From IMG/VR virus record IMGVR_UViG_3300037852_000055, positions 1 through 64,000 of that record: DNA of 64,000 bases; one strand, given 5' to 3'. Position 1 is the first letter of the stretch; every line of letters begins with the position of its first letter. The position numbers were made by a program, and so were the translations under genes. This document shows, in pieces, positions 1 through 64,000 of the stretch. The notes beneath the pieces are model-generated. The model had not been told where the DNA came from. It saw nothing but the letters and a program-made list of their open reading frames with translations, and made no database searches. The stretch is from a virus.

Positions 1-1
1 T

Positions 2-1975
2 GGCCCCGATGGGGTTCCTAGGGCTCTTATTAGCACTTCTTCTAGTGGTGTGGCTACCGCCCCCACACTGGCTTTACCAGGGGTAGTGGGAAGAAATGTT
101 AATGCTTCCACTGATACTATTGTTTCTACTGATTGTAATCCAAAGAGGATTCAGTACCTATTTTCAGGTACAGTGGCTGTAACCTTACCTACAGCCACAA
201 CTCTTGGAGACTCTTTTTGTAGTTTTAAACTTTCTATACCCAGCAACAGTAGCACTACATCTATAACTGTTACCCCCACAACGTGGACTATAAATGGTAA
301 TAGTACCCTCGTACTAAGCACAGGAGAAACCGCTAATATTTATGTAGATCCAAGTAGCAGTACAAATTGGCAAGCTGATTGTGTTCCTGTGTGTGGAGCT
401 TTGACTAACAACGCACTTCTAACAGGGGGGAAAGCTATCCAAGCACCAGTTGCAACGGCTACTTTAACTTCTTCTTTGATTTCTTTGCCTGTACCCGGTG
501 TTTTTGTGCCTACAACTATCAGTGCTTCTGATGCTTTAAAGTCAGACTGTACAGCTACCAGTACAAACACAGGAAATATTTTGGATCTTATTGGAAATCC
601 AGCATCAGCTGCTTCAGTATTTTCTGTTGACTGTGTTACTGGAAATGTTACAGGCAGTGGTACAGCTACATTGGCAAAGGTTATTGGCACTGGAGGCGTG
701 TCTGCTACAAGCGGATCAGTTAGTGCTGGGTCAACTACTGTTACTGGGGTTATGTGTCCCAGTGGAGTTACGGGGGCGTGGTGTGCAGCGGAGGGCTCCA
801 CCGCTGGCACTCCAACTGCGGGGGGAGATTACCTCCGAGCTGATTCTACGGCACATGCTTATAAAGCCTCTTTGAATAATGGTGCAGAGTTTTTATCGGC
901 GGTAAATGCTTCTTTGGCCCCTACAGGAACCATTGCGTTATCTTTTGCATCAGCCCCAGCCGGATCTAAATGCGTACAAACTAGCGGTACAGCGGGACTA
1001 GTTACAGAAGCATCCAGTGCCTGTGGCTCCGGTGGTAGCCCTAGTCTTGACCAAGTTACAGGCTCAGCTGCTCAAGCAACGGGAACAGAAACTGCAGCTG
1101 GACATGAATATACTTTTGCAGGAGTGGAAACTGCCAACCTAACTTCTCCGTTTTCTTTCACTGATGCTAACTCTACGAACAATAATACCAATGGCGCGGT
1201 TATCATCGGCACTACTGGGACAAGTACCGGAGCAGTACCTCTGCGAGTTAACGAAGCCACAGCAGCAGGTGATTTGATTGACGCTTACAATGGCGGAACA
1301 GTTACGAATGGAGTTCTCTCAGGGGGAACCAAGGAATTTGGAATCAGCGCAACAGGAGCGTTGAATGCTCTGCTCTCAATCAGCACTACGGCATCTTCCC
1401 CAGCTTGTACAGCTGGAACAGCCGGGTTCTGGTGCGGAGCGGAAGGCACAGCGTTTACAAATGCTTCAAGTACAGCAGGAATTTATCCAGATTCAACTGC
1501 TCATGAGTTTTTAGCTAAAACAAATGGAGCTTCGTCAACTGGGATGATGCTTCGTGCTCAGCCTGGTTCTATACGATCTACGGGGTTAGTTGCCGCAGTT
1601 TCCACAGCAACTTTATGTGCAGCTTCAGCTGGAGCTTGTAATACCCCAGGAACTTATGCAGTAGATATTTCCCTTTACCAAAGTGGCACAGCCTGTACTG
1701 CAAACACCACTGGAGGAGTTACTCCTTCCTTGACGTGGACAGATGGAAACGGTACCTCCCATTCAGCACAAGGCATACCTCTTGATACCAATGTAAGTGC
1801 AACTGCAGTTACTGGAACTATGGTTTGGGGAGCTACTACTTTAGGAGCATGGGGAAGCGGACACATAGTGATTGATACTAATGGTTCTGTTATTCAGTAT
1901 GCTATTGCCTTTGCTCAATGTGGTACTGGAACAGCAACCTATGCGGCAAGCTTAGTGACTACGAGGTTACAATAA
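2..1975 (+). CDS. Partial repetitive fibre-like virion protein (5' end outside window)
   Basis: The frame is open from the first bases, so the start lies upstream; about 657 residues remain. The product is rich in Gly, Ala, Ser and Thr and poor in charge, typical of phage fibre or surface proteins. Two related blocks, near residues 260-300 (AWCAAEG ... DSTAHAYKAS) and 480-520 (FWCGAEG ... DSTAHEFLAK), suggest internal duplication. The stop codon overlaps the next ATG (TAATG), so it is translationally coupled to the exported proteins downstream. No catalytic motif was seen. A structural role is inferred from composition and position. Confidence 0.6.
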   Translation, partial: GPDGVPRALISTSSSGVATAPTLALPGVVGRNVNASTDTIVSTDCNPKRIQYLFSGTVAVTLPTATTLGDSFCSFKLSIPSNSSTTSITVTPTTWTINGNSTLVLSTGETANIYVDPSSSTNWQADCVPVCGALTNNALLTGGKAIQAPVATATLTSSLISLPVPGVFVPTTISASDALKSDCTATSTNTGNILDLIGNPASAASVFSVDCVTGNVTGSGTATLAKVIGTGGVSATSGSVSAGSTTVTGVMCPSGVTGAWCAAEGSTAGTPTAGGDYLRADSTAHAYKASLNNGAEFLSAVNASLAPTGTIALSFASAPAGSKCVQTSGTAGLVTEASSACGSGGSPSLDQVTGSAAQATGTETAAGHEYTFAGVETANLTSPFSFTDANSTNNNTNGAVIIGTTGTSTGAVPLRVNEATAAGDLIDAYNGGTVTNGVLSGGTKEFGISATGALNALLSISTTASSPACTAGTAGFWCGAEGTAFTNASSTAGIYPDSTAHEFLAKTNGASSTGMMLRAQPGSIRSTGLVAAVSTATLCAASAGACNTPGTYAVDISLYQSGTACTANTTGGVTPSLTWTDGNGTSHSAQGIPLDTNVSATAVTGTMVWGATTLGAWGSGHIVIDTNGSVIQYAIAFAQCGTGTATYAASLVTTRLQ

Positions 1976-2742
1976 TGAAGCGTATTGCTCCTTACTTATT
2001 TCTTTTATGTGCACTTGTTGTTGCCCCTTATGTGAACGCTGCAACATGGACATTTAGACAGGGAGTTCGTTTAACAACCTGTGCATCTAGTAGTAATACC
2101 TGTACACTAACTATTAGTGGTACAGTTGGAGGCGCTGGTGATGTAGTAGCTATTTTTCTTGCCTGTCAAGGGGCCAACTCTACTTGCGCTATTTCTTCAG
2201 CTACTTTAGGCGCAGCAAATGCTACTCTGGTTGCTTCTAGTGGGTGCCAAACATCAGCCAGTTCTGCTGGTTCAATAGACTGCGCTTATTTTATTGCTCC
2301 CGCCGCTTCCCAAACTTCAATTGTATTTACTAATGCTATTTCTCCAACTAGTGGTTGGTATGTTGGGGCGGTAGAGTGCTCAACCTCAGGAACAGCATCT
2401 TTTGATAAGGCGGGGGCATTAGCCACTACCTCAAATGTTACCAATCCTCTAGGGCCAACGTTAACACTATCTGGCACCAATGACTGCATTGTGCAGTCTA
2501 TTCGCCCACAGGTAGCAGCCTCAGCAATTGGAGGTGGGTACACAGATGCTTACTCCTCTTTTGTGGTTACTCTTAGTGGAGCATATTTACTGAACACAAA
2601 CAGCGGAACTGGGCCAACATGGACAACAGGAAGTGGGCACGCTAGTGCGGACGGCATTGCTTTTAGTGATGGTGGAGGTAGTGTATCCTGCTCAACTTGG
2701 GGAGGCCCACAAATCCAAGGAGGCCCATCAAAGGCCCAGTAA
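1975..2742 (+). CDS. Sec-exported protein of unknown function
   Basis: 255 residues. The start at 1975 is preferred because it begins a clean signal peptide (MKRIAPYLFLLCALVVAP, cut near VNA-AT); a longer frame from 1918 would bury it. The mature part is Ser/Thr/Ala/Gly-rich with scattered Cys and looks like a beta-rich surface protein. It sits between a fibre-like protein and a lipoprotein-like gene with 0-1 nt spacing, so all are one transcript. Family not recognised; an exported or virion-surface role is inferred. Confidence 0.65.
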   Translation: MKRIAPYLFLLCALVVAPYVNAATWTFRQGVRLTTCASSSNTCTLTISGTVGGAGDVVAIFLACQGANSTCAISSATLGAANATLVASSGCQTSASSAGSIDCAYFIAPAASQTSIVFTNAISPTSGWYVGAVECSTSGTASFDKAGALATTSNVTNPLGPTLTLSGTNDCIVQSIRPQVAASAIGGGYTDAYSSFVVTLSGAYLLNTNSGTGPTWTTGSGHASADGIAFSDGGGSVSCSTWGGPQIQGGPSKAQ

Positions 2743-3129
2743 ATGAAAACTATCTTTACATTGATTTTATGTGTGTTTACTTTAGGGTGTGCTTTGCATC
2801 ATCCTGTTGTTCCACATTTGATGACTAGACCAGATTGTGCTTCAGGACTAGTTGAAGCTCCTGGTATATATAACGGTGAAGTAGTTATGCGGTGTTGGGT
2901 GCCAGAGCCAACTTGTGTGGCCTATAATGCATCAGTAAATTGTTTAGGCATATCTGCCACTGAATGCGCCCTTAAAATGAAACCTTGTATACTACTTCCA
3001 GACACTTTGGCCGTTGGAGAAGAAGATGAAGGCTCAGCAGATGAAGATGAAGCTAAAAAGGACACAGGCAACCTTAAACCACACCCATGGTGGAAGTTTT
3101 GGGTTAAGGAAAAGAATGAAGAAGATTAG
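2743..3129 (+). CDS. Small lipoprotein-like exported protein
   Basis: 128 residues, starting directly after the previous stop. The N-terminus (MKTIFTLILCVFTLGC) is a hydrophobic signal with a lipobox-like TLGC end, so membrane anchoring through Cys16 is possible, although position -3 is not the usual Leu. Six further Cys follow in the middle, then a highly charged Glu/Asp/Lys tail. Its last 14 bases overlap the phosphoesterase gene. Function unknown. Confidence 0.6.
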   Translation: MKTIFTLILCVFTLGCALHHPVVPHLMTRPDCASGLVEAPGIYNGEVVMRCWVPEPTCVAYNASVNCLGISATECALKMKPCILLPDTLAVGEEDEGSADEDEAKKDTGNLKPHPWWKFWVKEKNEED

Positions 3130-5035
3130 CAGCATTTTAATGACTATGCTTTTGTTTTGTACCTGTGCTATAGCACAAGGCACAATTACGCATATCATTT
3201 CTATAAAGAAGGAAAACCGTAGTTTTGATCATTATTTTGGAGCCTATGTTACACCTATTAGCGGTTCAGGTATTGCTTCTTTTTGTACTGGAGGCACTGC
3301 CCCAGCATATCCAAACCAAGTAAAATGCTATGCTCCCACTGACCCTACTAGTGCTTGCACTACTTATTCTGCTACCTGTGTAATGCCGTATACGTTGGCT
3401 CCTCAGGCTTTGCTTAATGAAAACACTGGAACAGTCTATGCAGATGTTGGGCACACTCGTGGTAATTTAGTAAATTATACCGATGCAGGAGCAATGGATG
3501 CCTTTCCAACCACCGGATGTGCTAGCGACACAGCAGCACAAGCAAATCAGTGTGCTTATGCATATTTTGATAGGACTAAACTTGTGTATTATTATTCTTT
3601 GGCAGATGCCTACGGTTTAGAGGATAATTTTTTTTCTAGCCAAACTCCCACCGCTCCAGCAGCTATGATGTGGTTTGCTGGGCAAGACAATGGTTTAGGT
3701 GATAATCCAATCACCACTACTACAGGAAGTTATACCTGTACAAATGGGCCAAACATTGGGGCAAATGCTCCAAGCTGTGTGGCAGGCAGCGATGCCACGG
3801 ATTGTGGAGCTGGAACCCCTCAGTGTAATGCAACATATAAGACAAACTGGACATGTGATGCAACACATACAGGAACATCGGCACCTTTTACATACACTGG
3901 GGACTTTGCCTCAGTGTCTGGAACGTATACGAGCGGAGTTTCTGGTAAGCTGTACTGTGTAAATCCCATTCTTAACCATGTAGCTACCAACGGTGTAACC
4001 TGTACTTCTAATGCCGGGTGCACAGCTCCTTATGTGCAGTGTATGGGAACAGGTTTTTATGGAGGACAATGTTCTACAGGTGGAGCAGCGTGTGTATGTT
4101 TTAATGGAAATGGATTGGCTAACGGACTAAACGGGTCTAGACCTGCAACTTGTACTGATGTAGCTGATTGTTCTACTAGTCCCAACACTTGCAATACTTC
4201 TACCAGTGTAGGTGCAGCCCTTGGAGCCCCATGTCCTAATCTCACAACCATTGCAGACCAATTGAATGCTGCCAATGTTACGTGGCATTACTACACTAGT
4301 GATCAAGCACGTAATGGTTCTGCTATGTTTCAAACCACTCGTTATGGAAACGCTGGTACATCAAAATCCTTTGCATCTAATAATTTTCCAGATACACAAT
4401 TTGCTATTGACGCAGCAGCAGCAACTGGAGAATGTACCACTGGACATGCTGTATGTACAACAGACGCTAGTTGTGGAGGAAATGGGCCGTGCATTGATAA
4501 CCCAGCTAATGCCCTTCCAACTGTTGTGTTTCTTAGTGGTTCTGGATCTACAAATGAGCACCCTGGTAATGCCGTTAGCACTGGGGTAGCGTGGACACAA
4601 ACACAGTTAAATGCGGTGTTTAATAACCCTTACTTATACAATCATTCTATAATTTTTATGGCCTATGACGATTCTGGTGGGTTCTATGATCATGTCTATC
4701 CACCGATGAGTGACGGTGTGAGTTATGGTATGCGCGTTCCTTTTATGTGTATTGGCCCTTATTGTGTTCATACTATAAACCATTTGCAAATGGGATTTGG
4801 TTCTACATTGAAATGCATTGAGCAATTCACTGGAGCTGCATCCATTGGTAGCCGTGATTCCATAGAAAACGATGCATGTTTTGGCACAGGCACTAAGGCA
4901 AGTCCTGGAACTGGAGCCAATGCAGGTATGGTTAATTTATCGCAATCTCCTATACCAGTGCCTGGAAACACTACAGTAGGGGCCTCACAAATTAATCAAG
5001 GATCGTTGTTGCCTCAAGGATCAGCTATTCAATAG
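3116..5035 (+). CDS. Exported phosphoesterase, phospholipase C / acid phosphatase (AcpA-like) family
   Basis: 639 residues. The start at 3116 follows an AAGGA site and opens a signal peptide (MKKISSILMTMLLFCTCAIA). Right after it comes the family signature IKKENRSFDHYFGAY, whose Glu-Asn and Asp are metal/active-site residues in this family. The C-terminal part has AYDDSGGFYDHVYPP and GMRVPFMCIGPY, the matching second half of the site. Family members hydrolyse phosphodiesters or phosphomonoesters outside the cytoplasm. Between the halves lie inserted Cys-rich segments with a repeated C-x-(S/T)-(N/D)-x-x-C pattern. The gene lies among fibre-like and exported proteins, so a virion-borne or secreted envelope-modifying enzyme is plausible. 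Confidence 0.8.
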   Translation: MKKISSILMTMLLFCTCAIAQGTITHIISIKKENRSFDHYFGAYVTPISGSGIASFCTGGTAPAYPNQVKCYAPTDPTSACTTYSATCVMPYTLAPQALLNENTGTVYADVGHTRGNLVNYTDAGAMDAFPTTGCASDTAAQANQCAYAYFDRTKLVYYYSLADAYGLEDNFFSSQTPTAPAAMMWFAGQDNGLGDNPITTTTGSYTCTNGPNIGANAPSCVAGSDATDCGAGTPQCNATYKTNWTCDATHTGTSAPFTYTGDFASVSGTYTSGVSGKLYCVNPILNHVATNGVTCTSNAGCTAPYVQCMGTGFYGGQCSTGGAACVCFNGNGLANGLNGSRPATCTDVADCSTSPNTCNTSTSVGAALGAPCPNLTTIADQLNAANVTWHYYTSDQARNGSAMFQTTRYGNAGTSKSFASNNFPDTQFAIDAAAATGECTTGHAVCTTDASCGGNGPCIDNPANALPTVVFLSGSGSTNEHPGNAVSTGVAWTQTQLNAVFNNPYLYNHSIIFMAYDDSGGFYDHVYPPMSDGVSYGMRVPFMCIGPYCVHTINHLQMGFGSTLKCIEQFTGAASIGSRDSIENDACFGTGTKASPGTGANAGMVNLSQSPIPVPGNTTVGASQINQGSLLPQGSAIQ

Positions 5036-5049
5036 AGGACGGACATTAA

Positions 5050-7473
5050 ATGAAAAAATTTCTTACTACACTTTTGTTGTGTGTTTTGTGTTCTCTTCCT
5101 GTTATTGGGCAATCTTATGCAGCTTATCAAGGAAATGCTTTGGTTCCTCTTCCTAGTGCCCCGAATTTTGGGACGTACACTAGAAATGGCTCAGTGTTCT
5201 ATGATACATCCTATGCAACTTCTGCTGGTTATACTGGCCCTCAACCTCCAGTTATTCGTTGTACAGACGCTAATTTAACTAGTTCTGTTAATTACCAAAG
5301 TTACTCTGCTGGGCAAGGAGGAGCTGGCAATGCTCGTGGACTATTTAACTCAAACCACACAGCATTAGTAGTTAACGGTAGTAATGTTATTTTGTTTAAT
5401 GGTAATTCTTGTGGCCCCTCAACAGGAACCCATGCTGGCTCAGGTTTTGCCATTACTACAGACATGAATACGGCTGGAGGAGGATCAAGTGCGTCTTTAG
5501 CTAACTTTGGTACACCAGCATTTGATGCTATTTCCCCCACTCTCCTATACTACACAGGTTTTGTTTTAAGTGCAACCAATGATGTACAAGCCGGAACCGT
5601 TACTATAAACACCAGTAGCGGGGCCTATACTGACAACGGTATCGTAACTGATTTTTCTACAGGTATTCCTGTGGGTTCCAATGCTCCTGCTTGGCAAGCT
5701 AATCATACGTATTCAACAGGGCAATATGTTAGCTATACCTTAACTAGTGGACAGGCTCCTGCTTGGCAATCTACACATACATACTCTCTCGGAGATATTG
5801 TTGTTCCAACAACCGGAAATCCTTCTGGTTGCATGTTTAGGGTGGTGCAAGCAGGGACTAGTAGTAGCACCCAGCCTACTTGGGGAACAGGCAACTGTGG
5901 ATACGAAACGTTGGCAGGTACAGATGGCACAGTAAAGTGGGGAGGAACATCAGCTCAGGGATCTTTTGTTTATCAGCTGATTAGTTCTGGAGGTACGAGT
6001 GGATCTTCTACTCCAGCGTTTGTTCCAATATCCACTGGCCATCCTGATATGCTTACACAGGTTAGCGATAATGGTTTAACTTGGATAAATGTTGGTCCCA
6101 ATGTTGTTGTAATTGGTGGCAGTGTGGGTTGGACTGATTTCGCATGGCAATCTAAAGATGGTACTGAAAATTGCATGGGAATTAGCACCAATAACTACGG
6201 TTGGTTGACCGGGCCACAAGGAGGAAACCTAAGCAATTATCAAGGTGAACAACAAGGCACAGGAATCTACATGGTGTGTTATAAAACCACCACTAATATT
6301 TATGTCCTTTACAATACGGCCACTGGAATAATGAGTACCACTACTTGCTCTGGTGGTACAGGATATTTATGCACTGGAGGCACTTGGAATATGTCTCCTG
6401 TAGGGGCAACTACTGCAATTACAGCGGCATCTTGCGGAGGTGGAGGATTTCTTCATGCTGGAAAATCTTCCTCAGGGGATGACTATGTTACAATGCCGTT
6501 GCAAACTTCAACAAATTGTAGCAGTGCCCCAGGAAACCCTGTGGTATGGAAACCATTCTCTAGTTTTAACTCTACAACTTCAGCTCAAGTTTTAGTTGGA
6601 GGATTGAACCATTATGGGCCAGGCTATAGCCACCTTGTTAATGTTGGTCAAAGTGGAAGCTTTAATGGGGGATTTACTGGTGGGGCTTACTCCCAGATCT
6701 ATGATCTTTCTAACCCCACAGCTATTCCCAATGTAAGTTGGCTAGTTAGTACTTGTGATACTAGGCATTATACTCCAGGTATTGTGTATACTAATCCTCC
6801 CTGTGAGTTTGCTGACGCTTATGACCAGCATACAAGCTGGGCAGCAGCGGCCATTGGGGGTGTAGATGCAGGCCCTGCTTGTGGGTCATTTTTAAACTTG
6901 TTGACTTTAAACCCTAATCCATACGCTCCGTGGCAAGGGGAAGAAATGTGTTTTTCAACTACTCCTAATTGGGTTTACGGTGGCTCTACTACTGGGCAAC
7001 AACAATGGAGATTTACTCATAGTTTCAATTCTGGCACTAATTCTAACTTTTCTGTTCAATTTTCTATAAGCCAAGTTTCTGTGGACGGAGCGTACATGGC
7101 TTGGGGAACAGATGATCTTTGTGGGTTTGGTAATACAGCTGGAACTTCTGCTGCACTGTACCCAACTGGAACAACCTTATGTGGACAAAATTGGCAACCT
7201 AGTTTTTCTTATAGTACAGGTGTACTAATAAATCCTTTTGGAGCCACTACTGGATCAGGCACAAACTTTGGAGTTTATCAGGTTACTACGGGAGGCACAA
7301 GTGCAGGCACAGCTCCGGCATGGTTTGTTTGTAATTCCGGCACGGCTGGTAACACAGTGACCGATGGAAACGGTGTAGTATACACATGCATAGGCTCAGC
7401 CAATGGTAGAGGCGATGTTTTGATCGTTGCTTTGCCACAAAGTTATGCCAGTTGGTTTGGACAATTATTGTAA
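5050..7473 (+). CDS. Large exported beta-rich protein, carbohydrate-binding/tail-like modules
   Basis: 807 residues with a signal peptide (MKKFLTTLLLCVLCSLPVIGQ). Around residues 210-305 two adjacent modules share the pattern W-x-x-x-H-T-Y-S-x-G-(Q/D)-x-V and end in DGTVKWGG, the layout of small carbohydrate-binding-type modules common in phage tail and bacterial surface proteins. A similar APAW...DGNGVVY module recurs near residue 785. The rest is Gly/Ser/Thr-rich with paired Cys. It follows the phosphoesterase by 14 bp in the same operon. A surface-binding role is inferred; no enzyme motif was seen. Confidence 0.6.
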   Translation: MKKFLTTLLLCVLCSLPVIGQSYAAYQGNALVPLPSAPNFGTYTRNGSVFYDTSYATSAGYTGPQPPVIRCTDANLTSSVNYQSYSAGQGGAGNARGLFNSNHTALVVNGSNVILFNGNSCGPSTGTHAGSGFAITTDMNTAGGGSSASLANFGTPAFDAISPTLLYYTGFVLSATNDVQAGTVTINTSSGAYTDNGIVTDFSTGIPVGSNAPAWQANHTYSTGQYVSYTLTSGQAPAWQSTHTYSLGDIVVPTTGNPSGCMFRVVQAGTSSSTQPTWGTGNCGYETLAGTDGTVKWGGTSAQGSFVYQLISSGGTSGSSTPAFVPISTGHPDMLTQVSDNGLTWINVGPNVVVIGGSVGWTDFAWQSKDGTENCMGISTNNYGWLTGPQGGNLSNYQGEQQGTGIYMVCYKTTTNIYVLYNTATGIMSTTTCSGGTGYLCTGGTWNMSPVGATTAITAASCGGGGFLHAGKSSSGDDYVTMPLQTSTNCSSAPGNPVVWKPFSSFNSTTSAQVLVGGLNHYGPGYSHLVNVGQSGSFNGGFTGGAYSQIYDLSNPTAIPNVSWLVSTCDTRHYTPGIVYTNPPCEFADAYDQHTSWAAAAIGGVDAGPACGSFLNLLTLNPNPYAPWQGEEMCFSTTPNWVYGGSTTGQQQWRFTHSFNSGTNSNFSVQFSISQVSVDGAYMAWGTDDLCGFGNTAGTSAALYPTGTTLCGQNWQPSFSYSTGVLINPFGATTGSGTNFGVYQVTTGGTSAGTAPAWFVCNSGTAGNTVTDGNGVVYTCIGSANGRGDVLIVALPQSYASWFGQLL

Positions 7474-7488
7474 TTAGGAGAAATAGAA

Positions 7489-7794
7489 ATGATAGTTTCA
7501 CCCATAATTTCAGACTTCAGACACGAGATTGTCATTTCTATTCTCGCGTCTATTTTCTTAGGAGCCGTTGCTATGCCGTTTCGTAAAGTTAAGAGTGCAT
7601 GGCTAGATCTTACTACCAAATTAGAAGCCGTGCACATTGAGCTGTCAGTACAAAGAAACAATTGTCTACAGACACTTCAGAACCAGGGTGATAAACAGAT
7701 TGAACTCCTTGGAAAAGCGGTGGACACCTTAGGGGAAATGCGTTTAGAGGCTAAGGAAACCCAAGGGTTCTTGAAAGGAATATTCCAGAAATAA
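7489..7794 (+). CDS. Small membrane protein with coiled coil (holin-like layout)
   Basis: 101 residues. One membrane segment at about residues 12-30 is followed by a long charged helix (residues 35-100) with heptad-like spacing. TAGGAG precedes the start. A single membrane helix plus soluble coiled coil fits class III holins, but also many phage membrane proteins, so the lysis role is only a possibility. Last gene before the promoter at 7.8 kb. Confidence 0.55.
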   Translation: MIVSPIISDFRHEIVISILASIFLGAVAMPFRKVKSAWLDLTTKLEAVHIELSVQRNNCLQTLQNQGDKQIELLGKAVDTLGEMRLEAKETQGFLKGIFQK

Positions 7795-7798
7795 GGCA

Positions 7799-7828
7799 TT
7801 GACATTTCGTGTTTTTCCGTGGTATACT
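7799..7828 (+). promoter_or_regulatory. Sigma-70-type promoter, plus strand
   Basis: TTGACA at 7799-7804 and TATACT at 7823-7828 are separated by 18 bp, with GTGG just before the -10. It lies in the 63 bp gap ahead of the metallophosphoesterase gene. The same -10 context recurs at 38.84 kb (minus) and 51.06 kb (plus). Confidence 0.8.
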
Positions 7829-7857
7829 AAATAAGTAGTAGAACTCAGAAAGGAACT

Positions 7858-9132
7858 ATGTCAAAAACAGAACTTTCAGCCTATGAACTTGGGCGATTAA
7901 AAGATGCACTGTTATACGCTCAAGAAACTTCTGATAAGGAAGGGCGTTTGCCTTTTCAGGAAGAGTACAGGGCTAAGCTAGAGTGTGGCAGGGAAGTGGC
8001 AAAGCACCTTCAGCACTACATAGAAGAGACCAACGCAATAAAAATAGCTGAACGCCTTGAAGCAATTCCAGAGAGAGCTGAAGTACGTAATACTACTAAG
8101 TTTGCTATGGGAGAAGAGTTGCAAGGCACTTCCTTTGGTCATGTAGTACGGCAAAACGCTTTGTTACGTGCCCAAGTAGCTCGTATTAAATTTGAACAGG
8201 ATACAGCAAAGGAAGCCCATAGGCAATGGATTGCCGATGAAGTGGAGTCTCTTAAGGATGAGGCTAAGAACGAGATTAAGAGAATACCAAGCAAACCTTC
8301 CCCTGTAAATGAAACGGGACTGATGCTAGAAGTTTCTCTTTTTGATGTGCACTTTGGTAAATTGGCATGGCCCTCTGAAACAGGAAGTGTACCCTATGAC
8401 CTAAAAGTAGCACAAGCAATGTTTATACGTGCTATTGATAAACTCATTGAACGGTCTAGACACTATAAATATGAATTAATACTATTTCCTATTGGAAATG
8501 ATTTGCTTCACGCTAACGATGTAGACAGCAAGACTATTCACGGTACAGTAGTGGATTCTGAGGGGCGTTTTCAGAAGACATATTGGACAGTTCGTAAAAC
8601 CTTGGTAGAAGCCATTGAAAAACTAAAAGAGCTGGGGCCAGTAAAGGTTGTTACTTGTGCTGGTAACCACGATAAAACTGCTGTTTGGACGTTGGCCGAT
8701 TCTTTAGAATGTTGGTTTCATAGCGACCCAGATGTGTCCTTTGACAATTCCCCAATATATCGTAAGTACCAAGAATGGGGCAAAGTAGGGTTGCTGTTTA
8801 CCCATGGAGATTTGGGCCACAGAGAAGATTACCCTTTGTTGTTTGCCACAGAACAGCCTGAACTGTTTGGCAGAACAAAATTTAGGGAAGTTCATACAGG
8901 CCACTTGCACACCACTAAAAGCCAAGAATTCCATGGTGTACGGGTGCGTATACTTGGGGCACTAACTCCGGCAGATGAGTGGCACGCTTCTAATGGGTAT
9001 GTAGGAAACCTTAGAACAGCTGAAGCTTTTGTGTGGTCTAAAGACGAGGGTTTGATTGCTATGTTTACTTACACAGACGAAGCATATCCAACGATTGTAA
9101 CAAAACGGGATGTTGTAAAGGAGAAGAAGTAA
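7858..9132 (+). CDS. Calcineurin-like metallophosphoesterase
   Basis: 424 residues. After a helical N-terminal half, the metal-binding motifs of the family appear in order: FDVHFGK (D-x-H), PIGNDLLH (GND), CAGNHDK (GNHD), FTHGDLGH and HTGHLHTTK (GHxH). Members hydrolyse phosphodiester or phosphomonoester bonds; phage versions often act in DNA metabolism, but the substrate cannot be read here. First gene after a strong promoter, start preceded by AAAGGA. Confidence 0.85.
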   Translation: MSKTELSAYELGRLKDALLYAQETSDKEGRLPFQEEYRAKLECGREVAKHLQHYIEETNAIKIAERLEAIPERAEVRNTTKFAMGEELQGTSFGHVVRQNALLRAQVARIKFEQDTAKEAHRQWIADEVESLKDEAKNEIKRIPSKPSPVNETGLMLEVSLFDVHFGKLAWPSETGSVPYDLKVAQAMFIRAIDKLIERSRHYKYELILFPIGNDLLHANDVDSKTIHGTVVDSEGRFQKTYWTVRKTLVEAIEKLKELGPVKVVTCAGNHDKTAVWTLADSLECWFHSDPDVSFDNSPIYRKYQEWGKVGLLFTHGDLGHREDYPLLFATEQPELFGRTKFREVHTGHLHTTKSQEFHGVRVRILGALTPADEWHASNGYVGNLRTAEAFVWSKDEGLIAMFTYTDEAYPTIVTKRDVVKEKK

Positions 9133-9134
9133 AA

Positions 9135-9305
9135 ATGCCAGAGACTCAGAACTACGTGGTAAGAACCGAGGGAATGTTTAATAGTTACGGCCTAGGCAAG
9201 GTGATTGCTAAGAATATTACCTTGTTTGAGGCCGGGAAATATAACCTTACGTATGAACAGTTGCAAAAGGAGATTGCTAAGATACCAAAAGGGAGGCTCA
9301 GGTAA
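9135..9305 (+). CDS. Small hypothetical protein (56 aa)
   Basis: Reading MPETQNYVVRTEGMFNSYGL to the TAA at 9303, it fills the space between the metallophosphoesterase and the dNMP kinase with 2-3 bp gaps, which supports it as a real gene. Soluble, basic, no known motif. Confidence 0.6.
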   Translation: MPETQNYVVRTEGMFNSYGLGKVIAKNITLFEAGKYNLTYEQLQKEIAKIPKGRLR

Positions 9306-9308
9306 CCC

Positions 9309-9995
9309 ATGGCAATAGACTCAGTATTGTATGGGTTTGGGTTTCGTATGCGCTCTGGCAAGGACACGGCAATTGCTGCTATTCTACAAGAAAATGAGCA
9401 TAGGAAAACCTTAGGAGACCCAGAGTACCCGGCCTACGACATGCGTAGGTATGGCTTTGGGGACGCAGTGAAGGCTGAGGTAAATCAAGCTGTAGATTCC
9501 TTTCCTCCACCTAGGGATATACGCTTGCTCTGGGACAAGGATTACTGGTTAGTGAATGAGCGGGGGGATTTTGTACAATTGCCACCATGGGTAAAGTATG
9601 ATCCTAATCCAGACATGACAGACCCATTGTGTCCTTATGGAAAGCAGAGGCTCTTGCTTCAATGGTGGGGAGATTCCTTTAGGCGCAGCATTAACCCTGA
9701 CTACTGGTTGAATAAACTTAAGGTACGATTAGAAAAGGAAAAACCTCAAGTAGCTCTTATTGCTGACCTGCGTTACCCAAATGAATTTGCTTTCATTAAA
9801 ACACTTGGAGAAGTTGTACGGGTAGATCGGCCTTCTCTTCCTCCTATTGATTCCAGCACACACTACTCAGAGCGTGCGTTGGCAGATGTACCGGATGAAG
9901 AATGGTCACGCATTTTAATAAATGATTGCTCCTTGGGAGAATTCAAGGCACGATCTGTAGAGGCATTTGATGTACTACTAACGTTCTTCCCTTAA
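9309..9995 (+). CDS. Deoxynucleoside monophosphate kinase
   Basis: 228 residues. P-loop GFGFRMRSGKDT at residues 9-20, of the GxxxxGKD(T) type seen in phage dNMP kinases. LLLQWWGDSFRRSINPDYWLNKL (shown in part: WGDSFRRSINPDYW) and ALIADLRYPNE match the substrate and base-binding segments of that family. It phosphorylates dNMPs to dNDPs, feeding triphosphate synthesis together with the ribonucleotide reductase at 55-57 kb. Same operon as its neighbours. Confidence 0.85.
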   Translation: MAIDSVLYGFGFRMRSGKDTAIAAILQENEHRKTLGDPEYPAYDMRRYGFGDAVKAEVNQAVDSFPPPRDIRLLWDKDYWLVNERGDFVQLPPWVKYDPNPDMTDPLCPYGKQRLLLQWWGDSFRRSINPDYWLNKLKVRLEKEKPQVALIADLRYPNEFAFIKTLGEVVRVDRPSLPPIDSSTHYSERALADVPDEEWSRILINDCSLGEFKARSVEAFDVLLTFFP

Positions 9996-10009
9996 AAGGA
10001 GCAAGGGCC

Positions 10010-10405
10010 ATGCATAAACTGAGTAGGTTTCTTAGGGTCACATTTTTATGGCTTGTTATTTCTCCAATTTCTCTGGGTTTATTGGGTGTATGTTTAAACC
10101 AGGTTGTGCTTATTACTAACCACGACAAATTCCCAGTGTTAATGAATGAGTTTGCTGTGGAGAAAAACAAAATAGGCCCAGATGGAATGTTAGATGATGT
10201 GCACTGTGTAATGACTCCGTACACGCACCTTAATTTTTTATCTGATGTGTTTGATGATCATGGGGACATATACAGCATTGGGGATTTGTGTATGAACACA
10301 GGTGCATGGCTCACTCCCTACCTTTTTGTTGTATGGTTAACCCTAGTTGTAAAAAAGCTATATGAAAAGGACTCAGAATGGCAACAACCTCGATATTACC
10401 AGTGA
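10010..10405 (+). CDS. Membrane protein of unknown function
   Basis: 131 residues with hydrophobic segments at about 8-32 and 100-118. The middle part, with NHDKFPVLMNEF and YSIGDLCMNTGAW, resembles an arrangement seen in a widespread family of small phage/bacterial membrane proteins (DUF5317-like). That resemblance is from memory and not tested. Overlaps the next gene by 28 bp. Confidence 0.6.
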   Translation: MHKLSRFLRVTFLWLVISPISLGLLGVCLNQVVLITNHDKFPVLMNEFAVEKNKIGPDGMLDDVHCVMTPYTHLNFLSDVFDDHGDIYSIGDLCMNTGAWLTPYLFVVWLTLVVKKLYEKDSEWQQPRYYQ

Positions 10406-11148
10406 CTCCACGAAGCGAATTTTCTGTATTCGTTCATCGTGTTTTATACGCACACATGTTTGCCCTAACTCTGATCTTGTTTCTGATTGGAGCGGGAGGA
10501 TATTATGGCTTAAAATCATACGACAAGGCCTTAGCACACGCTGAGGCTTTGCAGCAGCAATTTAATGTGGCACAGCAAAACTTCAACACGTCACAAAAAG
10601 CACTTACAGACCTGCTAGCAGCTGATGCTGCAGAGCGTGCTCAGCAAAGTTCTCAACAAGCTGCTTTGGTATTACAGATAGCCCAAAGGAATGCTCAGGC
10701 TCCGGCCCCGGTGGTTACCCAGGCTTTGGCACCAAATGCGGGCGTTTCCGATCTTAATTTAGGCATTAGAGCCGTTTTTACGACCACACCAGACTTTGGT
10801 ACCCCAAAGGACGAGCCGGATGGGAACCTAGGCTTAAATCGCCTAGAAACGCAAGCAGTGATAGCTTCTAAGGTGTCTGGAGACCAAGCTAAGGCTGATT
10901 TACAGGACGAAATTTCTTTGTATACCCTTGAAACAGCTAAGAACTCCAGTCTTTCCAACGACTTATCCCAATGTGTGTCAGATAATACACAGGCTAAAGT
11001 GGCCCTGGCTGAAGCTAAAAAGTCCTTAGCCGCATATGACAAGCTGTCCCACAGGTCTAAATTCCGTAAAATCCTGGGTGGAATTGGAAGAAATGCAGAG
11101 CGTATAGGTATTGCAATTGTTGCGTTTGAGCTTGGTAGGAAACTATGA
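10378..11148 (+). CDS. Membrane-anchored coiled-coil protein, spanin-like
   Basis: 256 residues: one membrane segment at about 25-48, then an Ala/Gln-rich helical region with heptads (residues 50-105), a linker and a second helical region (160-220). An N-terminal anchor with a periplasmic coiled coil is the layout of inner-membrane spanins (Rz type), which connect the two membranes at lysis. No embedded or overlapping Rz1 lipoprotein gene was found, so the assignment stays tentative. Confidence 0.55.
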   Translation: MATTSILPVTPRSEFSVFVHRVLYAHMFALTLILFLIGAGGYYGLKSYDKALAHAEALQQQFNVAQQNFNTSQKALTDLLAADAAERAQQSSQQAALVLQIAQRNAQAPAPVVTQALAPNAGVSDLNLGIRAVFTTTPDFGTPKDEPDGNLGLNRLETQAVIASKVSGDQAKADLQDEISLYTLETAKNSSLSNDLSQCVSDNTQAKVALAEAKKSLAAYDKLSHRSKFRKILGGIGRNAERIGIAIVAFELGRKL

Positions 11149-11300
11149 ACTTAAAAGAATACAAAATTGTAGCCTGCCCTTTTCAAACCTCAGACATGAC
11201 CGAGGAATACACGGAGTACGGTACAGATGAGAAGGATGCATTGGAACAGTTTAGAAAGAAGTATGCTTTATTCTCAGTAAAAAGCGTGGAAGAAACATAA
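11145..11300 (+). CDS. Small hypothetical protein (51 aa)
   Basis: ATG at 11145 overlaps the previous TGA (ATGA), indicating translational coupling. Product MNLKEYKIVACPFQTSDM... is soluble with a mixed charge pattern. The stop at 11298-11300 abuts the first base of tRNA-His. Confidence 0.6.
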   Translation: MNLKEYKIVACPFQTSDMTEEYTEYGTDEKDALEQFRKKYALFSVKSVEET

Positions 11301-11375
11301 GGGTGTGTACTGAGTGGTTTCAGCCCAAGGCTGTGAACCTTGTGGAAAGAAGTTCGATCCTTCACATACCCTCCA
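11301..11375 (+). tRNA. tRNA-His (anticodon GTG)
   Basis: A full cloverleaf can be drawn: acceptor GGGTGTG with CATACCC (one G-T pair), D-arm CTGA/TCAG, anticodon arm CAAGG-CTGTGAA-CCTTG giving anticodon GTG, and T-arm with loop TTCGATC. CCA is encoded at 11373-11375. It begins directly after a protein stop codon, so it must be processed out of the mRNA. Phage tRNAs usually offset codon bias or host tRNA cleavage. Confidence 0.9.
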
Positions 11376-11390
11376 TTAATAAATAAAAAT

Positions 11391-11431
11391 AGCCCAGGTT
11401 TTCCCAAAAGGGATTACCTGGGCTTTTGTTT
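11391..11431 (+). terminator. Bidirectional intrinsic terminator
   Basis: AGCCCAGG (11391-11398) pairs with CCTGGGCT (11417-11424), followed by TTTTGTTTTTG. On the other strand the same stem is followed by ATTTTTATTTA. It separates the converging plus operon (ending at tRNA-His) and the long minus operon (ending at 11442). Confidence 0.9.
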
Positions 11432-11441
11432 TTGTGTTTTT

Positions 11442-12152
11442 TTAAAAAGTGCCGGAATATTCAATTTTATTAGAATCCAAAAAGACGTATTGGTTCCCTT
11501 TTAATCGTAGGGTTTCAGTAGGAGTAACTCCAGCATTTTGCATTTCATATATGCTTTTATACTTGGTCTCTCCTTCTAACCCATTGTCTGTGTAGAACTC
11601 TAAAGTCCAAGTGTCTCCATTTAGTACAGCATAAAGAGCTACTAAACGAGATAGATGAAGATCCTCTACTTTTGATGGTTTATCAACTTTTCCATTGACT
11701 TGACTTGCTTGTTGTAGAGCATAACGAGAAGTTAGCCCCTTTTCTACAATGACTTTTCCTAGTCCTGCAACTAAATCAGAAGACTCAGGAATGTAACTGT
11801 GGTTAGACAACATTGTTAGCAAGGTTTGTGGTGCTTTAATCCAAGGGTGCTGTACTAGTACGGCGTTGTTTACAGGCTTAGGATCTGCACACATTGTCTT
11901 TTGTTCTGCGGTGGCTGTCTCTGGGTGTTGTTTGGCATCTATGCAGCCATAACCAGGGATGCATCCTCCTATGTTCATACAAGTGGCAGTACGGCCAATC
12001 ACTACAATTTGGCAGGTACAATAATTGCCACCTGAGTCGTAGCAAAAAATTCCTACACAACCAGCACAAACATTTTTATAGGGGGCTTGTGCTTGGGATA
12101 CTCCTAGGCAACAAGCTAGGGCTAATACAAGACTAATAATAAACTTCTTCAT
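11442..12152 (-). CDS. Exported Cys-rich protein
   Basis: 236 residues with a signal peptide (MKKFIISLVLALACCLGVSQAQA). The N-terminal 100 residues contain about a dozen Cys (CAGCVGIFC, YCTCQ, CMNIGGC, GYGC), suggesting a disulfide-bonded domain; the C-terminal half is an ordinary mixed alpha/beta sequence. Last gene of the leftward operon. A 7-bp hairpin (12168-12187) lies between it and the upstream gene, close to its start. Family not recognised. Confidence 0.65.
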   Translation of the reverse strand: MKKFIISLVLALACCLGVSQAQAPYKNVCAGCVGIFCYDSGGNYCTCQIVVIGRTATCMNIGGCIPGYGCIDAKQHPETATAEQKTMCADPKPVNNAVLVQHPWIKAPQTLLTMLSNHSYIPESSDLVAGLGKVIVEKGLTSRYALQQASQVNGKVDKPSKVEDLHLSRLVALYAVLNGDTWTLEFYTDNGLEGETKYKSIYEMQNAGVTPTETLRLKGNQYVFLDSNKIEYSGTF

Positions 12153-12190
12153 TTATAAACCTTTTCTCTTACTGATCAGGCAGTAAGCAC

Positions 12191-12463
12191 CTACTCTTCT
12201 GTAATGATTTCTTCTACTTCTTCCACGAGGGATTCAAGGTTCTCTCTGAGATCTTCATAGTACTGCCTGAGTTCCTTCTTGGAATAAAGTTCTGAGCTTG
12301 CCAGAACTAAGCATTGGTGTGGGCCATGGAAAACAATTTCTTCTCCATCGAAAGTTACATTGCTATCCACCACGGCTTCTGCAAAGGTTTCATCATTGTC
12401 TTCCTCAGCAGTGCCTGAGGATTCTTCTCCTTCTAGTTCTTCGTCTATTTCATTATGTAGCAT
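12191..12463 (-). CDS. Acidic small protein (90 aa)
   Basis: Very rich in Glu and Asp at both ends with few basic residues; the C-terminal third looks like an acidic amphipathic helix (ENLESLVEEVEEIITEE). Overlaps the upstream 55-aa gene by 11 bp. No motif; an inhibitor-like or DNA-mimic role is conceivable but not shown. Confidence 0.6.
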   Translation of the reverse strand: MLHNEIDEELEGEESSGTAEEDNDETFAEAVVDSNVTFDGEEIVFHGPHQCLVLASSELYSKKELRQYYEDLRENLESLVEEVEEIITEE

Positions 12464-12620
12464 TGTTTTCTCCTAGGTGTTCTGTTTGGTTTTCCCTTCG
12501 TATAATTCTCTTTACACGACTTTCAATAAGCTGAGCTTGTTCTACAGCTTCATCGTCATTGCATACTCCGTTTGACATAAGTATTGCAATTATTAGGTTT
12601 AGCCTGTCTTCTCTATTCAT
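12453..12620 (-). CDS. Small hypothetical protein (55 aa)
   Basis: MNREDRLNLIIAILMSNG... ending HLGENNAT. It bridges two larger genes with overlaps of 8 and 11 bp, the tight packing typical of this operon. Probably helical, no motif. Confidence 0.6.
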   Translation of the reverse strand: MNREDRLNLIIAILMSNGVCNDDEAVEQAQLIESRVKRIIRRENQTEHLGENNAT

Positions 12621-12873
12621 TGGGTATATCCTCTGGATTCTTAGGGAGCAAATTTATGGTTCTGCCGTACTCAGGGTAATCATCGTAGTTGGCCTGCATA
12701 TAAAACTCAAGTAACCTAATGGCTGAGCCAAGTTCTACGATGCGTACTTTATCATCCTCGGTAATATGCCCAGTAGATGCTATGCGTAAACCTTCGCTCC
12801 ACAGTTCGTGCAGCTCCATTAAGTGTTCTATGCGTTTGCCTACATGATCCATGTCTACACCAGTAACTAGCAT
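12613..12873 (-). CDS. Small hypothetical protein (86 aa)
   Basis: Helical, charged, starts MLVTGVDMDHVGKRIEHLM. A later start at the MDHVGK codon is possible. Overlaps both neighbours by a few bases. Lies just downstream of the lysis-type genes; function unknown. Confidence 0.6.
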   Translation of the reverse strand: MLVTGVDMDHVGKRIEHLMELHELWSEGLRIASTGHITEDDKVRIVELGSAIRLLEFYMQANYDDYPEYGRTINLLPKNPEDIPNE

Positions 12874-13178
12874 ACAGGGTTAGACTCCTTAGGAACATCC
12901 TTAGGCAATACAACGGTTTTACCCACAGCATCTAGCATGTTTTGAAGCTCAAGATCATACTCTGGTTTCCACCCACCTCCTCCTTTGGGTGACCAAGGCC
13001 ATGGTTTAGGTTCTCTGTCCCTCCACCTATCTCCTCCTTCATTTTTGTCTCCTCTGTGTTTCCATGCTTTGTACAATTCATAGATGCAATAGATAACCAA
13101 AGTTGCTGGGAATATGTACATAGCGTAGGCCGTTATTGTGAACCATAGGGGCGTCATTGGTTTGCCCTGTTTTCCCAT
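12867..13178 (-). CDS. Small membrane protein next to lysozyme (possible holin)
   Basis: 103 residues, one strong membrane segment at about 10-38, then a charged Trp/Pro/Gly-rich cytoplasmic tail. An internal start at MTPLWF is possible. Its start lies within the 3' end of the lysozyme gene, and small membrane proteins in this place are often holins or lysis regulators. The role is inferred from position only. Confidence 0.6.
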   Translation of the reverse strand: MGKQGKPMTPLWFTITAYAMYIFPATLVIYCIYELYKAWKHRGDKNEGGDRWRDREPKPWPWSPKGGGGWKPEYDLELQNMLDAVGKTVVLPKDVPKESNPVC

Positions 13179-13615
13179 CCTTCAAGAAATTTGGATTCCT
13201 CAGGATTAGCAGCTACAATGTCTTTGTAATGCTGCACAAGATTAGTCCTGTATAACGGTAGGAAATTCTCCGCTGTAAAGCTGTTGATTGCTGTTTCAGT
13301 TACAGGACCATACACGCCATCCTGCTTAGAAAAGCCCACTGTCTTTTGGGCAATTTTTATAGCGGCATGCATCATATTCACATAGGAATCGAAAATCTTA
13401 TTAGCAATGGCTTGGTCTGTTATTCCTCCGAATTTCCAAAAATCTCTCAAGTAAATTGCCTTGGCATCTTCAATGGTTAGGTTCTTAACATCAACGTCGG
13501 GATAAGTACGTTTGCTTATGCCATACTTAGTTTCTCCACCGGGGTCTGCTGGATCGTCCACCAGACCCCCTTCATTTTTCAGTGTAATCTCAACTGCTGG
13601 TTCAAAGTTTGCCAT
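13154..13615 (-). CDS. Endolysin, glycoside hydrolase family 108 type
   Basis: 153 residues. NEGGLVDDPADPGGETKYGISKRTYPDVD (positions 14-42) is the hallmark of GH108 lysozymes; Glu15 is the expected catalytic acid. The C-terminal part (VGFSKQDGVYGPVTETAINS) matches the putative peptidoglycan-binding half of the family. It cleaves the glycan strand of peptidoglycan at lysis. No signal peptide, so a holin or similar would be needed. Confidence 0.9.
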   Translation of the reverse strand: MANFEPAVEITLKNEGGLVDDPADPGGETKYGISKRTYPDVDVKNLTIEDAKAIYLRDFWKFGGITDQAIANKIFDSYVNMMHAAIKIAQKTVGFSKQDGVYGPVTETAINSFTAENFLPLYRTNLVQHYKDIVAANPEESKFLEGWENRANQ

Positions 13616-14634
13616 TAAGTCCCCACAGTTTCCCAGTACATAACCTCTGTACCTGCTACTAGGTTTCTATTGGTACTAGTGCTTTGAATGAACACATCAA
13701 AATTGCCGTGGTCACCCGGTGCCAAATGGATGATGCCTTGTTTAGGCAGACCAAGGAGATCCCTAGCATTTGCCCCGGCATATACATCACCAGAGAATTT
13801 GTCCCGAATGGCAATAAGCTTATTGCTTTGTACTGCTTTCTCTACTTTAGATAATTGGTAGAAAGCACTGCCTAGACGCATAGTGTGTCTAAGTTTTCGT
13901 TCAATAAAAGGCTTGATAACTTCCCCACCTGTACGCACAGGAAAGAATAAAACTTCCGAAGAAATATTCTTAAGCTTGTCTTTTACTTGTTTGGTGGTTA
14001 CACCTTTTAAATCAGCGTAGAAACTGTCAGTGGCAGTCATGCCGCGTGTACGACCACCATAGTAAGCATTCATAGCAGATAAAGTTTGTACAGTAGCTTG
14101 TTTAATTCCTTTCTCTGTTTGTTCCCATTCCTGAATATTGCCTAAGGGAATTCCTAGGTTACGCAAAGTATGCCCATAGTTTACTGGAACACGGAATACA
14201 AAAGTCCAACGATCAGTTGCTTGGAGCTTGCTAATTTTTTCTCCTAAAACATTTCCTTTGGTTTTAGAAGAGTTTTCTGCACCATCTGTAATGGCCATTA
14301 CTAGGAAACTTACATTAGGGTCTTTTGAGTCCGGTGCAGTTTCCAATATAGAAATTAACTCAGCTACACTATCAAACAGTGGAGTAGAAATTCCGTCTGT
14401 AACATAAGTTTCTAAAGGCTTAAGCCTTGACACCCCTGAGTTAACCACAGTGCGTTCCACTGTTCCTTTACAGCCTCGTCCACACTCTACCACACTTACT
14501 ACTGTGTCAATGTCTTGCTTTTCAGCCGCATCTTTAATAGCGGAGATGTTCTGGTTATAGTCGTTCATTGCATGTCTCGCCAAACTCGACATAGAACCAC
14601 TGTGATCTCGGCTAATGCCTATGTATTGTTTCAT
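13615..14634 (-). CDS. von Willebrand factor A (vWA) domain protein
   Basis: 339 residues. A metal-ion-dependent adhesion site is visible: DHSGS at residues 10-14, the Thr in DGISTPLFDSV, and the Asp in MAITDGAENSS. vWA domains mediate protein-protein contacts. The C-terminal 130 residues are basic and beta-rich. The stop overlaps the lysozyme start. Its job in phages is unknown. Confidence 0.8.
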   Translation of the reverse strand: MKQYIGISRDHSGSMSSLARHAMNDYNQNISAIKDAAEKQDIDTVVSVVECGRGCKGTVERTVVNSGVSRLKPLETYVTDGISTPLFDSVAELISILETAPDSKDPNVSFLVMAITDGAENSSKTKGNVLGEKISKLQATDRWTFVFRVPVNYGHTLRNLGIPLGNIQEWEQTEKGIKQATVQTLSAMNAYYGGRTRGMTATDSFYADLKGVTTKQVKDKLKNISSEVLFFPVRTGGEVIKPFIERKLRHTMRLGSAFYQLSKVEKAVQSNKLIAIRDKFSGDVYAGANARDLLGLPKQGIIHLAPGDHGNFDVFIQSTSTNRNLVAGTEVMYWETVGT

Positions 14635-14641
14635 TTTTCTC

Positions 14642-14770
14642 CTATTTCATGTGATGAATTATGTAGTACAATCCATAGGCTTGAAGCAGAGCAGACACCA
14701 CTTGTACAATGTCTGATACCACAGCAGCTATGGTAAATATGGTTTCCTTTTTGTTGTGGCTAAGGGTCAT
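14642..14770 (-). CDS. Tiny membrane protein (42 aa)
   Basis: MTLSHNKKETIFTIAAVVSD...: one membrane helix, residues 10-38. Its ATG overlaps the stop of the upstream 53-aa membrane protein (ATGA), so the two are coupled. AGGAGA follows its stop as the vWA gene's ribosome site. Confidence 0.6.
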   Translation of the reverse strand: MTLSHNKKETIFTIAAVVSDIVQVVSALLQAYGLYYIIHHMK

Positions 14771-14928
14771 CCTATGGCACCCCTTAGGGTTAGTACTGCA
14801 ATAACTACACAAAGTACTCCAGGGATCATTGCCAACAGTGGGCTATCAGCGTTGATCAAAGCCACGGTTAGCGCAAACAATAAGGTTGCCAAAGCATACC
14901 TTTTAAGTACTTGCTTAGGACTAAACAT
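14767..14928 (-). CDS. Small two-helix membrane protein (53 aa)
   Basis: MFSPKQVLKRYALATLLFAL...: two hydrophobic segments (residues 10-26 and 31-47). Perfect AAAGGAGG ahead of ATG. With the 42-aa protein it forms a pair of tiny membrane proteins upstream of vWA and lysozyme; a holin/antiholin-like pair is possible. Confidence 0.6.
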   Translation of the reverse strand: MFSPKQVLKRYALATLLFALTVALINADSPLLAMIPGVLCVVIAVLTLRGAIG

Positions 14929-15250
14929 TGGCCTCCTTTGGTTTACCCACGGTTACTTTGCAGGGTTTCTTGCACAAGTTACAGCGCCAATGCCCTAAAC
15001 CCTTGGGTTCACTTTTCATTTTACCAGACTCAGGATCTTTAGCAACTTGCTTTTCCCCTGCCTTGGGTTTAGTAGCTGGAGCACCACAGCAAACACTAGT
15101 GTATTCCCTACTTGGCTTTTGCTGAACTATTGGCCTTGGGGCTGGTTTGTTTTGCTTTGCCCATCTTCGGCGTTTTTCGTTGCGTGTCTCCTTCTTTTGA
15201 CCGGAGGTATTCTTGGTATTTTGCTTTGGTTTCTGCTGTGAAACTTGCAT
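14921..15250 (-). CDS. Zinc-ribbon-like basic protein
   Basis: 109 residues from the ATG at 15250; the frame is open further up to 15328. The C-terminal half has CCGAPATKPKAG ... HWRCNLCKKPC, a C-C / C-x2-C zinc-binding pattern found in small phage proteins. It overlaps the 75-aa frame in a second reading frame by 143 bp. The start is uncertain. Confidence 0.55.
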   Translation of the reverse strand: MQVSQQKPKQNTKNTSGQKKETRNEKRRRWAKQNKPAPRPIVQQKPSREYTSVCCGAPATKPKAGEKQVAKDPESGKMKSEPKGLGHWRCNLCKKPCKVTVGKPKEANV

Positions 15251-15335
15251 AGTATTCGTCTTCTTCTCCGATGTTGTTCCTGAAGTCAATACCAAGTTCG
15301 TAGAGCTTTGGTTCTGTTGAACTGTCATAGAACAC
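15108..15335 (-). CDS. Small hypothetical protein overlapping a zinc-ribbon gene
   Basis: 75 residues from GTG at 15335, which has the better ribosome site (AAGGAG, 7 nt away). The first 45 residues (LYELGIDFRNNIGEEDEYY...) look like true protein; the basic tail may be only the shadow of the overlapping frame. Confidence 0.5.
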   Translation of the reverse strand: MFYDSSTEPKLYELGIDFRNNIGEEDEYYASFTAETKAKYQEYLRSKEGDTQRKTPKMGKAKQTSPKANSSAKAK

Positions 15336-15355
15336 CTTAGTTCTCCTTTGTTAAT

Positions 15356-15958
15356 TTATTGGCCAAACATTGCTGGGGACAACTTATTCATTTCCTCTGT
15401 AAACTGCTGTAGGTAAAAAGTGTTCTGCCCAGTTAATTCATAGAACCTGAATAGGAATATACGCTCAGCTTCTTTGGTGCTCCATGGTTCTATTTTATCA
15501 GGATATGGCTCTACACCTACGATGCTATCCCCCTTAGGCATTAAATCCCTGTATTCCGTTGCCAGAAGCCTTGTGTCTATTAATTTCACTTCCTTAGGCT
15601 CTTCCAAGGGTAAACCAAAGTGTTTCATAATTGCTGCTTGGCTTATTTTCTCATGCTTCCTATACTCAGCCATATTAGCAATGTGTTTCAAAGGCCGGGA
15701 AACATCTGCACAAAGACTTTCGCTAGCATCATGGAGTAGACCCCAAAGTTGATTCTCAGGAGAACACACATAGGAAACCCTAACTGAATGCTCTGCGACA
15801 GAGTACATATTAGCAAGGACATGCCCAGTAAATCTACAGAGCCGTGCCAGAGAATGTGCAATGAATTCAATATGCACATCCTCAGGCCTAGGATCAGAGT
15901 GGTACCAACGGGTTCCCAAGGAAGTAGTAATGTACGGTAGATGTTCTCGGTCATTCAT
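15356..15958 (-). CDS. HD-domain phosphohydrolase (YfbR-like)
   Basis: 200 residues. YSVAEHSVRVS (His57) and LLHDASE (His76-Asp77) form the HD metal site; the N-terminal RPEDVHIEFIAHSLARLCRF segment is typical of phage HD nucleotidases. Family members dephosphorylate dNMPs or dNTPs, so a role in tuning nucleotide pools is likely; the base specificity cannot be read from sequence. Confidence 0.85.
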   Translation of the reverse strand: MNDREHLPYITTSLGTRWYHSDPRPEDVHIEFIAHSLARLCRFTGHVLANMYSVAEHSVRVSYVCSPENQLWGLLHDASESLCADVSRPLKHIANMAEYRKHEKISQAAIMKHFGLPLEEPKEVKLIDTRLLATEYRDLMPKGDSIVGVEPYPDKIEPWSTKEAERIFLFRFYELTGQNTFYLQQFTEEMNKLSPAMFGQ

Positions 15959-15970
15959 AGTTTTACCTTT

Positions 15971-16321
15971 TTACCAAGTAATTTTCAGAGCGTAAGGTGT
16001 GTATTCTTCAACTTTAAAACCTTTGTCTCTGTAGTGCTTTATTAGGGTCTGGTGGATTATATAATCTGACTCTCCTAACCATATAATAGGGTCACCGCCA
16101 GGGTTAATGTCAGACGGTTCATAAATACTATGGTAGCCCCCTAGAGCTGCTTTTTTAATGTAACCATCAATTCTTCTAGTTAGCTCAGGCCCACGTTTTT
16201 TCCATAAAGTGGCTTCAGCTTTGTCTTCTTTCTTTTTCCTTGCATCATTCCACTGGTTATTTTCCTTGGTAGTTTTTTCTAGCCAATTTTTAGCATGTCC
16301 TCGGGCTTCTAAGGCATTCAT
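15971..16321 (-). CDS. Hypothetical basic protein (116 aa)
   Basis: Lys/Arg-rich helical N-terminus ([20 protein letters not shown]), then a small alpha/beta part ([23 protein letters not shown]). Its start overlaps the recA stop by 4 bp, so the two are co-translated. No family recognised; a nucleic-acid role is possible. Confidence 0.6.
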
Positions 16322-18384
16322 AGTTTCTCCATTGGTAATGCAGGAGTAGAACCTACGGGTTCCTCTGCAAGTGTCTTTACATATTCCTTTATTTTCTTTT
16401 GCAGCTTAGTGATAACCTCTGGACTGTTCCTAAGTGTTTCCTTAAGGTTGTCCAAACCATTTGCAATGCGTTCTCCATCCATCCAGTACCAAGAACCCTT
16501 GGATTCAAACAGGCCATGTTTCGCTGCATATGCAATGGTATCTGCTACCTTATCAAAGCCTGGTTGACGGCCAGCTCCGGGGTACAAAAGGTCAAGCTCA
16601 GCAGTTCTAAAGGGTATACCACCCTTATTCTTTTCAATACGCATGATAAGCTTGTGCCCAACAATGTTTTCTTTAGTGCCTTCCCAAATGGCTTCTCCTC
16701 GGCGTACTTTAATACGACTTGACGCTGCAAATTTCAGGGCACGTCCCCCGGTGGTGGTTTCAGGATTGCCATACATTACCCCAATCTTTTCCCTCACCTG
16801 GTTCAAAAAAACTAAACTGACCATGTTCTTAGAGCACTTACCTACAAGTATACGCATGGCTTGTGCCATCATACGGGCCTGTAGGCCCATATGTGAATTG
16901 TGACAAACAATGTTACCCAAAGCACATACAAAGGTTCCAGCTTTAGTGCTTATGTCATATAAATACTCTGGCCCCTTTACTTCATAAAATGCTCTTATTT
17001 CTGCTGGGTGGTTTTGCAAGCGTTTGGGGGCTTCACTAAGGGTTAGTTGCCACTCCCTCTCTTTAGTTACTACTACATTAGTTTGTATTCCTAAGGAACT
17101 ATTTAGGTATTGTATTCCAGCAATGGCTGGCCACGAAGTGTTAAAGTATTTTCTAGGACCATCGCTAGAATGATTACCGTCCCCTTCCCAAAACCCTGTA
17201 AGAAAAGACTTCTTAACAGTTTCTGTGCCGTTAAGAATAAACAGTGGCACGCATTTTTTTAAAGATAGTTCAGAAATACAAGACTGCATTAGAAAACCTA
17301 AACTAGTGTCAGTGGGGCAGTCCATAGCGTACAGGGCTTTTCTATTGCCTTTAGCCTTATTAACCATGCGTACTGTCCCTTTTATGGAAAAATTATTAAG
17401 TACAAGTGTTTTGCATTTTTCCATTCTGTATTTATCAGTACCACAAACTGAAAACCTATTGCAACCACTAGTTCTTGGGGTAGACCCCTCTGCTACATAC
17501 ATACCTAGAAGCCAGGCAATATCTTCGTTAACTACCGAGCATGTTCCAGATGTAGGAGGCGTTTGTATATCTAGCCTATCAAAAACAGACAGTTCTGCTG
17601 GAGATACTTCCTTTCCATTTATAAATAATGAATGATCTTTTGTTGTCCCTATGTATCCTGTAGAAGTACGAGTGTATACTATGGGTTTATTTTTTACATT
17701 TTTCTTTTTTTGCACACCTAGTAAAGGAACCCATCCCTTGTGGGATAAGACTTCTAACATTGATGTTTTTGTATACCATCCTGTAGCATTTCCTTTGTGG
17801 AATAGGTCACCTATTTGTACTATATTTACGGCTGTGCTTCCTTTTCTTCTGATGTAGACAGGGGTTTCGTAAACCACGCTATCTCCAATGTCCCCTGCCA
17901 ACTCTGCTTCTGGTACTAGGGCAGCTACTGAGTCTACCACGATAAGGCTAACCGCCCCTGTCTCCACCAGCCCATCCACGGCTTGTAAAGCTTGTTCCCC
18001 AGACATTGGTTGTGTAAAAACCAACCTGTCTAGGTTTACCCCTAGGGCTTTTGCATAGTTAGGGTCTAGGGCGTGCTCGGCATCTACATAGGCTGCTAGG
18101 CCCCCTAGCCTTTGCTCCTCAGCTACAATGTGCAGAGCCGTGGTGGTTTTCCCGGCAGACTCTCCACCAAACAGCTCCACAATGCGCCCCCTAGGGATTC
18201 CTCCGAATTGTAAAGCCTCGTAATCAAATGATGGAAGTCCTGTGGGTATACAAGGGATAAGCATAAGTTTTTTACTGTTCAGAAATACCAAGGAGTTTTC
18301 TGTTTTATGTTCCTTGTCCAATTTTTCTGACAAAGCTTTTACAGAGGCCATCTTTTGTTTTTCAGTTAATTCTTCTGTCGGCAT
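16318..18384 (-). CDS. recA: RecA recombinase precursor with intein
   Basis: 688 residues, of which 360 form RecA and 328 an intein. RecA features: Walker [10 protein letters not shown] (residues 73-81), Walker [11 protein letters not shown], and the L2-side [13 protein letters not shown]. The intein interrupts the L1 DNA-binding loop exactly between Asp and Ser of the conserved GD-SHMGLQ. RecA catalyses strand exchange and homologous repair of phage DNA. Neighbours are RuvC-like, helicase and nuclease genes of the same operon. RecA is active only after splicing. Confidence 0.95.
16897..17880 (-). mobile_element. RecA intein with LAGLIDADG homing endonuclease
   Basis: Residues 169-496 of the precursor. 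It starts with Ser1 ([12 protein letters not shown]) and ends in the splice block [22 protein letters not shown], followed by Ser of the C-extein, so both splice junctions use Ser. Two LAGLIDADG helices, [11 protein letters not shown] and [11 protein letters not shown], each with an acidic residue, indicate an intact homing endonuclease. The insertion point is one of the most conserved places of RecA. Confidence 0.93.
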
Positions 18385-18765
18385 TTATTCCTCAGTTTCC
18401 CAGTGTGGATCTGTATCAATTTTGTATTTTCCAAAAGTTAACACACCATCAACACTAGAGCACTTAGTAGGTTTTTCAAATCTTACTCTTAACATGCCTT
18501 TTGGTGTTTCTTTTGTAGATAAACTAATAGGTACTACCCCTATCATTCCAGCATCCACTGGGTATTTATTATTAAACTGATCATAATACTCACCATCCCC
18601 AAAGGCTGTACTAAATGCTATTGCTATCTTTCTGCCTACTTTGTAAGGTTTTTTAAAATGGTCTGATGAGTTTAAAATTTTCATCCAAGCTTTTTGGGTT
18701 CCTTGCAAAGCATAACAAGGATCTCCAAGGTAATATGTTCCTGCTGGTACTGTGTAGTTTTCCAT
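18385..18765 (-). CDS. Conserved hypothetical protein with GDPCY and VDAG motifs
   Basis: 126 residues. VPAGTYYLGDPCYAL at the N-terminus and FGDGEYYDQFNNKYPVDAGMIG in the middle are motifs of a small family of unknown function scattered in phages and bacteria (from memory). It abuts recA by 0 bp and the upstream gene by 1 bp. Confidence 0.6.
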   Translation of the reverse strand: MENYTVPAGTYYLGDPCYALQGTQKAWMKILNSSDHFKKPYKVGRKIAIAFSTAFGDGEYYDQFNNKYPVDAGMIGVVPISLSTKETPKGMLRVRFEKPTKCSSVDGVLTFGKYKIDTDPHWETEE

Positions 18766-19253
18766 TAAATTATCTCCTGTGGTATATCCTTAGGTTCTTC
18801 CTTAGGCATTAATGACATAGCAAGAAATCCATGGAATTGCCGTACAAACTTTTTTCCATACCGCGCAACCAATGCCTTGACTCCCTGCTCAGTAAGAACC
18901 TTATGCACGTCCTCAAGGTTTACAGCGGTCATGAAATAGGCTACCCAGCAATCTACACAGTTTATACTTGGGGGTTTCGTAGCAGAAAACTTAGCCGCAT
19001 GACCACAAGCCTTTACCACCCCATGTACCTGAGTTAGGTATTGGCGTCTAAGTTGGCCTATTTGTTTCCGTGTAAGCTTGGGTTGTTCCTTAGGAGGTTC
19101 CGTAGAAACAGTTTCTACTGGCAAATTTCTTTGCATAGCACAAACACAGCTTGCAGACAATGCTGAATCTTCCTTGAAACCATGGCAAGCAGTGTTGTCC
19201 TTTTCTTTATCAGTTAAACTGCTCTGGTTCGGTTCCAAGCTGTTCTCTGTCAT
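18765..19253 (-). CDS. Hypothetical protein with Cys/His motif (162 aa)
   Basis: Low-complexity N-terminus, then a helical domain LTRKQIGQLRRQYLTQVHG followed by ACGH and INCVDCWVAY, possibly a small metal site. Overlaps the next gene upstream by 44 bp. Not recognised. Confidence 0.55.
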   Translation of the reverse strand: MTENSLEPNQSSLTDKEKDNTACHGFKEDSALSASCVCAMQRNLPVETVSTEPPKEQPKLTRKQIGQLRRQYLTQVHGVVKACGHAAKFSATKPPSINCVDCWVAYFMTAVNLEDVHKVLTEQGVKALVARYGKKFVRQFHGFLAMSLMPKEEPKDIPQEII

Positions 19254-19617
19254 GCATTGCCTCCCGCATTTGTTGATTTTTAATCCTAAAGTACAAAGAG
19301 CGATATGCTCCGGTAATCCCTAGGCCATTTGCATCGAATATAACCCCTAACGCTTCCTTCACATGTGCAGGAATAAGCTCAGGTTGCTCTTGGTATGATA
19401 GGCGTAGAAACATAGCATAATCCAAAGGGTCTAAAATTTCTTTGGCTCTTATCTCAACGTCCCATAAAAAATCCAAAGGTTCACACTGAACTTCCCCGCT
19501 CGTATTTATTTTAGCACGGCGTACCCTTAGTGCTCCTCTGCCACTAAGCAGAGTAGAGTACAGTGCTTCCACCTCAGAGAATACTTCTTCTGGGTTAGCC
19601 TTCCACTTGCAAGGCAT
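19210..19617 (-). CDS. Hypothetical protein (135 aa)
   Basis: All-helical appearance; GLGITGAYRSLYFRIKNQQMREAM near the C-terminus is basic and could touch nucleic acid. Sits between the RuvC-like gene and an overlapping hypothetical. No family recognised. Confidence 0.6.
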   Translation of the reverse strand: MPCKWKANPEEVFSEVEALYSTLLSGRGALRVRRAKINTSGEVQCEPLDFLWDVEIRAKEILDPLDYAMFLRLSYQEQPELIPAHVKEALGVIFDANGLGITGAYRSLYFRIKNQQMREAMHDREQLGTEPEQFN

Positions 19618-19620
19618 TCT

Positions 19621-20136
19621 TTATAATTGTCCCTTTCTAATCCTACGTCCATATTCGGCCAAGAGTAAAGCCTCGGCGCGTCCGTCATCTTTCTTGCGTG
19701 ATAGTTGCTCAGCAATGCTTGGGAATAACGCTATGGCTTTAAACCTGCTGGCATCTTTGTCTTGTCCCATGTCTACTAGAATTTCCTTTTTCCAACGCTG
19801 AGGACTTACTAGTTCCATTGGTAGTTTATATGCAGCAATAATACCTTGCCACATACCAAAACCTTTTCCAAAGGAGAAAGAACTAGCCACCCCTTGTTTT
19901 GGCATAGAATGAACATTTTCTAGCACTACTAGTACACTGTCTCCTACTTGTGTGACGTAAGGTTCCAGTAGCAATGCCATGGCTGCTGTGCTATACTCAC
20001 GCTTTTCTTTTGCACCAGACACAGTTAGGGTGGGAGTATCAAACATTTTTATGTGGTCTAATGTTGAAGCTGTGCCTACGCAGTTTAATACCCCCACAGC
20101 TCCATTTAATCCAGGGTCAATCCCTATGTAAATCAT
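19621..20136 (-). CDS. RuvC-like Holliday junction resolvase
   Basis: 171 residues. RNase H-fold motifs: IGIDPGLNGAVG (Asp7), LENVHSMPKQGVASSFSFGKGFG (Glu) and KDDGRAEALLLAEYGRR (Asp pair) at the C-terminus, the classic order of phage RuvC-like enzymes. It cleaves branched DNA made by recombination and replication before packaging. Stop and start overlap with the RNA ligase. Confidence 0.9.
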   Translation of the reverse strand: MIYIGIDPGLNGAVGVLNCVGTASTLDHIKMFDTPTLTVSGAKEKREYSTAAMALLLEPYVTQVGDSVLVVLENVHSMPKQGVASSFSFGKGFGMWQGIIAAYKLPMELVSPQRWKKEILVDMGQDKDASRFKAIALFPSIAEQLSRKKDDGRAEALLLAEYGRRIRKGQL

Positions 20137-21317
20137 TGTGTCTCCTTGGCTAAAAACTTGTTCGACTTGAGCTTAAGCTGCTTACGTCCTAAGCCGCGTA
20201 CACTTTGTTCTAGCATTGCGCTCACCACAATGCCTTCCCGTAGGTGCGAAGCACCCGGCACGGTAGTGTTTCCTTCCACCAAGGCTTTAACCTTAGCATC
20301 TTCATAGGGGCCTTGGTAAAGCACAGGAACAAAGTTGTCCGCCCCTACTTCTGCTAAAGTAACTTCCTTGGGTACCCAGGTCTTACCATCAGGGCATAAG
20401 AAGTCAAACACAAAGACCTTAGGCACAGTGTAAGCTGTAGGGTTTACATTGGTTCCATAGGAATATCCTTTTTGTGTGGGACAAACCTCGGCATACATTG
20501 TGGACTTAGGATGCTTTCGGCAAACCTCTTCAATCCATGGGTTATCCTTAAGAGCCCTACGCCAAATACATGTGGATTTCTCAGACTTCCACAGCTTGTG
20601 TGAGCCTACCCATATCTTTTCCCCATCGAACATGTACCGTGCATTGCTGCCATGGATCTTCTCTGTAACAAGCACAGGCTCACCCTCGGTAAATACCTTT
20701 GGGTAATTCTTAAGGTTCTGCACATTATATACTGGAGGAGCGTCCTTAGGAGGCTTAACAAAATCCCCACCTGTGGGGCCATTAAGATCAAACCCAAGTT
20801 TATACAGCAGCCAATAAAAGAAACCCTTGAGAGACCGTGGAGGCCACTGCTTATACTGCTTAGACTTTGTATTGATATTCCCTACTGGTTCCGGTTCCTC
20901 GTAATGGGTAATGCCAAGAAGTTCCGAAACATCGTCACCTTCCTTAACAAATGCTAAGGGTTGAAATAGAGGAACCTGAGGATCTGATAAGTCGTGCAGG
21001 CGAAAATCAGAAATGGGCATGAGTAACCCCTCACTCCACTCGCCCCTAAAACGTCGCACTGAAATACGCCGATACTTTTCCGGTACAATTCCTTCAGGAA
21101 ATTCTTTATCTGCCCAAAGAAAGTCGAAGGCTTTTAAATTTTGAGGAACAACTGCATCAGGCTGTAGATAAGCGTACAAAGCCCCCAGCTTAAACTCAGC
21201 AGTCTTTACCACTACTTGGTATCCCCCAACATCTACAAGGGATAATGCATCGGCATTGTTATGCTTACGCAGTTCATTAATTCTTATTACGTTTACAGCG
21301 TGGTTATTGTCTGTCAA
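20133..21317 (-). CDS. RNA ligase (Rnl-type, with N-terminal OB-like domain)
   Basis: 394 residues. Nucleotidyltransferase motif I is TEKIHGSNAR with the AMP-accepting Lys at 220; motif IV is LREGIVV and motif V is LKLKSNKF near the end. The first 130 residues (VNVIRINELRKHNNADALSL...) resemble the OB-like N-terminal domain of the DraRnl/Rnl5 group. It would seal nicked RNA. The HAD phosphatase immediately upstream could prepare its 3' ends, so a tRNA/RNA repair pair is likely. Confidence 0.85.
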   Translation of the reverse strand: MTDNNHAVNVIRINELRKHNNADALSLVDVGGYQVVVKTAEFKLGALYAYLQPDAVVPQNLKAFDFLWADKEFPEGIVPEKYRRISVRRFRGEWSEGLLMPISDFRLHDLSDPQVPLFQPLAFVKEGDDVSELLGITHYEEPEPVGNINTKSKQYKQWPPRSLKGFFYWLLYKLGFDLNGPTGGDFVKPPKDAPPVYNVQNLKNYPKVFTEGEPVLVTEKIHGSNARYMFDGEKIWVGSHKLWKSEKSTCIWRRALKDNPWIEEVCRKHPKSTMYAEVCPTQKGYSYGTNVNPTAYTVPKVFVFDFLCPDGKTWVPKEVTLAEVGADNFVPVLYQGPYEDAKVKALVEGNTTVPGASHLREGIVVSAMLEQSVRGLGRKQLKLKSNKFLAKETQ

Positions 21318-21784
21318 AATTTTCCCTCCGCTACTTGGAATACCCTTAGGCCTCTTTTACGATACATTTGTACAACCTGTTCTCTATCTTCAAACGCTCC
21401 TCCTATGGCTTGGCCGGGGAAGCGTGCAATGATTTGGTCTAGGAGTTCTTCTTTAACAACGTAATCCTCTCGGTGATCTCCGGCAGTACGCATAAATACT
21501 CCGTGGTTGTTTACTCGGTATTTCTGTAACCACCTCACAGTGTCTGCTGCGTGATCATTAGGTCTTCCAGTGGATATTGCTATGGTGTGTCCTTGATTAT
21601 ACAAAGCACGTTCTACAGTAATCACCTCTAGGACTGGTTTATCATCCACAGCAGCGGCAAAGAAGCCTTTCCAATCCTTAGTAAAATCCGTGGTTGGAAC
21701 ATACTTAGTTGCCGTGGCATCTATAAAGTGTAACCTATGGGTTATATCAGCTAAGGTTCCATCCACGTCAAAAATGAAGATCAA
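21314..21784 (-). CDS. HAD-family phosphatase (polynucleotide 3'-phosphatase-like)
   Basis: 156 residues. FDVDGTLADITHR is HAD motif I with the nucleophile Asp; AISTGRPNDH is motif II and FEDREQVVQMYRKRG motif IV. This resembles the phosphatase half of T4 polynucleotide kinase; the kinase half is absent. Overlaps the RNA ligase start by 4 bp, which supports a joint RNA-repair job. Confidence 0.8.
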   Translation of the reverse strand: MIFIFDVDGTLADITHRLHFIDATATKYVPTTDFTKDWKGFFAAAVDDKPVLEVITVERALYNQGHTIAISTGRPNDHAADTVRWLQKYRVNNHGVFMRTAGDHREDYVVKEELLDQIIARFPGQAIGGAFEDREQVVQMYRKRGLRVFQVAEGKF

Positions 21785-22065
21785 ATTTCCTCCAAAATAG
21801 CTTTGATTTGCTCAAGTTTTGTTTTTGGGGCCGGGGCATCTAGCACAGCTTTAATCCTAGCAATAGCCTCTTCTTCTGTGAATTTCTCAAATGCCCTGTA
21901 TTCAAAAGCTCCTCCCATAGCTTTTTTTTGTTTACGGGCTTCTTCTTCTGCCTCTGCATGGTTTGTAAACTCAAAGGTACTTAAGTTTTGTGGGACTATT
22001 TTTGAATAATTTGTAGAACGCTGCCACTGGTTAGAGGCATCTCTGTATTGAATAATGTAACTCAT
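21781..22065 (-). CDS. Hypothetical protein (94 aa)
   Basis: Small alpha/beta protein with the layout 'YRDASNQWQRSTNYS...', a charged helix (EAEEEARKQKKAMGG) and an acidic C-terminal helix. Coupled to both neighbours by 4-bp overlaps. No function recognised. Confidence 0.6.
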   Translation of the reverse strand: MSYIIQYRDASNQWQRSTNYSKIVPQNLSTFEFTNHAEAEEEARKQKKAMGGAFEYRAFEKFTEEEAIARIKAVLDAPAPKTKLEQIKAILEEI

Positions 22066-24110
22066 ATTTTCTCCATTGGTACTTCTATGGTTTTCTGTGG
22101 TTGTTCCTGAGGAATTAAATTGTTAAAATTTTGTTGCAATGCAATGTGCTTGTCTTTTACAAAACTCTTTACTTGGCTCCTAGCACCGTCAAAATACATC
22201 CAACATTTTCCCCCGCTAGAATACCTAGAAAGCGGCACGGTGACACGCATAAGTGGATCGAATACCTCGGTAGACCCTTCGGACTCCTCGGCCTCATCCT
22301 CATATTGGCTCAAGGTTTTAGTGCCAAGCACTTTTCTCCAGAGCAACACCTGTCCATCACAATCCTTTTCAATTTGAGAAGACCCATCTACATCCCTAGA
22401 TTCAATCACTGCCCCTTTCTCAAGTTGCTTGGGCTGTACAATGCGTATCATTTTAATACCATAGTCTTTAGCAATTCTACTAAGTCCTTTGCTAATTTGT
22501 GACAATAAAACTGTACGATGCCCTTGTCTGCCACCAATAATAGTATCGCATAAAAGTTGAATGTTGTCGAACATAATCCACTTAATGCTATATCTACGAA
22601 TGCAGTCTCGCATTAATTTGAAAATGTCTTCTTGATCCTTTACTTGCTGTGGGTATGCGAAATATAGGTCAGCAGTACGAGTGCGCTGTATTTCCTTAGC
22701 TTTAACGATGGCTAATTTAAATTCTTCTAGTTTGGTTTTAGCCTCTGGTGAACCGGGAGTACACAGAGTGTCTTCAAACCCGGTTACTAAGCTTACCCAC
22801 TTTCTGGCTAAGCGTTTTTGTGTCATTTCCAAACACACTATAAGACCATCTTCCCCATAGGCAGCTACCATATGGTCTATAAGGTTCAACCCTAAACTGG
22901 TTTTTCCTACCTTAGCTCCAGCCACAATGTCTAGTACATCTCCATTCTCAAAGCCAATTAGTTCATTAAATTTATTCCATTGTGTAATATATGAAGGCGC
23001 AAGCTCTAGTTTACCATTAAGCTCATCCTCCAAGTCATCCAAAGCAGAAAGAGAGGAAGCTACTCCCGTTACATCAAAAAGAACAGCAGTTCGTTTAAGC
23101 TCTTCAAAAGCTTCTATAGTGCCTCCTCCTTTCATAAACCATTCTATAACGTCTTTTCCTTCTCTTTTGTGTTCACATGGTTTAGTCTCTTTAGCTGTTC
23201 TAATAAGACCATCATCGTCACACAGTTTGCACTCATCTACAGGAACAACAATTTCAAAACGGGGAATAACTATCCTTAAACACTTGTCGTAGCCTATCTT
23301 TGATGCTATTTCTTGTGCCGCTTTGTTACCAACCTTATCCTTATCATAAAGAATGTATTTTTTAAGGCTGTCCCCTAGTTTGTCTATAGTATCTATCCAT
23401 GTAGTTTTCTTTACACCAGCCCCAGGAACCCCTACTACACAGTTTATACCCTTAGACATAAGAAACACTGAGTTTGCTTCCCCTTCTACAAACACAACCT
23501 CTTTCAAGGCGTCAGTTAAAATTTCCCCATTGTAAAGAGGAGCGTCCCAACCTGTGGGGCTAGCAAAAGCTTTGGGTGATGGCGGCAGACTACGAAACTT
23601 AGCAAATACACAATTACCATTGACAAGATAAGGGTACACTAGGGCTTTTACTTCTCCGCACTCCCTAAAGTATTGTTTTTCTTTAAGGCCTATTTTTTGT
23701 TGTGCTATAACTTCCTTAGTAAATCCACGCACATTCAAAAGGTAGTCTAAAGTTTCTGCATCCCCTAGCAAAGCCAAGTGGCATTCTTCTACGTTTGGCA
23801 ATAAGTCTACATCGCTTCCTGCCCATTCTTTTTTTGATTCCACCCCTTTAACGCTGTCCCCACAGTGCTCTTTTAAAGTCCTTAAATTACCTGTCTGTTG
23901 GCAAGCTCCGTGGTGGCAAAAATAAACTCCATCCCTAGAATCTTCCTTAGGGTCAGATACTGCCATGTAAAATTTGAAATCCCCTTTATGACAGTAAGGG
24001 CAAATTTCCACTGATATTTGTCCCCCATTGGGAGGGTTAAAATTCCAGCCTTTTGATAGTACATAGTGCATGGCCGCACTTTTTTCTAAACCTATGGGAA
24101 CTGTGTTCAA
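22062..24110 (-). CDS. Primase-helicase, T7 gp4 / Twinkle type
   Basis: 682 residues. N-terminal zinc module CPYC ... CHHGAC (residues 37-72); TOPRIM core with VFVEGEANSVFLMSKG and ILYDKDKVGN; DnaB/RecA-like helicase with Walker A AGAKVGKTSLG and Walker B WIMFDNIQLL. An extra zinc-like insert CKLCDDDG ... CEH lies between TOPRIM and helicase. It primes and unwinds DNA for the family A polymerase at 57-59 kb, as in T7-like replisomes. A homing endonuclease gene sits just upstream. Confidence 0.92.
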   Translation of the reverse strand: MNTVPIGLEKSAAMHYVLSKGWNFNPPNGGQISVEICPYCHKGDFKFYMAVSDPKEDSRDGVYFCHHGACQQTGNLRTLKEHCGDSVKGVESKKEWAGSDVDLLPNVEECHLALLGDAETLDYLLNVRGFTKEVIAQQKIGLKEKQYFRECGEVKALVYPYLVNGNCVFAKFRSLPPSPKAFASPTGWDAPLYNGEILTDALKEVVFVEGEANSVFLMSKGINCVVGVPGAGVKKTTWIDTIDKLGDSLKKYILYDKDKVGNKAAQEIASKIGYDKCLRIVIPRFEIVVPVDECKLCDDDGLIRTAKETKPCEHKREGKDVIEWFMKGGGTIEAFEELKRTAVLFDVTGVASSLSALDDLEDELNGKLELAPSYITQWNKFNELIGFENGDVLDIVAGAKVGKTSLGLNLIDHMVAAYGEDGLIVCLEMTQKRLARKWVSLVTGFEDTLCTPGSPEAKTKLEEFKLAIVKAKEIQRTRTADLYFAYPQQVKDQEDIFKLMRDCIRRYSIKWIMFDNIQLLCDTIIGGRQGHRTVLLSQISKGLSRIAKDYGIKMIRIVQPKQLEKGAVIESRDVDGSSQIEKDCDGQVLLWRKVLGTKTLSQYEDEAEESEGSTEVFDPLMRVTVPLSRYSSGGKCWMYFDGARSQVKSFVKDKHIALQQNFNNLIPQEQPQKTIEVPMEKI

Positions 24111-24127
24111 ATTTATAGCCCTTTCTT

Positions 24128-24613
24128 TTACAAAATGTATGGCAAAGCTTTTACTGCTTTATTCCTAGCTTTATTCGCTTTTTCTTTTGTAGAAAACGTT
24201 CCTAATTGTTTGTTTCCTAGCTTTGCTATCCAAACGTTTCTGTCTTTACGAAAGAAAACCCCTAGGCCCCTTTGGTTGCGAAAAATTTGATCTTGTGCGT
24301 GTCCCTTTTTTGATCTCCATTCTAACTTGTGCGCCCTATTGTCTTTCTTTTTCCCTTTGTGATTAACTTCTGGCAGGTTTAGTGGGTTTGGTAGGAAAGC
24401 TTTTGCTACAAGTCTATGTACTTTTCTAGTGTAAGCTTTGCTTTTACTCTCTTTGTGCAGTATAACATAATAATAGCCAAGTTTATCACACCCCGGCCTA
24501 AACATGTGGCCTATTTTAGTTGGGCCTTTCCCTGGCAATCGTCTTCTTACTCTCCCTTGGTCACTAACTTCGTAAGCCTCAAAGTCTTCTACTGTTTTCC
24601 ATTGTTCTTTCAA
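24128..24613 (-). CDS. NUMOD4-HNH homing endonuclease with AP2-like tail
   Basis: 161 residues from a TTG start. WKTVEDFEAYEVSDQGRVRR is a NUMOD4 module, VHRLVAKAFLPNP ... EVNHKGKKKDNRAHKLEW is the HNH nuclease, and GVFFRKDRNVWIAKL ... FSTKEKANKARNKAV an AP2-like DNA-binding tail. Free-standing, placed between the primase-helicase and a small gene whose end it overlaps by 35 bp. A selfish element that probably targets the replication locus of related phages. Confidence 0.88.
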   Translation of the reverse strand: MKEQWKTVEDFEAYEVSDQGRVRRRLPGKGPTKIGHMFRPGCDKLGYYYVILHKESKSKAYTRKVHRLVAKAFLPNPLNLPEVNHKGKKKDNRAHKLEWRSKKGHAQDQIFRNQRGLGVFFRKDRNVWIAKLGNKQLGTFSTKEKANKARNKAVKALPYIL

Positions 24614-24737
24614 TTGGTTCTCTCTTTAGCAGTCGGGCCATGATTTTATCCCGTAAATCTGCCGAAGGCTCAATGTTTAGCAGTTCTTGTAGCTCCTCAG
24701 GCGATGCCAGAGGGCCTGTACCAGTCAGTTCAAGCAT
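24579..24737 (-). CDS. Small hypothetical protein (52 aa), tail overlapped by homing endonuclease
   Basis: MLELTGTGPLASPEELQELL... ending RTMENSRRL. The last 11 codons lie inside the NUMOD4-HNH gene, so the original C-terminus may have been changed by insertion of that gene. Confidence 0.45.
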   Translation of the reverse strand: MLELTGTGPLASPEELQELLNIEPSADLRDKIMARLLKREPIERTMENSRRL

Positions 24738-24751
24738 ATTTTGGCCTCTAC

Positions 24752-24814
24752 TTATTTAGATGCTTTTGGGGTGAAGAAGGATTCAAAAACTTGTAAACCC
24801 TTTGTTTTCTTCAT
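24752..24814 (-). CDS. Possible 20-aa peptide
   Basis: ATG overlaps the upstream stop (ATGA); reads MKKTKGLQVFESFFTPKASK. Only coupling and spacing support it. Confidence 0.3.
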   Translation of the reverse strand: MKKTKGLQVFESFFTPKASK

Positions 24815-25116
24815 TGTATACCCCTTGTCTCCTGTCGTTCAAACATTTTTTGCCCTAGATATGTTGGAGTGTATTTCTTGAATTTCCTATTGGGAAACTG
24901 GGTAGCAAGCTTTTCAAAGATAGGGTCAGCAATTGCTGAGTCCTCTTGCAACAAGCCTAAGGCTACAAGGGCATCTACTTGGTCTACCCTATACTTCCAT
25001 TCTTTGTAAATCTCAGGCTTATCCAGGGCCTCGTCCGGTTGAATTTGTACGAGAGCCTTACTAGCAGCGGCTGCGGTTGCAGCGTCGTACTGTATTGGGC
25101 TTAGCTGTGGAATCAT
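24811..25116 (-). CDS. Hypothetical protein (101 aa)
   Basis: Start chosen at the ATG 2 nt after the upstream stop (GGAA site), not at an upstream in-frame Met. Helical, with QVDALVALGLLQEDSAIADPIFEKL and a basic C-terminus. Not recognised. Confidence 0.6.
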   Translation of the reverse strand: MIPQLSPIQYDAATAAAASKALVQIQPDEALDKPEIYKEWKYRVDQVDALVALGLLQEDSAIADPIFEKLATQFPNRKFKKYTPTYLGQKMFERQETRGIQ

Positions 25117-25118
25117 AG

Positions 25119-25388
25119 TTATTTCCAATTCCTTCCTGTGGGCCAACATGAGGGGTGATATTGTTCACTTACTATAGCTCCTTTGTACACCCCAGCAGTG
25201 CATACTATTTCTTGTCCTGATTCTTTGTCATGCCACACATAAAAAGCTGCTGGAAATTGTCCTGAATGATCTTCATTATAGATGTTTTCAAACCTTGGCC
25301 TAGGAATTGTTTGTTCTTTTCCCCAAACAAAAGCCCCCAATAACAACCAAACAAAAGCCCCAACCAACATTGCTGTAAACTTTTTCAT
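25119..25388 (-). CDS. Small exported protein, paralogue of downstream neighbour
   Basis: 89 residues with signal or anchor MKKFTAMLVGAFVWLLLGAFVWG. The mature part ends in WHDKESGQEIVCTAG ... SCWPTGRNWK. The same pattern (HD-x-x-x-x-Q-E-(I/V), two Cys, TGR-x-W end) is in the adjacent 71-aa gene, so the two are diverged tandem copies. Exported; function unknown. Confidence 0.65.
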   Translation of the reverse strand: MKKFTAMLVGAFVWLLLGAFVWGKEQTIPRPRFENIYNEDHSGQFPAAFYVWHDKESGQEIVCTAGVYKGAIVSEQYHPSCWPTGRNWK

Positions 25389-25604
25389 TTACCACGTCCT
25401 CCCTGTGAGGTAACAAGCAGTCGCATTGAGATCACCAAAAACACAAATTACTTCTTGCTTAGTTTGGGTATCATGGTAATAGTCAAAGAGTACATGTCCG
25501 TTCTTATCTGCTACCCGTTCAGAGCCTAGGAACACCATTCTCTGTGTATTTTGCCCCAAAGCAAAGGCCCCTAGGATTACCAATGCAATAGCAATTTTTT
25601 TCAT
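25389..25604 (-). CDS. Small exported protein, paralogue of neighbour
   Basis: 71 residues: signal peptide MKKIAIALVILGAFALG, then YYHDTQTKQEVICVFGD ... ACYLTGRTW, matching the 89-aa neighbour. The two Cys probably form a disulfide. Start overlaps the SF2 helicase stop by 4 bp. Confidence 0.65.
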   Translation of the reverse strand: MKKIAIALVILGAFALGQNTQRMVFLGSERVADKNGHVLFDYYHDTQTKQEVICVFGDLNATACYLTGRTW

Positions 25605-27388
25605 TTCTTACTCCTTTGGTTTTTCAATAGGTCTATAGCTAAACTTGCTTCCCCCGCCGTTATCACAGGTAATTTACAGACACCACATTGGGTACCCACT
25701 GGTTTGTTCCCTGGACATATGCACTTGAGAATTGGTTTTCCCTTGCTTAGTGTCCGTAGGTACTTGCGTACAGCCTCCGTGGATGGCCCGTTCTTCCGTT
25801 CACTCTCCCTTGTGAGCAGTTTCAAACGCTCAGGTCTACACCTACGCACTACATCATCGGCAGTTTCAAAAGCTTCCTTGAGCGTAGCAAAAGTGCCAAG
25901 TTTACGAGTGTCCTTGGTAGTAGAAATGGACAGTTCCCATTCGTCCAGTTCGTTTTGTTCCAGATGCAGTTTCTCATGTAAATACTGGGAGTACTGCCCT
26001 TTGATTGCTTGGCGCTCTGGGATTGACAAAATGTATGACCCATCGGCCCCAGAGATCCACCCCAGTTTACTAAACTTTTGTACTTCCTCGGTATAAGGCT
26101 CAGCAAACAAGTCAATGGATTCTATGTAGGCCTTGATCTTAGAAAGGTCAGTTAGGTTTGATAAGTTTACAGTTGGGTATTTTTCCTGTAAGTCGCTAAG
26201 CTCTTTTTCAGCAGCTAACACGGAGCCCCCATGCAAATTCATGGCAGGGTTCATGCCAAACAAAGAAGGCAGTGTTATTAAACTGCAACGCTTGTATGAA
26301 TCACAAACATCTATGACAAGGCAGTTTTCTTTGCCTGGGTGAAGTCTTGTACCTCGACCTATCTTTTGGGTGTACCTAGAGCTGCTGCGGTCTGGCGTAG
26401 CTAATACTATACAGGAAACTTTAGTAGAATCAAAGCCCTCAATTAAAAGGGACGCATTGCATAGTGCTTCTAGTTTTCCCTCTTCAAACCAAATAAGTTT
26501 AGAAGCTCTTTGCACATCTACCCCGTAGATAGGTGCTGCACACACCCCATTGCGAAGAAACTCTTCTGCCAAGGCTTTAGCGTGGTCAATCCCAGCGGTA
26601 AATGCAATGGTTGGCCGTCCCACCGCGTTATCTTTCCAAGCTTTTACAACCAAAGAATTACGCTCAGGGGTATTCACAGCAGTGGACAGTTCATCACTCT
26701 TGAATTCCCCAGCTACTACTTTGACTTCATCAAGGCTAGTCTTAGTATCTACCCTAATGCCTTTAAGAGGGACAAGGAAACCATCAGCTATGGCCTTCCG
26801 CAACGGATAACTGTACACAATCTTCTTGAAAATGCTCTTAAGAGAAACCGTGTCTTCATCGTCCAGCAGTACCATGTCCTTGGCTTGGCCCCTAGCTTTA
26901 CTTCTGCTCTTAGGGGTGGCGCTAAGGCCTACCAGAAGCTTTTTACTTTCTGGCAGAAACACGCCTGAATCATTGAGAATACGTAAGTAAGTGTCTCCTT
27001 GGCGATGGCATTCATCTAGAACAATGATTGAAATGTCATTCCAAAAGTTATCCAAACGTTTAGACCCAGAACGGCCTACAGAAGCGTTGCAGGCTACAAT
27101 TACATCACAATCAGGATCAGCATGGTGCTCAGCTTTTTCTAATCCCACTTTAAGCTGCGGGTTCCATGTTTTTATCTTGTCCATCGCTTGGTTAAGCAGT
27201 TCTTCTGTATGAGCAATGAAAAGCATTTTTCCATTGGGCACCGTGCCTTTTAGATATGTAGGCAGATTAGCTGCTAACAAGGTTTTACCTGCGCCTGTAC
27301 ACCAGAATACCAGTTGCTGTCGTATTCCTTCTTTGTAGGCTTCAGCTATCGCTGCTAAAGTTTCTTTCTGGTAGTAGCGTAGCTCCAT
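25601..27388 (-). CDS. SF2 DNA/RNA helicase (DECH box)
   Basis: 595 residues. Motif I CTGAGKT (about 30-36), motif II LDECHRQG, motif III LSATPKS and motif VI YTQKIGRGTRLHPG are in order, as in phage UvsW-like and restriction-type helicases. The C-terminal 200 residues add a helical domain and a zinc ribbon CICPGNKPVGTQCGVCKLP. Likely a branch-migration or fork-remodelling helicase serving recombination-dependent replication. Confidence 0.88.
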   Translation of the reverse strand: MELRYYQKETLAAIAEAYKEGIRQQLVFWCTGAGKTLLAANLPTYLKGTVPNGKMLFIAHTEELLNQAMDKIKTWNPQLKVGLEKAEHHADPDCDVIVACNASVGRSGSKRLDNFWNDISIIVLDECHRQGDTYLRILNDSGVFLPESKKLLVGLSATPKSRSKARGQAKDMVLLDDEDTVSLKSIFKKIVYSYPLRKAIADGFLVPLKGIRVDTKTSLDEVKVVAGEFKSDELSTAVNTPERNSLVVKAWKDNAVGRPTIAFTAGIDHAKALAEEFLRNGVCAAPIYGVDVQRASKLIWFEEGKLEALCNASLLIEGFDSTKVSCIVLATPDRSSSRYTQKIGRGTRLHPGKENCLVIDVCDSYKRCSLITLPSLFGMNPAMNLHGGSVLAAEKELSDLQEKYPTVNLSNLTDLSKIKAYIESIDLFAEPYTEEVQKFSKLGWISGADGSYILSIPERQAIKGQYSQYLHEKLHLEQNELDEWELSISTTKDTRKLGTFATLKEAFETADDVVRRCRPERLKLLTRESERKNGPSTEAVRKYLRTLSKGKPILKCICPGNKPVGTQCGVCKLPVITAGEASLAIDLLKNQRSKK

Positions 27389-27402
27389 GGTTCTCCTTTG
27401 GG

Positions 27403-27582
27403 TTATCCTAAGTATACTACAATTTCATCCTCCAGCTTCATAAGCTGGTCGTAATCCTTGGCATATAGGTCTGGGCCATAATCCTCAGGGTCATAATATT
27501 TCTTATCCACAGCTTCTAGCAAGGTACGTAATTGCTTTGCCAATTTGCCGATACGATTGGAAATTGCTTTGTCTATTCTCAT
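27403..27582 (-). CDS. Small hypothetical protein (59 aa)
   Basis: Start at 27582, 1 nt past the upstream stop, gives MRIDKAISNRIGKLAKQLRT; longer in-frame starts lie inside the neighbour. Helical with an acidic centre. Confidence 0.6.
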   Translation of the reverse strand: MRIDKAISNRIGKLAKQLRTLLEAVDKKYYDPEDYGPDLYAKDYDQLMKLEDEIVVYLG

Positions 27583-27583
27583 G

Positions 27584-27946
27584 TTAATCCTTCCATTGTC
27601 TGTATACCCTTTTGTGATGCTTGGTCTCCATTGTAACATCCCTGAGCAATTCAATGTAAGCCGAAGGCACCTGATCAATGTCTAGCCTTACAATTCTATT
27701 GGGAAACTCAAGCACCCCCTTGTGGGTAAGTATTTGTAATTCCATGTTAGGAAAATAGTCATCGTCAATTCCCCATACATGGATTCTCCATCGGGTTTCT
27801 TCTTTACCCCTTAAGTTTGTATGTACTTCGCCTTTTATAGCTAGTACTTTTCCTATGCGTATGCCAGCGCATCGGCCCAGGGCGTGTCCATAAGCAATGT
27901 AGTCCCCTACGTTAATGTCTTGGCCTATTTTATCCTTAGGAATCAT
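27584..27946 (-). CDS. Hypothetical protein with SH3-like beta start (120 aa)
   Basis: GQDINVGDYIAYGHALGRCAGIRIGKVLAI followed by RWRIHVWGIDDDY looks like a small beta-barrel of the sort found in many phage accessory proteins. Basic C-terminus. ATGA overlap with the next gene upstream. No function assigned. Confidence 0.6.
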   Translation of the reverse strand: MIPKDKIGQDINVGDYIAYGHALGRCAGIRIGKVLAIKGEVHTNLRGKEETRWRIHVWGIDDDYFPNMELQILTHKGVLEFPNRIVRLDIDQVPSAYIELLRDVTMETKHHKRVYRQWKD

Positions 27947-28584
27947 TCGCCTGTCCCTAAGAGCTTCTGAGGCTCTGGCTTTTTCATAAACAACAAAATA
28001 GGGTTTAGTTCATTCAATGACACGCTGAGCAAATGCAAAGCTTCTCTCTTAGGGTCAGAGCCAAAAGCTGCTTGCCAGGCAATACGCTGTGTGATTGACA
28101 TAGGGATGCTTAGGTGAATTAGAGCGTGTGTGTTTCCCCCTTTGGACTCTGACACTTCAAACTGCTGAGGTATGTACCCAAGTGTTTGCTCAAGGATTCC
28201 CAGCGTATCATAAAACTGCCCTGGGAGTGCACCATCAAAAACCCAGTTATCGTAATCTAGCATTAAAGTTTTATCATCAGCCAAAACTACTTGCCATTTA
28301 TTAGAGAAACCTTTGTCGTCTAGGTACTTTTGTGCAGCCTGAGCATGGTCATTGTTTAATACGTTTGTTACATCACTACCCCTTGGGTTGTTGCTTGTTC
28401 TCTGGGGATTTATACCAAACACTTCATCCTGACATACTTGGCATAGCCCACTGATACCAAATTCTTTCTTCGATAGTTCATCTCTAAATGTACCCACAGG
28501 CTTACTACAACTAGGGCACAACCCTTGGTCAATTCTTTCTAATTTCTTGGTATATCCCACGGCTTCCATAATTGCTCGATTCAT
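27943..28584 (-). CDS. Zinc-ribbon phage protein of unknown function (213 aa)
   Basis: N-terminal zinc ribbon CPSCSKPVG ... CQVCQDEVF. The C-terminal domain contains MLDYDN and SKGGNTHALIHLSIPMSITQRIAWQAAFGSDPKRE (quoted in part), a recurrent phage pattern that recalls primase-polymerase-like folds, but catalytic residues could not be verified. Located in the replication operon. Confidence 0.55.
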   Translation of the reverse strand: MNRAIMEAVGYTKKLERIDQGLCPSCSKPVGTFRDELSKKEFGISGLCQVCQDEVFGINPQRTSNNPRGSDVTNVLNNDHAQAAQKYLDDKGFSNKWQVVLADDKTLMLDYDNWVFDGALPGQFYDTLGILEQTLGYIPQQFEVSESKGGNTHALIHLSIPMSITQRIAWQAAFGSDPKREALHLLSVSLNELNPILLFMKKPEPQKLLGTGE

Positions 28585-28964
28585 TACTCGCTCCTTTGTT
28601 TAACCACTGGACAAACCATTTTGAAGTCAAAGTTCTCAAGACGTGCTAAGGAATACACAGGATTACCTTCAGAATCTAGAGGCACAATAATCTTGGTATT
28701 ATCACTGGGCTTAAAGTCTTTTATACACTGCTTAGCTGGCCACTCCATAGAGATTATTTTTTTCACACACTTAAACCCCCCTCTAGGATCAGACACTTTA
28801 CTCTCATCTTCATTGCAGTGGGTGTCTGGGAAGTATATGGTTGTGCATTGTGGCTCCTGAGCATATGAGGTGGCGTTTATAACTATAAACAATAGAATTA
28901 ACAAAATTGTCAATGTAAAAATAGCCACCACTACTGTGTGTTTAGTGTCATTATGTGAAAGCAC
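28584..28964 (-). CDS. Exported or membrane-anchored Cys-containing protein
   Basis: 126 residues from a GTG with AGGAG 5 nt upstream. Hydrophobic segment at about 10-32 ending ATSYA-Q, then six Cys in the exported part. The start lies inside the peptidase gene upstream. Unknown. Confidence 0.6.
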   Translation of the reverse strand: MLSHNDTKHTVVVAIFTLTILLILLFIVINATSYAQEPQCTTIYFPDTHCNEDESKVSDPRGGFKCVKKIISMEWPAKQCIKDFKPSDNTKIIVPLDSEGNPVYSLARLENFDFKMVCPVVKQRSE

Positions 28965-29533
28965 TTTGACTCCTGTTCTACTATCACCCGCCCCATGGCT
29001 TGGTAATAAATTAATCTCATTTCTAGATACTTAGTCTGCGCTCTGGTTAACCCTGCACGCCCTAGGTCTATTGTACAACCTGCTTCATGGGAGCTAGCTA
29101 ATTCCCCCTCGGCTGGTGCTGCATTCCTATTGTATCTCCTTAGCTTCTTTTGTACAACCACTGGCCTAATTGCGCTGGTCAATACCAAGGGTTTCCCAAA
29201 TTGTTCATAGAATTCCCCAGAGAGCTGCCCCAGGAAGGAGTTAACCTGAGGCAGCACATAGCGCCGATTCACTGGTAAACTATGCGCTATAACCATCGCG
29301 CCACTCGTGACTGGAGCCACTAGGTTACCAGCTTGTACTAAATTTTTAAGTTCCTTCTCGTCTCGTACTCGTGCCAAGTGTTGCTGGTCTATGGTTTCGT
29401 TCTGTAGGTACAGGGCTTGTCTTGTTGGACACAAGAGGGGCGAACAGTTCTTGTATCTGTGGTGTGGCTTCGCCTGTGCAAAGGAAGTGCATAAAATCAA
29501 GAATAGGATTATCCTTAGGTTTTTCATTAGCAT
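28931..29533 (-). CDS. Exported M15-like peptidase (DUF5715-type)
   Basis: 200 residues with signal peptide MKNLRIILFLILCTSFAQA. Downstream, LVLTSAIRPVVVQKKL, SSHEAGCTIDLG and KCFHIM give the H ... D ... H zinc layout of D-Ala-D-Ala carboxypeptidase/endopeptidase-like (M15) enzymes. It probably cuts peptidoglycan peptides in the periplasm. Its first 188 bp overlap the C-terminus of the next gene upstream in another frame. Confidence 0.75.
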   Translation of the reverse strand: MLMKNLRIILFLILCTSFAQAKPHHRYKNCSPLLCPTRQALYLQNETIDQQHLARVRDEKELKNLVQAGNLVAPVTSGAMVIAHSLPVNRRYVLPQVNSFLGQLSGEFYEQFGKPLVLTSAIRPVVVQKKLRRYNRNAAPAEGELASSHEAGCTIDLGRAGLTRAQTKYLEMRLIYYQAMGRVIVEQESKCFHIMTLNTQ

Positions 29534-29918
29534 CCTTTGGTGGGTAAATATTTAAAGCCGAGTTCCACCCCTTGGTAAATTGATCTTTGTTCTCCTTCTT
29601 TAACCTCTCGTATTCCTCTTTGTGTGCATGGCAAAAGTTAAAGGTAATAGGAAAGTCTCTGCCACACACATAACATACCAATGGCCTATGCGGTTCATCT
29701 GCCGTGCGTCCTACAATGGGTTCACCTCGCTTAGGTACAGATTGTTTAGCTTGAAAGTCTCTAGCAATGTTTAGCATCCTAAGGGCTCCCCAACGTTCGC
29801 TATTCAAAAACGCTGAGTGTGAAGTTTGTCCATACAAAGACTCAACCTGTGCTCGTGTATTAATGGTCTCATAGGTTTCTATTAACTTTTCCACAAGCTT
29901 ATCTACTGCGGTTTCCAC
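29346..29918 (-). CDS. Zinc-finger protein with long overlap (190 aa)
   Basis: Start taken at GTG 29918 behind AAGGAGG (TTG at 29921 is also possible); upstream codons overlap the HNH gene. CYVCGRDFPITFNFCHAH is a likely zinc site. The last 62 codons run through the signal peptide region of the peptidase gene in a different frame. Confidence 0.55.
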   Translation of the reverse strand: METAVDKLVEKLIETYETINTRAQVESLYGQTSHSAFLNSERWGALRMLNIARDFQAKQSVPKRGEPIVGRTADEPHRPLVCYVCGRDFPITFNFCHAHKEEYERLKKENKDQFTKGWNSALNIYPPKDANEKPKDNPILDFMHFLCTGEATPQIQELFAPLVSNKTSPVPTERNHRPATLGTSTRREGT

Positions 29919-30196
29919 CAACTTGCCCTCCTTATGGTTACTTCTCCGGTTACTGCATTTACTTCTATGGTTAACCCATGTTCTCCGTTGCGTATTGCTG
30001 TGTGAACGCCTGAGTGACAAGCACTGCAAAGTGTGAGCAAATTCCAGGCCAAATCAGGCCCACCTTGGCTTCTAAACCAAACATGATGAACGTGTAAAAC
30101 ACTTCTAAACCCACAGTTACGACACATATACCCATCGCGCCTTAGGACTTCTTGGCATAGCCTATCATATTCCTCAGGAGGTAGGCGAAGGCTCAC
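29903..30196 (-). CDS. Small HNH endonuclease
   Basis: 97 residues from GTG. CRNCG ... LHVHHVWFRSQGGPDLAWNLLTLC-SACH is a complete HNH motif with two CxxC zinc pairs, like compact HNH nucleases of phages. It could be homing or recombination-linked. Overlaps both neighbours by 16-23 bp. Confidence 0.85.
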   Translation of the reverse strand: MSLRLPPEEYDRLCQEVLRRDGYMCRNCGFRSVLHVHHVWFRSQGGPDLAWNLLTLCSACHSGVHTAIRNGEHGLTIEVNAVTGEVTIRRASWWKPQ

Positions 30197-30449
30197 TGTT
30201 TAATCCTTTGAAATAATCTGCGGAACGTTCTACAACAGTGTAACTGGCTTTCCCCGGTGTGCCCTTCCAATCCCCTGTTTGCGTGGGTTTCTGCTTTAGT
30301 GCCTGCCATTGTCTAGCTTGTACCACAGGTTTAAGCACTGGCGTACCCTGCTCAAAAATCTCAGGGTTTACATTTAGGAATTTCTTTTCTTTTGCATCGC
30401 TCTGGGCCTTGTGCTTAAATGCCCTACGGGTTTTGTACTCTGGTGTCAA
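30174..30449 (-). CDS. Hypothetical basic protein (91 aa)
   Basis: Lys/Arg-rich, low structure: KTRRAFKHKAQSDAKEKKF at the start, Pro-rich middle. Possibly nucleic-acid binding. Overlaps the HNH gene by 23 bp. Confidence 0.55.
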   Translation of the reverse strand: MTPEYKTRRAFKHKAQSDAKEKKFLNVNPEIFEQGTPVLKPVVQARQWQALKQKPTQTGDWKGTPGKASYTVVERSADYFKGLNSEPSPTS

Positions 30450-30727
30450 TTATAATCCTCCTTTGGAGCAGGGTACTGGTTAATTGGTTTAGGAAAATTT
30501 GGAAGCATGGAAATACCATACTCACAAATAGGAAGTTCCTTGTAAATATCCACAGCTTTTGCAACAGCTTCTTCTTCTGTGCTAAATACAAAAGCGTTTT
30601 CAAAATACTCACGAACGTATTCTTCCCATTTCACATTTTCAATGGCTTGAGCATCGGTTACTCTGTACTCCTTGGTTCCATCTTCCTTAGGAAAAGTTGA
30701 GATATACACACCGTTATCTGCTGACAT
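30446..30727 (-). CDS. Conserved small phage protein, MSADNG type (93 aa)
   Basis: Start at 30727 fits AAGGAG with 7 nt spacing. MSADNGVYISTF ... EYRVTDAQAIENV ... ICEYGI matches a family of small phage proteins known to me only as hypothetical. The end overlaps the next gene by 4 bp. Confidence 0.65.
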   Translation of the reverse strand: MSADNGVYISTFPKEDGTKEYRVTDAQAIENVKWEEYVREYFENAFVFSTEEEAVAKAVDIYKELPICEYGISMLPNFPKPINQYPAPKEDYN

Positions 30728-31433
30728 TTGCATTCTCCTTTGGTGCCTGAATTTTGATTTCCACTGGTTCCTCCTCAGCAACTTCCACTGGCGGAAAATT
30801 AGTTGGGTCGCTTAGCGCCTCCATACACATTGCTTCTATGCAGGCTCCGTCATGGAAGTCAACCGCCATACCTTCAGCATCTCTACCGTTGCTCCCAAGC
30901 TTTCTCCGCATGATTTCCATAGCAGGCACTATAACATTCTTCCATGCAGATTCGTTGGTGTAGTAGGAGCGCACAATGCGTTTGTCAGGGCCTACCATGC
31001 CCTTAAGCCGTGCCACTTCTAGCTTAACCTTTTCTACAGTTAATTCATCGGCCTCCGTAATTAGGCGAACAATGTGTTCTGCTAAGGGTTCGTTCTTCTT
31101 AGTGTCACGGTTATAATAGGAACCCTCAGGGTTTAGTGTTGAAATTTCCCTAAACTTACTATAGTTCCAGTGCTGTTCTACCTGGGAACGTACAAGGCCA
31201 ACAGTGCGATACACTCGCACAATCTTAGCAAGAATCTGTGCCTTCCTGAGCTTTAGTTTAAGCTCTTTGCCAGCATATTCTTCTAAGTTTTTGTAGCCCC
31301 ATTGTGCTGGGTACCCATTTTCTTGAGCCTCGAATAAAAGCTCGGCAGCATCAAGAAGTGACCCAGATATTCCTGTAGACAATCTAAGCAAGGTTTTCCT
31401 AACAACCGCTGGGCGCTCCAAAGGTTTGTCCAT
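30714..31433 (-). CDS. Hypothetical helical protein (239 aa)
   Basis: Start near MDKPLERP (31433); TTG at 31445 with GGGAG 7 nt upstream is an alternative. The frame stays open to 31697, but that part is a shadow of the GC-rich neighbour. The body is helical and charged, with NLEEYAGKELKLKLRKAQILAKIV resembling a winged or coiled DNA-binding helix set. Unknown. Confidence 0.55.
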   Translation of the reverse strand: MDKPLERPAVVRKTLLRLSTGISGSLLDAAELLFEAQENGYPAQWGYKNLEEYAGKELKLKLRKAQILAKIVRVYRTVGLVRSQVEQHWNYSKFREISTLNPEGSYYNRDTKKNEPLAEHIVRLITEADELTVEKVKLEVARLKGMVGPDKRIVRSYYTNESAWKNVIVPAMEIMRRKLGSNGRDAEGMAVDFHDGACIEAMCMEALSDPTNFPPVEVAEEEPVEIKIQAPKENANVSR

Positions 31434-31560
31434 TTCTTCTACCAAGTTTATTCTCCCTTCTTGCTTTCCTTCCCTGCGTCTCGTTGTGCTTGGTTCATTC
31501 CTTCCTTCCTTCGCGGCAAAAAGCCGCTGACCCCTTAATGCAAAAGCCGCAATCCCATTG

Positions 31561-31821
31561 TCAGCCTTTCTTTTCCGCTGGCGGCGGTGGAAGTTCTCCT
31601 TGATCGTTACCTGTGAATGCCGCATCGAGAATAATCGTTGCTTGGCGACACCATTGATTGTTCGGGTCGGACGCCGTAAGCCGCCGCGCCTTATCAATCG
31701 CAGAGCGTAATTCCTCTATGGGCGCTTGGCCCCGGCTGTCAGGTTGGTCAGGTTTAGACTTAGAGAGAATTGTGTTCATCTGTGAAATGCGCTTATCTTG
31801 GCTGTCAGGTTGGTTATTCAT
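31561..31821 (-). CDS. GC-rich hypothetical protein (86 aa), probable recent acquisition
   Basis: MNNQPDSQDKRISQMNTILS... with PIEELRSAIDKARRL and a PPPPAEKKG tail. Base composition and codon choice (GCC, CGC, GCG) differ sharply from the AT-leaning genes around it, as does the flanking 31.45-31.56 kb spacer. Suggests transfer from the host or a prophage. Confidence 0.55.
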   Translation of the reverse strand: MNNQPDSQDKRISQMNTILSKSKPDQPDSRGQAPIEELRSAIDKARRLTASDPNNQWCRQATIILDAAFTGNDQGELPPPPAEKKG

Positions 31822-31832
31822 ATAATTTCTCC

Positions 31833-32033
31833 TTAGAAAAACCTTGGGCCACGCCCATTGTAACCCTCCGCATCAACCTTAGGTATAACCAATTCTTCAA
31901 TGCGTAGTGACCTACGAATACGACCAAAATAGTCTGCAATGGTATGCGTAGCTTCACTTGGCCCAGATTGATCCATGAGATAGTGATAGGCTTTCCCTAG
32001 GATACGCAGGGCGTCTAGCTTATTGTAGTGCAT
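31833..32033 (-). CDS. Small hypothetical protein (66 aa)
   Basis: MHYNKLDALRILGKAYHYLM..., helical N-half, basic middle (YFGRIRRSLRIEEL). Abuts the membrane protein gene upstream. Confidence 0.6.
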   Translation of the reverse strand: MHYNKLDALRILGKAYHYLMDQSGPSEATHTIADYFGRIRRSLRIEELVIPKVDAEGYNGRGPRFF

Positions 32034-32266
32034 TATTTCTCCTTTGTAGTGGCAGAAGCAGTGCCTCGGGCTAACCCTGTGATAAAGTTAAGGGCCAACG
32101 CTTGCCAAAACCCAATCTTTGCTGTGCCAAACAGCACAGTTAAAATCCCAGGTGTAAACAAATAATTGACCACCCATTTAGTAGGGTAAGCAGTAAGCAC
32201 AGAAAGCAAAGCTACTAACCCAATGAATACAACAATTGCTCCCACAGCTTTCAAAAGTGTTTCCAT
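32033..32266 (-). CDS. Small two-helix membrane protein (77 aa)
   Basis: Hydrophobic segments at 5-25 and 40-62. VNYLFTPGILTVLFGTAKIGFWQALAL follows a pattern of small phage membrane proteins of unknown job. Each end overlaps a neighbour by one base. Confidence 0.65.
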   Translation of the reverse strand: METLLKAVGAIVVFIGLVALLSVLTAYPTKWVVNYLFTPGILTVLFGTAKIGFWQALALNFITGLARGTASATTKEK

Positions 32267-32430
32267 TATTTCTCCTTTGGCTTAAACTGGTCTAATAGCA
32301 CTGTGTTCACAATGCACAAAGCATCGTGGTAATCCCGGCCAATACGCTCTGTTGTCCATTTAGAAAATATGTATCGCCTAACATCTTTTAGAAGTCTTTT
32401 TCCAAGGAATTCTATAGTATCTTGTTCCAT
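32266..32430 (-). CDS. Small hypothetical protein (54 aa)
   Basis: Start at 32430 (MEQDTIEFLGKRLL) with AAAGGA 7 nt upstream is preferred to an in-frame Met at 32454. Charged and helical. Confidence 0.6.
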   Translation of the reverse strand: MEQDTIEFLGKRLLKDVRRYIFSKWTTERIGRDYHDALCIVNTVLLDQFKPKEK

Positions 32431-32826
32431 TGAATTTTCCTTTGTATCGGTCATGGGGCTGTTGCCAGCCCCACTCCTTCGCTTTGTCTAGGCAGTTGCC
32501 AAGTCATAGCCCTGATCCCCAATGGGAAACAGGAAGTTAGCTACTCGGCTGATTAGGCCTTTGCTGTAGTTGGCTTTTATTGGTTTACGTGTCCGTTGTA
32601 TTCGCGTGGCCACGTCATTCGCGGCTAGTCCAGTACCCTTTCAACATTGCAATCGAAACTATTTCACGCCCAATAAAGAAGCATAACATAGCTTGTGCAC
32701 ACACCTAGTGACTGGGTTATCGAGGGGATGCAGTTGGGTTTATGCTTCTTTTGGTGGACGTGGCGGTTTCGCAACCGCGTCTTGCAACGGAAAACATACC
32801 TTCATACTAGCGTATTCGTGGGCACC
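32431..32826 (-). other. Non-coding, hairpin-bearing interval
   Basis: No convincing gene in 396 bp. A 41-codon frame from GTG (32613 to 32488, MATRIQRTRKPIKANYSKGL...) lacks a ribosome site. A perfect 12-bp inverted repeat, AAAGAAGCATAA at 32675-32686 and its complement at 32740-32751, brackets 53 nt. A GCGGTT-GCGA-AACCGC hairpin (32763-32778, GNRA loop on the minus strand) and the palindrome CGTGGCCACG (32605-32614) follow. Confidence 0.5.
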
Positions 32827-33021
32827 TTACTTTTGCCTAACTCTGTACTGAATCCCTTCGCTTGCTCCGGTTTTCAATGCTTCCTGTGCAGCTTCCTTGG
32901 TTTCAAAGAAACCGGAAATGCTTGAGTTTCCTGAGCGTGTCCACTTGTTACTGCCATCGCTCATCTTGCGTTCCACGATGAATCTCTTAGTGTGCTTACC
33001 CTCTGGTGTACGCGATACCAT
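32827..33021 (-). CDS. Small basic hypothetical protein (64 aa)
   Basis: Start at 33021, MVSRTPEGKHTKRFIVERKM; AAAGGAG is 11 nt away, slightly long. The rest (SSISGFFETKEAAQEALKTG) looks like a small beta-beta-alpha unit of the kind found in AP2-like or phage DNA-binding modules. Confidence 0.55.
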   Translation of the reverse strand: MVSRTPEGKHTKRFIVERKMSDGSNKWTRSGNSSISGFFETKEAAQEALKTGASEGIQYRVRQK

Positions 33022-33261
33022 AATCTTTGTTTCTCCTTTGTGTTTGAAATGTTGAAGCCTCAGGGCTTCCGAAGTGCCGTAGTAACCAGCAGGTTTCCAG
33101 TACAAGATCACTAGGACTAACGGCGTGTTGTTCCTAGTTTGTGAAAACATATACCGTGCAATCCCTTTATCCAGTGTGCGGCACTACGGTAACCCTGAGT
33201 GTTACCGGGGAGCTTTAGGCTCCTCCACCACCACAAGTGTACGCCTGTGGACGTTCTAAGT
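33022..33261 (-). ncRNA. Array of seven hairpins, candidate structured RNA or leader
   Basis: On the minus strand, 240 nt carry consecutive stems: CCACA/TGTGG, GGAGC/GCTCC, CGGTAAC/GTTACCG, AGTG/CACT, ACTAGGA/TCCTAGT, AACC/GGTT and GAAGCC-CTGA-GGCTTC, the last one just before the ribosome site of the 64-aa gene. No open frame of note. Stems seen by eye; function unknown. Confidence 0.4.
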
Positions 33262-33879
33262 CTACTCTTTGCCGTTTGTCTTAATGAAGTGCCGTATGCG
33301 CTTCACTGTAACAACTACACGTTCTTCTGGTGTCTTAGCTTTGTTATAGGCTTTGACAAATTCAACAGGCCAGTGGTCTTCTTTGTAGCTAGTAGTGAAA
33401 GGCAGGAACAGTAAATCAGCTTGTGCCCCACTTATCCCAAGCATTTCCTCAGCCAATTCACTGGGGTCCACGTCATAGTCCAGTGAACAAAACTCAAGGC
33501 TTCCACTGTTTACCGACATTTCCTTAGCATTATTAACTAAGGATTGCTTAAGCTTAGGGTCGCCCAGCAAACAAACCCAGCCTGCGATACATCCCACAGT
33601 GCCACAAGAATTGAAATCCTTCTTAGCAGCCTTTGGAGTATATAGAATATTGCCTTCGGAGTCCTTAGCTTCCTTGCTATATACTCTACCCCAGTCTTTC
33701 ATATCCAACTTGCGAGGGTCTTTTTTTATAACCTTAATTACTTCCTCAAGTTTCTTAATGGCTTTTTTTAACAATGGAGGGTACAATTCATCGTCATCAG
33801 TTTGTAGCTCTTGTTTACGCTCCTCAAACTCCTCCTCAATTTCCTTAAGTCTTTCCTGTGCATTCACTGAAAGTCCCAT
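33262..33879 (-). CDS. Hypothetical protein with CGTVGCIAGW motif (205 aa)
   Basis: A charged coiled-coil N-terminus (residues 5-55) precedes NSCGTVGCIAGWVCLLG, a Cys/Gly signature shared by a group of phage/bacterial proteins of unknown function. C-terminal LFLPFTTSYKEDHWP resembles the end of that group. Confidence 0.65.
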   Translation of the reverse strand: MGLSVNAQERLKEIEEEFEERKQELQTDDDELYPPLLKKAIKKLEEVIKVIKKDPRKLDMKDWGRVYSKEAKDSEGNILYTPKAAKKDFNSCGTVGCIAGWVCLLGDPKLKQSLVNNAKEMSVNSGSLEFCSLDYDVDPSELAEEMLGISGAQADLLFLPFTTSYKEDHWPVEFVKAYNKAKTPEERVVVTVKRIRHFIKTNGKE

Positions 33880-33890
33880 GGGCTTCTCCT

Positions 33891-34823
33891 TTAGATTTGA
33901 ATTTGTGAATTCTTTGTCTCTACTTCGTTTGTTGCTGGGGTTTCTACTAATTCTCCTTCCATGATTTCTTGCTCGGCCTCAACTTGGGTCTGCACTCGAC
34001 CTGCAGCCTTGTGTTCCCTAAAATCCTTGACCATATCCCCGAATTCATTCTGGGCTTCCAAGGGCATAACCCCGAAATCCTTGAACCCCACTTGGTATTG
34101 CCCACCCTTCTCTGGTTGGTGGCTATACATGGTAAAGGAAATCTTCCAGATAATGTCACTGACTGACTCAGGCAATGGCTGTTGATTCTCAGGGTTAGCC
34201 CGATTGTCTGCCTTGGTTTTTTCAATGATATTCTGAAACAGCCTGGCCACATTCTGCATAGCAGATTCAAAGGCTGATACGCTGGTGCCCCGTACATTAA
34301 AGTAGTAGGGAACCTTGGTTAAACGATTGGCAATGAATAGGTGCCAGTACTTCTTACAAGGCGGCACCAAGGCTTGCAGAGTATCCCCTGTGGCACCATT
34401 CTTCTTGGCTTCTCTCCACTTGGCCCACCCAGAATCTCCAAAGGGACATACTTCGCAGTACATGGCCTTAGGGTCTTTAGCGGCAGCATGTGGTTGAAAA
34501 TTATCCAAGGAAAAGCATAGCTTTGCATCTTGACTAAACTCCCCCTTAGTGTACAAAGCACGCTGTTCAATTGGCTCAATAAGTATCACGGCTTTAAGTT
34601 CTTTGCCTAGGTGTTCATTGGTTGAAGTTACTCGAAATTGTCCGGGGATAGCGCCTTCCTGTTGCGTGCTTTTGGAAACAAGTTCCAGCACTGAAGGTTT
34701 GAGCTTGAACAGCCGTTGCAAAGCATTCTGCTGAGCTTTAATCCTTGCTTCTTCATTTTTTGCCCCCTGCAATACCGGAGGTAGCGTAACGGGTACAGTT
34801 TCTAATGCTTGGGTTTCACTCAA
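33891..34823 (-). CDS. Conserved phage protein with Cys cluster (310 aa)
   Basis: CFSLDNFQPHAAAKD, YCEVCPFGDSGW and PPCKKYWHLFIANR point to a C-x2-C...C metal site inside a beta-rich core; the C-terminus is acidic (EAEQEIMEGELVETP). An acidic tail and position beside the RecB-like nuclease would fit a single-strand-binding or annealing partner, but no known family could be confirmed. Confidence 0.6.
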   Translation of the reverse strand: MSETQALETVPVTLPPVLQGAKNEEARIKAQQNALQRLFKLKPSVLELVSKSTQQEGAIPGQFRVTSTNEHLGKELKAVILIEPIEQRALYTKGEFSQDAKLCFSLDNFQPHAAAKDPKAMYCEVCPFGDSGWAKWREAKKNGATGDTLQALVPPCKKYWHLFIANRLTKVPYYFNVRGTSVSAFESAMQNVARLFQNIIEKTKADNRANPENQQPLPESVSDIIWKISFTMYSHQPEKGGQYQVGFKDFGVMPLEAQNEFGDMVKDFREHKAAGRVQTQVEAEQEIMEGELVETPATNEVETKNSQIQI

Positions 34824-34833
34824 TTTTTTCTCC

Positions 34834-35094
34834 TTAGTATTTGTTTAGTTCTGAAGTAGTGTTGTATGCGATTTGTCCATGTCCATCAGTAGAGAAGTCC
34901 TCCTTGCTTACAAGACTACGTTCCATGTGTACTTTTTCATTTTCATATGGATTTATTTTGAAGGACATTAGTGTAACAGGGGTGCTTCCATTTACCGAAA
35001 CTTTAACATCAACAGTGCTACTATTTTCTACTAGAGAAAATTCGTAGGTCTTCTCCTTTACCTTAGGTGTTCTATCGGCAATACTTAATTTCAT
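34834..35094 (-). CDS. Hypothetical beta-rich protein (86 aa)
   Basis: MKLSIADRTPKVKEKTYEFSL..., alternating hydrophobic pattern of a small beta sandwich. Start overlaps the nuclease stop by 4 bp. Confidence 0.6.
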   Translation of the reverse strand: MKLSIADRTPKVKEKTYEFSLVENSSTVDVKVSVNGSTPVTLMSFKINPYENEKVHMERSLVSKEDFSTDGHGQIAYNTTSELNKY

Positions 35095-36326
35095 TGATTC
35101 TCCTTTGTAATGTCTACTGCTGCAACCACTGGTAATGCTTTTTTCTCTGCCTTGGCTTTTTCCCTAGCTGCCTTGGCTTCTTCCTGAGTTTTCTTCTTTT
35201 CAATTTCCTTGAGTCGCTTAGCTTCGGCCTTGGCAATGGCCTTGGCAAGCTTCTCTTGCTCACGAGCAAGTGCCTTAGCTGTTTCTTTTTGTTCCTTCCT
35301 AATAACCCTGATCCCGTTCCTCTGCTTCTTCATACGTTCTTCTACGGAATTTACTAAGCGAGACAAGCTCAGGCACGCTAAGAATCCTGCAAAGTCATCT
35401 GCAAAATCATCTGGGCTTAAAAACCATGGTTCAAATTTACCTGCCTCATCTTCATTTTTTCCAAGGCGTAAAATCCAGCGGTCTACAATGGTTATACCAA
35501 GCTCCTCCTGCTTAGCCCTTTGGTAACTTGCCGTTTGATACAGATAGTTGATCTGAAGATGATTAGAACTTTTCCAGTCAATTAAGCTGAGATGATCTTT
35601 GAATTCTCTTTGGCAACAGGCTTTATCTTGGCACGAGTCACAGATGGCTAGTCCGTCCATTGTCCCGGCGTAATTGTGCTCAATACTATATACTTTGGTT
35701 TCCGTTTCAATCCAGCGTACATTGTGAGCATCCATCCATACCTTAGCAGAACCCGCAGCAGTTGCCGCACGTTCATCCTGAGGCAAGTTAATGAGTACTC
35801 TTACTATCTTATCAGGATCAGTCTGGATGGCGTAGGTAATGGAATCTTCTAAGCACTTGTGCGCTAGGTGCCCAATGTCCCCGGCCTCATCCAGCTTGTC
35901 CTTGTGTGCAGATTTACTTTCTAAGGCAATGACTGTAAACTCATCGAAGGTAATAGGTTTAATCCTGAGTATACCCTCGACTAATTCCGTAGGTATTAAC
36001 CGTAGGAGTTTTGCTATGGCTACCTTAGCAGCCCATGGGACTAGTTGCTCAGAGGCGTTGATAATCTTTGTAGTGTTGGTTACCCCATCTACTTCTTTAA
36101 GGTTCCCCAACACAGAGTCAACTAAAAAATAAACGTGGTCTTTGTTTAGCTTGAGGTGGACAGTCCCATTGTATAACCATACGTCATCGTTGGTCATTCC
36201 AGTGAATCGGTTAATGAACGTGTCCAGTCCCTTTGCCTTTGGGGAAGACTGTTCTATTAGCTCGGCAGAATCCTGAGGCGTACCCAAAGGATTGCCAAAC
36301 TTTGCCATTAATGTGCTAAAGGTCAT
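35091..36326 (-). CDS. PD-(D/E)XK exonuclease, RecB/Cas4-like, with coiled-coil tail
   Basis: 411 residues. Core motifs: GDIGHLAHKCLE (His), YAGTMDGLA (Asp), LIDWKSSN (Asp-x-Lys) and LYQTASYQRAK (QhxxY), the order of Cas4/RecB-family nucleases. The last 90 residues are a Lys/Glu/Ala-rich helix. It likely resects DNA ends for RecA-type recombination. CDSCQDKACC may bind metal or an Fe-S cluster, as in Cas4. Confidence 0.85.
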   Translation of the reverse strand: MTFSTLMAKFGNPLGTPQDSAELIEQSSPKAKGLDTFINRFTGMTNDDVWLYNGTVHLKLNKDHVYFLVDSVLGNLKEVDGVTNTTKIINASEQLVPWAAKVAIAKLLRLIPTELVEGILRIKPITFDEFTVIALESKSAHKDKLDEAGDIGHLAHKCLEDSITYAIQTDPDKIVRVLINLPQDERAATAAGSAKVWMDAHNVRWIETETKVYSIEHNYAGTMDGLAICDSCQDKACCQREFKDHLSLIDWKSSNHLQINYLYQTASYQRAKQEELGITIVDRWILRLGKNEDEAGKFEPWFLSPDDFADDFAGFLACLSLSRLVNSVEERMKKQRNGIRVIRKEQKETAKALAREQEKLAKAIAKAEAKRLKEIEKKKTQEEAKAAREKAKAEKKALPVVAAVDITKENQ

Positions 36327-36547
36327 TCAGGTGTTTCTTCAATTTTACCTTTCTTATCAGTGGCATAGTTTTCATCTTCAACTCCAGAGTGTTTTACTAG
36401 GTATAGCTTATTCTCTACAACCTTGAAGCTTACTATATCCCAATCTTGGTCTGCATCAGAGACAGTAATACAATCATTCAAAGTGTTTTTCTTAAGATTA
36501 AGACGAACTAAAGTCTCTGGTTTCTCTGTTGCTACTGTAACTTTCAT
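36323..36547 (-). CDS. Small hypothetical protein (74 aa)
   Basis: Start at 36547 (MKVTVATEKPETLV), 4-bp overlap with the upstream stop; longer frame rejected. Beta-rich, acidic C-terminus. Confidence 0.6.
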   Translation of the reverse strand: MKVTVATEKPETLVRLNLKKNTLNDCITVSDADQDWDIVSFKVVENKLYLVKHSGVEDENYATDKKGKIEETPE

Positions 36548-36987
36548 TGGGCCTCCTGTGTGTAAAGCAATGCAAATTCTTCGGTTCCTACAACGTGATC
36601 TGGCCTCCACTCAATTACATCTTCCCCTTGGTATTTCCTAGCAACTGGAATGGAAACCTTGGTAGTACCCTTAGGTGATTCATAGGCATAAAACCTATCA
36701 TACCCTACGGCTTCTGCTGAGGTTTCCCGGCGCACGATGCCATCGGTGCATACCAGTTCCCCAGGCAACACCTCGGCTGTATTACCTTGTGCTGATACCT
36801 TGTTTGCCTCAATGGTTCTGCCTATCTCCACTAACAGATCAACGTCTACAGCACGTTCATCTAGCGCAACAATGGGTGTTCCACAGAACGTGCCTAGAAC
36901 ATCCTCTGCAAATAAACCATCGTGAGAGTAAGTTGGGCCAACGTTTTTACTATGGGTATACAAGTTGTCTAGCTTAAGTGTACTCAT
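36544..36987 (-). CDS. Hypothetical protein (147 aa)
   Basis: MSTLKLDNLYTHSKNVGPTYS..., with FCGTPIVALDERAVDVDLLVEIG and a YQGEDVIEWRPDHVVG C-terminus. Mixed alpha/beta, acidic. Family unknown. Confidence 0.6.
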   Translation of the reverse strand: MSTLKLDNLYTHSKNVGPTYSHDGLFAEDVLGTFCGTPIVALDERAVDVDLLVEIGRTIEANKVSAQGNTAEVLPGELVCTDGIVRRETSAEAVGYDRFYAYESPKGTTKVSIPVARKYQGEDVIEWRPDHVVGTEEFALLYTQEAQ

Positions 36988-36990
36988 TGT

Positions 36991-37155
36991 TTATGCCTTG
37001 GCTCCAAAGTGAAGTTCTACAAATTCACGCACTGTCTTTGCAATGGCAATATCCAAGTCTCCCCCAAATATCTCTAGGAAGTTCTTGGCCTGCTCGGTAG
37101 ACAATGTGCGGTCACTGACATTCTTAATTACAAGTCGCAGTTTCTCTGGGTTCAT
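36991..37155 (-). CDS. Small hypothetical protein (54 aa)
   Basis: MNPEKLRLVIKNVSDRTLST...; ATGA overlap with the ParB-like stop. Helical. Fills the space between two genes without gaps. Confidence 0.65.
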   Translation of the reverse strand: MNPEKLRLVIKNVSDRTLSTEQAKNFLEIFGGDLDIAIAKTVREFVELHFGAKA

Positions 37156-38429
37156 TTCTTCTTTTTCTCCTTTGTGATTGCTTCGGCCCTACGCTTGGTT
37201 TCTTCCCTAGACTTAAACTCTGCAAGTTGCTTTGTAACAGTCATGGTAGGAAGGAATAGGCTGCTCAGGAAATCATTATACCATGAGCCTCTCTTAAGTG
37301 TTGCAGACCTGAGGCGTTCCCTATCTTCAGGTGTAAGCTTCTTCCTTGATAGCGCCTTGGCTTCCTCAGTCCATGCCGGGTCATTTCCAAGCTTAAACAA
37401 CAGGGTTTCCACTTCTCTACGGATGGGGGCGTACTCATTCTGTGTCCTTAGTTCTTTCTCCTTTTTCTTGGCGGCTTCTACCTTTTCATTCAGTACGCTT
37501 ATGCGTATGCTGTCTACAACCTTCTTTTCCTCTAGGGCAGCGGCATTTTCTTCACGTTCCTTTTGTAAACGTTTGACTTCTGCTTTGTCTTTTTCTCGGC
37601 GTGCTTCAGCTTCTTTCTTGATAGAAGCTTCGTACTCATCCTTGGCTTTCTTCTCTCGTTCCTTACGCTCTTTTTCCAACCTCAGAGATTCTTTTATAGC
37701 TTCTTGTTCGGCCTTGCGAATTTCCTCCTTAGTTTTGTCTACGCGGTCAACGTTGCGCTTTATTTCACTGGTGATCTTGAGCAATTCACTGGTAGTGATA
37801 GGTACCTTTTCCCCGGTACGATCCTTGGTTACCAATAGGTTCTCATTGAAATGCCCTGTCTCTTGCAGATGCAAAGCATTAAGAGCAGCTACAACGCTGT
37901 CATCAGGCTTCACAGTGCCGTCCCCACGATCCTTTGTTCTTCCTAGGAATGTGGCTATGTTTTTAGCCGTGTAAGGTAGCTTGGGAAACGTTTTCCCAGG
38001 CTCCTTGCCGGGGACATAACTAGGGGCGTACCTGATGTGTGCTGCCGGAGTAAACTGCTCAATCTCAAACTTTATAATGCCCTTGGCAACACATTGCACA
38101 ACTGCCTTGACAGACTCAATTAAAGACTGAGGAGTAGACCCATAGGTTTCCCGGTTCTCCGAGTCCATTACCTGAATCATCTGAGCATCAGTAAGGGTTT
38201 TTATTATGAAGTCTGCTTCGGTTATACCTGAGCGTTTTGCACTTTCAAGCCTGTGATGGCCATAGGCAAGCTCATATTTTCCCTGAGCATTTTTTCTCAC
38301 CATAACGTTGCTCCAAAAACCTGTTAAGTTTATGGAAGCCATTAATTCCGCTATGCGTTCTTCAATTAAGGGATTGGCCTTCAAATCTCTAAATGGATTA
38401 TTTAGGATTTCTTTCAGCTTTAAGATCAT
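37152..38429 (-). CDS. ParB/Srx-like protein with long coiled coil
   Basis: 425 residues. N-terminal ParB-nuclease fold: NPFRDLKANPLIEERIAELMASI and YELAYGHHRLESAKRSG (the GxHR box). Residues 225-340 form a long charged coiled coil rich in Glu and Lys, then a helical C-terminus. ParB-like CTPase/nuclease domains act in DNA binding or transcription control in phages. The gene contains a 20-bp palindromic sequence that recurs at 59.92 kb. Confidence 0.8.
   Translation of the reverse strand: MILKLKEILNNPFRDLKANPLIEERIAELMASINLTGFWSNVMVRKNAQGKYELAYGHHRLESAKRSGITEADFIIKTLTDAQMIQVMDSENRETYGSTPQSLIESVKAVVQCVAKGIIKFEIEQFTPAAHIRYAPSYVPGKEPGKTFPKLPYTAKNIATFLGRTKDRGDGTVKPDDSVVAALNALHLQETGHFNENLLVTKDRTGEKVPITTSELLKITSEIKRNVDRVDKTKEEIRKAEQEAIKESLRLEKERKEREKKAKDEYEASIKKEAEARREKDKAEVKRLQKEREENAAALEEKKVVDSIRISVLNEKVEAAKKKEKELRTQNEYAPIRREVETLLFKLGNDPAWTEEAKALSRKKLTPEDRERLRSATLKRGSWYNDFLSSLFLPTMTVTKQLAEFKSREETKRRAEAITKEKKKK
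37979..37998. repeat. 20-bp palindromic sequence, copy 1 (inside parB-like gene)
   Basis: GCTTGGGAAACGTTTTCCCA, identical to 59922-59941. The core GGGAAA/TTTCCC is a dyad. Candidate binding site of the ParB-like protein or another regulator. Confidence 0.55.
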
Positions 38430-38725
38430 TGTCTCCCTTCTATTTCCTTGGCAATTTTCCCTTGGAGCTTCTTGGTATTACGCTTCTGTTGTTCCTGCGC
38501 CTGATACTGTAGGAATGCATAAGGCTTGTCTCCAAATTTGCTGGGAAGATTGCTGGGTGTCTGACAGGCCTCTACTACTTGTACACCCCCAAGTTTTACC
38601 CCTACTTTAGTAGCAGGTATTTTGTACTCCACTCCACCATCAGGATAAATTGTCATTATGGTGGGCAATTCTACCCCGTACACTTTGACCAAACGCTTAA
38701 GAGGTTTGGTTAACAGTGCTGCCAT
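38426..38725 (-). CDS. Hypothetical protein (99 aa), first gene behind a structured leader
   Basis: MAALLTKPLKRLVKVYGVEL... with a central beta stretch and a basic Gln/Lys-rich C-terminal helix. Strong site AAGGAGG before ATG. It begins the transcription unit led by the promoter at 38.84 kb and couples to the ParB-like gene by a 4-bp overlap. Confidence 0.65.
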   Translation of the reverse strand: MAALLTKPLKRLVKVYGVELPTIMTIYPDGGVEYKIPATKVGVKLGGVQVVEACQTPSNLPSKFGDKPYAFLQYQAQEQQKRNTKKLQGKIAKEIEGRQ

Positions 38726-38750
38726 GGATTCCTCCTTTGTGAGAGAACAA

Positions 38751-38831
38751 AGCCATAGGGTCTGGAGGTGTCTAAGCTATCTCTCATTTGCCTAAAACCC
38801 CTATGGCTTCCCTGCTGCGAGTTTCCTCCAG
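38751..38831 (-). promoter_or_regulatory. Candidate pseudoknot in mRNA leader
   Basis: On the minus-strand transcript, CTGGAGG (38831-38825) can pair with CCTCCAG (38768-38762), and AGCCATAGGG (38808-38799) with CCCTATGGCT (38760-38751). The order a-b-a'-b' makes the two stems cross. Loops are 16, 30 and 1 nt. The element starts about 4 nt after the predicted transcription start and ends 26 nt before the ATG of the 99-aa gene. Could act as a cis-regulatory switch; no known riboswitch recognised. Confidence 0.55.
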
Positions 38832-38841
38832 CATCTTAAAT

Positions 38842-38871
38842 AGTATACCACAAAACCACTGGTTATTGCAA
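38842..38871 (-). promoter_or_regulatory. Sigma-70-type promoter, minus strand
   Basis: Reading leftward: TTGCAA (38871-38866), 18 bp, TATACT (38847-38842) with GTGG before the -10, the same context as the promoters at 7.8 and 51.06 kb. The -35 lies over the dCMP deaminase stop. Confidence 0.75.
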
Positions 38872-39255
38872 GGCCATTTCCTCAGGCTTACCTCCAGCAT
38901 TGTAGAAGCGTACCCTTCGTACCCCAGCTACCCTGCATAGTTCTAAGCAATTGGCACAGGGCTTGGAACACCCAAGTGTACCATCAGCACGCCTACGAGC
39001 CACGTATAGGGTCAAGTTTCTATCACCCTCATAGTAGCGCCTTCTGACAAGGGCCTGGGCCTCAGCATGGGTGCTACGCACGAAGTCTTTTCCGTTGTCA
39101 GATGCCGGGTGTGACCGTGCATATATATTGGCACCTATGGAAAGAAGCCTAGGGCCGCTGTAGAGCGCAGAGCCTAACCGTAGGGCTTTCCTAGGGGCAT
39201 CCGATAGTTCCGTAGCAGCCAGAGCAGTTTCGTAACCGCGCTCTTGTTGATTCAT
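38863..39255 (-). CDS. Cytidine/deoxycytidylate deaminase family protein
   Basis: 130 residues. Zinc-site motifs THAEAQAL (H-A-E) and SKPCANCLELC (PC-x2-C). In phages such enzymes usually turn dCMP into dUMP for dTMP synthesis. Couples to the upstream 52-aa gene by ATGA overlap. Confidence 0.85.
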   Translation of the reverse strand: MNQQERGYETALAATELSDAPRKALRLGSALYSGPRLLSIGANIYARSHPASDNGKDFVRSTHAEAQALVRRRYYEGDRNLTLYVARRRADGTLGCSKPCANCLELCRVAGVRRVRFYNAGGKPEEMALQ

Positions 39256-39410
39256 TTCTCTTGCAGAGCCTTAAGTTGCTGTACGACTTTGCCATAGTAC
39301 ACAATAGCTTTGTTTTCATTAACAGTGAAGTTTTCGCGGCCTTCCCTATTACGTCGTTTAAGTTGCTTGGAAACACTTCGCACGTACTGAGCAATCACTT
39401 TTTCAAACAT
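39252..39410 (-). CDS. Small basic protein (52 aa)
   Basis: MFEKVIAQYVRSVSKQLKRR..., helical and basic. AAAGGA lies ahead of the ATG. Overlaps the deaminase start by 4 bp and the next gene by 16 bp. Confidence 0.6.
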   Translation of the reverse strand: MFEKVIAQYVRSVSKQLKRRNREGRENFTVNENKAIVYYGKVVQQLKALQEK

Positions 39411-39769
39411 AGTCCCATCCTTTGTAATTCCTTTGTGAATTCCTTGGCCCCGGCCTCGGCCTTAAGCCGTTGCCAGAACGGAAGATTTAACCAGCCGCGC
39501 ACTCCTTGGGGAACCTCAGCATCAAAGCAAAGGTTTTTGTACTCCACCCAACAATGCCCTACACCTTTGATGTTATGCCCTGCAATTTTTGAGCCTTCTA
39601 CAAAGTCAAACACAATGGTCGCCCATTCAAAACACTGGCCATCGTTTATGTCCTGCTCCGGCATTCCTTTGAACAATAAGGTAGCGTGTAGACAAGCCTC
39701 GGTACACAAAAGCCTGTCCCGTTTCAATGCTAGGCGTGCCTTGAACTTCTTGTCCACCCTCTTAGTCAA
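39395..39769 (-). CDS. Small papain-fold-like protein with C-H-D pattern
   Basis: 124 residues from TTG 39769 (GGAGGG 5 nt upstream); longer starts overlap the acidic gene. GQCFEWA, GVGHCWVEY and CFDAEVP space a Cys, His and Asp as in transglutaminase/NlpC-like hydrolases. No family confirmed; activity is speculative. Confidence 0.5.
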   Translation of the reverse strand: MTKRVDKKFKARLALKRDRLLCTEACLHATLLFKGMPEQDINDGQCFEWATIVFDFVEGSKIAGHNIKGVGHCWVEYKNLCFDAEVPQGVRGWLNLPFWQRLKAEAGAKEFTKELQRMGLCLKK

Positions 39770-39896
39770 AATTGCCCTCCATAGGGTTATCCTCGGTTTC
39801 TTCTTCGTAATCATCAAATGGATCGTCCCAAGGATAGTCATGGTCTTCTTCATACCATGGGGAAGCATAGTCCCAATCGTCATCTATGAAGTTCAT
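39762..39896 (-). CDS. Extremely acidic small protein (44 aa)
   Basis: MNFIDDDWDYASPWYEEDHD... has 19 Asp/Glu and no Lys or Arg, with several Trp/Tyr. Such composition is typical of DNA-mimic inhibitors (Ocr, Arn), though short. Fits between the basic 56-aa gene and the C-H-D gene with short overlaps. Confidence 0.55.
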   Translation of the reverse strand: MNFIDDDWDYASPWYEEDHDYPWDDPFDDYEEETEDNPMEGNFD

Positions 39897-40063
39897 TGTT
39901 CTACCTTTCTGGGAAGCATAATCTTTCCCCATTGCCCTGTAGACTCATTGTACTGTTGCTGTGGTCTACCCTGGCATTTCCTTTGTTTCCACTCGGCAGC
40001 GGCCCGGTAGTTTTTCCGTGAATTATTTTTGGTTTTCTTAAGGATTCCTTCTGGTCTAGCCAT
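39893..40063 (-). CDS. Small basic protein (56 aa)
   Basis: MARPEGILKKTKNNSRKNYR...; start at 40063 behind AGGAGAAAATTTA. Strongly basic, encoded directly before the extremely acidic 44-aa protein. Confidence 0.55.
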   Translation of the reverse strand: MARPEGILKKTKNNSRKNYRAAAEWKQRKCQGRPQQQYNESTGQWGKIMLPRKVEQ

Positions 40064-40278
40064 TAAATTTTCTCCTCCCAATACCTTGTATGCTGTGCTG
40101 CCCACTCTGCATCTTTCTTGGGATACCCATCGCGCACAAGCGTAGCAGCCACGCTCAGGCCCTCCGGTAGGAATTGCTTGGGGAACCCATAGCGCCACCC
40201 ACTAGGAGGGTCATAGATCGTCACAGTGTTTGGCTTGGCAATAACCTCGTGTACTTCGGTCATGCTCAGCACTTTCAT
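40063..40278 (-). CDS. Conserved small phage protein (71 aa)
   Basis: VTIYDPPSGWRYGFPKQFLPEG followed by LVRDGYPKKDAEW recalls a family of small phage proteins of unknown function. Overlaps the HNH-fusion gene by 4 bp. Confidence 0.6.
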   Translation of the reverse strand: MKVLSMTEVHEVIAKPNTVTIYDPPSGWRYGFPKQFLPEGLSVAATLVRDGYPKKDAEWAAQHTRYWEEKI

Positions 40279-40928
40279 CCTGTCACCAACTGTACACGGC
40301 CTTGGTTGTCTGCGCCGAATTCACGTTGGGCAAATTCAATGGCTTCTTTGTGGGTATGAAACACAGCAACATTTTGGAATGCACCCTCTGGATCACCAAT
40401 AGCTTCTGATGTGGGAATGTCTACATAATAAGTTCTCTGTTCTTTTTCCATTTTAAGCCTCCATTTGGCCCACGTATCTGCTACGTTGTCGCTGTTTGTG
40501 CCTTCAAATAGATGAGAAAAACGCACACAAAGCCTGTTATCACATTTATGCAAAGCTTGTGGGTTAGGCCATTTTCCTGTGGCTAAAAACCAAGCAACTC
40601 TGTGGGCCAGCTTAGTTACACGACGAGGTTCAATGCCAACACTTCCATATCCGCTTCCAGTTTTTGCTCCTGTCCAAAACCAACACCTTGTATCGGCAAT
40701 ATCCGGGTGCATTTTTGTAGACCTTTTGCTTGGCAAAGGGCCGCGTTTGTTCACTTTAGCCCAAAAACGCTCGTTTAATGGTTTTCTTTTTAGGCGGCTG
40801 TTATGCCCAGAAATAAACCTAATAGGTTGTCCTTTTACCCAGCCCATCCTTGAGCGTGTTCTAACAGCTATGGGGGCTGGTTTTCCACAGCCACATTCAC
40901 ATAGTTTTACTTTCCTTGTTCTAGCCAA
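40275..40928 (-). CDS. HNH endonuclease read in frame into a small phage protein
   Basis: 217 residues from TTG. Residues 1-155: a CECGCG zinc knuckle, then RVAWFLATGKWPNPQALHKCDNRLCVRFSHL (quoted in part) with EGTNSDNVADTWAK, a standard HNH homing type. From Met160 (40451) a separate 58-aa protein begins (MEKEQRTYYVDIPTSEAIGD...), preceded by its own perfect GGAGG 6 nt before ATG. There is no stop between them, so both a fusion and the short form can be made. Confidence 0.8.
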   Translation of the reverse strand: MARTRKVKLCECGCGKPAPIAVRTRSRMGWVKGQPIRFISGHNSRLKRKPLNERFWAKVNKRGPLPSKRSTKMHPDIADTRCWFWTGAKTGSGYGSVGIEPRRVTKLAHRVAWFLATGKWPNPQALHKCDNRLCVRFSHLFEGTNSDNVADTWAKWRLKMEKEQRTYYVDIPTSEAIGDPEGAFQNVAVFHTHKEAIEFAQREFGADNQGRVQLVTG

Positions 40929-41101
40929 TATGTGTACTGTCCTCTGCTTTCTTTGTTCATTCTGTTTATAAGCTGTAAACTTTCATACTCTGGCATTCCT
41001 ATGCTCATGAATGGTATTCCCATGCGTGTAAAGTGCTCTCGTTCAAAGAATAGCTCCAAAGGTTTATCCCCGACTACAGTGAAGTACGTTTGGTATCGCA
41101 T
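40907..41101 (-). CDS. Small hypothetical protein (64 aa)
   Basis: MRYQTYFTVVGDKPLELFFE...; overlaps the HNH gene start by 22 bp and its upstream neighbour by 28 bp. Unknown. Confidence 0.6.
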   Translation of the reverse strand: MRYQTYFTVVGDKPLELFFEREHFTRMGIPFMSIGMPEYESLQLINRMNKESRGQYTYWLEQGK

Positions 41102-41286
41102 CTACGCTCCTTTCGATTGGGTCGTTTCTTAGACACGGCAACCATGGCGTATACATGGGTATTAGAATGGCCCACCTTGGTTTCTCCCATGCGTGTCCTG
41201 AACCCTACCCTTCGGAGAGACACGGTTAACCCAAGGATAGTCGCTAGCCCGGCTTCGGTATGTGGGAAGATGTAGTGCTCGACCAT
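41074..41286 (-). CDS. Small basic hypothetical protein (70 aa)
   Basis: MVEHYIFPHTEAGLATILGL... with a very basic C-terminus (SKKRPNRKERRCDTKRTSL) that overlaps the next gene. The tail may be only the overlap. Confidence 0.55.
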   Translation of the reverse strand: MVEHYIFPHTEAGLATILGLTVSLRRVGFRTRMGETKVGHSNTHVYAMVAVSKKRPNRKERRCDTKRTSL

Positions 41287-41287
41287 T

Positions 41288-41440
41288 TTATCCTCCAGTA
41301 TATTTCAAGAAGTTTAACAGCGTGCTCACAAGCTCATGCACAGGAGTACTCAAGGATAATTGATCTACCTTTTCAATGAGCACCTGTAGTTCTGTTTTTT
41401 CGTATGCAAGGTATACAATTTCCTGCTGAGGTTCTGCCAT
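41288..41440 (-). CDS. Small hypothetical protein (50 aa)
   Basis: Start 41440 (MAEPQQEIVYLAYEKTEL) with AAAAGGAG. Amphipathic helix in the C-terminal half. Confidence 0.6.
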   Translation of the reverse strand: MAEPQQEIVYLAYEKTELQVLIEKVDQLSLSTPVHELVSTLLNFLKYTGG

Positions 41441-41523
41441 GGTTCTCCTTTTCTCTCTGGGCAACAAAGGCTTTACCCGATGCAATTACCCTATGGATAA
41501 ATGCAAGGTTTAGTTTAATGGGT

Positions 41524-41805
41524 TTAGTAGGCTTCAATTTTGAACCCATACTTTTTCATATCATCTGGGTAAGTAGCAGCAAAAAATTGCTGTGCAGGAA
41601 GGGACAATTGACTCCACGTAGTATCTGGGTCTGCTTCGATATTGTCAAAGTCAATTATATCAGCTTGCCCTGTGTTCAATAGGTCTACCTGAGCATTGCC
41701 AACGTATTGCACTGTGCCACCATCTACAACTACAAAGAATGGCCCAAGGTTTGCCAAGGTTTCCTTAGTAGCATCACGCTCAAGTTTGTCGTTACGTCTT
41801 GTCAT
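41524..41805 (-). CDS. Hypothetical acidic protein (93 aa)
   Basis: Start 41805 behind AAGGGG (6 nt); 41880 is an alternative coupled start. GPFFVVVDGGTVQYVGNAQV then acidic stretch and QFFAATYPDDMKKYG. Unknown. Confidence 0.6.
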   Translation of the reverse strand: MTRRNDKLERDATKETLANLGPFFVVVDGGTVQYVGNAQVDLLNTGQADIIDFDNIEADPDTTWSQLSLPAQQFFAATYPDDMKKYGFKIEAY

Positions 41806-41879
41806 TTGCTTCCCCTTTCCTAATGGTGATAAATTCCACGCTTTGTAGCCCCAAGACAACATAGAACCCAAGGTTTTCA

Positions 41880-42839
41880 TCACACCCCCAGCGTAGCAAT
41901 GTACGCATGAATTCTTGACACAACCATTGAACCTTCCCCGGCACTTGCAGCGATACGCTTGACCGACCCTGAGCGTATGTCTCCTGCGGCAAATACCCCT
42001 AGGCATGAAGTCTGGTAATCACTGGTGTTTATAAACCCTAGGGAATCCAGTTCACATGCCCCCTGTAACCAAGCAGTCCTAGGAATAGCCCCAATAAATA
42101 CAAAGAGTCCATCTGTTTTCACTGTAGTTGCCTTGTCTTCCGAAGGCAAAGCATGGCTGTTGATTGTGATTGACTGCAAAACTTCACCGTTACCTGTAGC
42201 AGAGGTAACCTCTGAGTCAAGCAACACGGTGATGTTCTTGGTCTGCTCAATGCGTGCCAGTAGATAAGCACTCAGGTTAGTTCCCAAGGAAGTCGAGCGT
42301 ACAACTAAGCTTACTCGCTCAGCAAACTTAGCTAACCACAAAGCAGCTTGCCCTGCGCTATTAGCCCCACCCACTACAGTTACTTTCTTGTCCTTGAATT
42401 CATAAGCAGAGTCCATATTTAACCCATAGAACACACCCTTGTGAATGTATTCTTCAACACCTGGGGCTTCCAGTTTACGCCACTGCAATCCCTGAGCCAA
42501 CAACACAGCTTTGCCAATGATCTTTGAGTCGTTGCTCAATGACACAGTGCGGTAGTGACCGTCTATAGTCAATCCTGTGGCATTAACCCCGGTAATAAAC
42601 TTGGCACCAAAACGTTTGGCTTGGGTATATGCTCTGGACATTAATTGCGGCCCCGTAAGTCCATTGGGAAACCCAAGGTAGTTTTCGATGCGCGATGAAT
42701 GCTTTGCTTGTCCTCCTACTTTGTCTTCTGCTTCGATTACTACAGTAGATATACCCTCGCTTGCAGAGTTCATTGCTGCGGAAAGCCCTGCTGGGCCTGC
42801 GCCAACAATTACCAGATCAGCAAATTGCATAGGTGTCAT
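41880..42839 (-). CDS. Thioredoxin-reductase-like FAD oxidoreductase lacking the CxxC motif
   Basis: 319 residues. FAD-binding GAGPAGLSAA and ASEGISTVVIEAE at the N-terminus, NADPH-binding VVGGANSAGQAALWLA, and GVFAAGDIRSGSVKRIAASAGEGSM at the C-terminus. Where thioredoxin reductase has CATC, this protein reads YGLNM, so no redox disulfide is present. The NSAGQAA and GSVKRIAA variants match a side branch of the family often fused to cNMP-binding domains in bacteria. Electron acceptor unknown. Confidence 0.85.
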   Translation of the reverse strand: MTPMQFADLVIVGAGPAGLSAAMNSASEGISTVVIEAEDKVGGQAKHSSRIENYLGFPNGLTGPQLMSRAYTQAKRFGAKFITGVNATGLTIDGHYRTVSLSNDSKIIGKAVLLAQGLQWRKLEAPGVEEYIHKGVFYGLNMDSAYEFKDKKVTVVGGANSAGQAALWLAKFAERVSLVVRSTSLGTNLSAYLLARIEQTKNITVLLDSEVTSATGNGEVLQSITINSHALPSEDKATTVKTDGLFVFIGAIPRTAWLQGACELDSLGFINTSDYQTSCLGVFAAGDIRSGSVKRIAASAGEGSMVVSRIHAYIATLGV

Positions 42840-43300
42840 AGGGTAGCTGGTTCAATTGCTTTGATGTACTTAGGCTCCACGGTACAGCGGCACACATAGC
42901 CATTGTAGTCACTGTTATCCCCTTCAAAGGCGCTGGCTAATGCAAGTGGTATATCAAAAGCTATTACTACAGGTTCTTCTTTGCACTTACAGGAGTCACC
43001 AAACTTAATAAACTCACTGCCATAAGTAGGGTGAACTAGTTTATCTCCCTTGCTGGCCATTTCATATTCTGCCCTAAACACAGCATACCCCGTAGCTGCC
43101 AGTTTATCCTTGGTAACATATACAAAAGGCTCTTGTTCAGATGGGTAATCTTTCCATCGCCGCCGTTCATTCTCAATTCCAAAGAACATGCTAAGCATAT
43201 CATGGGCACTCATATCATAGACGTATTCACGGTGAGGCACTAGGCCTTCACGTTGAATTGCCTCGGCTCTACGCTTTGTAGTTCCATGGTAATAAAGCAC
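42836..43300 (-). CDS. ADP-ribosyltransferase-fold protein (Tpt1/ART-like)
   Basis: 154 residues. Start at GTG 43300 (AAGGAG, 6 nt) places LYYHGTTKRRAEAIQREGL at the very N-terminus. This motif (His in Y-H-G-T) followed by a VYVTKD segment and a beta-rich end is typical of ART-superfamily proteins, which use NAD. A Glu or acidic residue of the H-Y-E triad could not be fixed by eye. Could modify host proteins or nucleic acids. Couples to the flavoprotein by 4 bp. Confidence 0.55.
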   Translation of the reverse strand: MLYYHGTTKRRAEAIQREGLVPHREYVYDMSAHDMLSMFFGIENERRRWKDYPSEQEPFVYVTKDKLAATGYAVFRAEYEMASKGDKLVHPTYGSEFIKFGDSCKCKEEPVVIAFDIPLALASAFEGDNSDYNGYVCRCTVEPKYIKAIEPATL

Positions 43301-43311
43301 TGGTTTCTCCT

Positions 43312-43401
43312 TTAGTGAATGTAAATCAAACCCACTGCGAACACTGTGAACCACAGGGCAACCACAAGGGCTGCAAGGAAAGTTTTGAATTGGTTATACA
43401 T
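43312..43401 (-). CDS. Tiny single-helix membrane peptide (29 aa)
   Basis: MYNQFKTFLAALVVALWFTV...; almost entirely one membrane helix. Lies tightly between two genes; its stop is followed by the AAGGAG of the ART-like gene. Confidence 0.5.
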   Translation of the reverse strand: MYNQFKTFLAALVVALWFTVFAVGLIYIH

Positions 43402-43405
43402 GGGC

Positions 43406-43777
43406 CTAATACCTCACTCTGGTATCGGTAAATGCCGTGGTCAAAGCTTGGGCAGCATGACGTTTAATGCTGTTCATACATTTTGACAATGCTGGCCCTA
43501 CTTCCATGTGGCACGCACTGAAATCTACAGGTACAGCCATTGTAACCTCGGGCTTGTGCGTTAAAGCTTCAAAACTGTCCTGTGGGTTACTCATGTAGTT
43601 TGCATACCACTCTGGCCAGTTTTCGTCTTTGCCATGAGCCTGTTCGTATACGTGGTGAGCATCAGCGGCCTTACGCATGGCTTGTGCCAATTCATCAACA
43701 GATTCAAATACAACATGCTTATGCCCTGCATGTGCCGAAGGTACGTTGCTTGTAAATTTAGTCAACCAAGTAAACAT
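43406..43777 (-). CDS. Hypothetical His-rich protein (123 aa)
   Basis: MFTWLTKFTSNVPSAHAGHK..., helical centre with HHVYEQAHGKDENWPEWYANYM. GGAGGG lies ahead of the start. First gene after a 153-bp non-coding gap. Unknown. Confidence 0.6.
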   Translation of the reverse strand: MFTWLTKFTSNVPSAHAGHKHVVFESVDELAQAMRKAADAHHVYEQAHGKDENWPEWYANYMSNPQDSFEALTHKPEVTMAVPVDFSACHMEVGPALSKCMNSIKRHAAQALTTAFTDTRVRY

Positions 43778-43930
43778 AGTTAAATGCCCTCCGTCACCTA
43801 GGCATCATAAGGGCTGTGCCTTGTATTGCCATCGTCTGCACGCACTGAGTCAGGGAGAAAACCTAGTTACGCCTAGTGCAGCGGCAACTTGATACCTAGA
43901 TGACGCAGAGCATTCGCTCTGCGCTAATAG
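43778..43930 (-). other. Non-coding gap with perfect hairpin
   Basis: 153 bp without a frame. CGCAGAGC (43904-43911) and GCTCTGCG (43916-43923) form an 8-bp stem with a 4-nt loop 3' of the 89-aa gene. No U-tract follows, so it looks more like an RNA-processing or stability element than a terminator. Confidence 0.5.
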
Positions 43931-44200
43931 TTATTTGTTTCTTAAAATATCAAAAGCTTCTGCTATGCCATGTTTAGCAAAATCATCAGGTAACCCCGCT
44001 GCACGCATAATTTCTTTAGCAAGGTCTACAAACTTATCGTGCCAGAAGTTTGCAGAGTTAACTTGATCATCCACAAGTTTAATCAATTCTTTTCGACTCT
44101 CAAGGAAATACATATCCCCATACTTGAGTCTTCCTTTTTCAGCGGCGAAGTCAAACAGTTGGAAGGCATATTGTTTCTCTGTGAACTTGGTATCAAACAT
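43931..44200 (-). CDS. Hypothetical helical protein (89 aa)
   Basis: Start 44200 (MFDTKFTEKQYAFQL) behind AAAGGAGGAG. Helical throughout; LPDDFAKHGIAEAFDILRNK at the end. Unknown. Confidence 0.6.
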   Translation of the reverse strand: MFDTKFTEKQYAFQLFDFAAEKGRLKYGDMYFLESRKELIKLVDDQVNSANFWHDKFVDLAKEIMRAAGLPDDFAKHGIAEAFDILRNK

Positions 44201-44211
44201 AGACTCCTCCT

Positions 44212-44661
44212 TTAATACTTGCATGGTACAGGCCGTTGCCTGTTGTTCTGTTGCTCCACCAGCTTAAGCACTGGTTCTACATAGTCGCGTGCTACGTCTA
44301 TCTGAGGGTCAAGGTAGGTATCTCGGTAGGTTTTCGAGTCATTGTACGTGAGCACAGCTTTCTTGGTAACACGCACAGGTTTACGCTCAGACCAACGACA
44401 CTCTGCACCTAAGCCTTGTATATCTACAAAACCCCAAGGGGATTTAACAATTACATGCCCCGGTGTTTCTTGTTCATCCAACTCATCCTCAGTGAACAAA
44501 CCATATATCGGCCACTTGGTTTTCTCGTTCATTGCCAAGGCGAAACTGTGGCACTGTCCTCTGGTAAAAACCTTCTCTACTTCTTTGCTAAGAATACCCT
44601 TGGGAATTTGAGTTTCATAGTCTGTTCCAAATACCAAGTAAGTGACATTGCAGTATTCCAT
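44212..44661 (-). CDS. Small papain-fold-like protein with C-H-D pattern (149 aa)
   Basis: RGQCHSFALAMNEKTKWP, GHVIVKSPWGFVDIQG: Cys, His and Asp are spaced as in papain-fold hydrolases. The C-terminus is helical. A weak resemblance to the 124-aa gene at 39.4 kb suggests the same fold. Activity not shown. Confidence 0.5.
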   Translation of the reverse strand: MEYCNVTYLVFGTDYETQIPKGILSKEVEKVFTRGQCHSFALAMNEKTKWPIYGLFTEDELDEQETPGHVIVKSPWGFVDIQGLGAECRWSERKPVRVTKKAVLTYNDSKTYRDTYLDPQIDVARDYVEPVLKLVEQQNNRQRPVPCKY

Positions 44662-44664
44662 GGC

Positions 44665-44898
44665 TTACTCCTCTGGTGTATTCACGGTTACCTTACCGCG
44701 TTTGCTTGGGGGCAGACACTCGATTAAGTCCCCAAGGGTTAGGTCTTTGATCTTGAGCCTAGGCAATAGGTCACGAAGATCGTAAGGCGTCTGTTGCATC
44801 ACGGCATTGTCTGGGGATGCCCACAGTAGAAACTTGCCATCGTAGGTATACACAGTGCCTATCAGGTCTTGCAAGTGCTCAAGAATTGTCTTAGGCAT
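44665..44898 (-). CDS. Hypothetical protein (77 aa)
   Basis: Start 44898 (MPKTILEHLQDLIGTVY) fits CAGGG 4 nt upstream and a short overlap with the next gene. C-terminal LKIKDLTLGDLIECLPPSKR. Unknown. Confidence 0.6.
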   Translation of the reverse strand: MPKTILEHLQDLIGTVYTYDGKFLLWASPDNAVMQQTPYDLRDLLPRLKIKDLTLGDLIECLPPSKRGKVTVNTPEE

Positions 44899-45130
44899 AA
44901 TGCCCTGTTGCATCCGAGAGTGTATCCACGTTTTCTACCCTTGGGGCTAAGTACATGATCTGCTCAGGCGTAAGTTCCCCAGAGCACGCCTTGAGGTACG
45001 TTGCTTCGTTCATCCATTCCCGGTGGGAATTGTCATAGGACAAACCCTCGGATACCTCTAGTTCAGTGATAAGTGATTCGGCATCGTACACCCCAGAGCC
45101 GCACTCAGAAAAATCAACTCCGGCTCTCAC
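44891..45130 (-). CDS. Hypothetical acidic protein (79 aa)
   Basis: Acidic with Tyr and Ser; ITELEVSEGLSYDNSHREW. Overlaps the 41-aa gene by 4 bp. Unknown. Confidence 0.6.
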   Translation of the reverse strand: MRAGVDFSECGSGVYDAESLITELEVSEGLSYDNSHREWMNEATYLKACSGELTPEQIMYLAPRVENVDTLSDATGHYA

Positions 45131-45252
45131 TTAGCACCGCCTTTGGGTAATGCTTTGTACATTTCCTCGGTGAACATAACTTCCCCACGTTTACGCTTGG
45201 GCACAGTCTTGAGTGTTTCCCGGCGCTGCTTGTTGCTCAGTGGTTTCTTCAT
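45127..45252 (-). CDS. Small basic protein (41 aa)
   Basis: Start 45252 (MKKPLSNKQRRETLK) behind AAGGAG. Lys/Arg-rich N-half, compatible with nucleic-acid binding. Confidence 0.6.
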   Translation of the reverse strand: MKKPLSNKQRRETLKTVPKRKRGEVMFTEEMYKALPKGGAK

Positions 45253-45400
45253 TGGATTCTCCTTTAATTTCCATCGCTTTGTGTTGTTTGTGTCTTGGGC
45301 AATAACTACCGTCACCTGTTTTCCATAGACAACGGTTTACAGGGCAGAGCTTCCATGGATGATTCAGCTTGTCCTCGGCCACTTTGCTAGCGGTACTCAT
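45191..45400 (-). CDS. Small zinc-finger-like protein (69 aa)
   Basis: LCPVNRCLWKTGDGSYCPRHKQH is a C-x4-C-x8-C-x2-H pattern. The C-terminal 20 residues overlap the 41-aa gene in another frame. Confidence 0.55.
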   Translation of the reverse strand: MSTASKVAEDKLNHPWKLCPVNRCLWKTGDGSYCPRHKQHKAMEIKGESNEETTEQQAAPGNTQDCAQA

Positions 45401-45409
45401 TTGTCTACT

Positions 45410-45922
45410 CTACTTTCCTACTTTGACTGCATGGGCAATATGCAAACCATACTCCTTGATTTGATCCTCAGTGTATCCAGCAGCTTTGCCAATGGCTTTG
45501 TACTTCTTTTTCCACTCTGCAAACGTACGCACTTGGCAACCAATTGCCAGTTGACCATAAGCACAGTTTGTAATGCTGTGCTTAGTGCCCTGAATATACA
45601 GAGGTGATGTTGCCCAAGCATCGCCAAACACCTGAGCATTGCCATACACCCAAGCATTGCCATACACCCAAGCATTGCCATACACCCGAGCATAGCCATA
45701 CACCTGAGCATAGCCATACACCTGAGCATAGCCATACACCTGAGCATTGCCATACACCCAAGCATCGCCAAACACCTGAGCATTGCCATACACCTGAGCA
45801 TTGCCATACACCCGAGCATTTTCCCCAATAAAAGCTGTTTCCTCCACAGTGGCGGTATTAGCTACCCACCCGCCACCATTCTTATGCTGATGTTGTTCCT
45901 TTGGTTTTAGAAAAGTAATCAC
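45410..45922 (-). CDS. Hexapeptide-repeat (left-handed beta-helix) protein
   Basis: 170 residues from GTG behind GGGAGG. Residues 25-105 are about 13 repeats of the six-residue unit V-Y-G-N-A-Q (variants YGYA, FGDA), the signature of left-handed beta-helix proteins such as acyl/acetyltransferases, but without a catalytic loop here. C-terminal helical tail (TFAEWKKKYKAIGKAAGY). Similar repeat proteins are common in large phages; role unknown. Confidence 0.8.
   Translation of the reverse strand: MITFLKPKEQHQHKNGGGWVANTATVEETAFIGENARVYGNAQVYGNAQVFGDAWVYGNAQVYGYAQVYGYAQVYGYARVYGNAWVYGNAWVYGNAQVFGDAWATSPLYIQGTKHSITNCAYGQLAIGCQVRTFAEWKKKYKAIGKAAGYTEDQIKEYGLHIAHAVKVGK
45604..45830 (-). repeat. 18-bp tandem repeat array inside coding sequence
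   Basis: About 12 near-identical 18-bp units (plus-strand CATTGCCATACACCCGAG and variants), each encoding six residues. High nucleotide identity implies recent slippage or recombination and expected length variation. Confidence 0.85.
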
Positions 45923-46101
45923 TTTGTAACCTCCCAAATTTTCTCAGGGTACTCGCACTGCACTTAAGCCAACCATCTACGCCGGGGCTGATGCGTTGTT
46001 GTATCCTCCACTTAAATGCAGTACACGTCCTGAGGCGTTGTTCCCTCATACTACAGGCATTGGTTATTTGTTCTCTGTAGCAGTTGTACCCGTTCCTCAG
46101 G
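45923..46101 (-). other. Non-coding interval with two stem-loops
   Basis: ACTGCACTTAAG (45957-45968) pairs with CTTAAATGCAGT (46011-46022), 12 bp with one mismatch/wobble. CCTGAGG (46029-46035) pairs with CCTCAGG (46095-46101) around an inner CTACAG/CTGTAG stem (46051-46056 and 46075-46080). No open frame. Lies between a stop codon and the beta-helix gene. Confidence 0.5.
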
Positions 46102-46299
46102 CTAATTCACCTTGGCAATCAGGCCATCCTTCATTGTTACACTGGCAAACCACTTGCGCTGATAAGGGGAAGGCCCAACAACAGCAAAGGTGCCATTGTC
46201 TTTGTACTCAGGGCCAAAAAATCTTGTCTCAACATAGCGCAGTGCTTTACCAACAGATTCCTTCAAGGCTTTCTTAGTCGGATAGCTAGCTCCCATCAT
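46102..46299 (-). CDS. Small hypothetical protein (65 aa)
   Basis: Start at 46299 (MMGASYPTKKALKESVGKAL) has GGAGGG 7 nt upstream; an upstream Met at 46329 would cover that site. A 13-bp inverted-repeat arm (46313-46325) ends directly at the ribosome site. Mixed alpha/beta, FFGPEYKDNGTFAVVGPSPY. Unknown. Confidence 0.6.
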   Translation of the reverse strand: MMGASYPTKKALKESVGKALRYVETRFFGPEYKDNGTFAVVGPSPYQRKWFASVTMKDGLIAKVN

Positions 46300-46312
46300 T
46301 GTGATACCCTCC

Positions 46313-46385
46313 GTACACTCTGTAGCCAATCCACGAATGTCACGCGGCCACGTCTAGGAATTGTGCGTTTATCTACAGAGTGTAC
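46313..46385 (-). repeat. 13-bp inverted repeat beside a ribosome site
   Basis: GTACACTCTGTAG (46313-46325) and its exact complement (46373-46385), 47 nt apart. In the minus transcript the 3' arm touches GGAGGG of the 65-aa gene. The next hairpin (46384-46405) overlaps the 5' arm by two bases. Confidence 0.65.
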
Positions 46386-46405
46386 GCAAGGTATCACCCT
46401 TGCGT

Positions 46406-46569
46406 TACCAGTGCCATTGCGGAGTAATAGGATTAAGGTTTGCAGTTGTGCTCCCAGACACTACTCTGGTTTAGCTCCTAGCGTGGTAGTGTGTATACAT
46501 GCTAGGCTTATTTGGCTGCGTACAAACGGGACGTTATCCCGTTCCTACTACTCAGTAATGGCACTGGTA
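46406..46569 (-). repeat. Long stem element b (26-nt arms, 23 matching)
   Basis: Arms 46406-46431 and 46544-46569. Inside on the minus strand are three hairpins: AACGGGA/TCCCGTT, CCTAGC/GCTAGG and CCAGA/TCTGG, a cloverleaf-like plan. Confidence 0.6.
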
Positions 46570-46571
46570 TT

Positions 46572-46700
46572 CCTTAGCACTATGCTGAGTCTTACAGGAG
46601 TCGAACCTGTATCACGCACTCGCCCTGCTATGGGTACTTCTAGAGTGCTGCTAGTCCCCTATGATCTAGCCAAAGTTTAAGACTCAGCATAGTGCTAAGG
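46572..46700 (-). repeat. Long stem element c (23-bp perfect) with tRNA T-arm
   Basis: Arms 46572-46594 and 46678-46700 are perfectly complementary. On the minus strand the last 7 bp of the stem act like an acceptor helix (GAGTCTT/AAGACTC) directly followed by ACAGG-TTCGACT-CCTGT (46610-46594), a textbook T-arm. Also CTAG/CTAG (D-arm position) and GCACTC/GAGTGC with a 21-nt loop. It does not fold as a normal tRNA and has no CCA. Confidence 0.65.
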
Positions 46701-46706
46701 GTAGTC

Positions 46707-46820
46707 ACCAGCACCTTAGTACTTAGCAGATACTTGGAAGGCTACACCGTACATTTTTAAGCACCTTCCGGTGCCGTGGTAGTGATACATCGAAGGTCTG
46801 CTAAGAATTAAAGTGCTGGT
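46707..46820. repeat. Long stem element d with flanking direct repeats
   Basis: 24-nt arms (46707-46730, 46797-46820; 21 matching), bracketed by GGTAGTC on both sides (46700-46706 and 46821-46827). The plan equals terminal inverted repeats plus a 7-bp target duplication, as in MITEs. Inside, GCACC-GGAA-GGTGC forms a GNRA-type hairpin on the minus strand. Confidence 0.5.
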
Positions 46821-47270
46821 GGTAGTCACCTTGCATTGGCATCTTATTGTACATGCTGGTAGGTTTCTCAGATGGGTCACTCGCGTCTATACTCCTAGGC
46901 ATTTTTCGGTTCATCCTGGGCACACAATGGACGGTTCACTCTGTCGTTCTCTTTGTCAGCTTGTACAAGACTTTGGACTGAGCCAATGCTTGTGGTGTCC
47001 TGCTTTATCCCCTGTCACTCTCTCGCGCAGTGGGAAGGTATATCAATCGTATACCTGTGATGTACGTTGCACAATACAGTCGCTTGGAGTGTGCCGTGTT
47101 TGCGGCCTAGCTGGTACTCAGGCGATTACACAGCCTTGTCCCATGCTCCATGCCCGGTTTGTGCCCGGTTCATCCTCTGCCGTATCTTGATACCAGAGTG
47201 ACAATCACGCCCTGTCACCACGATGTAGCCTTTGCGTTCTGGCCTCAACGGTTTAATTGTTGGAATGCGT

Positions 47271-47352
47271 ACCGTCCGGTAATGGCGCTCTGTACGCTAT
47301 CAGTTCGGCTATCCGTGGAACCGTCCGCTAAGGGCGCTCTGTCCACTATCGG
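47271..47352. repeat. Imperfect 33-nt direct repeat
   Basis: 47271-47303 and 47320-47352 share ACCGTCCG-TAA-GGCGCTCTGT and a CTATC end with about five differences, offset 49 nt. Confidence 0.6.
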
Positions 47353-47468
47353 CTTACCCGCCGAACGTGAAGCTAGACTAGTGGAATAGCAAACCATTGT
47401 CAACCACAAAATGTAGTGGTCTAATCTTTGGGCATATACAATGGGTTGTGTCTTTGTTGAAACCAATG

Positions 47469-47493
47469 AAAAACCCCGGCACGGATGCCGGGG
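47469..47493 (-). terminator. Intrinsic terminator, minus strand
   Basis: CCCCGGC (47474-47480) and GCCGGGG (47487-47493) form a strong stem followed on the minus strand by TTTTTC. It ends transcripts of the 47.5-49.2 kb genes just before the structured RNA region. Confidence 0.85.
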
Positions 47494-47512
47494 CTGATCC
47501 AAAGTGCAGTCC

Positions 47513-47683
47513 CTAGTCCCTGAGCAATTCCCATACCCTACGGTCACCTTCAGAGTATGGGACAATGTATTTCACGCAACCCGGTGTCACTTCTCCACGC
47601 TCCACTGGAATGTGTGTGTGTGTACGCTTGAGTTTCGCTGTGTATGGTTCCTTACCTTCTGTTGTGTGTACGATCTCTAGCAT
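47513..47683 (-). CDS. Small hypothetical protein (56 aa)
   Basis: MLEIVHTTEGKEPYTAKLKR... with GGGAGG 5 nt before ATG. Beta-rich. Last gene before the terminator. Confidence 0.65.
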   Translation of the reverse strand: MLEIVHTTEGKEPYTAKLKRTHTHIPVERGEVTPGCVKYIVPYSEGDRRVWELLRD

Positions 47684-47706
47684 GGTTTCCTCCCGGCGTT
47701 ATGCGC

Positions 47707-47925
47707 CTATTGTAATACCGCGTATACCCTTGAGTAACGCGGTGCTGGTGTCTTGGCTGTGCTAGGCACTTCCACAGGTGTCCCCGGCAGTTCCCTAGCT
47801 TTGGCTACGGTTTCGGCAATGTCCTGGTCTATGACTTCCAAGACGTGTGCCGTGGTTCGCGCTATGCGTACACCCTGGGAGTGAACGTCATAGGTGTCAA
47901 GGCCTATGCGGGTGATGGTTGTCAT
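47707..47925 (-). CDS. Small hypothetical protein (72 aa)
   Basis: MTTITRIGLDTYDVHSQGVR...; one-base overlap with the upstream stop. Unknown. Confidence 0.6.
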   Translation of the reverse strand: MTTITRIGLDTYDVHSQGVRIARTTAHVLEVIDQDIAETVAKARELPGTPVEVPSTAKTPAPRYSRVYAVLQ

Positions 47926-48215
47926 TAGAGTAAGTCCAAGTGGTCACTGCCGCACCGATTGCAAAGCCATCCGGCTTCGCCATCAGCCTCGTCAAAAGCC
48001 ACTAGTTCAAAAGCAGGGTTCAGGTCATTGTTGAGTGTGCCGTTGCCACAGTCCTTGCATACGCCTTGCAGTGGCAGGGGTTCATTCTCATCTATTAACG
48101 CATAGACTGTGGCTGCATACGCATCATCATCTACAATGTGTCCTACAGCTTCGCTCCATTCTGCCTCAGTGATTCTCTCACCTTGAGGGTTCCTGTAAAT
48201 ACCGTCCTCTGACAT
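47925..48215 (-). CDS. Zinc-ribbon protein (96 aa)
   Basis: Start 48215 (MSEDGIYRNPQGERIT) with GGAG 9 nt upstream. C-terminal CKDCGNGTL ... WLCNRCGSDHL is a two-CxxC zinc ribbon. Acidic otherwise. Confidence 0.65.
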   Translation of the reverse strand: MSEDGIYRNPQGERITEAEWSEAVGHIVDDDAYAATVYALIDENEPLPLQGVCKDCGNGTLNNDLNPAFELVAFDEADGEAGWLCNRCGSDHLDLL

Positions 48216-48255
48216 TGGTATACGCTCCGTTTTCCGGCCACCTAAGGCCTGTAGT

Positions 48256-48621
48256 CTAGTTAACTCGCACAGCACACTCCCAAGGTATGCTGTACACGTG
48301 CTCATTCACAAACTCATAGCCCATGATGAACTTGAACTCCCCAAACCCAACCAAGTCAACCTCGAACCCATTGGGTGTTTCTCTGACGTTCTTGGCTTCC
48401 GGCCAGTACAACCATGAGTCGTTGCCAGTGCGTGCATTCTTCATGGCAATGGCATTGCTACGCACGATAACAACAGGCCGAATATCACCCACAGCAATTC
48501 CCGGCTTGATTACTGACTGCCCAAGGTTGCCATTGACAATCAAGGGTTTCAGCCAGTCATGGCGCACCAGTTTCAACAGTGTGCCCTTAACCACTTTGCG
48601 TTTGATCGAAGCTAGACTCAC
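48256..48621 (-). CDS. Hypothetical beta-rich protein (121 aa)
   Basis: MSLASIKRKVVKGTLLKLVR..., then alternating beta pattern (DIRPVVIVRSNAIAM, GEFKFIMGYEFV). Unknown. Confidence 0.6.
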   Translation of the reverse strand: MSLASIKRKVVKGTLLKLVRHDWLKPLIVNGNLGQSVIKPGIAVGDIRPVVIVRSNAIAMKNARTGNDSWLYWPEAKNVRETPNGFEVDLVGFGEFKFIMGYEFVNEHVYSIPWECAVRVN

Positions 48622-48818
48622 AGGCCACCTCCTATGGCTTTGAAAAATGTTTCTGGTTTGAACCTCGGGTTATCCCGTTCCAGTTCCCTTGCCAGCAACC
48701 TAGCAAGGCCTTTGATTGTTTCGGTACGCTCAACTTGCCAACCTTCGGATACAGCAAGTTCACGCCCAAGGAACCGCGCCAAGAATTCGTAATGCCGTTT
48801 CTGAAACTTTGCTGCCAT
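48618..48818 (-). CDS. Small hypothetical protein (66 aa)
   Basis: Start 48818 (MAAKFQKRHYEFLARFLGRE) behind AAGGAG. Two helices; resembles small phage proteins with a YxFLAxxL start. Unknown. Confidence 0.6.
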   Translation of the reverse strand: MAAKFQKRHYEFLARFLGRELAVSEGWQVERTETIKGLARLLARELERDNPRFKPETFFKAIGGGL

Positions 48819-48822
48819 TGTT

Positions 48823-48975
48823 CTACGCTCCTTGTTTCTGGCACAGTACATGCCAAGGTGTCATACTGTCTAATTTTTGCATGAGGATGCCGCCATGCAC
48901 TTCCCAATAAACCAAGGCATCCTCATAGGTAGGGAACACTCTGCGGTTAACTTCATACTTTGGGTAGGTTGTCAT
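48823..48975 (-). CDS. Small hypothetical protein (50 aa)
   Basis: MTTYPKYEVNRRVFPTYEDA...; its ATG overlaps the stop of the upstream gene and its end carries the AAGGAG of the next. Confidence 0.6.
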   Translation of the reverse strand: MTTYPKYEVNRRVFPTYEDALVYWEVHGGILMQKLDSMTPWHVLCQKQGA

Positions 48976-49169
48976 TAGGCTGCCCATCCTATGTCACAAA
49001 GAACAAACCATTTTCCGGTAGCCAAGCATAACCCTAAGGTTTTCCCTTTGACCGACTTGGCTTTGATAATGCGATACCACTCCCCATCAGGGTCAATGCC
49101 TAGGACTTGAGGCCCATGGCCATTTTCATTTTCCCTAATGTCTCGGTTAATCTCACGTGGAGTCATCAT
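48975..49169 (-). CDS. Small hypothetical protein (64 aa), first gene of leftward operon
   Basis: Start at 49169 (MMTPREINRDIRENENGHGP), GGAGG 9 nt upstream. GIDPDGEWYRIIKAKSVKGK: beta-rich. First gene left of the control region. Confidence 0.6.
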   Translation of the reverse strand: MMTPREINRDIRENENGHGPQVLGIDPDGEWYRIIKAKSVKGKTLGLCLATGKWFVLCDIGWAA

Positions 49170-50405
49170 AGACAAAACCCTCCAGTCTCATTTTAGCAAA
49201 CGCCTAGGCAATTGCAACAACATAATGTAGCGGTGCCAGACTCAGGTAACCACAATTAGTAGTGTATATTTGTACCACCAATAGTAAAGGCCTAACCCGA
49301 AGGCTAGGCCCTTGTGATTCGCTCGATATGTACAGGCTACTAACCCTGCATAACCTAGCCCTCCTCTGGCTGTGTCCAGTTCCTCAAAAAGGTTGAAAAG
49401 ACTCAAGCACCTTAGCATACCGCAAGGAACAAGTCAAGTGTACATTTATACGCTTGTCTCCCGGCTTACAAAGGTCTGAATACTCTATAAGGACAGAGGA
49501 GTACACGATCATCGTTCCTAGGCCTTCCCTGTGCCAGCAAACACTATCCTAGGCGTAAGACCTAATACCAGTATCTATGCTTCTTTTCCAGTGTAGTGCA
49601 CCTAGCTTGGAACCATGGGTGTTGTAGTCAAGTATAACACCATAACACACCTAAAGAATCATACACTTACAAACGCATGTAAAGTATGCTTGACAATGCT
49701 AGGCTATTGACCCATGGGTTTCCCTAAGCATTGTCCTTTGGATTCAATCACTTAGCTTTACCCAAGGGTTCACTGTGTATATACAGTTGCCCTGTCTCCT
49801 ATTGCAAACCCTTGCGTATCCACGGCATAAACCCCATGGGAAACCCTCAGGCAAACCCCCGGCATTCTCCCCTGTCCCTCTCCTCTAGCTCAGTACACAG
49901 GTGGCTCGGTTCCTAGGCGTACATATTTATGCGTTAACCCCAACCTGGTGCCCTTCCTCAGGTTTGGCCCTAAACTTGCTCAGGCTTTCCCTTCGCTGTT
50001 TCTTCGCCCCGCTTCGCCTTTTGTTCCCTAGCTGGATTGCGTTCCTAGCCCCGTACAGCCCCGAACGTACACTTGTACGCCCTTGACCCCACCCACCTAA
50101 TATCTGACGATCCTAGGGGAAATACAAGAATCCATATTTAGCGAAGACAAGGCGAACCCAGGCCCAGTTATCCACAGGTACTCAGTGGTTACCCTTTGGG
50201 CTGTGCCTATGCACATCCTAGGTAGTAACAGAGTAGTAACATTGGGAACACCCAATGGGTTAGAGCTTAGGTAGTAACCAATGGGTACTGCTTTGGGTTA
50301 CCAGTGTTGACCCCAGAGGTACCCCTTGCAAGGCACTCCACCACACGTCGCGGGGGTGGTCACGTTTGGTTTTTTCCCTATGCGTGTGGGCCCCTATGAT
50401 TTCCC
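49170..50405. other. Divergent non-coding control region, possible replication origin
   Basis: About 1.24 kb without a credible gene between leftward and rightward transcription units. Contents: a 9-bp stem GGCCTAACC/GGCTAGGCC (49289-49310; UUCG loop on the minus strand), a weak extended -10 for leftward transcription (TATACT, 49636-49631), a perfect DnaA box TTATCCACA (50168-50176), three (A/G)GTAGTAAC motifs (50221-50229, 50232-50240, 50270-50278) and the dyad ATTGGG-aaca-CCCAAT (50241-50256). Confidence 0.55.
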
Positions 50406-50434
50406 TTGTATTCTTAGGCCTCTTATGGTATAAT
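50406..50434 (+). promoter_or_regulatory. Extended -10 sigma-70 promoter, plus strand
   Basis: TTGTAT (50406-50411), 17 bp, TGG-TATAAT (-10 at 50429-50434). The transcript would start near 50441, so the ATG overlapping the -10 cannot be the start; the ATG at 50454 behind AGGGG is used. Confidence 0.8.
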
Positions 50435-50453
50435 GTTTTTCATAGGGGAAAAT

Positions 50454-50957
50454 ATGCCTAGAAAAGAACGCTATGCACTTGTTAAGAAACACATGGCCGA
50501 AGACCCTGTGTTTGAAAAAGAATATAAAGCTATGAAAAAAGCTGAAGGTAAACGCCTGAGAGATGCTAAGCTAACACCTGAGGAACTAGAGCTTCGGAAG
50601 TTCCGTAGGGAGCATCCTAAGGAATATGAAAAGCAGAGAATCAAGAAGAAACGAGCAGAGGACCCTGAGTACAACACCAAGTATCTTAATCGTGTACACG
50701 CGAAGAGAAAAAGAATGAAGCACAAGAAGTGGGGTTGGACACCTGAAGCTTTAGAACTTGCTAGGAACACTCAAAATGAAAGATGTGCAGTATGTAACGA
50801 AATAGCTGAGCTTGTTCCCGACCACGAACACAGTGTTCCACCTAAGCCAAGGCAACTACTTTGTAAACTGTGCAACACTGGCCTAGGAATGTTTAGGGAT
50901 GATCCCAAGCTCTTGGAACTAGCGGCATCTTATCTTAGAAAATGGGGTAAATCATAA
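50454..50957 (+). CDS. Recombination endonuclease VII-like protein
   Basis: 167 residues. A long basic helical N-terminus (KRLRDAKLTPEELELRKF...) is followed by CAVCNEIAELVPDHEH and RQLLCKLCNTGLGMFRDDPKLLELAASYL (quoted in part), the zinc-bound His-Me core of T4 endonuclease VII-type enzymes. They resolve branched DNA or nick DNA. First gene of the rightward operon. Confidence 0.88.
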   Translation: MPRKERYALVKKHMAEDPVFEKEYKAMKKAEGKRLRDAKLTPEELELRKFRREHPKEYEKQRIKKKRAEDPEYNTKYLNRVHAKRKRMKHKKWGWTPEALELARNTQNERCAVCNEIAELVPDHEHSVPPKPRQLLCKLCNTGLGMFRDDPKLLELAASYLRKWGKS

Positions 50958-51037
50958 GGACACCCATAGCCCCCACCCTATGCATCTCTCTTGTTTTCAT
51001 AGGCTATAACCTATGCAAGCACTTTAGGCAGGAGGCC

Positions 51038-51067
51038 TTGACTTCTTTGTGGGTAAGGTGGTATACT
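51038..51067 (+). promoter_or_regulatory. Sigma-70-type promoter, plus strand
   Basis: TTGACT (51038-51043), 18 bp, TATACT (51062-51067) with GTGG before the -10, matching the promoters at 7.8 and 38.84 kb. Confidence 0.75.
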
Positions 51068-51112
51068 GTTCTTAGATGGGACGGAATTTTAAACGTACAC
51101 AAAGGAGAAACA

Positions 51113-51334
51113 ATGAAACAAGTAGCCATCCTAGAGGGTGGAGATTGGGCAGATGCAGGGGTACACCATTTTGCATTGTCAGACGATGCAAATCTAAAGG
51201 AACTTCACAAGGAATATAAAGATTTGTGCAAAACAACATGGAGAACCCAAGGCAAATTCATAACTTTCCCAACATGGCTTGAGGAAGAGAAGGGAGCCCA
51301 AGAATCTTCAGTGGAAGAGTTCTGGGATGAATAA
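51113..51334 (+). CDS. Small hypothetical protein (73 aa)
   Basis: Start 51113 (MKQVAILEGGDWADAGVHHF) behind AAAGGAG and after the promoter; upstream in-frame codons cover the promoter and are rejected. Acidic C-terminus. Confidence 0.65.
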   Translation: MKQVAILEGGDWADAGVHHFALSDDANLKELHKEYKDLCKTTWRTQGKFITFPTWLEEEKGAQESSVEEFWDE

Positions 51335-51519
51335 TGGAAGAGAAAACTGAAAGCATGGTGCTGGCAACGGAACCGTGCCCAGACTGTGGTAGCAGTAAGC
51401 ACAAGAGCTGCGATAGGTTTAGACCTCCGGTATGTGGAGAAGATTTTTGTGATGCTTGTGGAGACTGCTTGTATTGCTATGCAGAGGATACGTGTGCAGT
51501 AACAGGAGACCACCATTGA
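51334..51519 (+). CDS. Cys-rich zinc-binding protein (61 aa)
   Basis: PCPDCGSSKHKSCDRF and CGEDFCDACGDCLYCYAEDTC give ten Cys, enough for two zinc sites. Start overlaps the previous stop by one base. Confidence 0.65.
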   Translation: MEEKTESMVLATEPCPDCGSSKHKSCDRFRPPVCGEDFCDACGDCLYCYAEDTCAVTGDHH

Positions 51520-51674
51520 TTAAACCTGAGGATATTTACGAAGTTCTCAAAGAGCAACTACATTCTCCTTGGGGATACATAGGACTGGAAGGAAACTTTA
51601 AGGCAGTAGCCGTGGATGGCACAGTAGATTGCCAAGAAATTGCTAAGTTTTTAAATGAAAGGAATAAGAATTGA
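51516..51674 (+). CDS. Small hypothetical protein (52 aa)
   Basis: TTG start at 51516 with GGAG 7 nt upstream and a 4-bp overlap with the Cys-rich gene; longer starts lie inside that gene. IKPEDIYEVLKEQLHSPWGY. Unknown. Confidence 0.55.
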   Translation: MIKPEDIYEVLKEQLHSPWGYIGLEGNFKAVAVDGTVDCQEIAKFLNERNKN

Positions 51675-52174
51675 AAACCATTGTGCTTGCAACACTAATG
51701 CTCTTGGTATCCCTAGGAATTTCACAAGGGCAGAACGCTGAACTACCCGATGCACCTTCAGCTGTAATGGAAGCTGCATGGGCTCAGAACACCCCTAGCA
51801 CACGCCCAGCATTGTCTTATGAAAAACCTACGGTTAAACCTAGGGGTAAGAAGAAGCTATTAGCTCTGGCCGGAGTTGTGGCTTTTTCCTTAGCGACTGA
51901 AGTATATGACATACGAGAGACAGAGAAAGGGCTCAAGGCTGGAGTGGCGCAGGAAGGGTATACATTTTTAGTCGGTAGTCACCCCTCGGCACATGCACTG
52001 TATACCCGAGACACGATAACCCTGGGGTTACTCACTATACCCTCATTGTTGGGGTATTTTTATAGAAAGCCAGTGCTTTACTACAGCATGCTATCTATAC
52101 CTGCGGCTCAAGGCATTGATCACATTCAAGGGGGAAACCAATGGAAGGATTTATTGCAGGAGGTGGGTAAGTAA
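51671..52174 (+). CDS. Exported membrane protein (167 aa)
   Basis: TTG start. Signal peptide MKTIVLATLMLLVSLGISQG; further hydrophobic segments at about 62-78 and 115-130. DIRETEKGLKAGVAQEG and PSAHALYTRDTITLG in loops. Unknown. Confidence 0.6.
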   Translation: MKTIVLATLMLLVSLGISQGQNAELPDAPSAVMEAAWAQNTPSTRPALSYEKPTVKPRGKKKLLALAGVVAFSLATEVYDIRETEKGLKAGVAQEGYTFLVGSHPSAHALYTRDTITLGLLTIPSLLGYFYRKPVLYYSMLSIPAAQGIDHIQGGNQWKDLLQEVGK

Positions 52175-52178
52175 GCCG

Positions 52179-52586
52179 ATGCATACCTTATTGTTAATCT
52201 TAGAGATCTTCTTTGGGTCTATAGCCGGGCTTATCGGTTTGGGGTTCATCGTGAGTGCGCTGAAATCAAACGTACATCAGATCGTAACCTGGAATCCTGC
52301 TGTGGATATACCCTACGCTATGAACCAGGCAGCGCACGAAGGTTGGCCCCACAGGGCTCTAGTAGCATTTGATATTTTTGTAAACGTAGTGCTATGTAAG
52401 GGACAGCAGGACGAAACCATTTCTACCCACAGCTGGCGTGCTGCACAAGAAGGCAAAACTTGGGGAAAAGTAATGTGCTGGTGGCTGAATTTGTTTCAGG
52501 ACAACCATGGCCCACAGGCGGCTTCTGGGGATTTACTCAGGGCTACTGAACGGGTAGAAGTACTTAAGAAAGCTCTGGGACTATGA
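52179..52586 (+). CDS. Membrane-anchored conserved phage protein (135 aa)
   Basis: Start 52179 (MHTLLLILEIFFGSIAGLIG): one membrane helix, then a soluble part with NVVLCKGQQDETISTHSWRAA and QDNHGPQAASGDLLRA, a pattern seen in phage proteins of unknown function. Confidence 0.65.
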   Translation: MHTLLLILEIFFGSIAGLIGLGFIVSALKSNVHQIVTWNPAVDIPYAMNQAAHEGWPHRALVAFDIFVNVVLCKGQQDETISTHSWRAAQEGKTWGKVMCWWLNLFQDNHGPQAASGDLLRATERVEVLKKALGL

Positions 52587-52741
52587 ATCAGCATGATGAA
52601 GTACGACTAAAACGCGCAAAGGAATGGATAAACCAGCAGGAATACGAAGGGAAAAACCTAGAAGAAAACCTTGTAGATACCTTAGTAAAATACGAGCATT
52701 ACTTAATGGAATGTGAAGCAAAGCGTATGAGTGAAAAATAA
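52583..52741 (+). CDS. Small charged protein (52 aa)
   Basis: MNQHDEVRLKRAKEWINQQE...; ATGA overlap with the upstream stop; all helical. Ends next to the terminator. Confidence 0.65.
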   Translation: MNQHDEVRLKRAKEWINQQEYEGKNLEENLVDTLVKYEHYLMECEAKRMSEK

Positions 52742-52743
52742 AA

Positions 52744-52788
52744 AAGCCCTAGGAAACCTTTAATAGGAATCCTAGGGCTTTTCTTTTG
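52744..52788. terminator. Bidirectional intrinsic terminator
   Basis: AAGCCCTAGGA (52744-52754) and TCCTAGGGCTT (52770-52780) form an 11-bp stem with TTCTTTTG after it; the minus strand reads TTTTTTATTTTT after the stem. Separates the converging plus operon and the GC-rich minus gene. Confidence 0.9.
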
Positions 52789-52816
52789 TTTATTTGGGAA
52801 CTATATACATAACTCC

Positions 52817-53377
52817 CTAAGTACCTACTTTCGGCCCAGTTGTGCCGTCCATCTCGTACCAGACAAATTCCCCATCTTCGCCAATCGGAAAGTGGCCCCC
52901 GCATGTAGTGCAGAATGTGCCGGAGTAAAATGCCGGATCGCGGGCATACGTTTCCGAGATAGACCGACTCATGGTTGTGATCTTCCCGCACTTCAGGTGC
53001 CTATAAGCATCACGGTATGGCCGAACGAAACCCTTGCTTCTTTCTTCAGGACTCAACACCACGTAGCCTTCCTGCTGCCCATCGGCCCGCAGCGTCGTGT
53101 GGCTGCGATCTTCTGGGACAGGTGAGCCATCCGTAAGGATTTGAACGCTGCGATCTACCGGGATTTTCGCGGCTTCCTGTCGTCGCTTTTCGATGATCTC
53201 TTCCTCCGCGCTATGTGCTTTCTGCTGGAGGAGAAAGGCTAGAGCGCGGGCCTGCTCAGGCGAAAATATGATGTGCCCGACACCGTTCTCATCCGGCTGC
53301 AAATCGGGATGATTGACCACCACTTCCCCTGCCCCGTTTGTGCCGACTTCTAGAGTGTTCTTTGCGATCTCCGTCAT
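52817..53377 (-). CDS. GC-rich accessory (moron-like) protein with C-terminal zinc module
   Basis: 186 residues. N-terminal part HIIFSPEQARALAFLLQQKA; the C-terminal part YVVLSPEERSKGFVRPYRDAYRHLKCG ... GTFCTTCGGHFPIGEDGEFVW (in pieces) is a module I recall from many phage/prophage proteins of unknown function, with two Cys pairs. Composition is far more GC-rich than any neighbour. It stands alone between a bidirectional terminator and a possible own promoter (TTGTGA ... TATATA, minus, 53411-53441), the layout of a moron. Confidence 0.7.
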   Translation of the reverse strand: MTEIAKNTLEVGTNGAGEVVVNHPDLQPDENGVGHIIFSPEQARALAFLLQQKAHSAEEEIIEKRRQEAAKIPVDRSVQILTDGSPVPEDRSHTTLRADGQQEGYVVLSPEERSKGFVRPYRDAYRHLKCGKITTMSRSISETYARDPAFYSGTFCTTCGGHFPIGEDGEFVWYEMDGTTGPKVGT

Positions 53378-53423
53378 CGCTCTCCTTTCCAGTTTTCAAG
53401 GGAGTTAACTATATAATTCCCGT

Positions 53424-53624
53424 TTATTTAATTCTCACAACATTGGGAGAAACATAGGTTCCTCCAGAGCAACATACTAACGTACAACAGGGTTCACACA
53501 AGGGAGTAAGCTTAGCCACACTACAAGGGGTAGCTCCTCTGGCACCACACCATGCACACTTAGTTGTTGCTATCTTAAGCTCACGCCTAAGCCACAGATA
53601 CAGTACCCTGAGCTTTTGTTTCAT
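53424..53624 (-). CDS. Small Cys-rich protein (66 aa)
   Basis: Start 53624 (MKQKLRVLYLWLRRELKIAT), inside the RNase H 3' end. CAWCGARG ... CEPCCTLVCC suggests a zinc site. An earlier start at 53657 is possible. Confidence 0.5.
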   Translation of the reverse strand: MKQKLRVLYLWLRRELKIATTKCAWCGARGATPCSVAKLTPLCEPCCTLVCCSGGTYVSPNVVRIK

Positions 53625-54054
53625 TCCAGTTTGACCCCCTTGGTACTTCATTGTCATCTAGCACTTTGTTACACAACCTATCCACGAATTCATTACCAGC
53701 ATTCCCAGAGTGGCCCTTCACATGTTTAAGCACATGGCAACCTCTTACCAATAACCCATACGCCTTGCTCATGAGCGGACGTATTTCTGTGTTTATTACG
53801 TTCCACCTTTGGTTGACTTGCTCAACCACTAACTTTGAATCGCAATGAATAAGCACATTCCTCCAGTTGTGCTTCTCTAGGTATTCGAGCAGATAGATCA
53901 GAGCCCAATATTCAGCAAAATTATTGGTATGCACTTCTTTCCCTAAGAAATACCCTTGGGACACTGCACCTCCCGGCAGTTCCACAAGCCAACTTGCCGA
54001 GCATATGCCAGGGTTTCCTACCCGGCACGCACCGTCACAGTACGCTTGTATCAT
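53587..54054 (-). CDS. Ribonuclease HI
   Basis: 155 residues. Active-site residues in order: YCDGACRVGNPG (Asp7), NNFAEYWALI (Glu), IHCDSKLVVEQV (Asp) and KGHSGNAGNEFVDRL (His, Asp). It removes RNA primers or R-loops, matching the primase-helicase and PolA replisome. Confidence 0.93.
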   Translation of the reverse strand: MIQAYCDGACRVGNPGICSASWLVELPGGAVSQGYFLGKEVHTNNFAEYWALIYLLEYLEKHNWRNVLIHCDSKLVVEQVNQRWNVINTEIRPLMSKAYGLLVRGCHVLKHVKGHSGNAGNEFVDRLCNKVLDDNEVPRGSNWNETKAQGTVSVA

Positions 54055-54182
54055 AAGTCAGCTCCTCTTGCTGCTAAGCTGTCTAACCATTGGGTATACA
54101 ACTTCTTTGCCTCGTACTCAGACTCAGGAATAACATAGGTTTCCCCAAGTTCTTTATTGATTCTTTCTAGGTTGTTTTGCAC
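54051..54182 (-). CDS. Small charged protein (43 aa)
   Basis: GTG start with GGAGAG 5 nt upstream; stop overlaps the RNase H ATG (ATGA). MQNNLERINKELGETYVIPE... Helical. Confidence 0.5.
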   Translation of the reverse strand: MQNNLERINKELGETYVIPESEYEAKKLYTQWLDSLAARGADL

Positions 54183-54210
54183 TGAGTCTCTCCAGTACTT
54201 AGGATAAACG

Positions 54211-54465
54211 TTAGTTGTAATGGGAATACCCTACACCTTCCTGTTGTCCCCAAGCTTCATCCACAAGTTTAAAACCTGCCGTAAAAGCTTTTCTCAAAAG
54301 GGTTTCAAAGTCTTCGGTTTGGCTTATGTTTTCTTCATTGTTTTTAAACCACTCATCATAAGCGTCATCAATAAGACTCTCTGTATAACCATTGTCTTCT
54401 TTGTTTAGCATATCTGTTGCGGTGTTTACAAGTCTCTGTAAATTCTGCAAATACTCTACACCCAT
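54211..54465 (-). CDS. Hypothetical helical protein (84 aa)
   Basis: MGVEYLQNLQRLVNTATDML..., acidic; LIDDAYDEWFKNNEE. Directly abuts the MazG-like gene. Unknown. Confidence 0.6.
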   Translation of the reverse strand: MGVEYLQNLQRLVNTATDMLNKEDNGYTESLIDDAYDEWFKNNEENISQTEDFETLLRKAFTAGFKLVDEAWGQQEGVGYSHYN

Positions 54466-54903
54466 CTAAAACCTCTTTCCATTGGCTTTGCTACGTTCTT
54501 CAAAGGTATGATCCTTGCGTTGTGCATTGTATCTGCGCTTCTCTATAAAGGCTCCTCCTAGGTCTAACCCGTGCTCTGCCGCATAATCAAACGTGCGTAT
54601 CAGTAGGTCTGCCAATTCTACCTCTACCATTTTACGGTGGGGCAGATGGGTATCCATAAGATCCTTCCGTTCACCCTCCATGGCTTCTGCAATTTCAGAA
54701 ACCATGAGCATCAATAGTTCTCCCTTGTTTCTCTTAATGGGTTCCTTAGTGTGTGGATCATGCCACCACTTGTCATTGTCCTTTCGGCAAATGTTGGCAA
54801 GCGTATTGATCATGGACTTAGCCAACTGTTCAGAAGTGCCTACTCCATTGGTGCCTTGCATATACTCAAACGTTGGCGATGCTTCCACTTCGTATTCTCC
54901 CAT
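54466..54903 (-). CDS. MazG-like nucleotide pyrophosphohydrolase
   Basis: 145 residues, start 54903 behind AAAGGA. KGELLMLMVSEIAEAMEGERKD and VEVELADLLIRTFDYAAEHG supply the EExxE-like and ExxD metal residues of all-alpha NTP pyrophosphatases. Such phage enzymes hydrolyse (d)NTPs or alarmones. Placed next to ribonucleotide reductase. Confidence 0.8.
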   Translation of the reverse strand: MGEYEVEASPTFEYMQGTNGVGTSEQLAKSMINTLANICRKDNDKWWHDPHTKEPIKRNKGELLMLMVSEIAEAMEGERKDLMDTHLPHRKMVEVELADLLIRTFDYAAEHGLDLGGAFIEKRRYNAQRKDHTFEERSKANGKRF

Positions 54904-54919
54904 GTAGTTTCCTTTGTTT

Positions 54920-56806
54920 TTATAATTCACATTTATCTCCTACACATGCGTAGGTTTTTGCTCCGGTTGTGTGGTCTTCCTGTTCATACTTGCTCAGCTG
55001 TGCATAATCAATTTTGGGGAACTCTGCATCCAATTTCTTAAACGTGGGTTCATCAATTTCTTGATAAGGAGCTAATTGGTATATCCCAGCATCTTTGGGA
55101 AGAAACGAGACACCACATAAACTATCAAAGTGCTTATAGCACCATGCTCCAGTGGTTAACCACTCATCTTGATCTACATATATAGTTATGGATGGATTAT
55201 GTTCAGTCCAAAACTCCTTTACTACTAACCAATGTTCTAACTGCTGTATTGCATTTATATCGTGCCTAGTTTTCCCACCCTCCGGCGCAGAAATAGGAAA
55301 ATCTAAAACAAACGTGTTGGCTGTGTTTGGTTCTTGTCCAACCTCAGGAGAATAGGGAACCCCTTGGTCTTTCAGTAGCTGGAACAAAGGGTCTGTAGCA
55401 CTGATTCTGTAGCGTCTAATGTAATACTTAGCATATCTCGCATGAATACCGCTGGCTGAATTCACAAGTTGGCTAACCGTACCTGAAGGCTTAATGCATG
55501 TAATGGCGGCAGACATGTTTATCTTAAGTCTATCCGACCACTTCTCAGCTTCTCTAAGGGCTACTCCTTTTAAATCCCCAAGCCACTTCTTCATTGTGTC
55601 ATTTACATTGTTTAAAACCTTGTGATCCATCATTCCTGTTAAACTAACACCTAAAAGGCGTTCTTCTTCACAGTTCTTTTTCCACTCTGGACGTAGATAA
55701 GGAAATTTTGTGAATGTAGCCTGCCAAGACCCAAGCATAACTGCTGTGCGTACTTTTCTACGCAAAGTTTCAAGTGTGTCATCGGGACGTACAACTACTT
55801 CACTAAGATTACAGAACTCTTGATCACGCAGAATAATCTCTCCACAAGGATTGGTACCAATGCAATCCCATGGTTTCCTACGGCTAGAGGCCAGCATTTG
55901 CTTAGCAGCGCCTTCTTTGTTAAAAATACCCCGTTCACCTGAACCTGACTCCATCAGGTTTAACCATTCCTTCATAAAGGTTATTTCATCAGGCTTTCCT
56001 AGGTATATAGCACTGTTGTTACTCATACTTCTATGAGGTGCACTGTCCCAGAACTTACCACTTTTGGATGTGGCAATTTTTTGATCGTCTAAATCACTCA
56101 GACTAATTAGGCTAGATCTTCGTACCCCCCCTACCACAACAATTTCTGCTATCTTGCAGATCAAATCGTGACAATCAATGGGTCTAAGTTTTTGGCCTTG
56201 GCGAGACTTAAAAAGTTTCGTAGCAAACTCGATGAGGTTTTGCAGAGGCTCTGGGCCTGAAGCACGACCTCCCATGGTTAACAATCGGTTACCTCTGGGT
56301 CTAACTTTAGTATAGTCTACGTTTACGTTGCCACCAGAGTATAGTACTGTTAAAACAGTGTTTAGAGCTTTGGCCCACCCTTCTTTTGAGTCTTCAACTA
56401 CAACATTTTCTACAGTATTCTTATTCAGGAACACCGTAGGTAATTGCTCCGTATAGCTGTGTTCCACACTGAAGCCCACTCCAGTTCCACACATTAAAAT
56501 GTACAGAATTTCACTGAACACCTTGAGGTTATTCACTGCCACAAACGAACAGTTATACATTGTAATGTTGTTCTGCTTAGCAGCAGGGCCAGCAGCCCAG
56601 GCAACTCGCATAGAAGGCATAACTTCCTGAGCAAGCCACGCCTTCTTTGCAAAGTTTTTATGAACAGGAACAATGGCTTCACCTAGTTCATCACAAAAAA
56701 ATCCGAGCCATCTATCCCCGGTTTCCTCATAGGTTTCCCTACGTTTTTCTTCTTCTAACCACCTAGAGTATGTCCGGGTGAATGTGAACAATTGACTCTG
56801 ATTCAA
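54920..56806 (-). CDS. nrdJ: Class II (adenosylcobalamin-dependent) ribonucleotide reductase, monomeric type
   Basis: 628 residues. NCSFVAV holds the N-terminal active-site Cys, TNPCGEIILRDQEFCNLSEV carries the radical and catalytic residues, CGTGVGFSV the substrate/effector loop, and the C-terminus ends CVGDKCEL, the redox Cys pair. This matches monomeric RTPR-like enzymes that reduce ribonucleotides using B12 without oxygen, so the phage can work aerobically or anaerobically if cobalamin is present. Confidence 0.92.
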   Translation of the reverse strand: MNQSQLFTFTRTYSRWLEEEKRRETYEETGDRWLGFFCDELGEAIVPVHKNFAKKAWLAQEVMPSMRVAWAAGPAAKQNNITMYNCSFVAVNNLKVFSEILYILMCGTGVGFSVEHSYTEQLPTVFLNKNTVENVVVEDSKEGWAKALNTVLTVLYSGGNVNVDYTKVRPRGNRLLTMGGRASGPEPLQNLIEFATKLFKSRQGQKLRPIDCHDLICKIAEIVVVGGVRRSSLISLSDLDDQKIATSKSGKFWDSAPHRSMSNNSAIYLGKPDEITFMKEWLNLMESGSGERGIFNKEGAAKQMLASSRRKPWDCIGTNPCGEIILRDQEFCNLSEVVVRPDDTLETLRRKVRTAVMLGSWQATFTKFPYLRPEWKKNCEEERLLGVSLTGMMDHKVLNNVNDTMKKWLGDLKGVALREAEKWSDRLKINMSAAITCIKPSGTVSQLVNSASGIHARYAKYYIRRYRISATDPLFQLLKDQGVPYSPEVGQEPNTANTFVLDFPISAPEGGKTRHDINAIQQLEHWLVVKEFWTEHNPSITIYVDQDEWLTTGAWCYKHFDSLCGVSFLPKDAGIYQLAPYQEIDEPTFKKLDAEFPKIDYAQLSKYEQEDHTTGAKTYACVGDKCEL

Positions 56807-56954
56807 TCTCTTTCTCTCTTTCTTTCTCTACGTAAAACGTATGCTTTGAAACACAACGGTACAAAACTAAGTCTGGTCTAATTTGCAAAACTCCTTTTTC
56901 TAGCGGCACAGGAAATGCCTGGGCAGGGCAGAACGGGCAGTTTAGATAACTCAT
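56763..56954 (-). CDS. Small zinc-finger protein (63 aa)
   Basis: Start 56954 (MSYLNCPFCPAQAFPVPLEK). CPFC ... YRCVSKHTFY is a zinc-ribbon pattern. Overlaps the reductase start by 44 bp in another frame. Confidence 0.6.
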   Translation of the reverse strand: MSYLNCPFCPAQAFPVPLEKGVLQIRPDLVLYRCVSKHTFYVEKEREKEIESESIVHIHPDIL

Positions 56955-57151
56955 TAGCATCCCTCGAATGCAAAGTCCCACTCTAACCAAAGGTAATCAA
57001 GGGCACGGTTTTCCAAATCTGTGCCTTTATACCCAACGATTCTAGGACGAATAACAAAACCTTTACCAACTTCATAGTTATTCTCAATTGTTTTTAAAGC
57101 AACTGAATCATCTTCAAATTCCTCTTGCAAATATGTTGGTGCTTGCGGCAT
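56954..57151 (-). CDS. Small acidic protein (65 aa)
   Basis: Start 57151 (MPQAPTYLQEEFEDDSVALK) with AAAGGGG 5 nt upstream. One-base overlap with the zinc-finger gene. Unknown. Confidence 0.6.
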   Translation of the reverse strand: MPQAPTYLQEEFEDDSVALKTIENNYEVGKGFVIRPRIVGYKGTDLENRALDYLWLEWDFAFEGC

Positions 57152-57153
57152 AG

Positions 57154-59634
57154 TTACCCCTTTAACCACCTATTAGAAATATGATAGTCCGACTCCATAA
57201 CTACTATATCACCCATAACTTCAGCAGCAGCCCTTTTAAAAGCATCTGCTATTAATTCTGCTACTTGTTTAGCATAACGTAAGGGACAATGGGCTAAGAT
57301 TTCATCATGAATCATTGCTTGAATTCTAGCACCGTATTGGGGCAAAGTGTGCCAAAGATAAGGCCTACCTTGCGTGTCGTGCCCCGCCCCCATAGCCCTC
57401 TTAATTATCGAAGCATTACTGCCTTGGATGCAATGGTTCTTCCCTCGTCTTCCAATGCTTCCCATCAAAGCCCTGTAGCCTTGCTTAATCTCGGATTCCG
57501 TAGGATTCCTATGGGTAAGCTTGTACTCCTCTTCAGCATTTGGTTCTCTTAAATTTTTAACTTTGAAATCAAAGATGTTTTTCTTTTGTACTTCCTCTTC
57601 AACCTCAAGCCTTTCAGTGTTTTCTTCTTCAAACCATTCCCTAGCCATCTGCCAAGTAGGTATGGGGAAAGAGCGACGGCGACCAAACATATCTCGTGCT
57701 TCTTTTTCTCTCTTAGCCCGTTCACCGGATTCTCTTAAGTAGTTCCATACATCTGGGAACTTTTCTTCGTGCAACTTCATTAACTCCTTGGCAGCATCAA
57801 TGGTTACTCCAATTTGATCAGCCAAGGCATCCGGCCCTCCTCCATAGCACAACAAGAAATTTACAGCTTTGGTATTATCCCTTAACTTCTTGTGGCCTTT
57901 GCATTTGCACTTTGCGTACTTTTGCTCTCCTTTTTCATTCAGAGCATAATACTCGCAGCCTTCTTCTCTAAGTTGTGGCCACTTCTCTGGGTACAAAATT
58001 TCTGTAGAGACAGAGTGTACGTCCCATCCTTTGTTAAATGCGTTGATCCATGTCTGAGCATTAGCAAGCACTGCAATGATTCGCAATTCAGCCCCAGACA
58101 TATCAATAGTTACAATGCAGTTCTCTTCTCCAGTTACAGGGTCTGGTGGATCTGCAATAAAACAAGAACGAACCTCATCATCTTGTGGAAGGTTTTGCCC
58201 ATTGGGTTTCTCCGAAGATGTACGCCCAGTTTCTGCCATCAACTGGTTGAAGATGCAGTGCAGCCTACCGTCCCCTGGGTGTCTCCAGCCTTCTGCCTTG
58301 GATGCTTTGGTTACCCATCGTTGTGTCCATTGTACGCCATAGGTTCCTGTATCTTTCTTGCCTTTTCGGAACTTACGTAATGTTTGGATCAGCGGACGAT
58401 CATTGAAGCGCAGAAGTGTGTCATCTGTTACATCTTGAATCCCACGCATACCCGGCAGCTTGCGAAGGGCCGCTAACATTTGCGGCTGAGAGTCATAGTT
58501 TAAATAAGCATCCCCTTCACATTTCTCAAGGTTGTTCAGGTACTTAGTTTTTTCTTTGCTTAATTCAGAAAAATTTTTACGGGCCTGCGCCTTAGCTTCT
58601 TTTCGTTTCTTCTCTTCTTCCTTCAGGAGCGCAGAAATTTCCGTTTTTTTAAGCTTGTCTTTTTCTTGGCGTTTTAACGCGGCAAGCTCTAGCTCCTTTG
58701 AAGATGCAGTTTCAAACCCATTGCGCCATAAGTTTTCTAACTCGGCAAGTTTCTTTTCATCAATCTGCTCAGTCTTTAGACCAACAATAGGAATAAATGC
58801 TTCGTCTAAAATCTTCAGTTCATCTTTACGCCTAGCCAAAACGTTTTCAATACGCTTAAGCCACCGTGCATCATCAAGGTTTTGCCCAATCAAATGCATG
58901 TCCTTGAATGTTCCAATAGCATCATTCTCAATTTGTGCTGTGGTTAACAACTGGTCTACTGTCATCAAATTGATTTGTGCTTGGCGTATAGCTAAAGGCA
59001 TACGCACGTCAAATGCTGCGTATAAAACTTGTTCTTCAGTTAAAGAAGATTTGAGATCAAAGCTGGTCTGCTTGGTTTTATCAATGATTATACCAAAATA
59101 TCTAGCAGCAATAGCTGACATGCTAAACTCTGCCATCTTTTTCAGTGGGATGGTTCCGGCACGTATAACTCGTTCTGCCATATCTGTGCTATACAGGTGC
59201 CAGATGCGATATCCAAAGTTCCAATGGAAAACCGAGTATTCAAACTCAAGGCTCTGCCCAACTTTTAAAAAGTTGTTTGTGCAAAGTATGGGCTCAAGAA
59301 TCTCAAAGATTTTCTTATAAGTATCTCCACAGTTTTTACCATAGTGCCCTTGGGTAGCAATAAGATTTTCTTCAGAACCTGCAAAGGGTAGCAGGTCAAT
59401 CACGAACTGTCTGTCTCTGTCCCCTACCTGAATGGTTCTCACGTAGCGATAAAAAAAGTCGGACACCACGTTAGTTTCGGTGTCAATGCATAGCATCTTA
59501 TCTGTTGTACCTTTGTACGCCAACCATTCCGCCAAAGACTGCAGGCCGGAGTCATCGGTGACAAGCGTGACATTCATCTTAGGATTCAAATCAGCCAGAA
59601 CCAAGGGTTTCAACTGCTTTTCAATTTCTGCCAC
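57154..59634 (-). CDS. Family A DNA polymerase with 3'-5' exonuclease
   Basis: 826 residues. Exonuclease motif LCIDTETNVV near residue 48; TGRTSSEKPNGQNLPQ; polymerase motif A VTIDMSGAELRIIA, motif B DNTKAVNFLLCYGGG (with the Phe of the O helix) and motif C IQAMIHDEILAHCP. A Lys/Glu-rich coiled segment of about 90 residues (roughly 290-380) lies before the palm. No 5'-3' exonuclease domain. The main replicative polymerase of the phage. Confidence 0.93.
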   Translation of the reverse strand: MAEIEKQLKPLVLADLNPKMNVTLVTDDSGLQSLAEWLAYKGTTDKMLCIDTETNVVSDFFYRYVRTIQVGDRDRQFVIDLLPFAGSEENLIATQGHYGKNCGDTYKKIFEILEPILCTNNFLKVGQSLEFEYSVFHWNFGYRIWHLYSTDMAERVIRAGTIPLKKMAEFSMSAIAARYFGIIIDKTKQTSFDLKSSLTEEQVLYAAFDVRMPLAIRQAQINLMTVDQLLTTAQIENDAIGTFKDMHLIGQNLDDARWLKRIENVLARRKDELKILDEAFIPIVGLKTEQIDEKKLAELENLWRNGFETASSKELELAALKRQEKDKLKKTEISALLKEEEKKRKEAKAQARKNFSELSKEKTKYLNNLEKCEGDAYLNYDSQPQMLAALRKLPGMRGIQDVTDDTLLRFNDRPLIQTLRKFRKGKKDTGTYGVQWTQRWVTKASKAEGWRHPGDGRLHCIFNQLMAETGRTSSEKPNGQNLPQDDEVRSCFIADPPDPVTGEENCIVTIDMSGAELRIIAVLANAQTWINAFNKGWDVHSVSTEILYPEKWPQLREEGCEYYALNEKGEQKYAKCKCKGHKKLRDNTKAVNFLLCYGGGPDALADQIGVTIDAAKELMKLHEEKFPDVWNYLRESGERAKREKEARDMFGRRRSFPIPTWQMAREWFEEENTERLEVEEEVQKKNIFDFKVKNLREPNAEEEYKLTHRNPTESEIKQGYRALMGSIGRRGKNHCIQGSNASIIKRAMGAGHDTQGRPYLWHTLPQYGARIQAMIHDEILAHCPLRYAKQVAELIADAFKRAAAEVMGDIVVMESDYHISNRWLKG

Positions 59635-59660
59635 CTAGACTCCTTTCCTATTGATTTTAT

Positions 59661-59879
59661 TTAAATAAGGCCTAAATTAAACTCTGAGCGTAAATTTACC
59701 AGTGCTTGTTTTTCTTTTTGCTTACTAATTAAGGTTTTCTCTAGTGAATCTATCTCCTCCACCAGCTCATTGATACGATAATTTATATCAGATGTTGCAC
59801 CTACAGATCTTCCATGTTCTGTTAAGCTGACATAAAAAGGTCTCCACTCTGTCTCCCACTCTTTAACTGTATACTTCAC
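59661..59879 (-). CDS. Small coiled-coil protein (72 aa)
   Basis: MKYTVKEWETEWRPFYVSLT... then a heptad helix (RINELVEEIDSLEKTLISKQ). AAAGGAG ahead of the start. Unknown. Confidence 0.6.
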   Translation of the reverse strand: MKYTVKEWETEWRPFYVSLTEHGRSVGATSDINYRINELVEEIDSLEKTLISKQKEKQALVNLRSEFNLGLI

Positions 59880-59920
59880 TGTTTCTCCTTTGGATTAAGT
59901 GTATCACACCTATGTACCAG

Positions 59921-59945
59921 AGCTTGGGAAACGTTTTCCCAAGCT
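59921..59945. repeat. Palindromic site, copy 2, in intergenic region
   Basis: 11-bp arms AGCTTGGGAAA and TTTCCCAAGCT around CGT. Twenty bases (59922-59941) are identical to a sequence inside the ParB-like gene. A second hairpin, CGGGGC/GCCCCG, lies at 59955-59973. Could be a protein-binding dyad or an RNA stem. Confidence 0.6.
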
Positions 59946-60009
59946 AAGGCAACCGGGGCTGAATTTGCCCCGCCTTACCTTTGGGTATATTTGTACGTTT
60001 GAATTCTGG

Positions 60010-60240
60010 TCAGCCAATTTTGCCGGAGGCCCATGATCTCTGCTTATACACAGAGCGGTCTAAGGATCGGGCCACCTTTTGGAGCTTAAGCACCTCGGCT
60101 TTGCAGTACCTAAGGGTTTCCTGATCATTGGCCCCAGGGTCAGCAACAATCTTGTACTCAATTTCTTTGACTTTTTGGAGCCATAGAGCCAGTTGCCTAT
60201 GAACTTCTTGGCGTTCTTTGCTTAACTTCTTTCTTTTCAT
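60010..60240 (-). CDS. Small basic coiled-coil protein (76 aa)
   Basis: MKRKKLSKERQEVHRQLALW..., helical and basic; last gene before the 60.24-60.70 kb control region, so the first of the leftward replication operon. Unknown. Confidence 0.6.
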   Translation of the reverse strand: MKRKKLSKERQEVHRQLALWLQKVKEIEYKIVADPGANDQETLRYCKAEVLKLQKVARSLDRSVYKQRSWASGKIG

Positions 60241-60702
60241 AAGCTTAAGTACCTCTATGTATACTATGTATATGCCGGGAGGGGTTCATAAATTTATTTT
60301 ATCACAGTACTGCCAAGATTTAGCGGGCATCAAAGCTGTGTTTTTCCTTTGTTTTGTTATACTTAGTTTATACATAGTTCCATATAGGAAGTAGGAACAT
60401 CGGTGTTTTCATAGGTTTATAGGACTTTTGTGGTTGGCGTACCAAGTATTTTCTATGGTTTTCCATATGGTATGAAAATAACACTTGACAGGGTTAAAAT
60501 TATACTTAACTCCTTTGTTTTCAGTATTATGTGTCATTATTATACTCCGTAAGTGTATGAAAATAAAGGAAGCATGTACTAAAGATAAAAGAGTATAATT
60601 AGTTTAGAGATTGAATAATACCTAAGCCTTGATCAGCTTAGGTTAGAAGAAGGGGTAGCTATCCCTACCCCTTCTTCGACTTTGGATAGAAAGAAAATAC
60701 AA
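60241..60702. promoter_or_regulatory. Divergent AT-rich control region
   Basis: No gene in 462 bp. Leftward promoter candidate: TTGGTA (60445-60440), 18 bp, TATAAA (60421-60416). Rightward: TATAAT at 60594-60599 without a clear -35. The rightward leader carries CCTAAGC/GCTTAGG (60620-60642) and a 12-bp hairpin AAGAAGGGGTAG/CTACCCCTTCTT (60647-60676). GTATGAAAATAA occurs twice (60471-60482 and 60556-60567). Confidence 0.6.
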
Positions 60703-61188
60703 ATGAGAACTAAGTCTAACGCAAAAGATTACTATATTTATTTGATGAGCTGTGGCCAGTATAACTGGCAAAAGATTGGAATATCTACTAGACCACAGGG
60801 TAGAGAGAAAGACATTACTGTACCTTTCAAGTTGGAACTAAGTGCCACACACGTTATAGCAAACAATTTATCAGACGCAGTAAGAGTTGAGTCAGAAGTA
60901 CATAAATTGTTGCACTACTTAAGAATAAAGCAAGAATGGTTTCATTCTGTGACGGTGGAAGTGTTTGAAGAAGCACTGAAAGAAGTCACTGACAACCCCA
61001 ACAGAAGATACATAGGGGTTACTCATTCTAAACAAGGTAGTTATGTAGCTAAAATACGTGTTCAAGGAGAGGTTAGGCACGTAGGGAGCTTTAGTACTGC
61101 TAAGAGAGCAGCAGAGGCCTATGATAGAGCTTCAAAACTGTGGTATGGTAACAGTAGACCATTGAATTTCTCAATAGAAAATTCTTAA
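60703..61188 (+). CDS. T5orf172 (GIY-YIG-related) endonuclease-like protein with AP2 domain
   Basis: 161 residues, start 60703. YYIYLMSCGQYNWQKIGIST followed by AVRVESEVHKLLHYLRIKQEWF fits the T5orf172/MUG113 branch of the GIY-YIG superfamily. The C-terminal YIGVTHSKQGSYVAKIRVQG ... FSTAKRAAEAYDRASKLWYG is an AP2-like DNA-binding domain. Likely a free-standing homing endonuclease. Its leader has a strong hairpin close to the start. Confidence 0.8.
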   Translation: MRTKSNAKDYYIYLMSCGQYNWQKIGISTRPQGREKDITVPFKLELSATHVIANNLSDAVRVESEVHKLLHYLRIKQEWFHSVTVEVFEEALKEVTDNPNRRYIGVTHSKQGSYVAKIRVQGEVRHVGSFSTAKRAAEAYDRASKLWYGNSRPLNFSIENS

Positions 61189-61628
61189 CCTCTCCTCCCC
61201 TCGTGCATGCAATGTGCACTTTCTATACGCGCTTCGCGCCTCCGGTTAACTCCTTTACCCGGTGGGGCGAAACCTAAGCGTATACCTGTACAGAATCTGC
61301 AGTGTGATCAGCGATTGCTATGACACTTATCCCCGCAAGGGTGCTACGTAACTGTCCAATGACAAGGTGTAGGTGCGAACGAGAATGGACGGACTGCAGA
61401 TAAAGTTTAAAAAGTTTTGTATCAAGAGATCTTCAGCAGCGAAATTAAAAGTTGTAAGTCTGATTTGGATTGAGATGCAAATGACCGCCCGTTGGGGCGA
61501 GGCCTATGCGCGGCGGCGCTTAGTGGTCTTGCCCAAAAAGAACCGAGATAGAGAGCAAGATTACCCCTTAGCCTAGCCAGTGAGTGTAAAGGGAAATTTC
61601 TACTTTCTGGTTCCACTGGCAAATTTAT
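61189..61628 (+). other. Non-coding structured interval before tRNA-Asn
   Basis: 440 bp. A 67-codon frame (61373-61576) is not convincing. Stems: GCGC-TTC-GCGC near 61229-61239, AGTGT/ACACT around 61300-61325, and GCCAGTG/CACTGGC (61577-61583, 61614-61620) just ahead of the tRNA. Could be an RNA gene or a processed leader. Confidence 0.4.
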
Positions 61629-61703
61629 TGGCCTGTAGCATAACGGCAGTGCTTTTCACTGTTAATGAAACGGGTGTAGGTTCGAGTCCTACCGGGCCAG
61701 CCA
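61629..61703 (+). tRNA. tRNA-Asn (anticodon GTT)
   Basis: Acceptor TGGCCTG/CGGGCCA, D-arm GCAT/GTGC, anticodon arm TTTCA-CTGTTAA-TGAAA (anticodon GTT), T-arm GTAGG-TTCGAGT-CCTAC, discriminator G and encoded CCA (61701-61703). All parts are standard. Confidence 0.95.
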
Positions 61704-61788
61704 TTCCTTGTGAAAGGCAAATATGAACTCAGAGAAATGCAAAGAAGAACTTTTAGAAAATTTACTGAATACCCTAAGGAGAATACAC

Positions 61789-61977
61789 ATGAGCGTAACG
61801 CAACTTGATGCGGACATTCAAACATTGACAACCAACGTACAGGCCTTGATTACGCAGAGCGCGAACTCAGTGCCTCAATCCGAAGTGGATGCAGCCGATG
61901 CCCAAGTGGTTGCTCTGAACACAACTGTAGTTGCTGCGCTGGCACCTCCTGCAGCTCCAGCAGCGGCCAAGGCCTAA
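61789..61977 (+). CDS. Small helical protein (62 aa)
   Basis: Start 61789 (MSVTQLDADIQTLTTNVQAL) behind AAGGAG; a longer start at 61723 lacks a site. Coiled-coil N-half, Ala/Pro-rich C-terminus. Such proteins often lie near phage structural genes. Unknown. Confidence 0.65.
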   Translation: MSVTQLDADIQTLTTNVQALITQSANSVPQSEVDAADAQVVALNTTVVAALAPPAAPAAAKA

Positions 61978-62404
61978 GTTTAAAAAGATTAGGAACCGCA
62001 TAGTCCTTTGACTCTTTAGAGCCAGGGAGAGGTTCCTAAAGAAGGAGTAAAGTTTCCTCCATGGCCAATCTGAAACTAACCCATTGGGAACCCTACGCCT
62101 TTGTGCAAAGAACCAGTGGCAGTCCGTCCTGTACTTGTACCACAGGCTCCGGCGCGGGGTAAGAAGGGAAACCGCTTTGTGCACATAGCGCAGCCTCCTG
62201 TCGCGCATTCTCAGTAGCGCATAAAATGAGAACCAAAGTTAGTAAGCCGCGTCCGTGCATGGACGTGCAGACAACAGGACACTTTTATTTGTAAAACCAA
62301 AGCTCTGCCAGAAATGGTAGGGCTATTTTTATGCGTTGAAGACTCAGGTGAACATACTTTGTCCAGATGATCCGCGCAAGCGGTGCGGACTTAGGAAAAT
62401 CACT
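61978..62404 (+). other. Non-coding interval with hairpins and terminator
   Basis: TTAGGAACC (61989-61997) and GGTTCCTAA (62031-62039) close a 51-nt stem-loop; CGTCC/GGACG (62250-62265) follows. A possible 33-aa frame (62061-62162, MANLKLTHWEPYAFVQRTSG) has a poorly placed ribosome site. Confidence 0.45.
62301..62330 (+). terminator. Intrinsic terminator, plus strand
   Basis: AGCTCTGCCA-GAAA-TGGTAGGGCT (10-bp stem with two wobble pairs, GNRA loop, 62301-62324) followed by ATTTTTA. Confidence 0.75.
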
Positions 62405-62713
62405 ATGAAATACGTATCACAAGCCTTGCTCGAAGCTACGTATAAAAAATACAACAAGAAATACTTTGGAAATTCTTTACCCAAAGATATTGACCTTCGT
62501 TTTGGTCATACCCAGGGAGATCTTGGGTATCAATTGGGTGAAGAAATTGTGTTGAACAAAAGCAAAGCGTATCGTAGGGATTCCATTTGGAAAGGTACGT
62601 TACTACACGAACTTGTCCACTTAAAAGTGGCAGAGAGCAACGATCACGGCCCGAAGTTCCAAAAAGAAATGCTAAGACTTGCAAAGGCAGGAGCCTTCAA
62701 AGGAATTTGGTAG
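62405..62713 (+). CDS. SprT-like zinc metalloprotease
   Basis: 102 residues; start 62405 behind TAGGA. HELVHLKVAESNDHGPKF gives HExxH plus a third His, the SprT/Spartan zinc site. Too short for extra domains. Spartan-type enzymes cut proteins bound or crosslinked to DNA; here the substrate is unknown. Confidence 0.8.
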   Translation: MKYVSQALLEATYKKYNKKYFGNSLPKDIDLRFGHTQGDLGYQLGEEIVLNKSKAYRRDSIWKGTLLHELVHLKVAESNDHGPKFQKEMLRLAKAGAFKGIW

Positions 62714-62742
62714 GTTAAATTAAAAAGACTCAGGAGAATACA

Positions 62743-63075
62743 ATGGCAGAAACAGTAGAAGCAGCGGCAGAACAACTAGGAACAGCAGTGGAGGGTTCAA
62801 CGGTAGCGCCTGTGGAGAAGGCAGCAGTGGCTGCAAAAGTGGAAGTGACAACGGAAGAGAACCTATTTCTACGCACAACCGAGGCCGCGTTCTTACGCGC
62901 ACAAGTACGCATTAGAGATGCACAGAAGGGCCTAGAAAACCTTGTAAAAGAAGCGGAAGCCCATAGCAAGACCTATAGTGAAAAAGTGGAGGCATTGTTT
63001 AAGAAGTATAGTGTGACTCCTGCAGAATTTTTATGGGATAACTTAGAGAATTCTTTTAAATCTATAAAGAAGTAA
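62743..63075 (+). CDS. Small phage protein of unknown function (110 aa)
   Basis: Ala/Glu/Val-rich disordered N-terminus, then a helical domain (ENLFLRTTEAAFLRAQVRIR...). Similar proteins sit near terminase genes in other phages (recollection). AGGAG precedes the start. Confidence 0.6.
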   Translation: MAETVEAAAEQLGTAVEGSTVAPVEKAAVAAKVEVTTEENLFLRTTEAAFLRAQVRIRDAQKGLENLVKEAEAHSKTYSEKVEALFKKYSVTPAEFLWDNLENSFKSIKK

Positions 63076-63118
63076 AATTTAGACACACATATCGGAACTT
63101 ATAATCCCGATTAGAGTT

Positions 63119-63141
63119 GGGCAGTGCTCGTTACACTGCCC
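63119..63141 (+). promoter_or_regulatory. Hairpin in leader of truncated gene
   Basis: GGGCAGTG (63119-63126) and CACTGCCC (63134-63141) form 8 bp, followed by TTCTCGAC-CTTAA-CGAG and then GAAAACACAATG. The order hairpin, TTC(T)CGAC(Y)TT, small stem, AAAAyACAAATG-like start is shared with the leader at 60.65-60.70 kb. Confidence 0.55.
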
Positions 63142-63169
63142 TTCTCGACCTTAACGAGAGGAAAACACA

Positions 63170-63394
63170 ATGGGAAGAAAAGTAGTTAATTTTGTTGGGC
63201 AAGTTGTTGGTAGCCTTACTATTTTAAAAAGAGTTGAAAACGGTAATAGAGGAGAAGCCAGATGGCTACTAGAAAAAGCAGCAGCTTATCTTAGAGAATT
63301 TGGGTATAAAGATGCAAGACTCAGTGCCAGTGAATATATCCCAGGAACAAAAACCACAGGAAGTGCCTCAGGAAGTTCCAAAGGAATCTACTGA
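63170..63394 (+). pseudogene. Probable truncated homing-endonuclease remnant
   Basis: 74-codon frame. Residues 1-30 (VVNFVGQVVGSLTILKRVEN...ARW) look like the N-terminal module G-x-x-(F/V)-G-x-L-T-(V/I)-L that opens many HNH/AP2 homing proteins; after Trp33 the match ends and no nuclease follows. The 3' end overlaps the next gene by 83 bp in another frame. Confidence 0.45.
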
Positions 63395-63881
63395 GGAGAA
63401 ACCTAAGGGGCCTTTGGAGTTAGTCGTACGTAATACAAACGGAACTTTTAGCACGCGACTGAAAGACCCAAAGACTGGGCACTTCATGAAGAAGGATCGC
63501 CCACTTCCTAGTGCCAAGGAATTGGTCAGAGCAGGAAGGCAACTTCTTACAAGCGCAGAGGCTGGGCCGGATGGCAAGCTTATCAAAGGCAGTAAGACTC
63601 GGCATAGAAAGATATTTGACAACCTTGTGCGAATAGCTACATTGGAAACCGACGACCCCAAAGCACTCATGTCAATTATAAAGGCGGCAGAATTGCTGTA
63701 CCTAAGGTTCTATGGGAAACCAGCAGTGTCAGACGACGAGCTAGACGCGCTTCGTGTGCACGGTGTGAAAGTGGTAATCGTGCAAGCACCTGAGCTTCAA
63801 AACAAAGAAGTTGTTCAAGAAAAACCAAAGGAAATGCTTAAACCGTCATTCATTGAGGCTGAGGTGATTAGTACCAACTAG
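63312..63881 (+). CDS. Possible terminase small subunit
   Basis: 189 residues; start chosen at ATG 63312 (MQDSVPVNISQEQKPQEVPQ). Disordered Gln/Pro/Glu N-terminus, then a basic helical domain (SAKELVRAGRQLLTSAEAGP, KTRHRKIFDNLVRIAT). It lies directly upstream of a probable large terminase, the usual place of TerS. No helix-turn-helix could be proven. Confidence 0.45.
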   Translation: MQDSVPVNISQEQKPQEVPQEVPKESTEEKPKGPLELVVRNTNGTFSTRLKDPKTGHFMKKDRPLPSAKELVRAGRQLLTSAEAGPDGKLIKGSKTRHRKIFDNLVRIATLETDDPKALMSIIKAAELLYLRFYGKPAVSDDELDALRVHGVKVVIVQAPELQNKEVVQEKPKEMLKPSFIEAEVISTN

Positions 63882-63893
63882 GGGTAAAGAATA

Positions 63894-64000
63894 ATGCCAC
63901 GGAAACAAGCTCAGGAAGTTGAAGAACGTCCAAAGTATATAGATGAAAATGGCGTTCTTAACTTTGATAGTTTATTTAAGTTTCAACCCAAACAAACAGA
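63894..64000 (+). CDS. Start of probable terminase large subunit (partial)
   Basis: First 35 residues only: MPRKQAQEVEERPKYIDENG ... SLFKFQPKQTE. The F-x-P-x-x-x-Q pattern before the Walker A region is typical of large terminases, and the upstream gene fits TerS. The window ends before any ATPase motif. Confidence 0.45.
   Translation, partial: MPRKQAQEVEERPKYIDENGVLNFDSLFKFQPKQT

Follow-up and report, generated by a model that had tools for sequence, protein, structure and literature searches.

A predicted exported phosphoesterase of the PLC/AcpA superfamily with Cys-rich inserts, encoded between the fibre and holin-like genes of a soil phage

We analysed a 64,000-nucleotide window, comprising positions 1 to 64,000 of the IMG/VR virus record IMGVR_UViG_3300037852_000055 (100,044 bases in full). 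Near the left end of the window, an intact open reading frame of 639 codons runs from the ATG at 3116 to the TAG at 5035 and encodes a protein of 639 amino acids; its start overlaps the small gene upstream by 14 bases. A first-pass annotation made from the letters alone had placed an exported PLC/acid-phosphatase-type enzyme here, among fibre-like and exported genes, and its coordinates proved exact and its description of the neighbours held (table 1). The fibre-type gene upstream shares its C-terminus with a fibre of the unrelated phage G001 and its N-terminal part with fibre or collar proteins of related phages.

Table 1. Features of the region from the fibre gene to the holin-like gene, in window positions.
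Feature	Position	Strand	Basis or remark
Tail-fibre-type gene, truncated at its 5' end where the record begins	50-1975	+	fibre similarity
Predicted exported protein, first gene of the cassette	1975-2742	+	signal peptide; no phage match
Small predicted exported protein, lipoprotein-like, weak lipobox	2743-3129	+	N-terminus
Shine-Dalgarno-like AAGGA	3106-3110	+	upstream of the ATG at 3116, read from the sequence
PF04185 phosphoesterase gene, predicted exported	3116-5035	+	profile match, AlphaFold2 model, Foldseek
Predicted signal peptide MKKISSILMTMLLFCTCAIA, cleavage before Q21	3116-3175	+	heuristic, lambda and T7 controls
ENRSFDHYFG motif, residues 33-42, predicted metal/catalytic E33 and N34	3212-3241	+	invariant in 54 of 54; aligned with AcpA E43/N44
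Thr179, predicted nucleophile	3650-3652	+	equivalent of AcpA S175 and NPC4 T158
Cys-rich insert 1, about residues 200-372, low model confidence	3713-4231	+	alignment, model; no database match
Cys-rich insert 2, residues 433-463	4412-4504	+	alignment, model
His482, invariant	4559-4561	+	equivalent of AcpA H350 and NPC4 H264
DDSGGFYDH motif, residues 518-526, with D518/D519	4667-4693	+	equivalent of AcpA D386/D387
Large predicted exported protein; one short segment is similar to a phage decoration family	5050-7473	+	signal peptide, family comparison
Holin-like small membrane protein	7489-7794	+	homologues in G474, G476, G477, G480, G482 and G483
Promoter-like site, 11/12, extended -10	7799-7828	+	consensus match only; between the cassette and the nuclease at 7858

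The PF04185 profile matched residues 24-570 of the protein almost from end to end (profile positions 1-351 of 356), with an E-value of 9.1e-40 and a score of 137 bits where the cutoff is 23, far beyond chance. None of the PHROG families matched the protein, so its type is not among the established families of phage proteins. Two narrower profiles were missed by a wide margin: TIGR03396 (phosphocholine-specific PLC) scored 107.8 bits against an equivalog cutoff of 580, and TIGR03397 (Burkholderia-type acid phosphatase) 72.4 bits against a subfamily cutoff of 363. With scores this far below the cutoffs, neither activity can be assigned to the phage protein.

Both halves of the phosphoesterase signature, ENRSFDHYFG and DDSGGFYDH, were located complete, as first annotated, and the entire catalytic set of NPC4 and AcpA is present (E33, N34, H113, T179, H482, D518 and D519), so that no metal ligand is missing. 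Equivalences with AcpA were taken from a pairwise alignment to 2d1g, while H113 was equated with NPC4 H79 by family conservation rather than by direct alignment. Across 54 aligned sequences, E33, N34, H482 and D518 were invariant, H113 was found in 53, and position 179 was occupied only by Ser or Thr. Alanine substitution of E23, N24, H79, T158, H264, D299 or E300 lowers or abolishes NPC4 activity, and NPC4 T158 is phosphorylated, acting as the nucleophile (PMC9837106). Position 183 holds Ala in the phage protein, as in AcpA, and His or Arg in the 53 other sequences. By these sequence criteria the gene is a member of PF04185, of the PLC/AcpA superfamily, with a complete catalytic set and predicted enzymatic activity. 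Sequence cannot decide whether the substrate class is a lipid, a surface phosphodiester or a phosphate source.

An AlphaFold2 model built from the 54-sequence alignment (pTM 0.74) had a core pLDDT of about 90, with the inserts and the C-terminus mostly below 50. When the model was searched against the PDB with Foldseek, the top 11 matches were all chains of the PLC/AcpA family at E 1e-11 or better (PLC-N, 1.5e-17; AcpA, 3.7e-15), followed at about 1e-3 by members of the wider superfamily (sulfatases, phosphomutases). Predicted viral structures gave just two good matches, both of them giant-virus proteins. The modelled core thus has an alkaline-phosphatase-like PLC/AcpA fold, the outcome that the first-pass annotation had anticipated from structure prediction. 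Past the matched domain about 65 residues remain, mostly of low model confidence, and no C-terminal domain was identified in them.

The protein carries two Cys-rich insertions, which are missing from all 53 relatives compared and which the earlier annotation had rightly called unusual. For the first, the span from the nucleophile region to W390 is 188 residues long and holds 16 Cys; in the relatives this span has medians of 44 residues (maximum 117) and 2 Cys (maximum 6). The second insertion measures 35 residues and contains 4 Cys, where the relatives have 6-8 residues (median 6). Searches of Pfam, the PDB and isolate phages gave no match to insert 1. The whole protein contains 32 Cys. The inserts themselves are real and unusual, whereas their disulphides and any function they have are inferred; they could alter access to the active site.

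The N-terminus, MKKISSILMTMLLFCTCAIA followed by QG after the predicted cut, fits a Sec signal peptide by a heuristic of our own, in agreement with the first reading. In control proteomes the heuristic picked out 4 of the 52 proteins of lambda and 2 of the 39 of T7; all were Lom, Bor, Rz-type or other membrane-anchored proteins, and virion structural proteins were never flagged. Gln after the signal-peptide cut was considered as a clue to the host and dropped, since it is seen in several phyla.

Four genes (1975-7473) separate the fibre gene from the holin-like gene; signal peptides are clear in three of them, and the fourth is lipoprotein-like. In six long relatives that share the holin-like gene (G474, G476, G477, G480, G482 and G483), it follows the fibre genes directly or nearly directly, and this order matches that of T7. 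Because these relatives lack the phosphoesterase gene and have little or nothing between their fibre and holin-like genes, the gene belongs to an accessory cassette that spans 5.5 kb, consists of exported genes and was inserted at the junction. The cassette is a moron-type accessory set of exported genes between conserved phage genes. Its largest product (5050-7473) gave an uninformative single-sequence structure model (pLDDT 33). Promoter-like sites such as the one after the cassette were no commoner than in shuffled sequences, and terminator-like ones were fewer.

Proteins with signal peptides were also observed in the fibre regions of other phages, namely other kinds in the relative G019 (65128-78641) and further ones in the unrelated G001 (24159-35576). 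Those of G001 and G019 (loci L035-L043) include fibre-like and collagen-like proteins, and several are cut before Gln. Exported genes in the fibre region may be general among these soil phages.

The source record encodes RecA, a primase-helicase, a DNA repair nuclease, a dNMP kinase and a terminase, and it is syntenic with the 101-kb relative G019 over most genes; its terminase is common to 19 IMG/VR records and its large tail protein to 21. The carrier is a podovirus-like phage, and its endolysin is a GH108 gene at 13154-13615. The start of the record falls inside the fibre gene and the end inside another gene, which resembles internal virion proteins of relatives (G000:C1:99590-100044). Circular closure was rejected on the grounds that the ends lie in two different genes; for the same reason a piece expected to hold internal virion proteins is missing, which leaves the cassette unaffected. 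Elsewhere in the window we observed a RecA/UvsX-type gene with a LAGLIDADG (intein-like) insertion (16318-18384, minus strand), the RecA halves being contiguous in G019, apparently without the insertion, and a B12-dependent ribonucleotide reductase-like gene with weak matches to known domains (54920-56806, minus strand). Several glycosyltransferase-like and NAD-dependent epimerase-like genes of the tail region (G000:C1:87533-90931, L003) are kept in G019.

Such an enzyme is unusual for a phage, as the first reading held. No PF04185 gene was found in the roughly 20 related phage records searched, which include G019 and other long ones as well as many fragments. Elsewhere in IMG/VR at least three credible phage records carry one: G001 (60.5 kb), G002 (55 kb) and G028 (50 kb). 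The scans covered 2.9 million contigs by pattern and alignment and miss divergent members, so the count is a lower bound; the matches came from a DDxxG pattern and the alignment search, and neither a peptide-pattern search with the phosphoesterase alone nor the exact ENRSFDHYFG pattern returned anything. In G002, an unrelated phage, the gene adjoins a papain-type protease and a GH25 endolysin; in G001 and G028 it lies among DNA-metabolism genes. Isolate phages gave no genuine PF04185 match, and no study of a phage PF04185 enzyme was found in the literature collection searched. Phages very rarely carry PF04185. The only isolate-phage matches, labelled 'Acinetobacter phage MD-2021a' (CAKLQH020000009.1 and CAKLQF020000013.1), were discarded as bacterial chromosome; the stretch of the former that was examined is, despite the phage label, ordinary bacterial chromosome with metabolic genes. 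Locus L132 was likewise discarded, being the edge of an Acinetobacter prophage beside a chromosomal-type PLC, and the phage 'phosphoesterase' gp48 was set aside as a precedent, since it is described as metallophosphoesterase-like, a different family.

In the family tree a very long branch (3.1 changes per column) leads to the window protein. Grouping all four phage proteins in one clade was rejected (AU p 2e-5), and pairing the window protein with that of G001 was not. The best bacterial matches come from soil lineages at 31-34% identity, and 297 Acidobacteriota and 148 Eremiobacterota genomes (445) held nothing better than 1e-26. In the reading favoured below, the gene descends from the bacterial PF04185 family that is abundant in soil bacteria. 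One Eremiobacterota genome (G027, that of L054; 3.7 Mb) had 67 phosphoesterase matches, several of them clustered on contig C11, and is a case of extreme PF04185 family expansion.

Compared with characterized proteins, the phage protein has the same core fold as PLC-N (9gy2) and PLC-H (9gye) of Pseudomonas, a Streptomyces phosphodiesterase (8yk5) and NPC4 (8hav/8haw), and shares with them ENRSFD, YD[DE]..GF[YF]DH, the Thr nucleophile and the acidic metal-binding set. The bacterial members of this group are exported, as is predicted for the phage protein. It differs from this group in being phage-encoded, in its two Cys-rich insertions, in having D519 for Glu and A183 for His or Arg, and in lacking a recognizable C-terminal membrane domain. 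Francisella AcpA (2d1g) shares the DDSxGxYDHVY motif, Ala at 183, a short C-terminus and the same metal ligands, and differs in having Ser rather than Thr as nucleophile and no Cys-rich inserts; identity is about 15% in the structural alignment. The best sequence matches, PF04185 proteins of soil Acidobacteriota, Eremiobacterota, Chloroflexota and Actinomycetota, are exported or lipoproteins and have no inserts. Those of G001, G002 and G028 are viral like the window protein, but are without inserts and do not form one clade. The giant-virus proteins, from Sylvanvirus and Hyperionvirus, are PF04185-type by fold match only. A secreted PLC/AcpA enzyme is of an already known kind; the phage carrier and the Cys-rich inserts are what is unusual.

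On balance we favour, as probable, a Sec-exported PF04185 phosphoesterase from an accessory cassette that hydrolyses phosphoesters of the envelope late in infection. Gene order and the promoter-like site after the cassette suggest that the cassette is probably transcribed with the late genes. The signal peptide and the 32 Cys point to an enzyme that would be exported to the host envelope and stabilized there by disulphides. Homology with NPC4 and AcpA suggests a mechanism in which the E33/N34/D518/D519 site activates Thr179, which would attack the phosphoester to form phospho-Thr; this would then be hydrolysed with the help of H113 and H482. The likeliest targets, speculatively, would be host-envelope phosphoesters such as phospholipid head groups, and the gain might be an envelope weakened for lysis, with freed phosphate as a side benefit. 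The papain-type protease and GH25 endolysin beside the G002 gene speak for this reading. The unusual A183, the scores far below both subfamily cutoffs and inserts that could alter access to the active site count against it. Phospholipid hydrolysis by NPC4 depends on its C-terminal domain (PMC9837106), and that no such domain was identified in the phage protein counts against phospholipids in particular. The placing of the G001 and G028 genes among DNA-metabolism genes counts against lysis, and with the GH108 endolysin located elsewhere the case for a lysis role is one of position.

Alternatively, the gene could be an auxiliary metabolic gene for phosphate salvage, freeing Pi from periplasmic or extracellular organic phosphates in P-poor soil to feed phage DNA synthesis. 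The AcpA-like active site at D518/D519 and A183, the failure to identify a PLC C-terminal domain and the DNA-metabolism neighbours in G001 and G028 all agree with this reading, but the window gene sits in the late fibre/holin-like region, and further phosphate-acquisition genes were not identified among the genes scanned; we consider salvage possible, if doubtful. Superinfection exclusion in the style of exported morons, in which the enzyme and its exported neighbours would alter surface phosphoesters or mask the receptor, would explain why three or four exported genes follow one another right behind the receptor-binding fibre. It also has a parallel in lambda Lom, an exported non-virion protein whose gene is similarly placed between J and the fibre genes, although Lom is an outer-membrane protein, no enzyme and unrelated in sequence. 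The gain would be smaller for a virulent phage, and we regard exclusion as improbable.

The first-pass annotation had assigned the gene to a tail module, and a virion-associated enzyme that degrades surface phosphodiesters at entry would agree with the adjoining fibre gene and with the decoration-like stretch of the large neighbour. However, the signal peptide and the 32 Cys suit export and not virion assembly in the cytoplasm, and the six relatives compared make fibre, holin-like gene and tail without the phosphoesterase. A tail enzyme is therefore very unlikely, and an accessory exported cassette between the fibre and holin-like genes fits better than a tail module: of the earlier reading, the exported PLC/acid-phosphatase-type enzyme in a genuine phage genome stands, and tail membership as worded does not. 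Host contamination or chimaeric assembly, which the annotation had raised as a possible refutation, is barely credible: just 3 kb separate the gene from one end of a record cut inside genes at both ends, but it has the fibre gene on one side and on the other the holin-like gene common to at least six related phages, beyond which the nuclease and dNMP kinase stand in the same order as in the 101-kb relative; its GC3 (0.30) equals that of the cassette neighbours and fibre gene (0.28-0.29), and a close homologue was absent from the bacterial genomes searched.

With the favoured reading, envelope-phosphoester hydrolysis, a broader proposal can be made, which we hold only tentatively and think rather unlikely as a whole: that soil phages have repeatedly recruited secreted PLC/AcpA-type enzymes, and that the version with disulphide-rich inserts described here would be an envelope-attacking factor acting around lysis, which adds the breakdown of lipids or phosphoesters to the holin/endolysin/spanin scheme. 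Because such genes recur in phage records whose proteins fall into more than one clade, a lysis aid and phosphate salvage can be tested against each other. Some soil bacteria encode many secreted PLC/AcpA-type enzymes, phages almost none; one in the late region of a phage would tie infection to the turnover of envelope lipid or of phosphate in soil.
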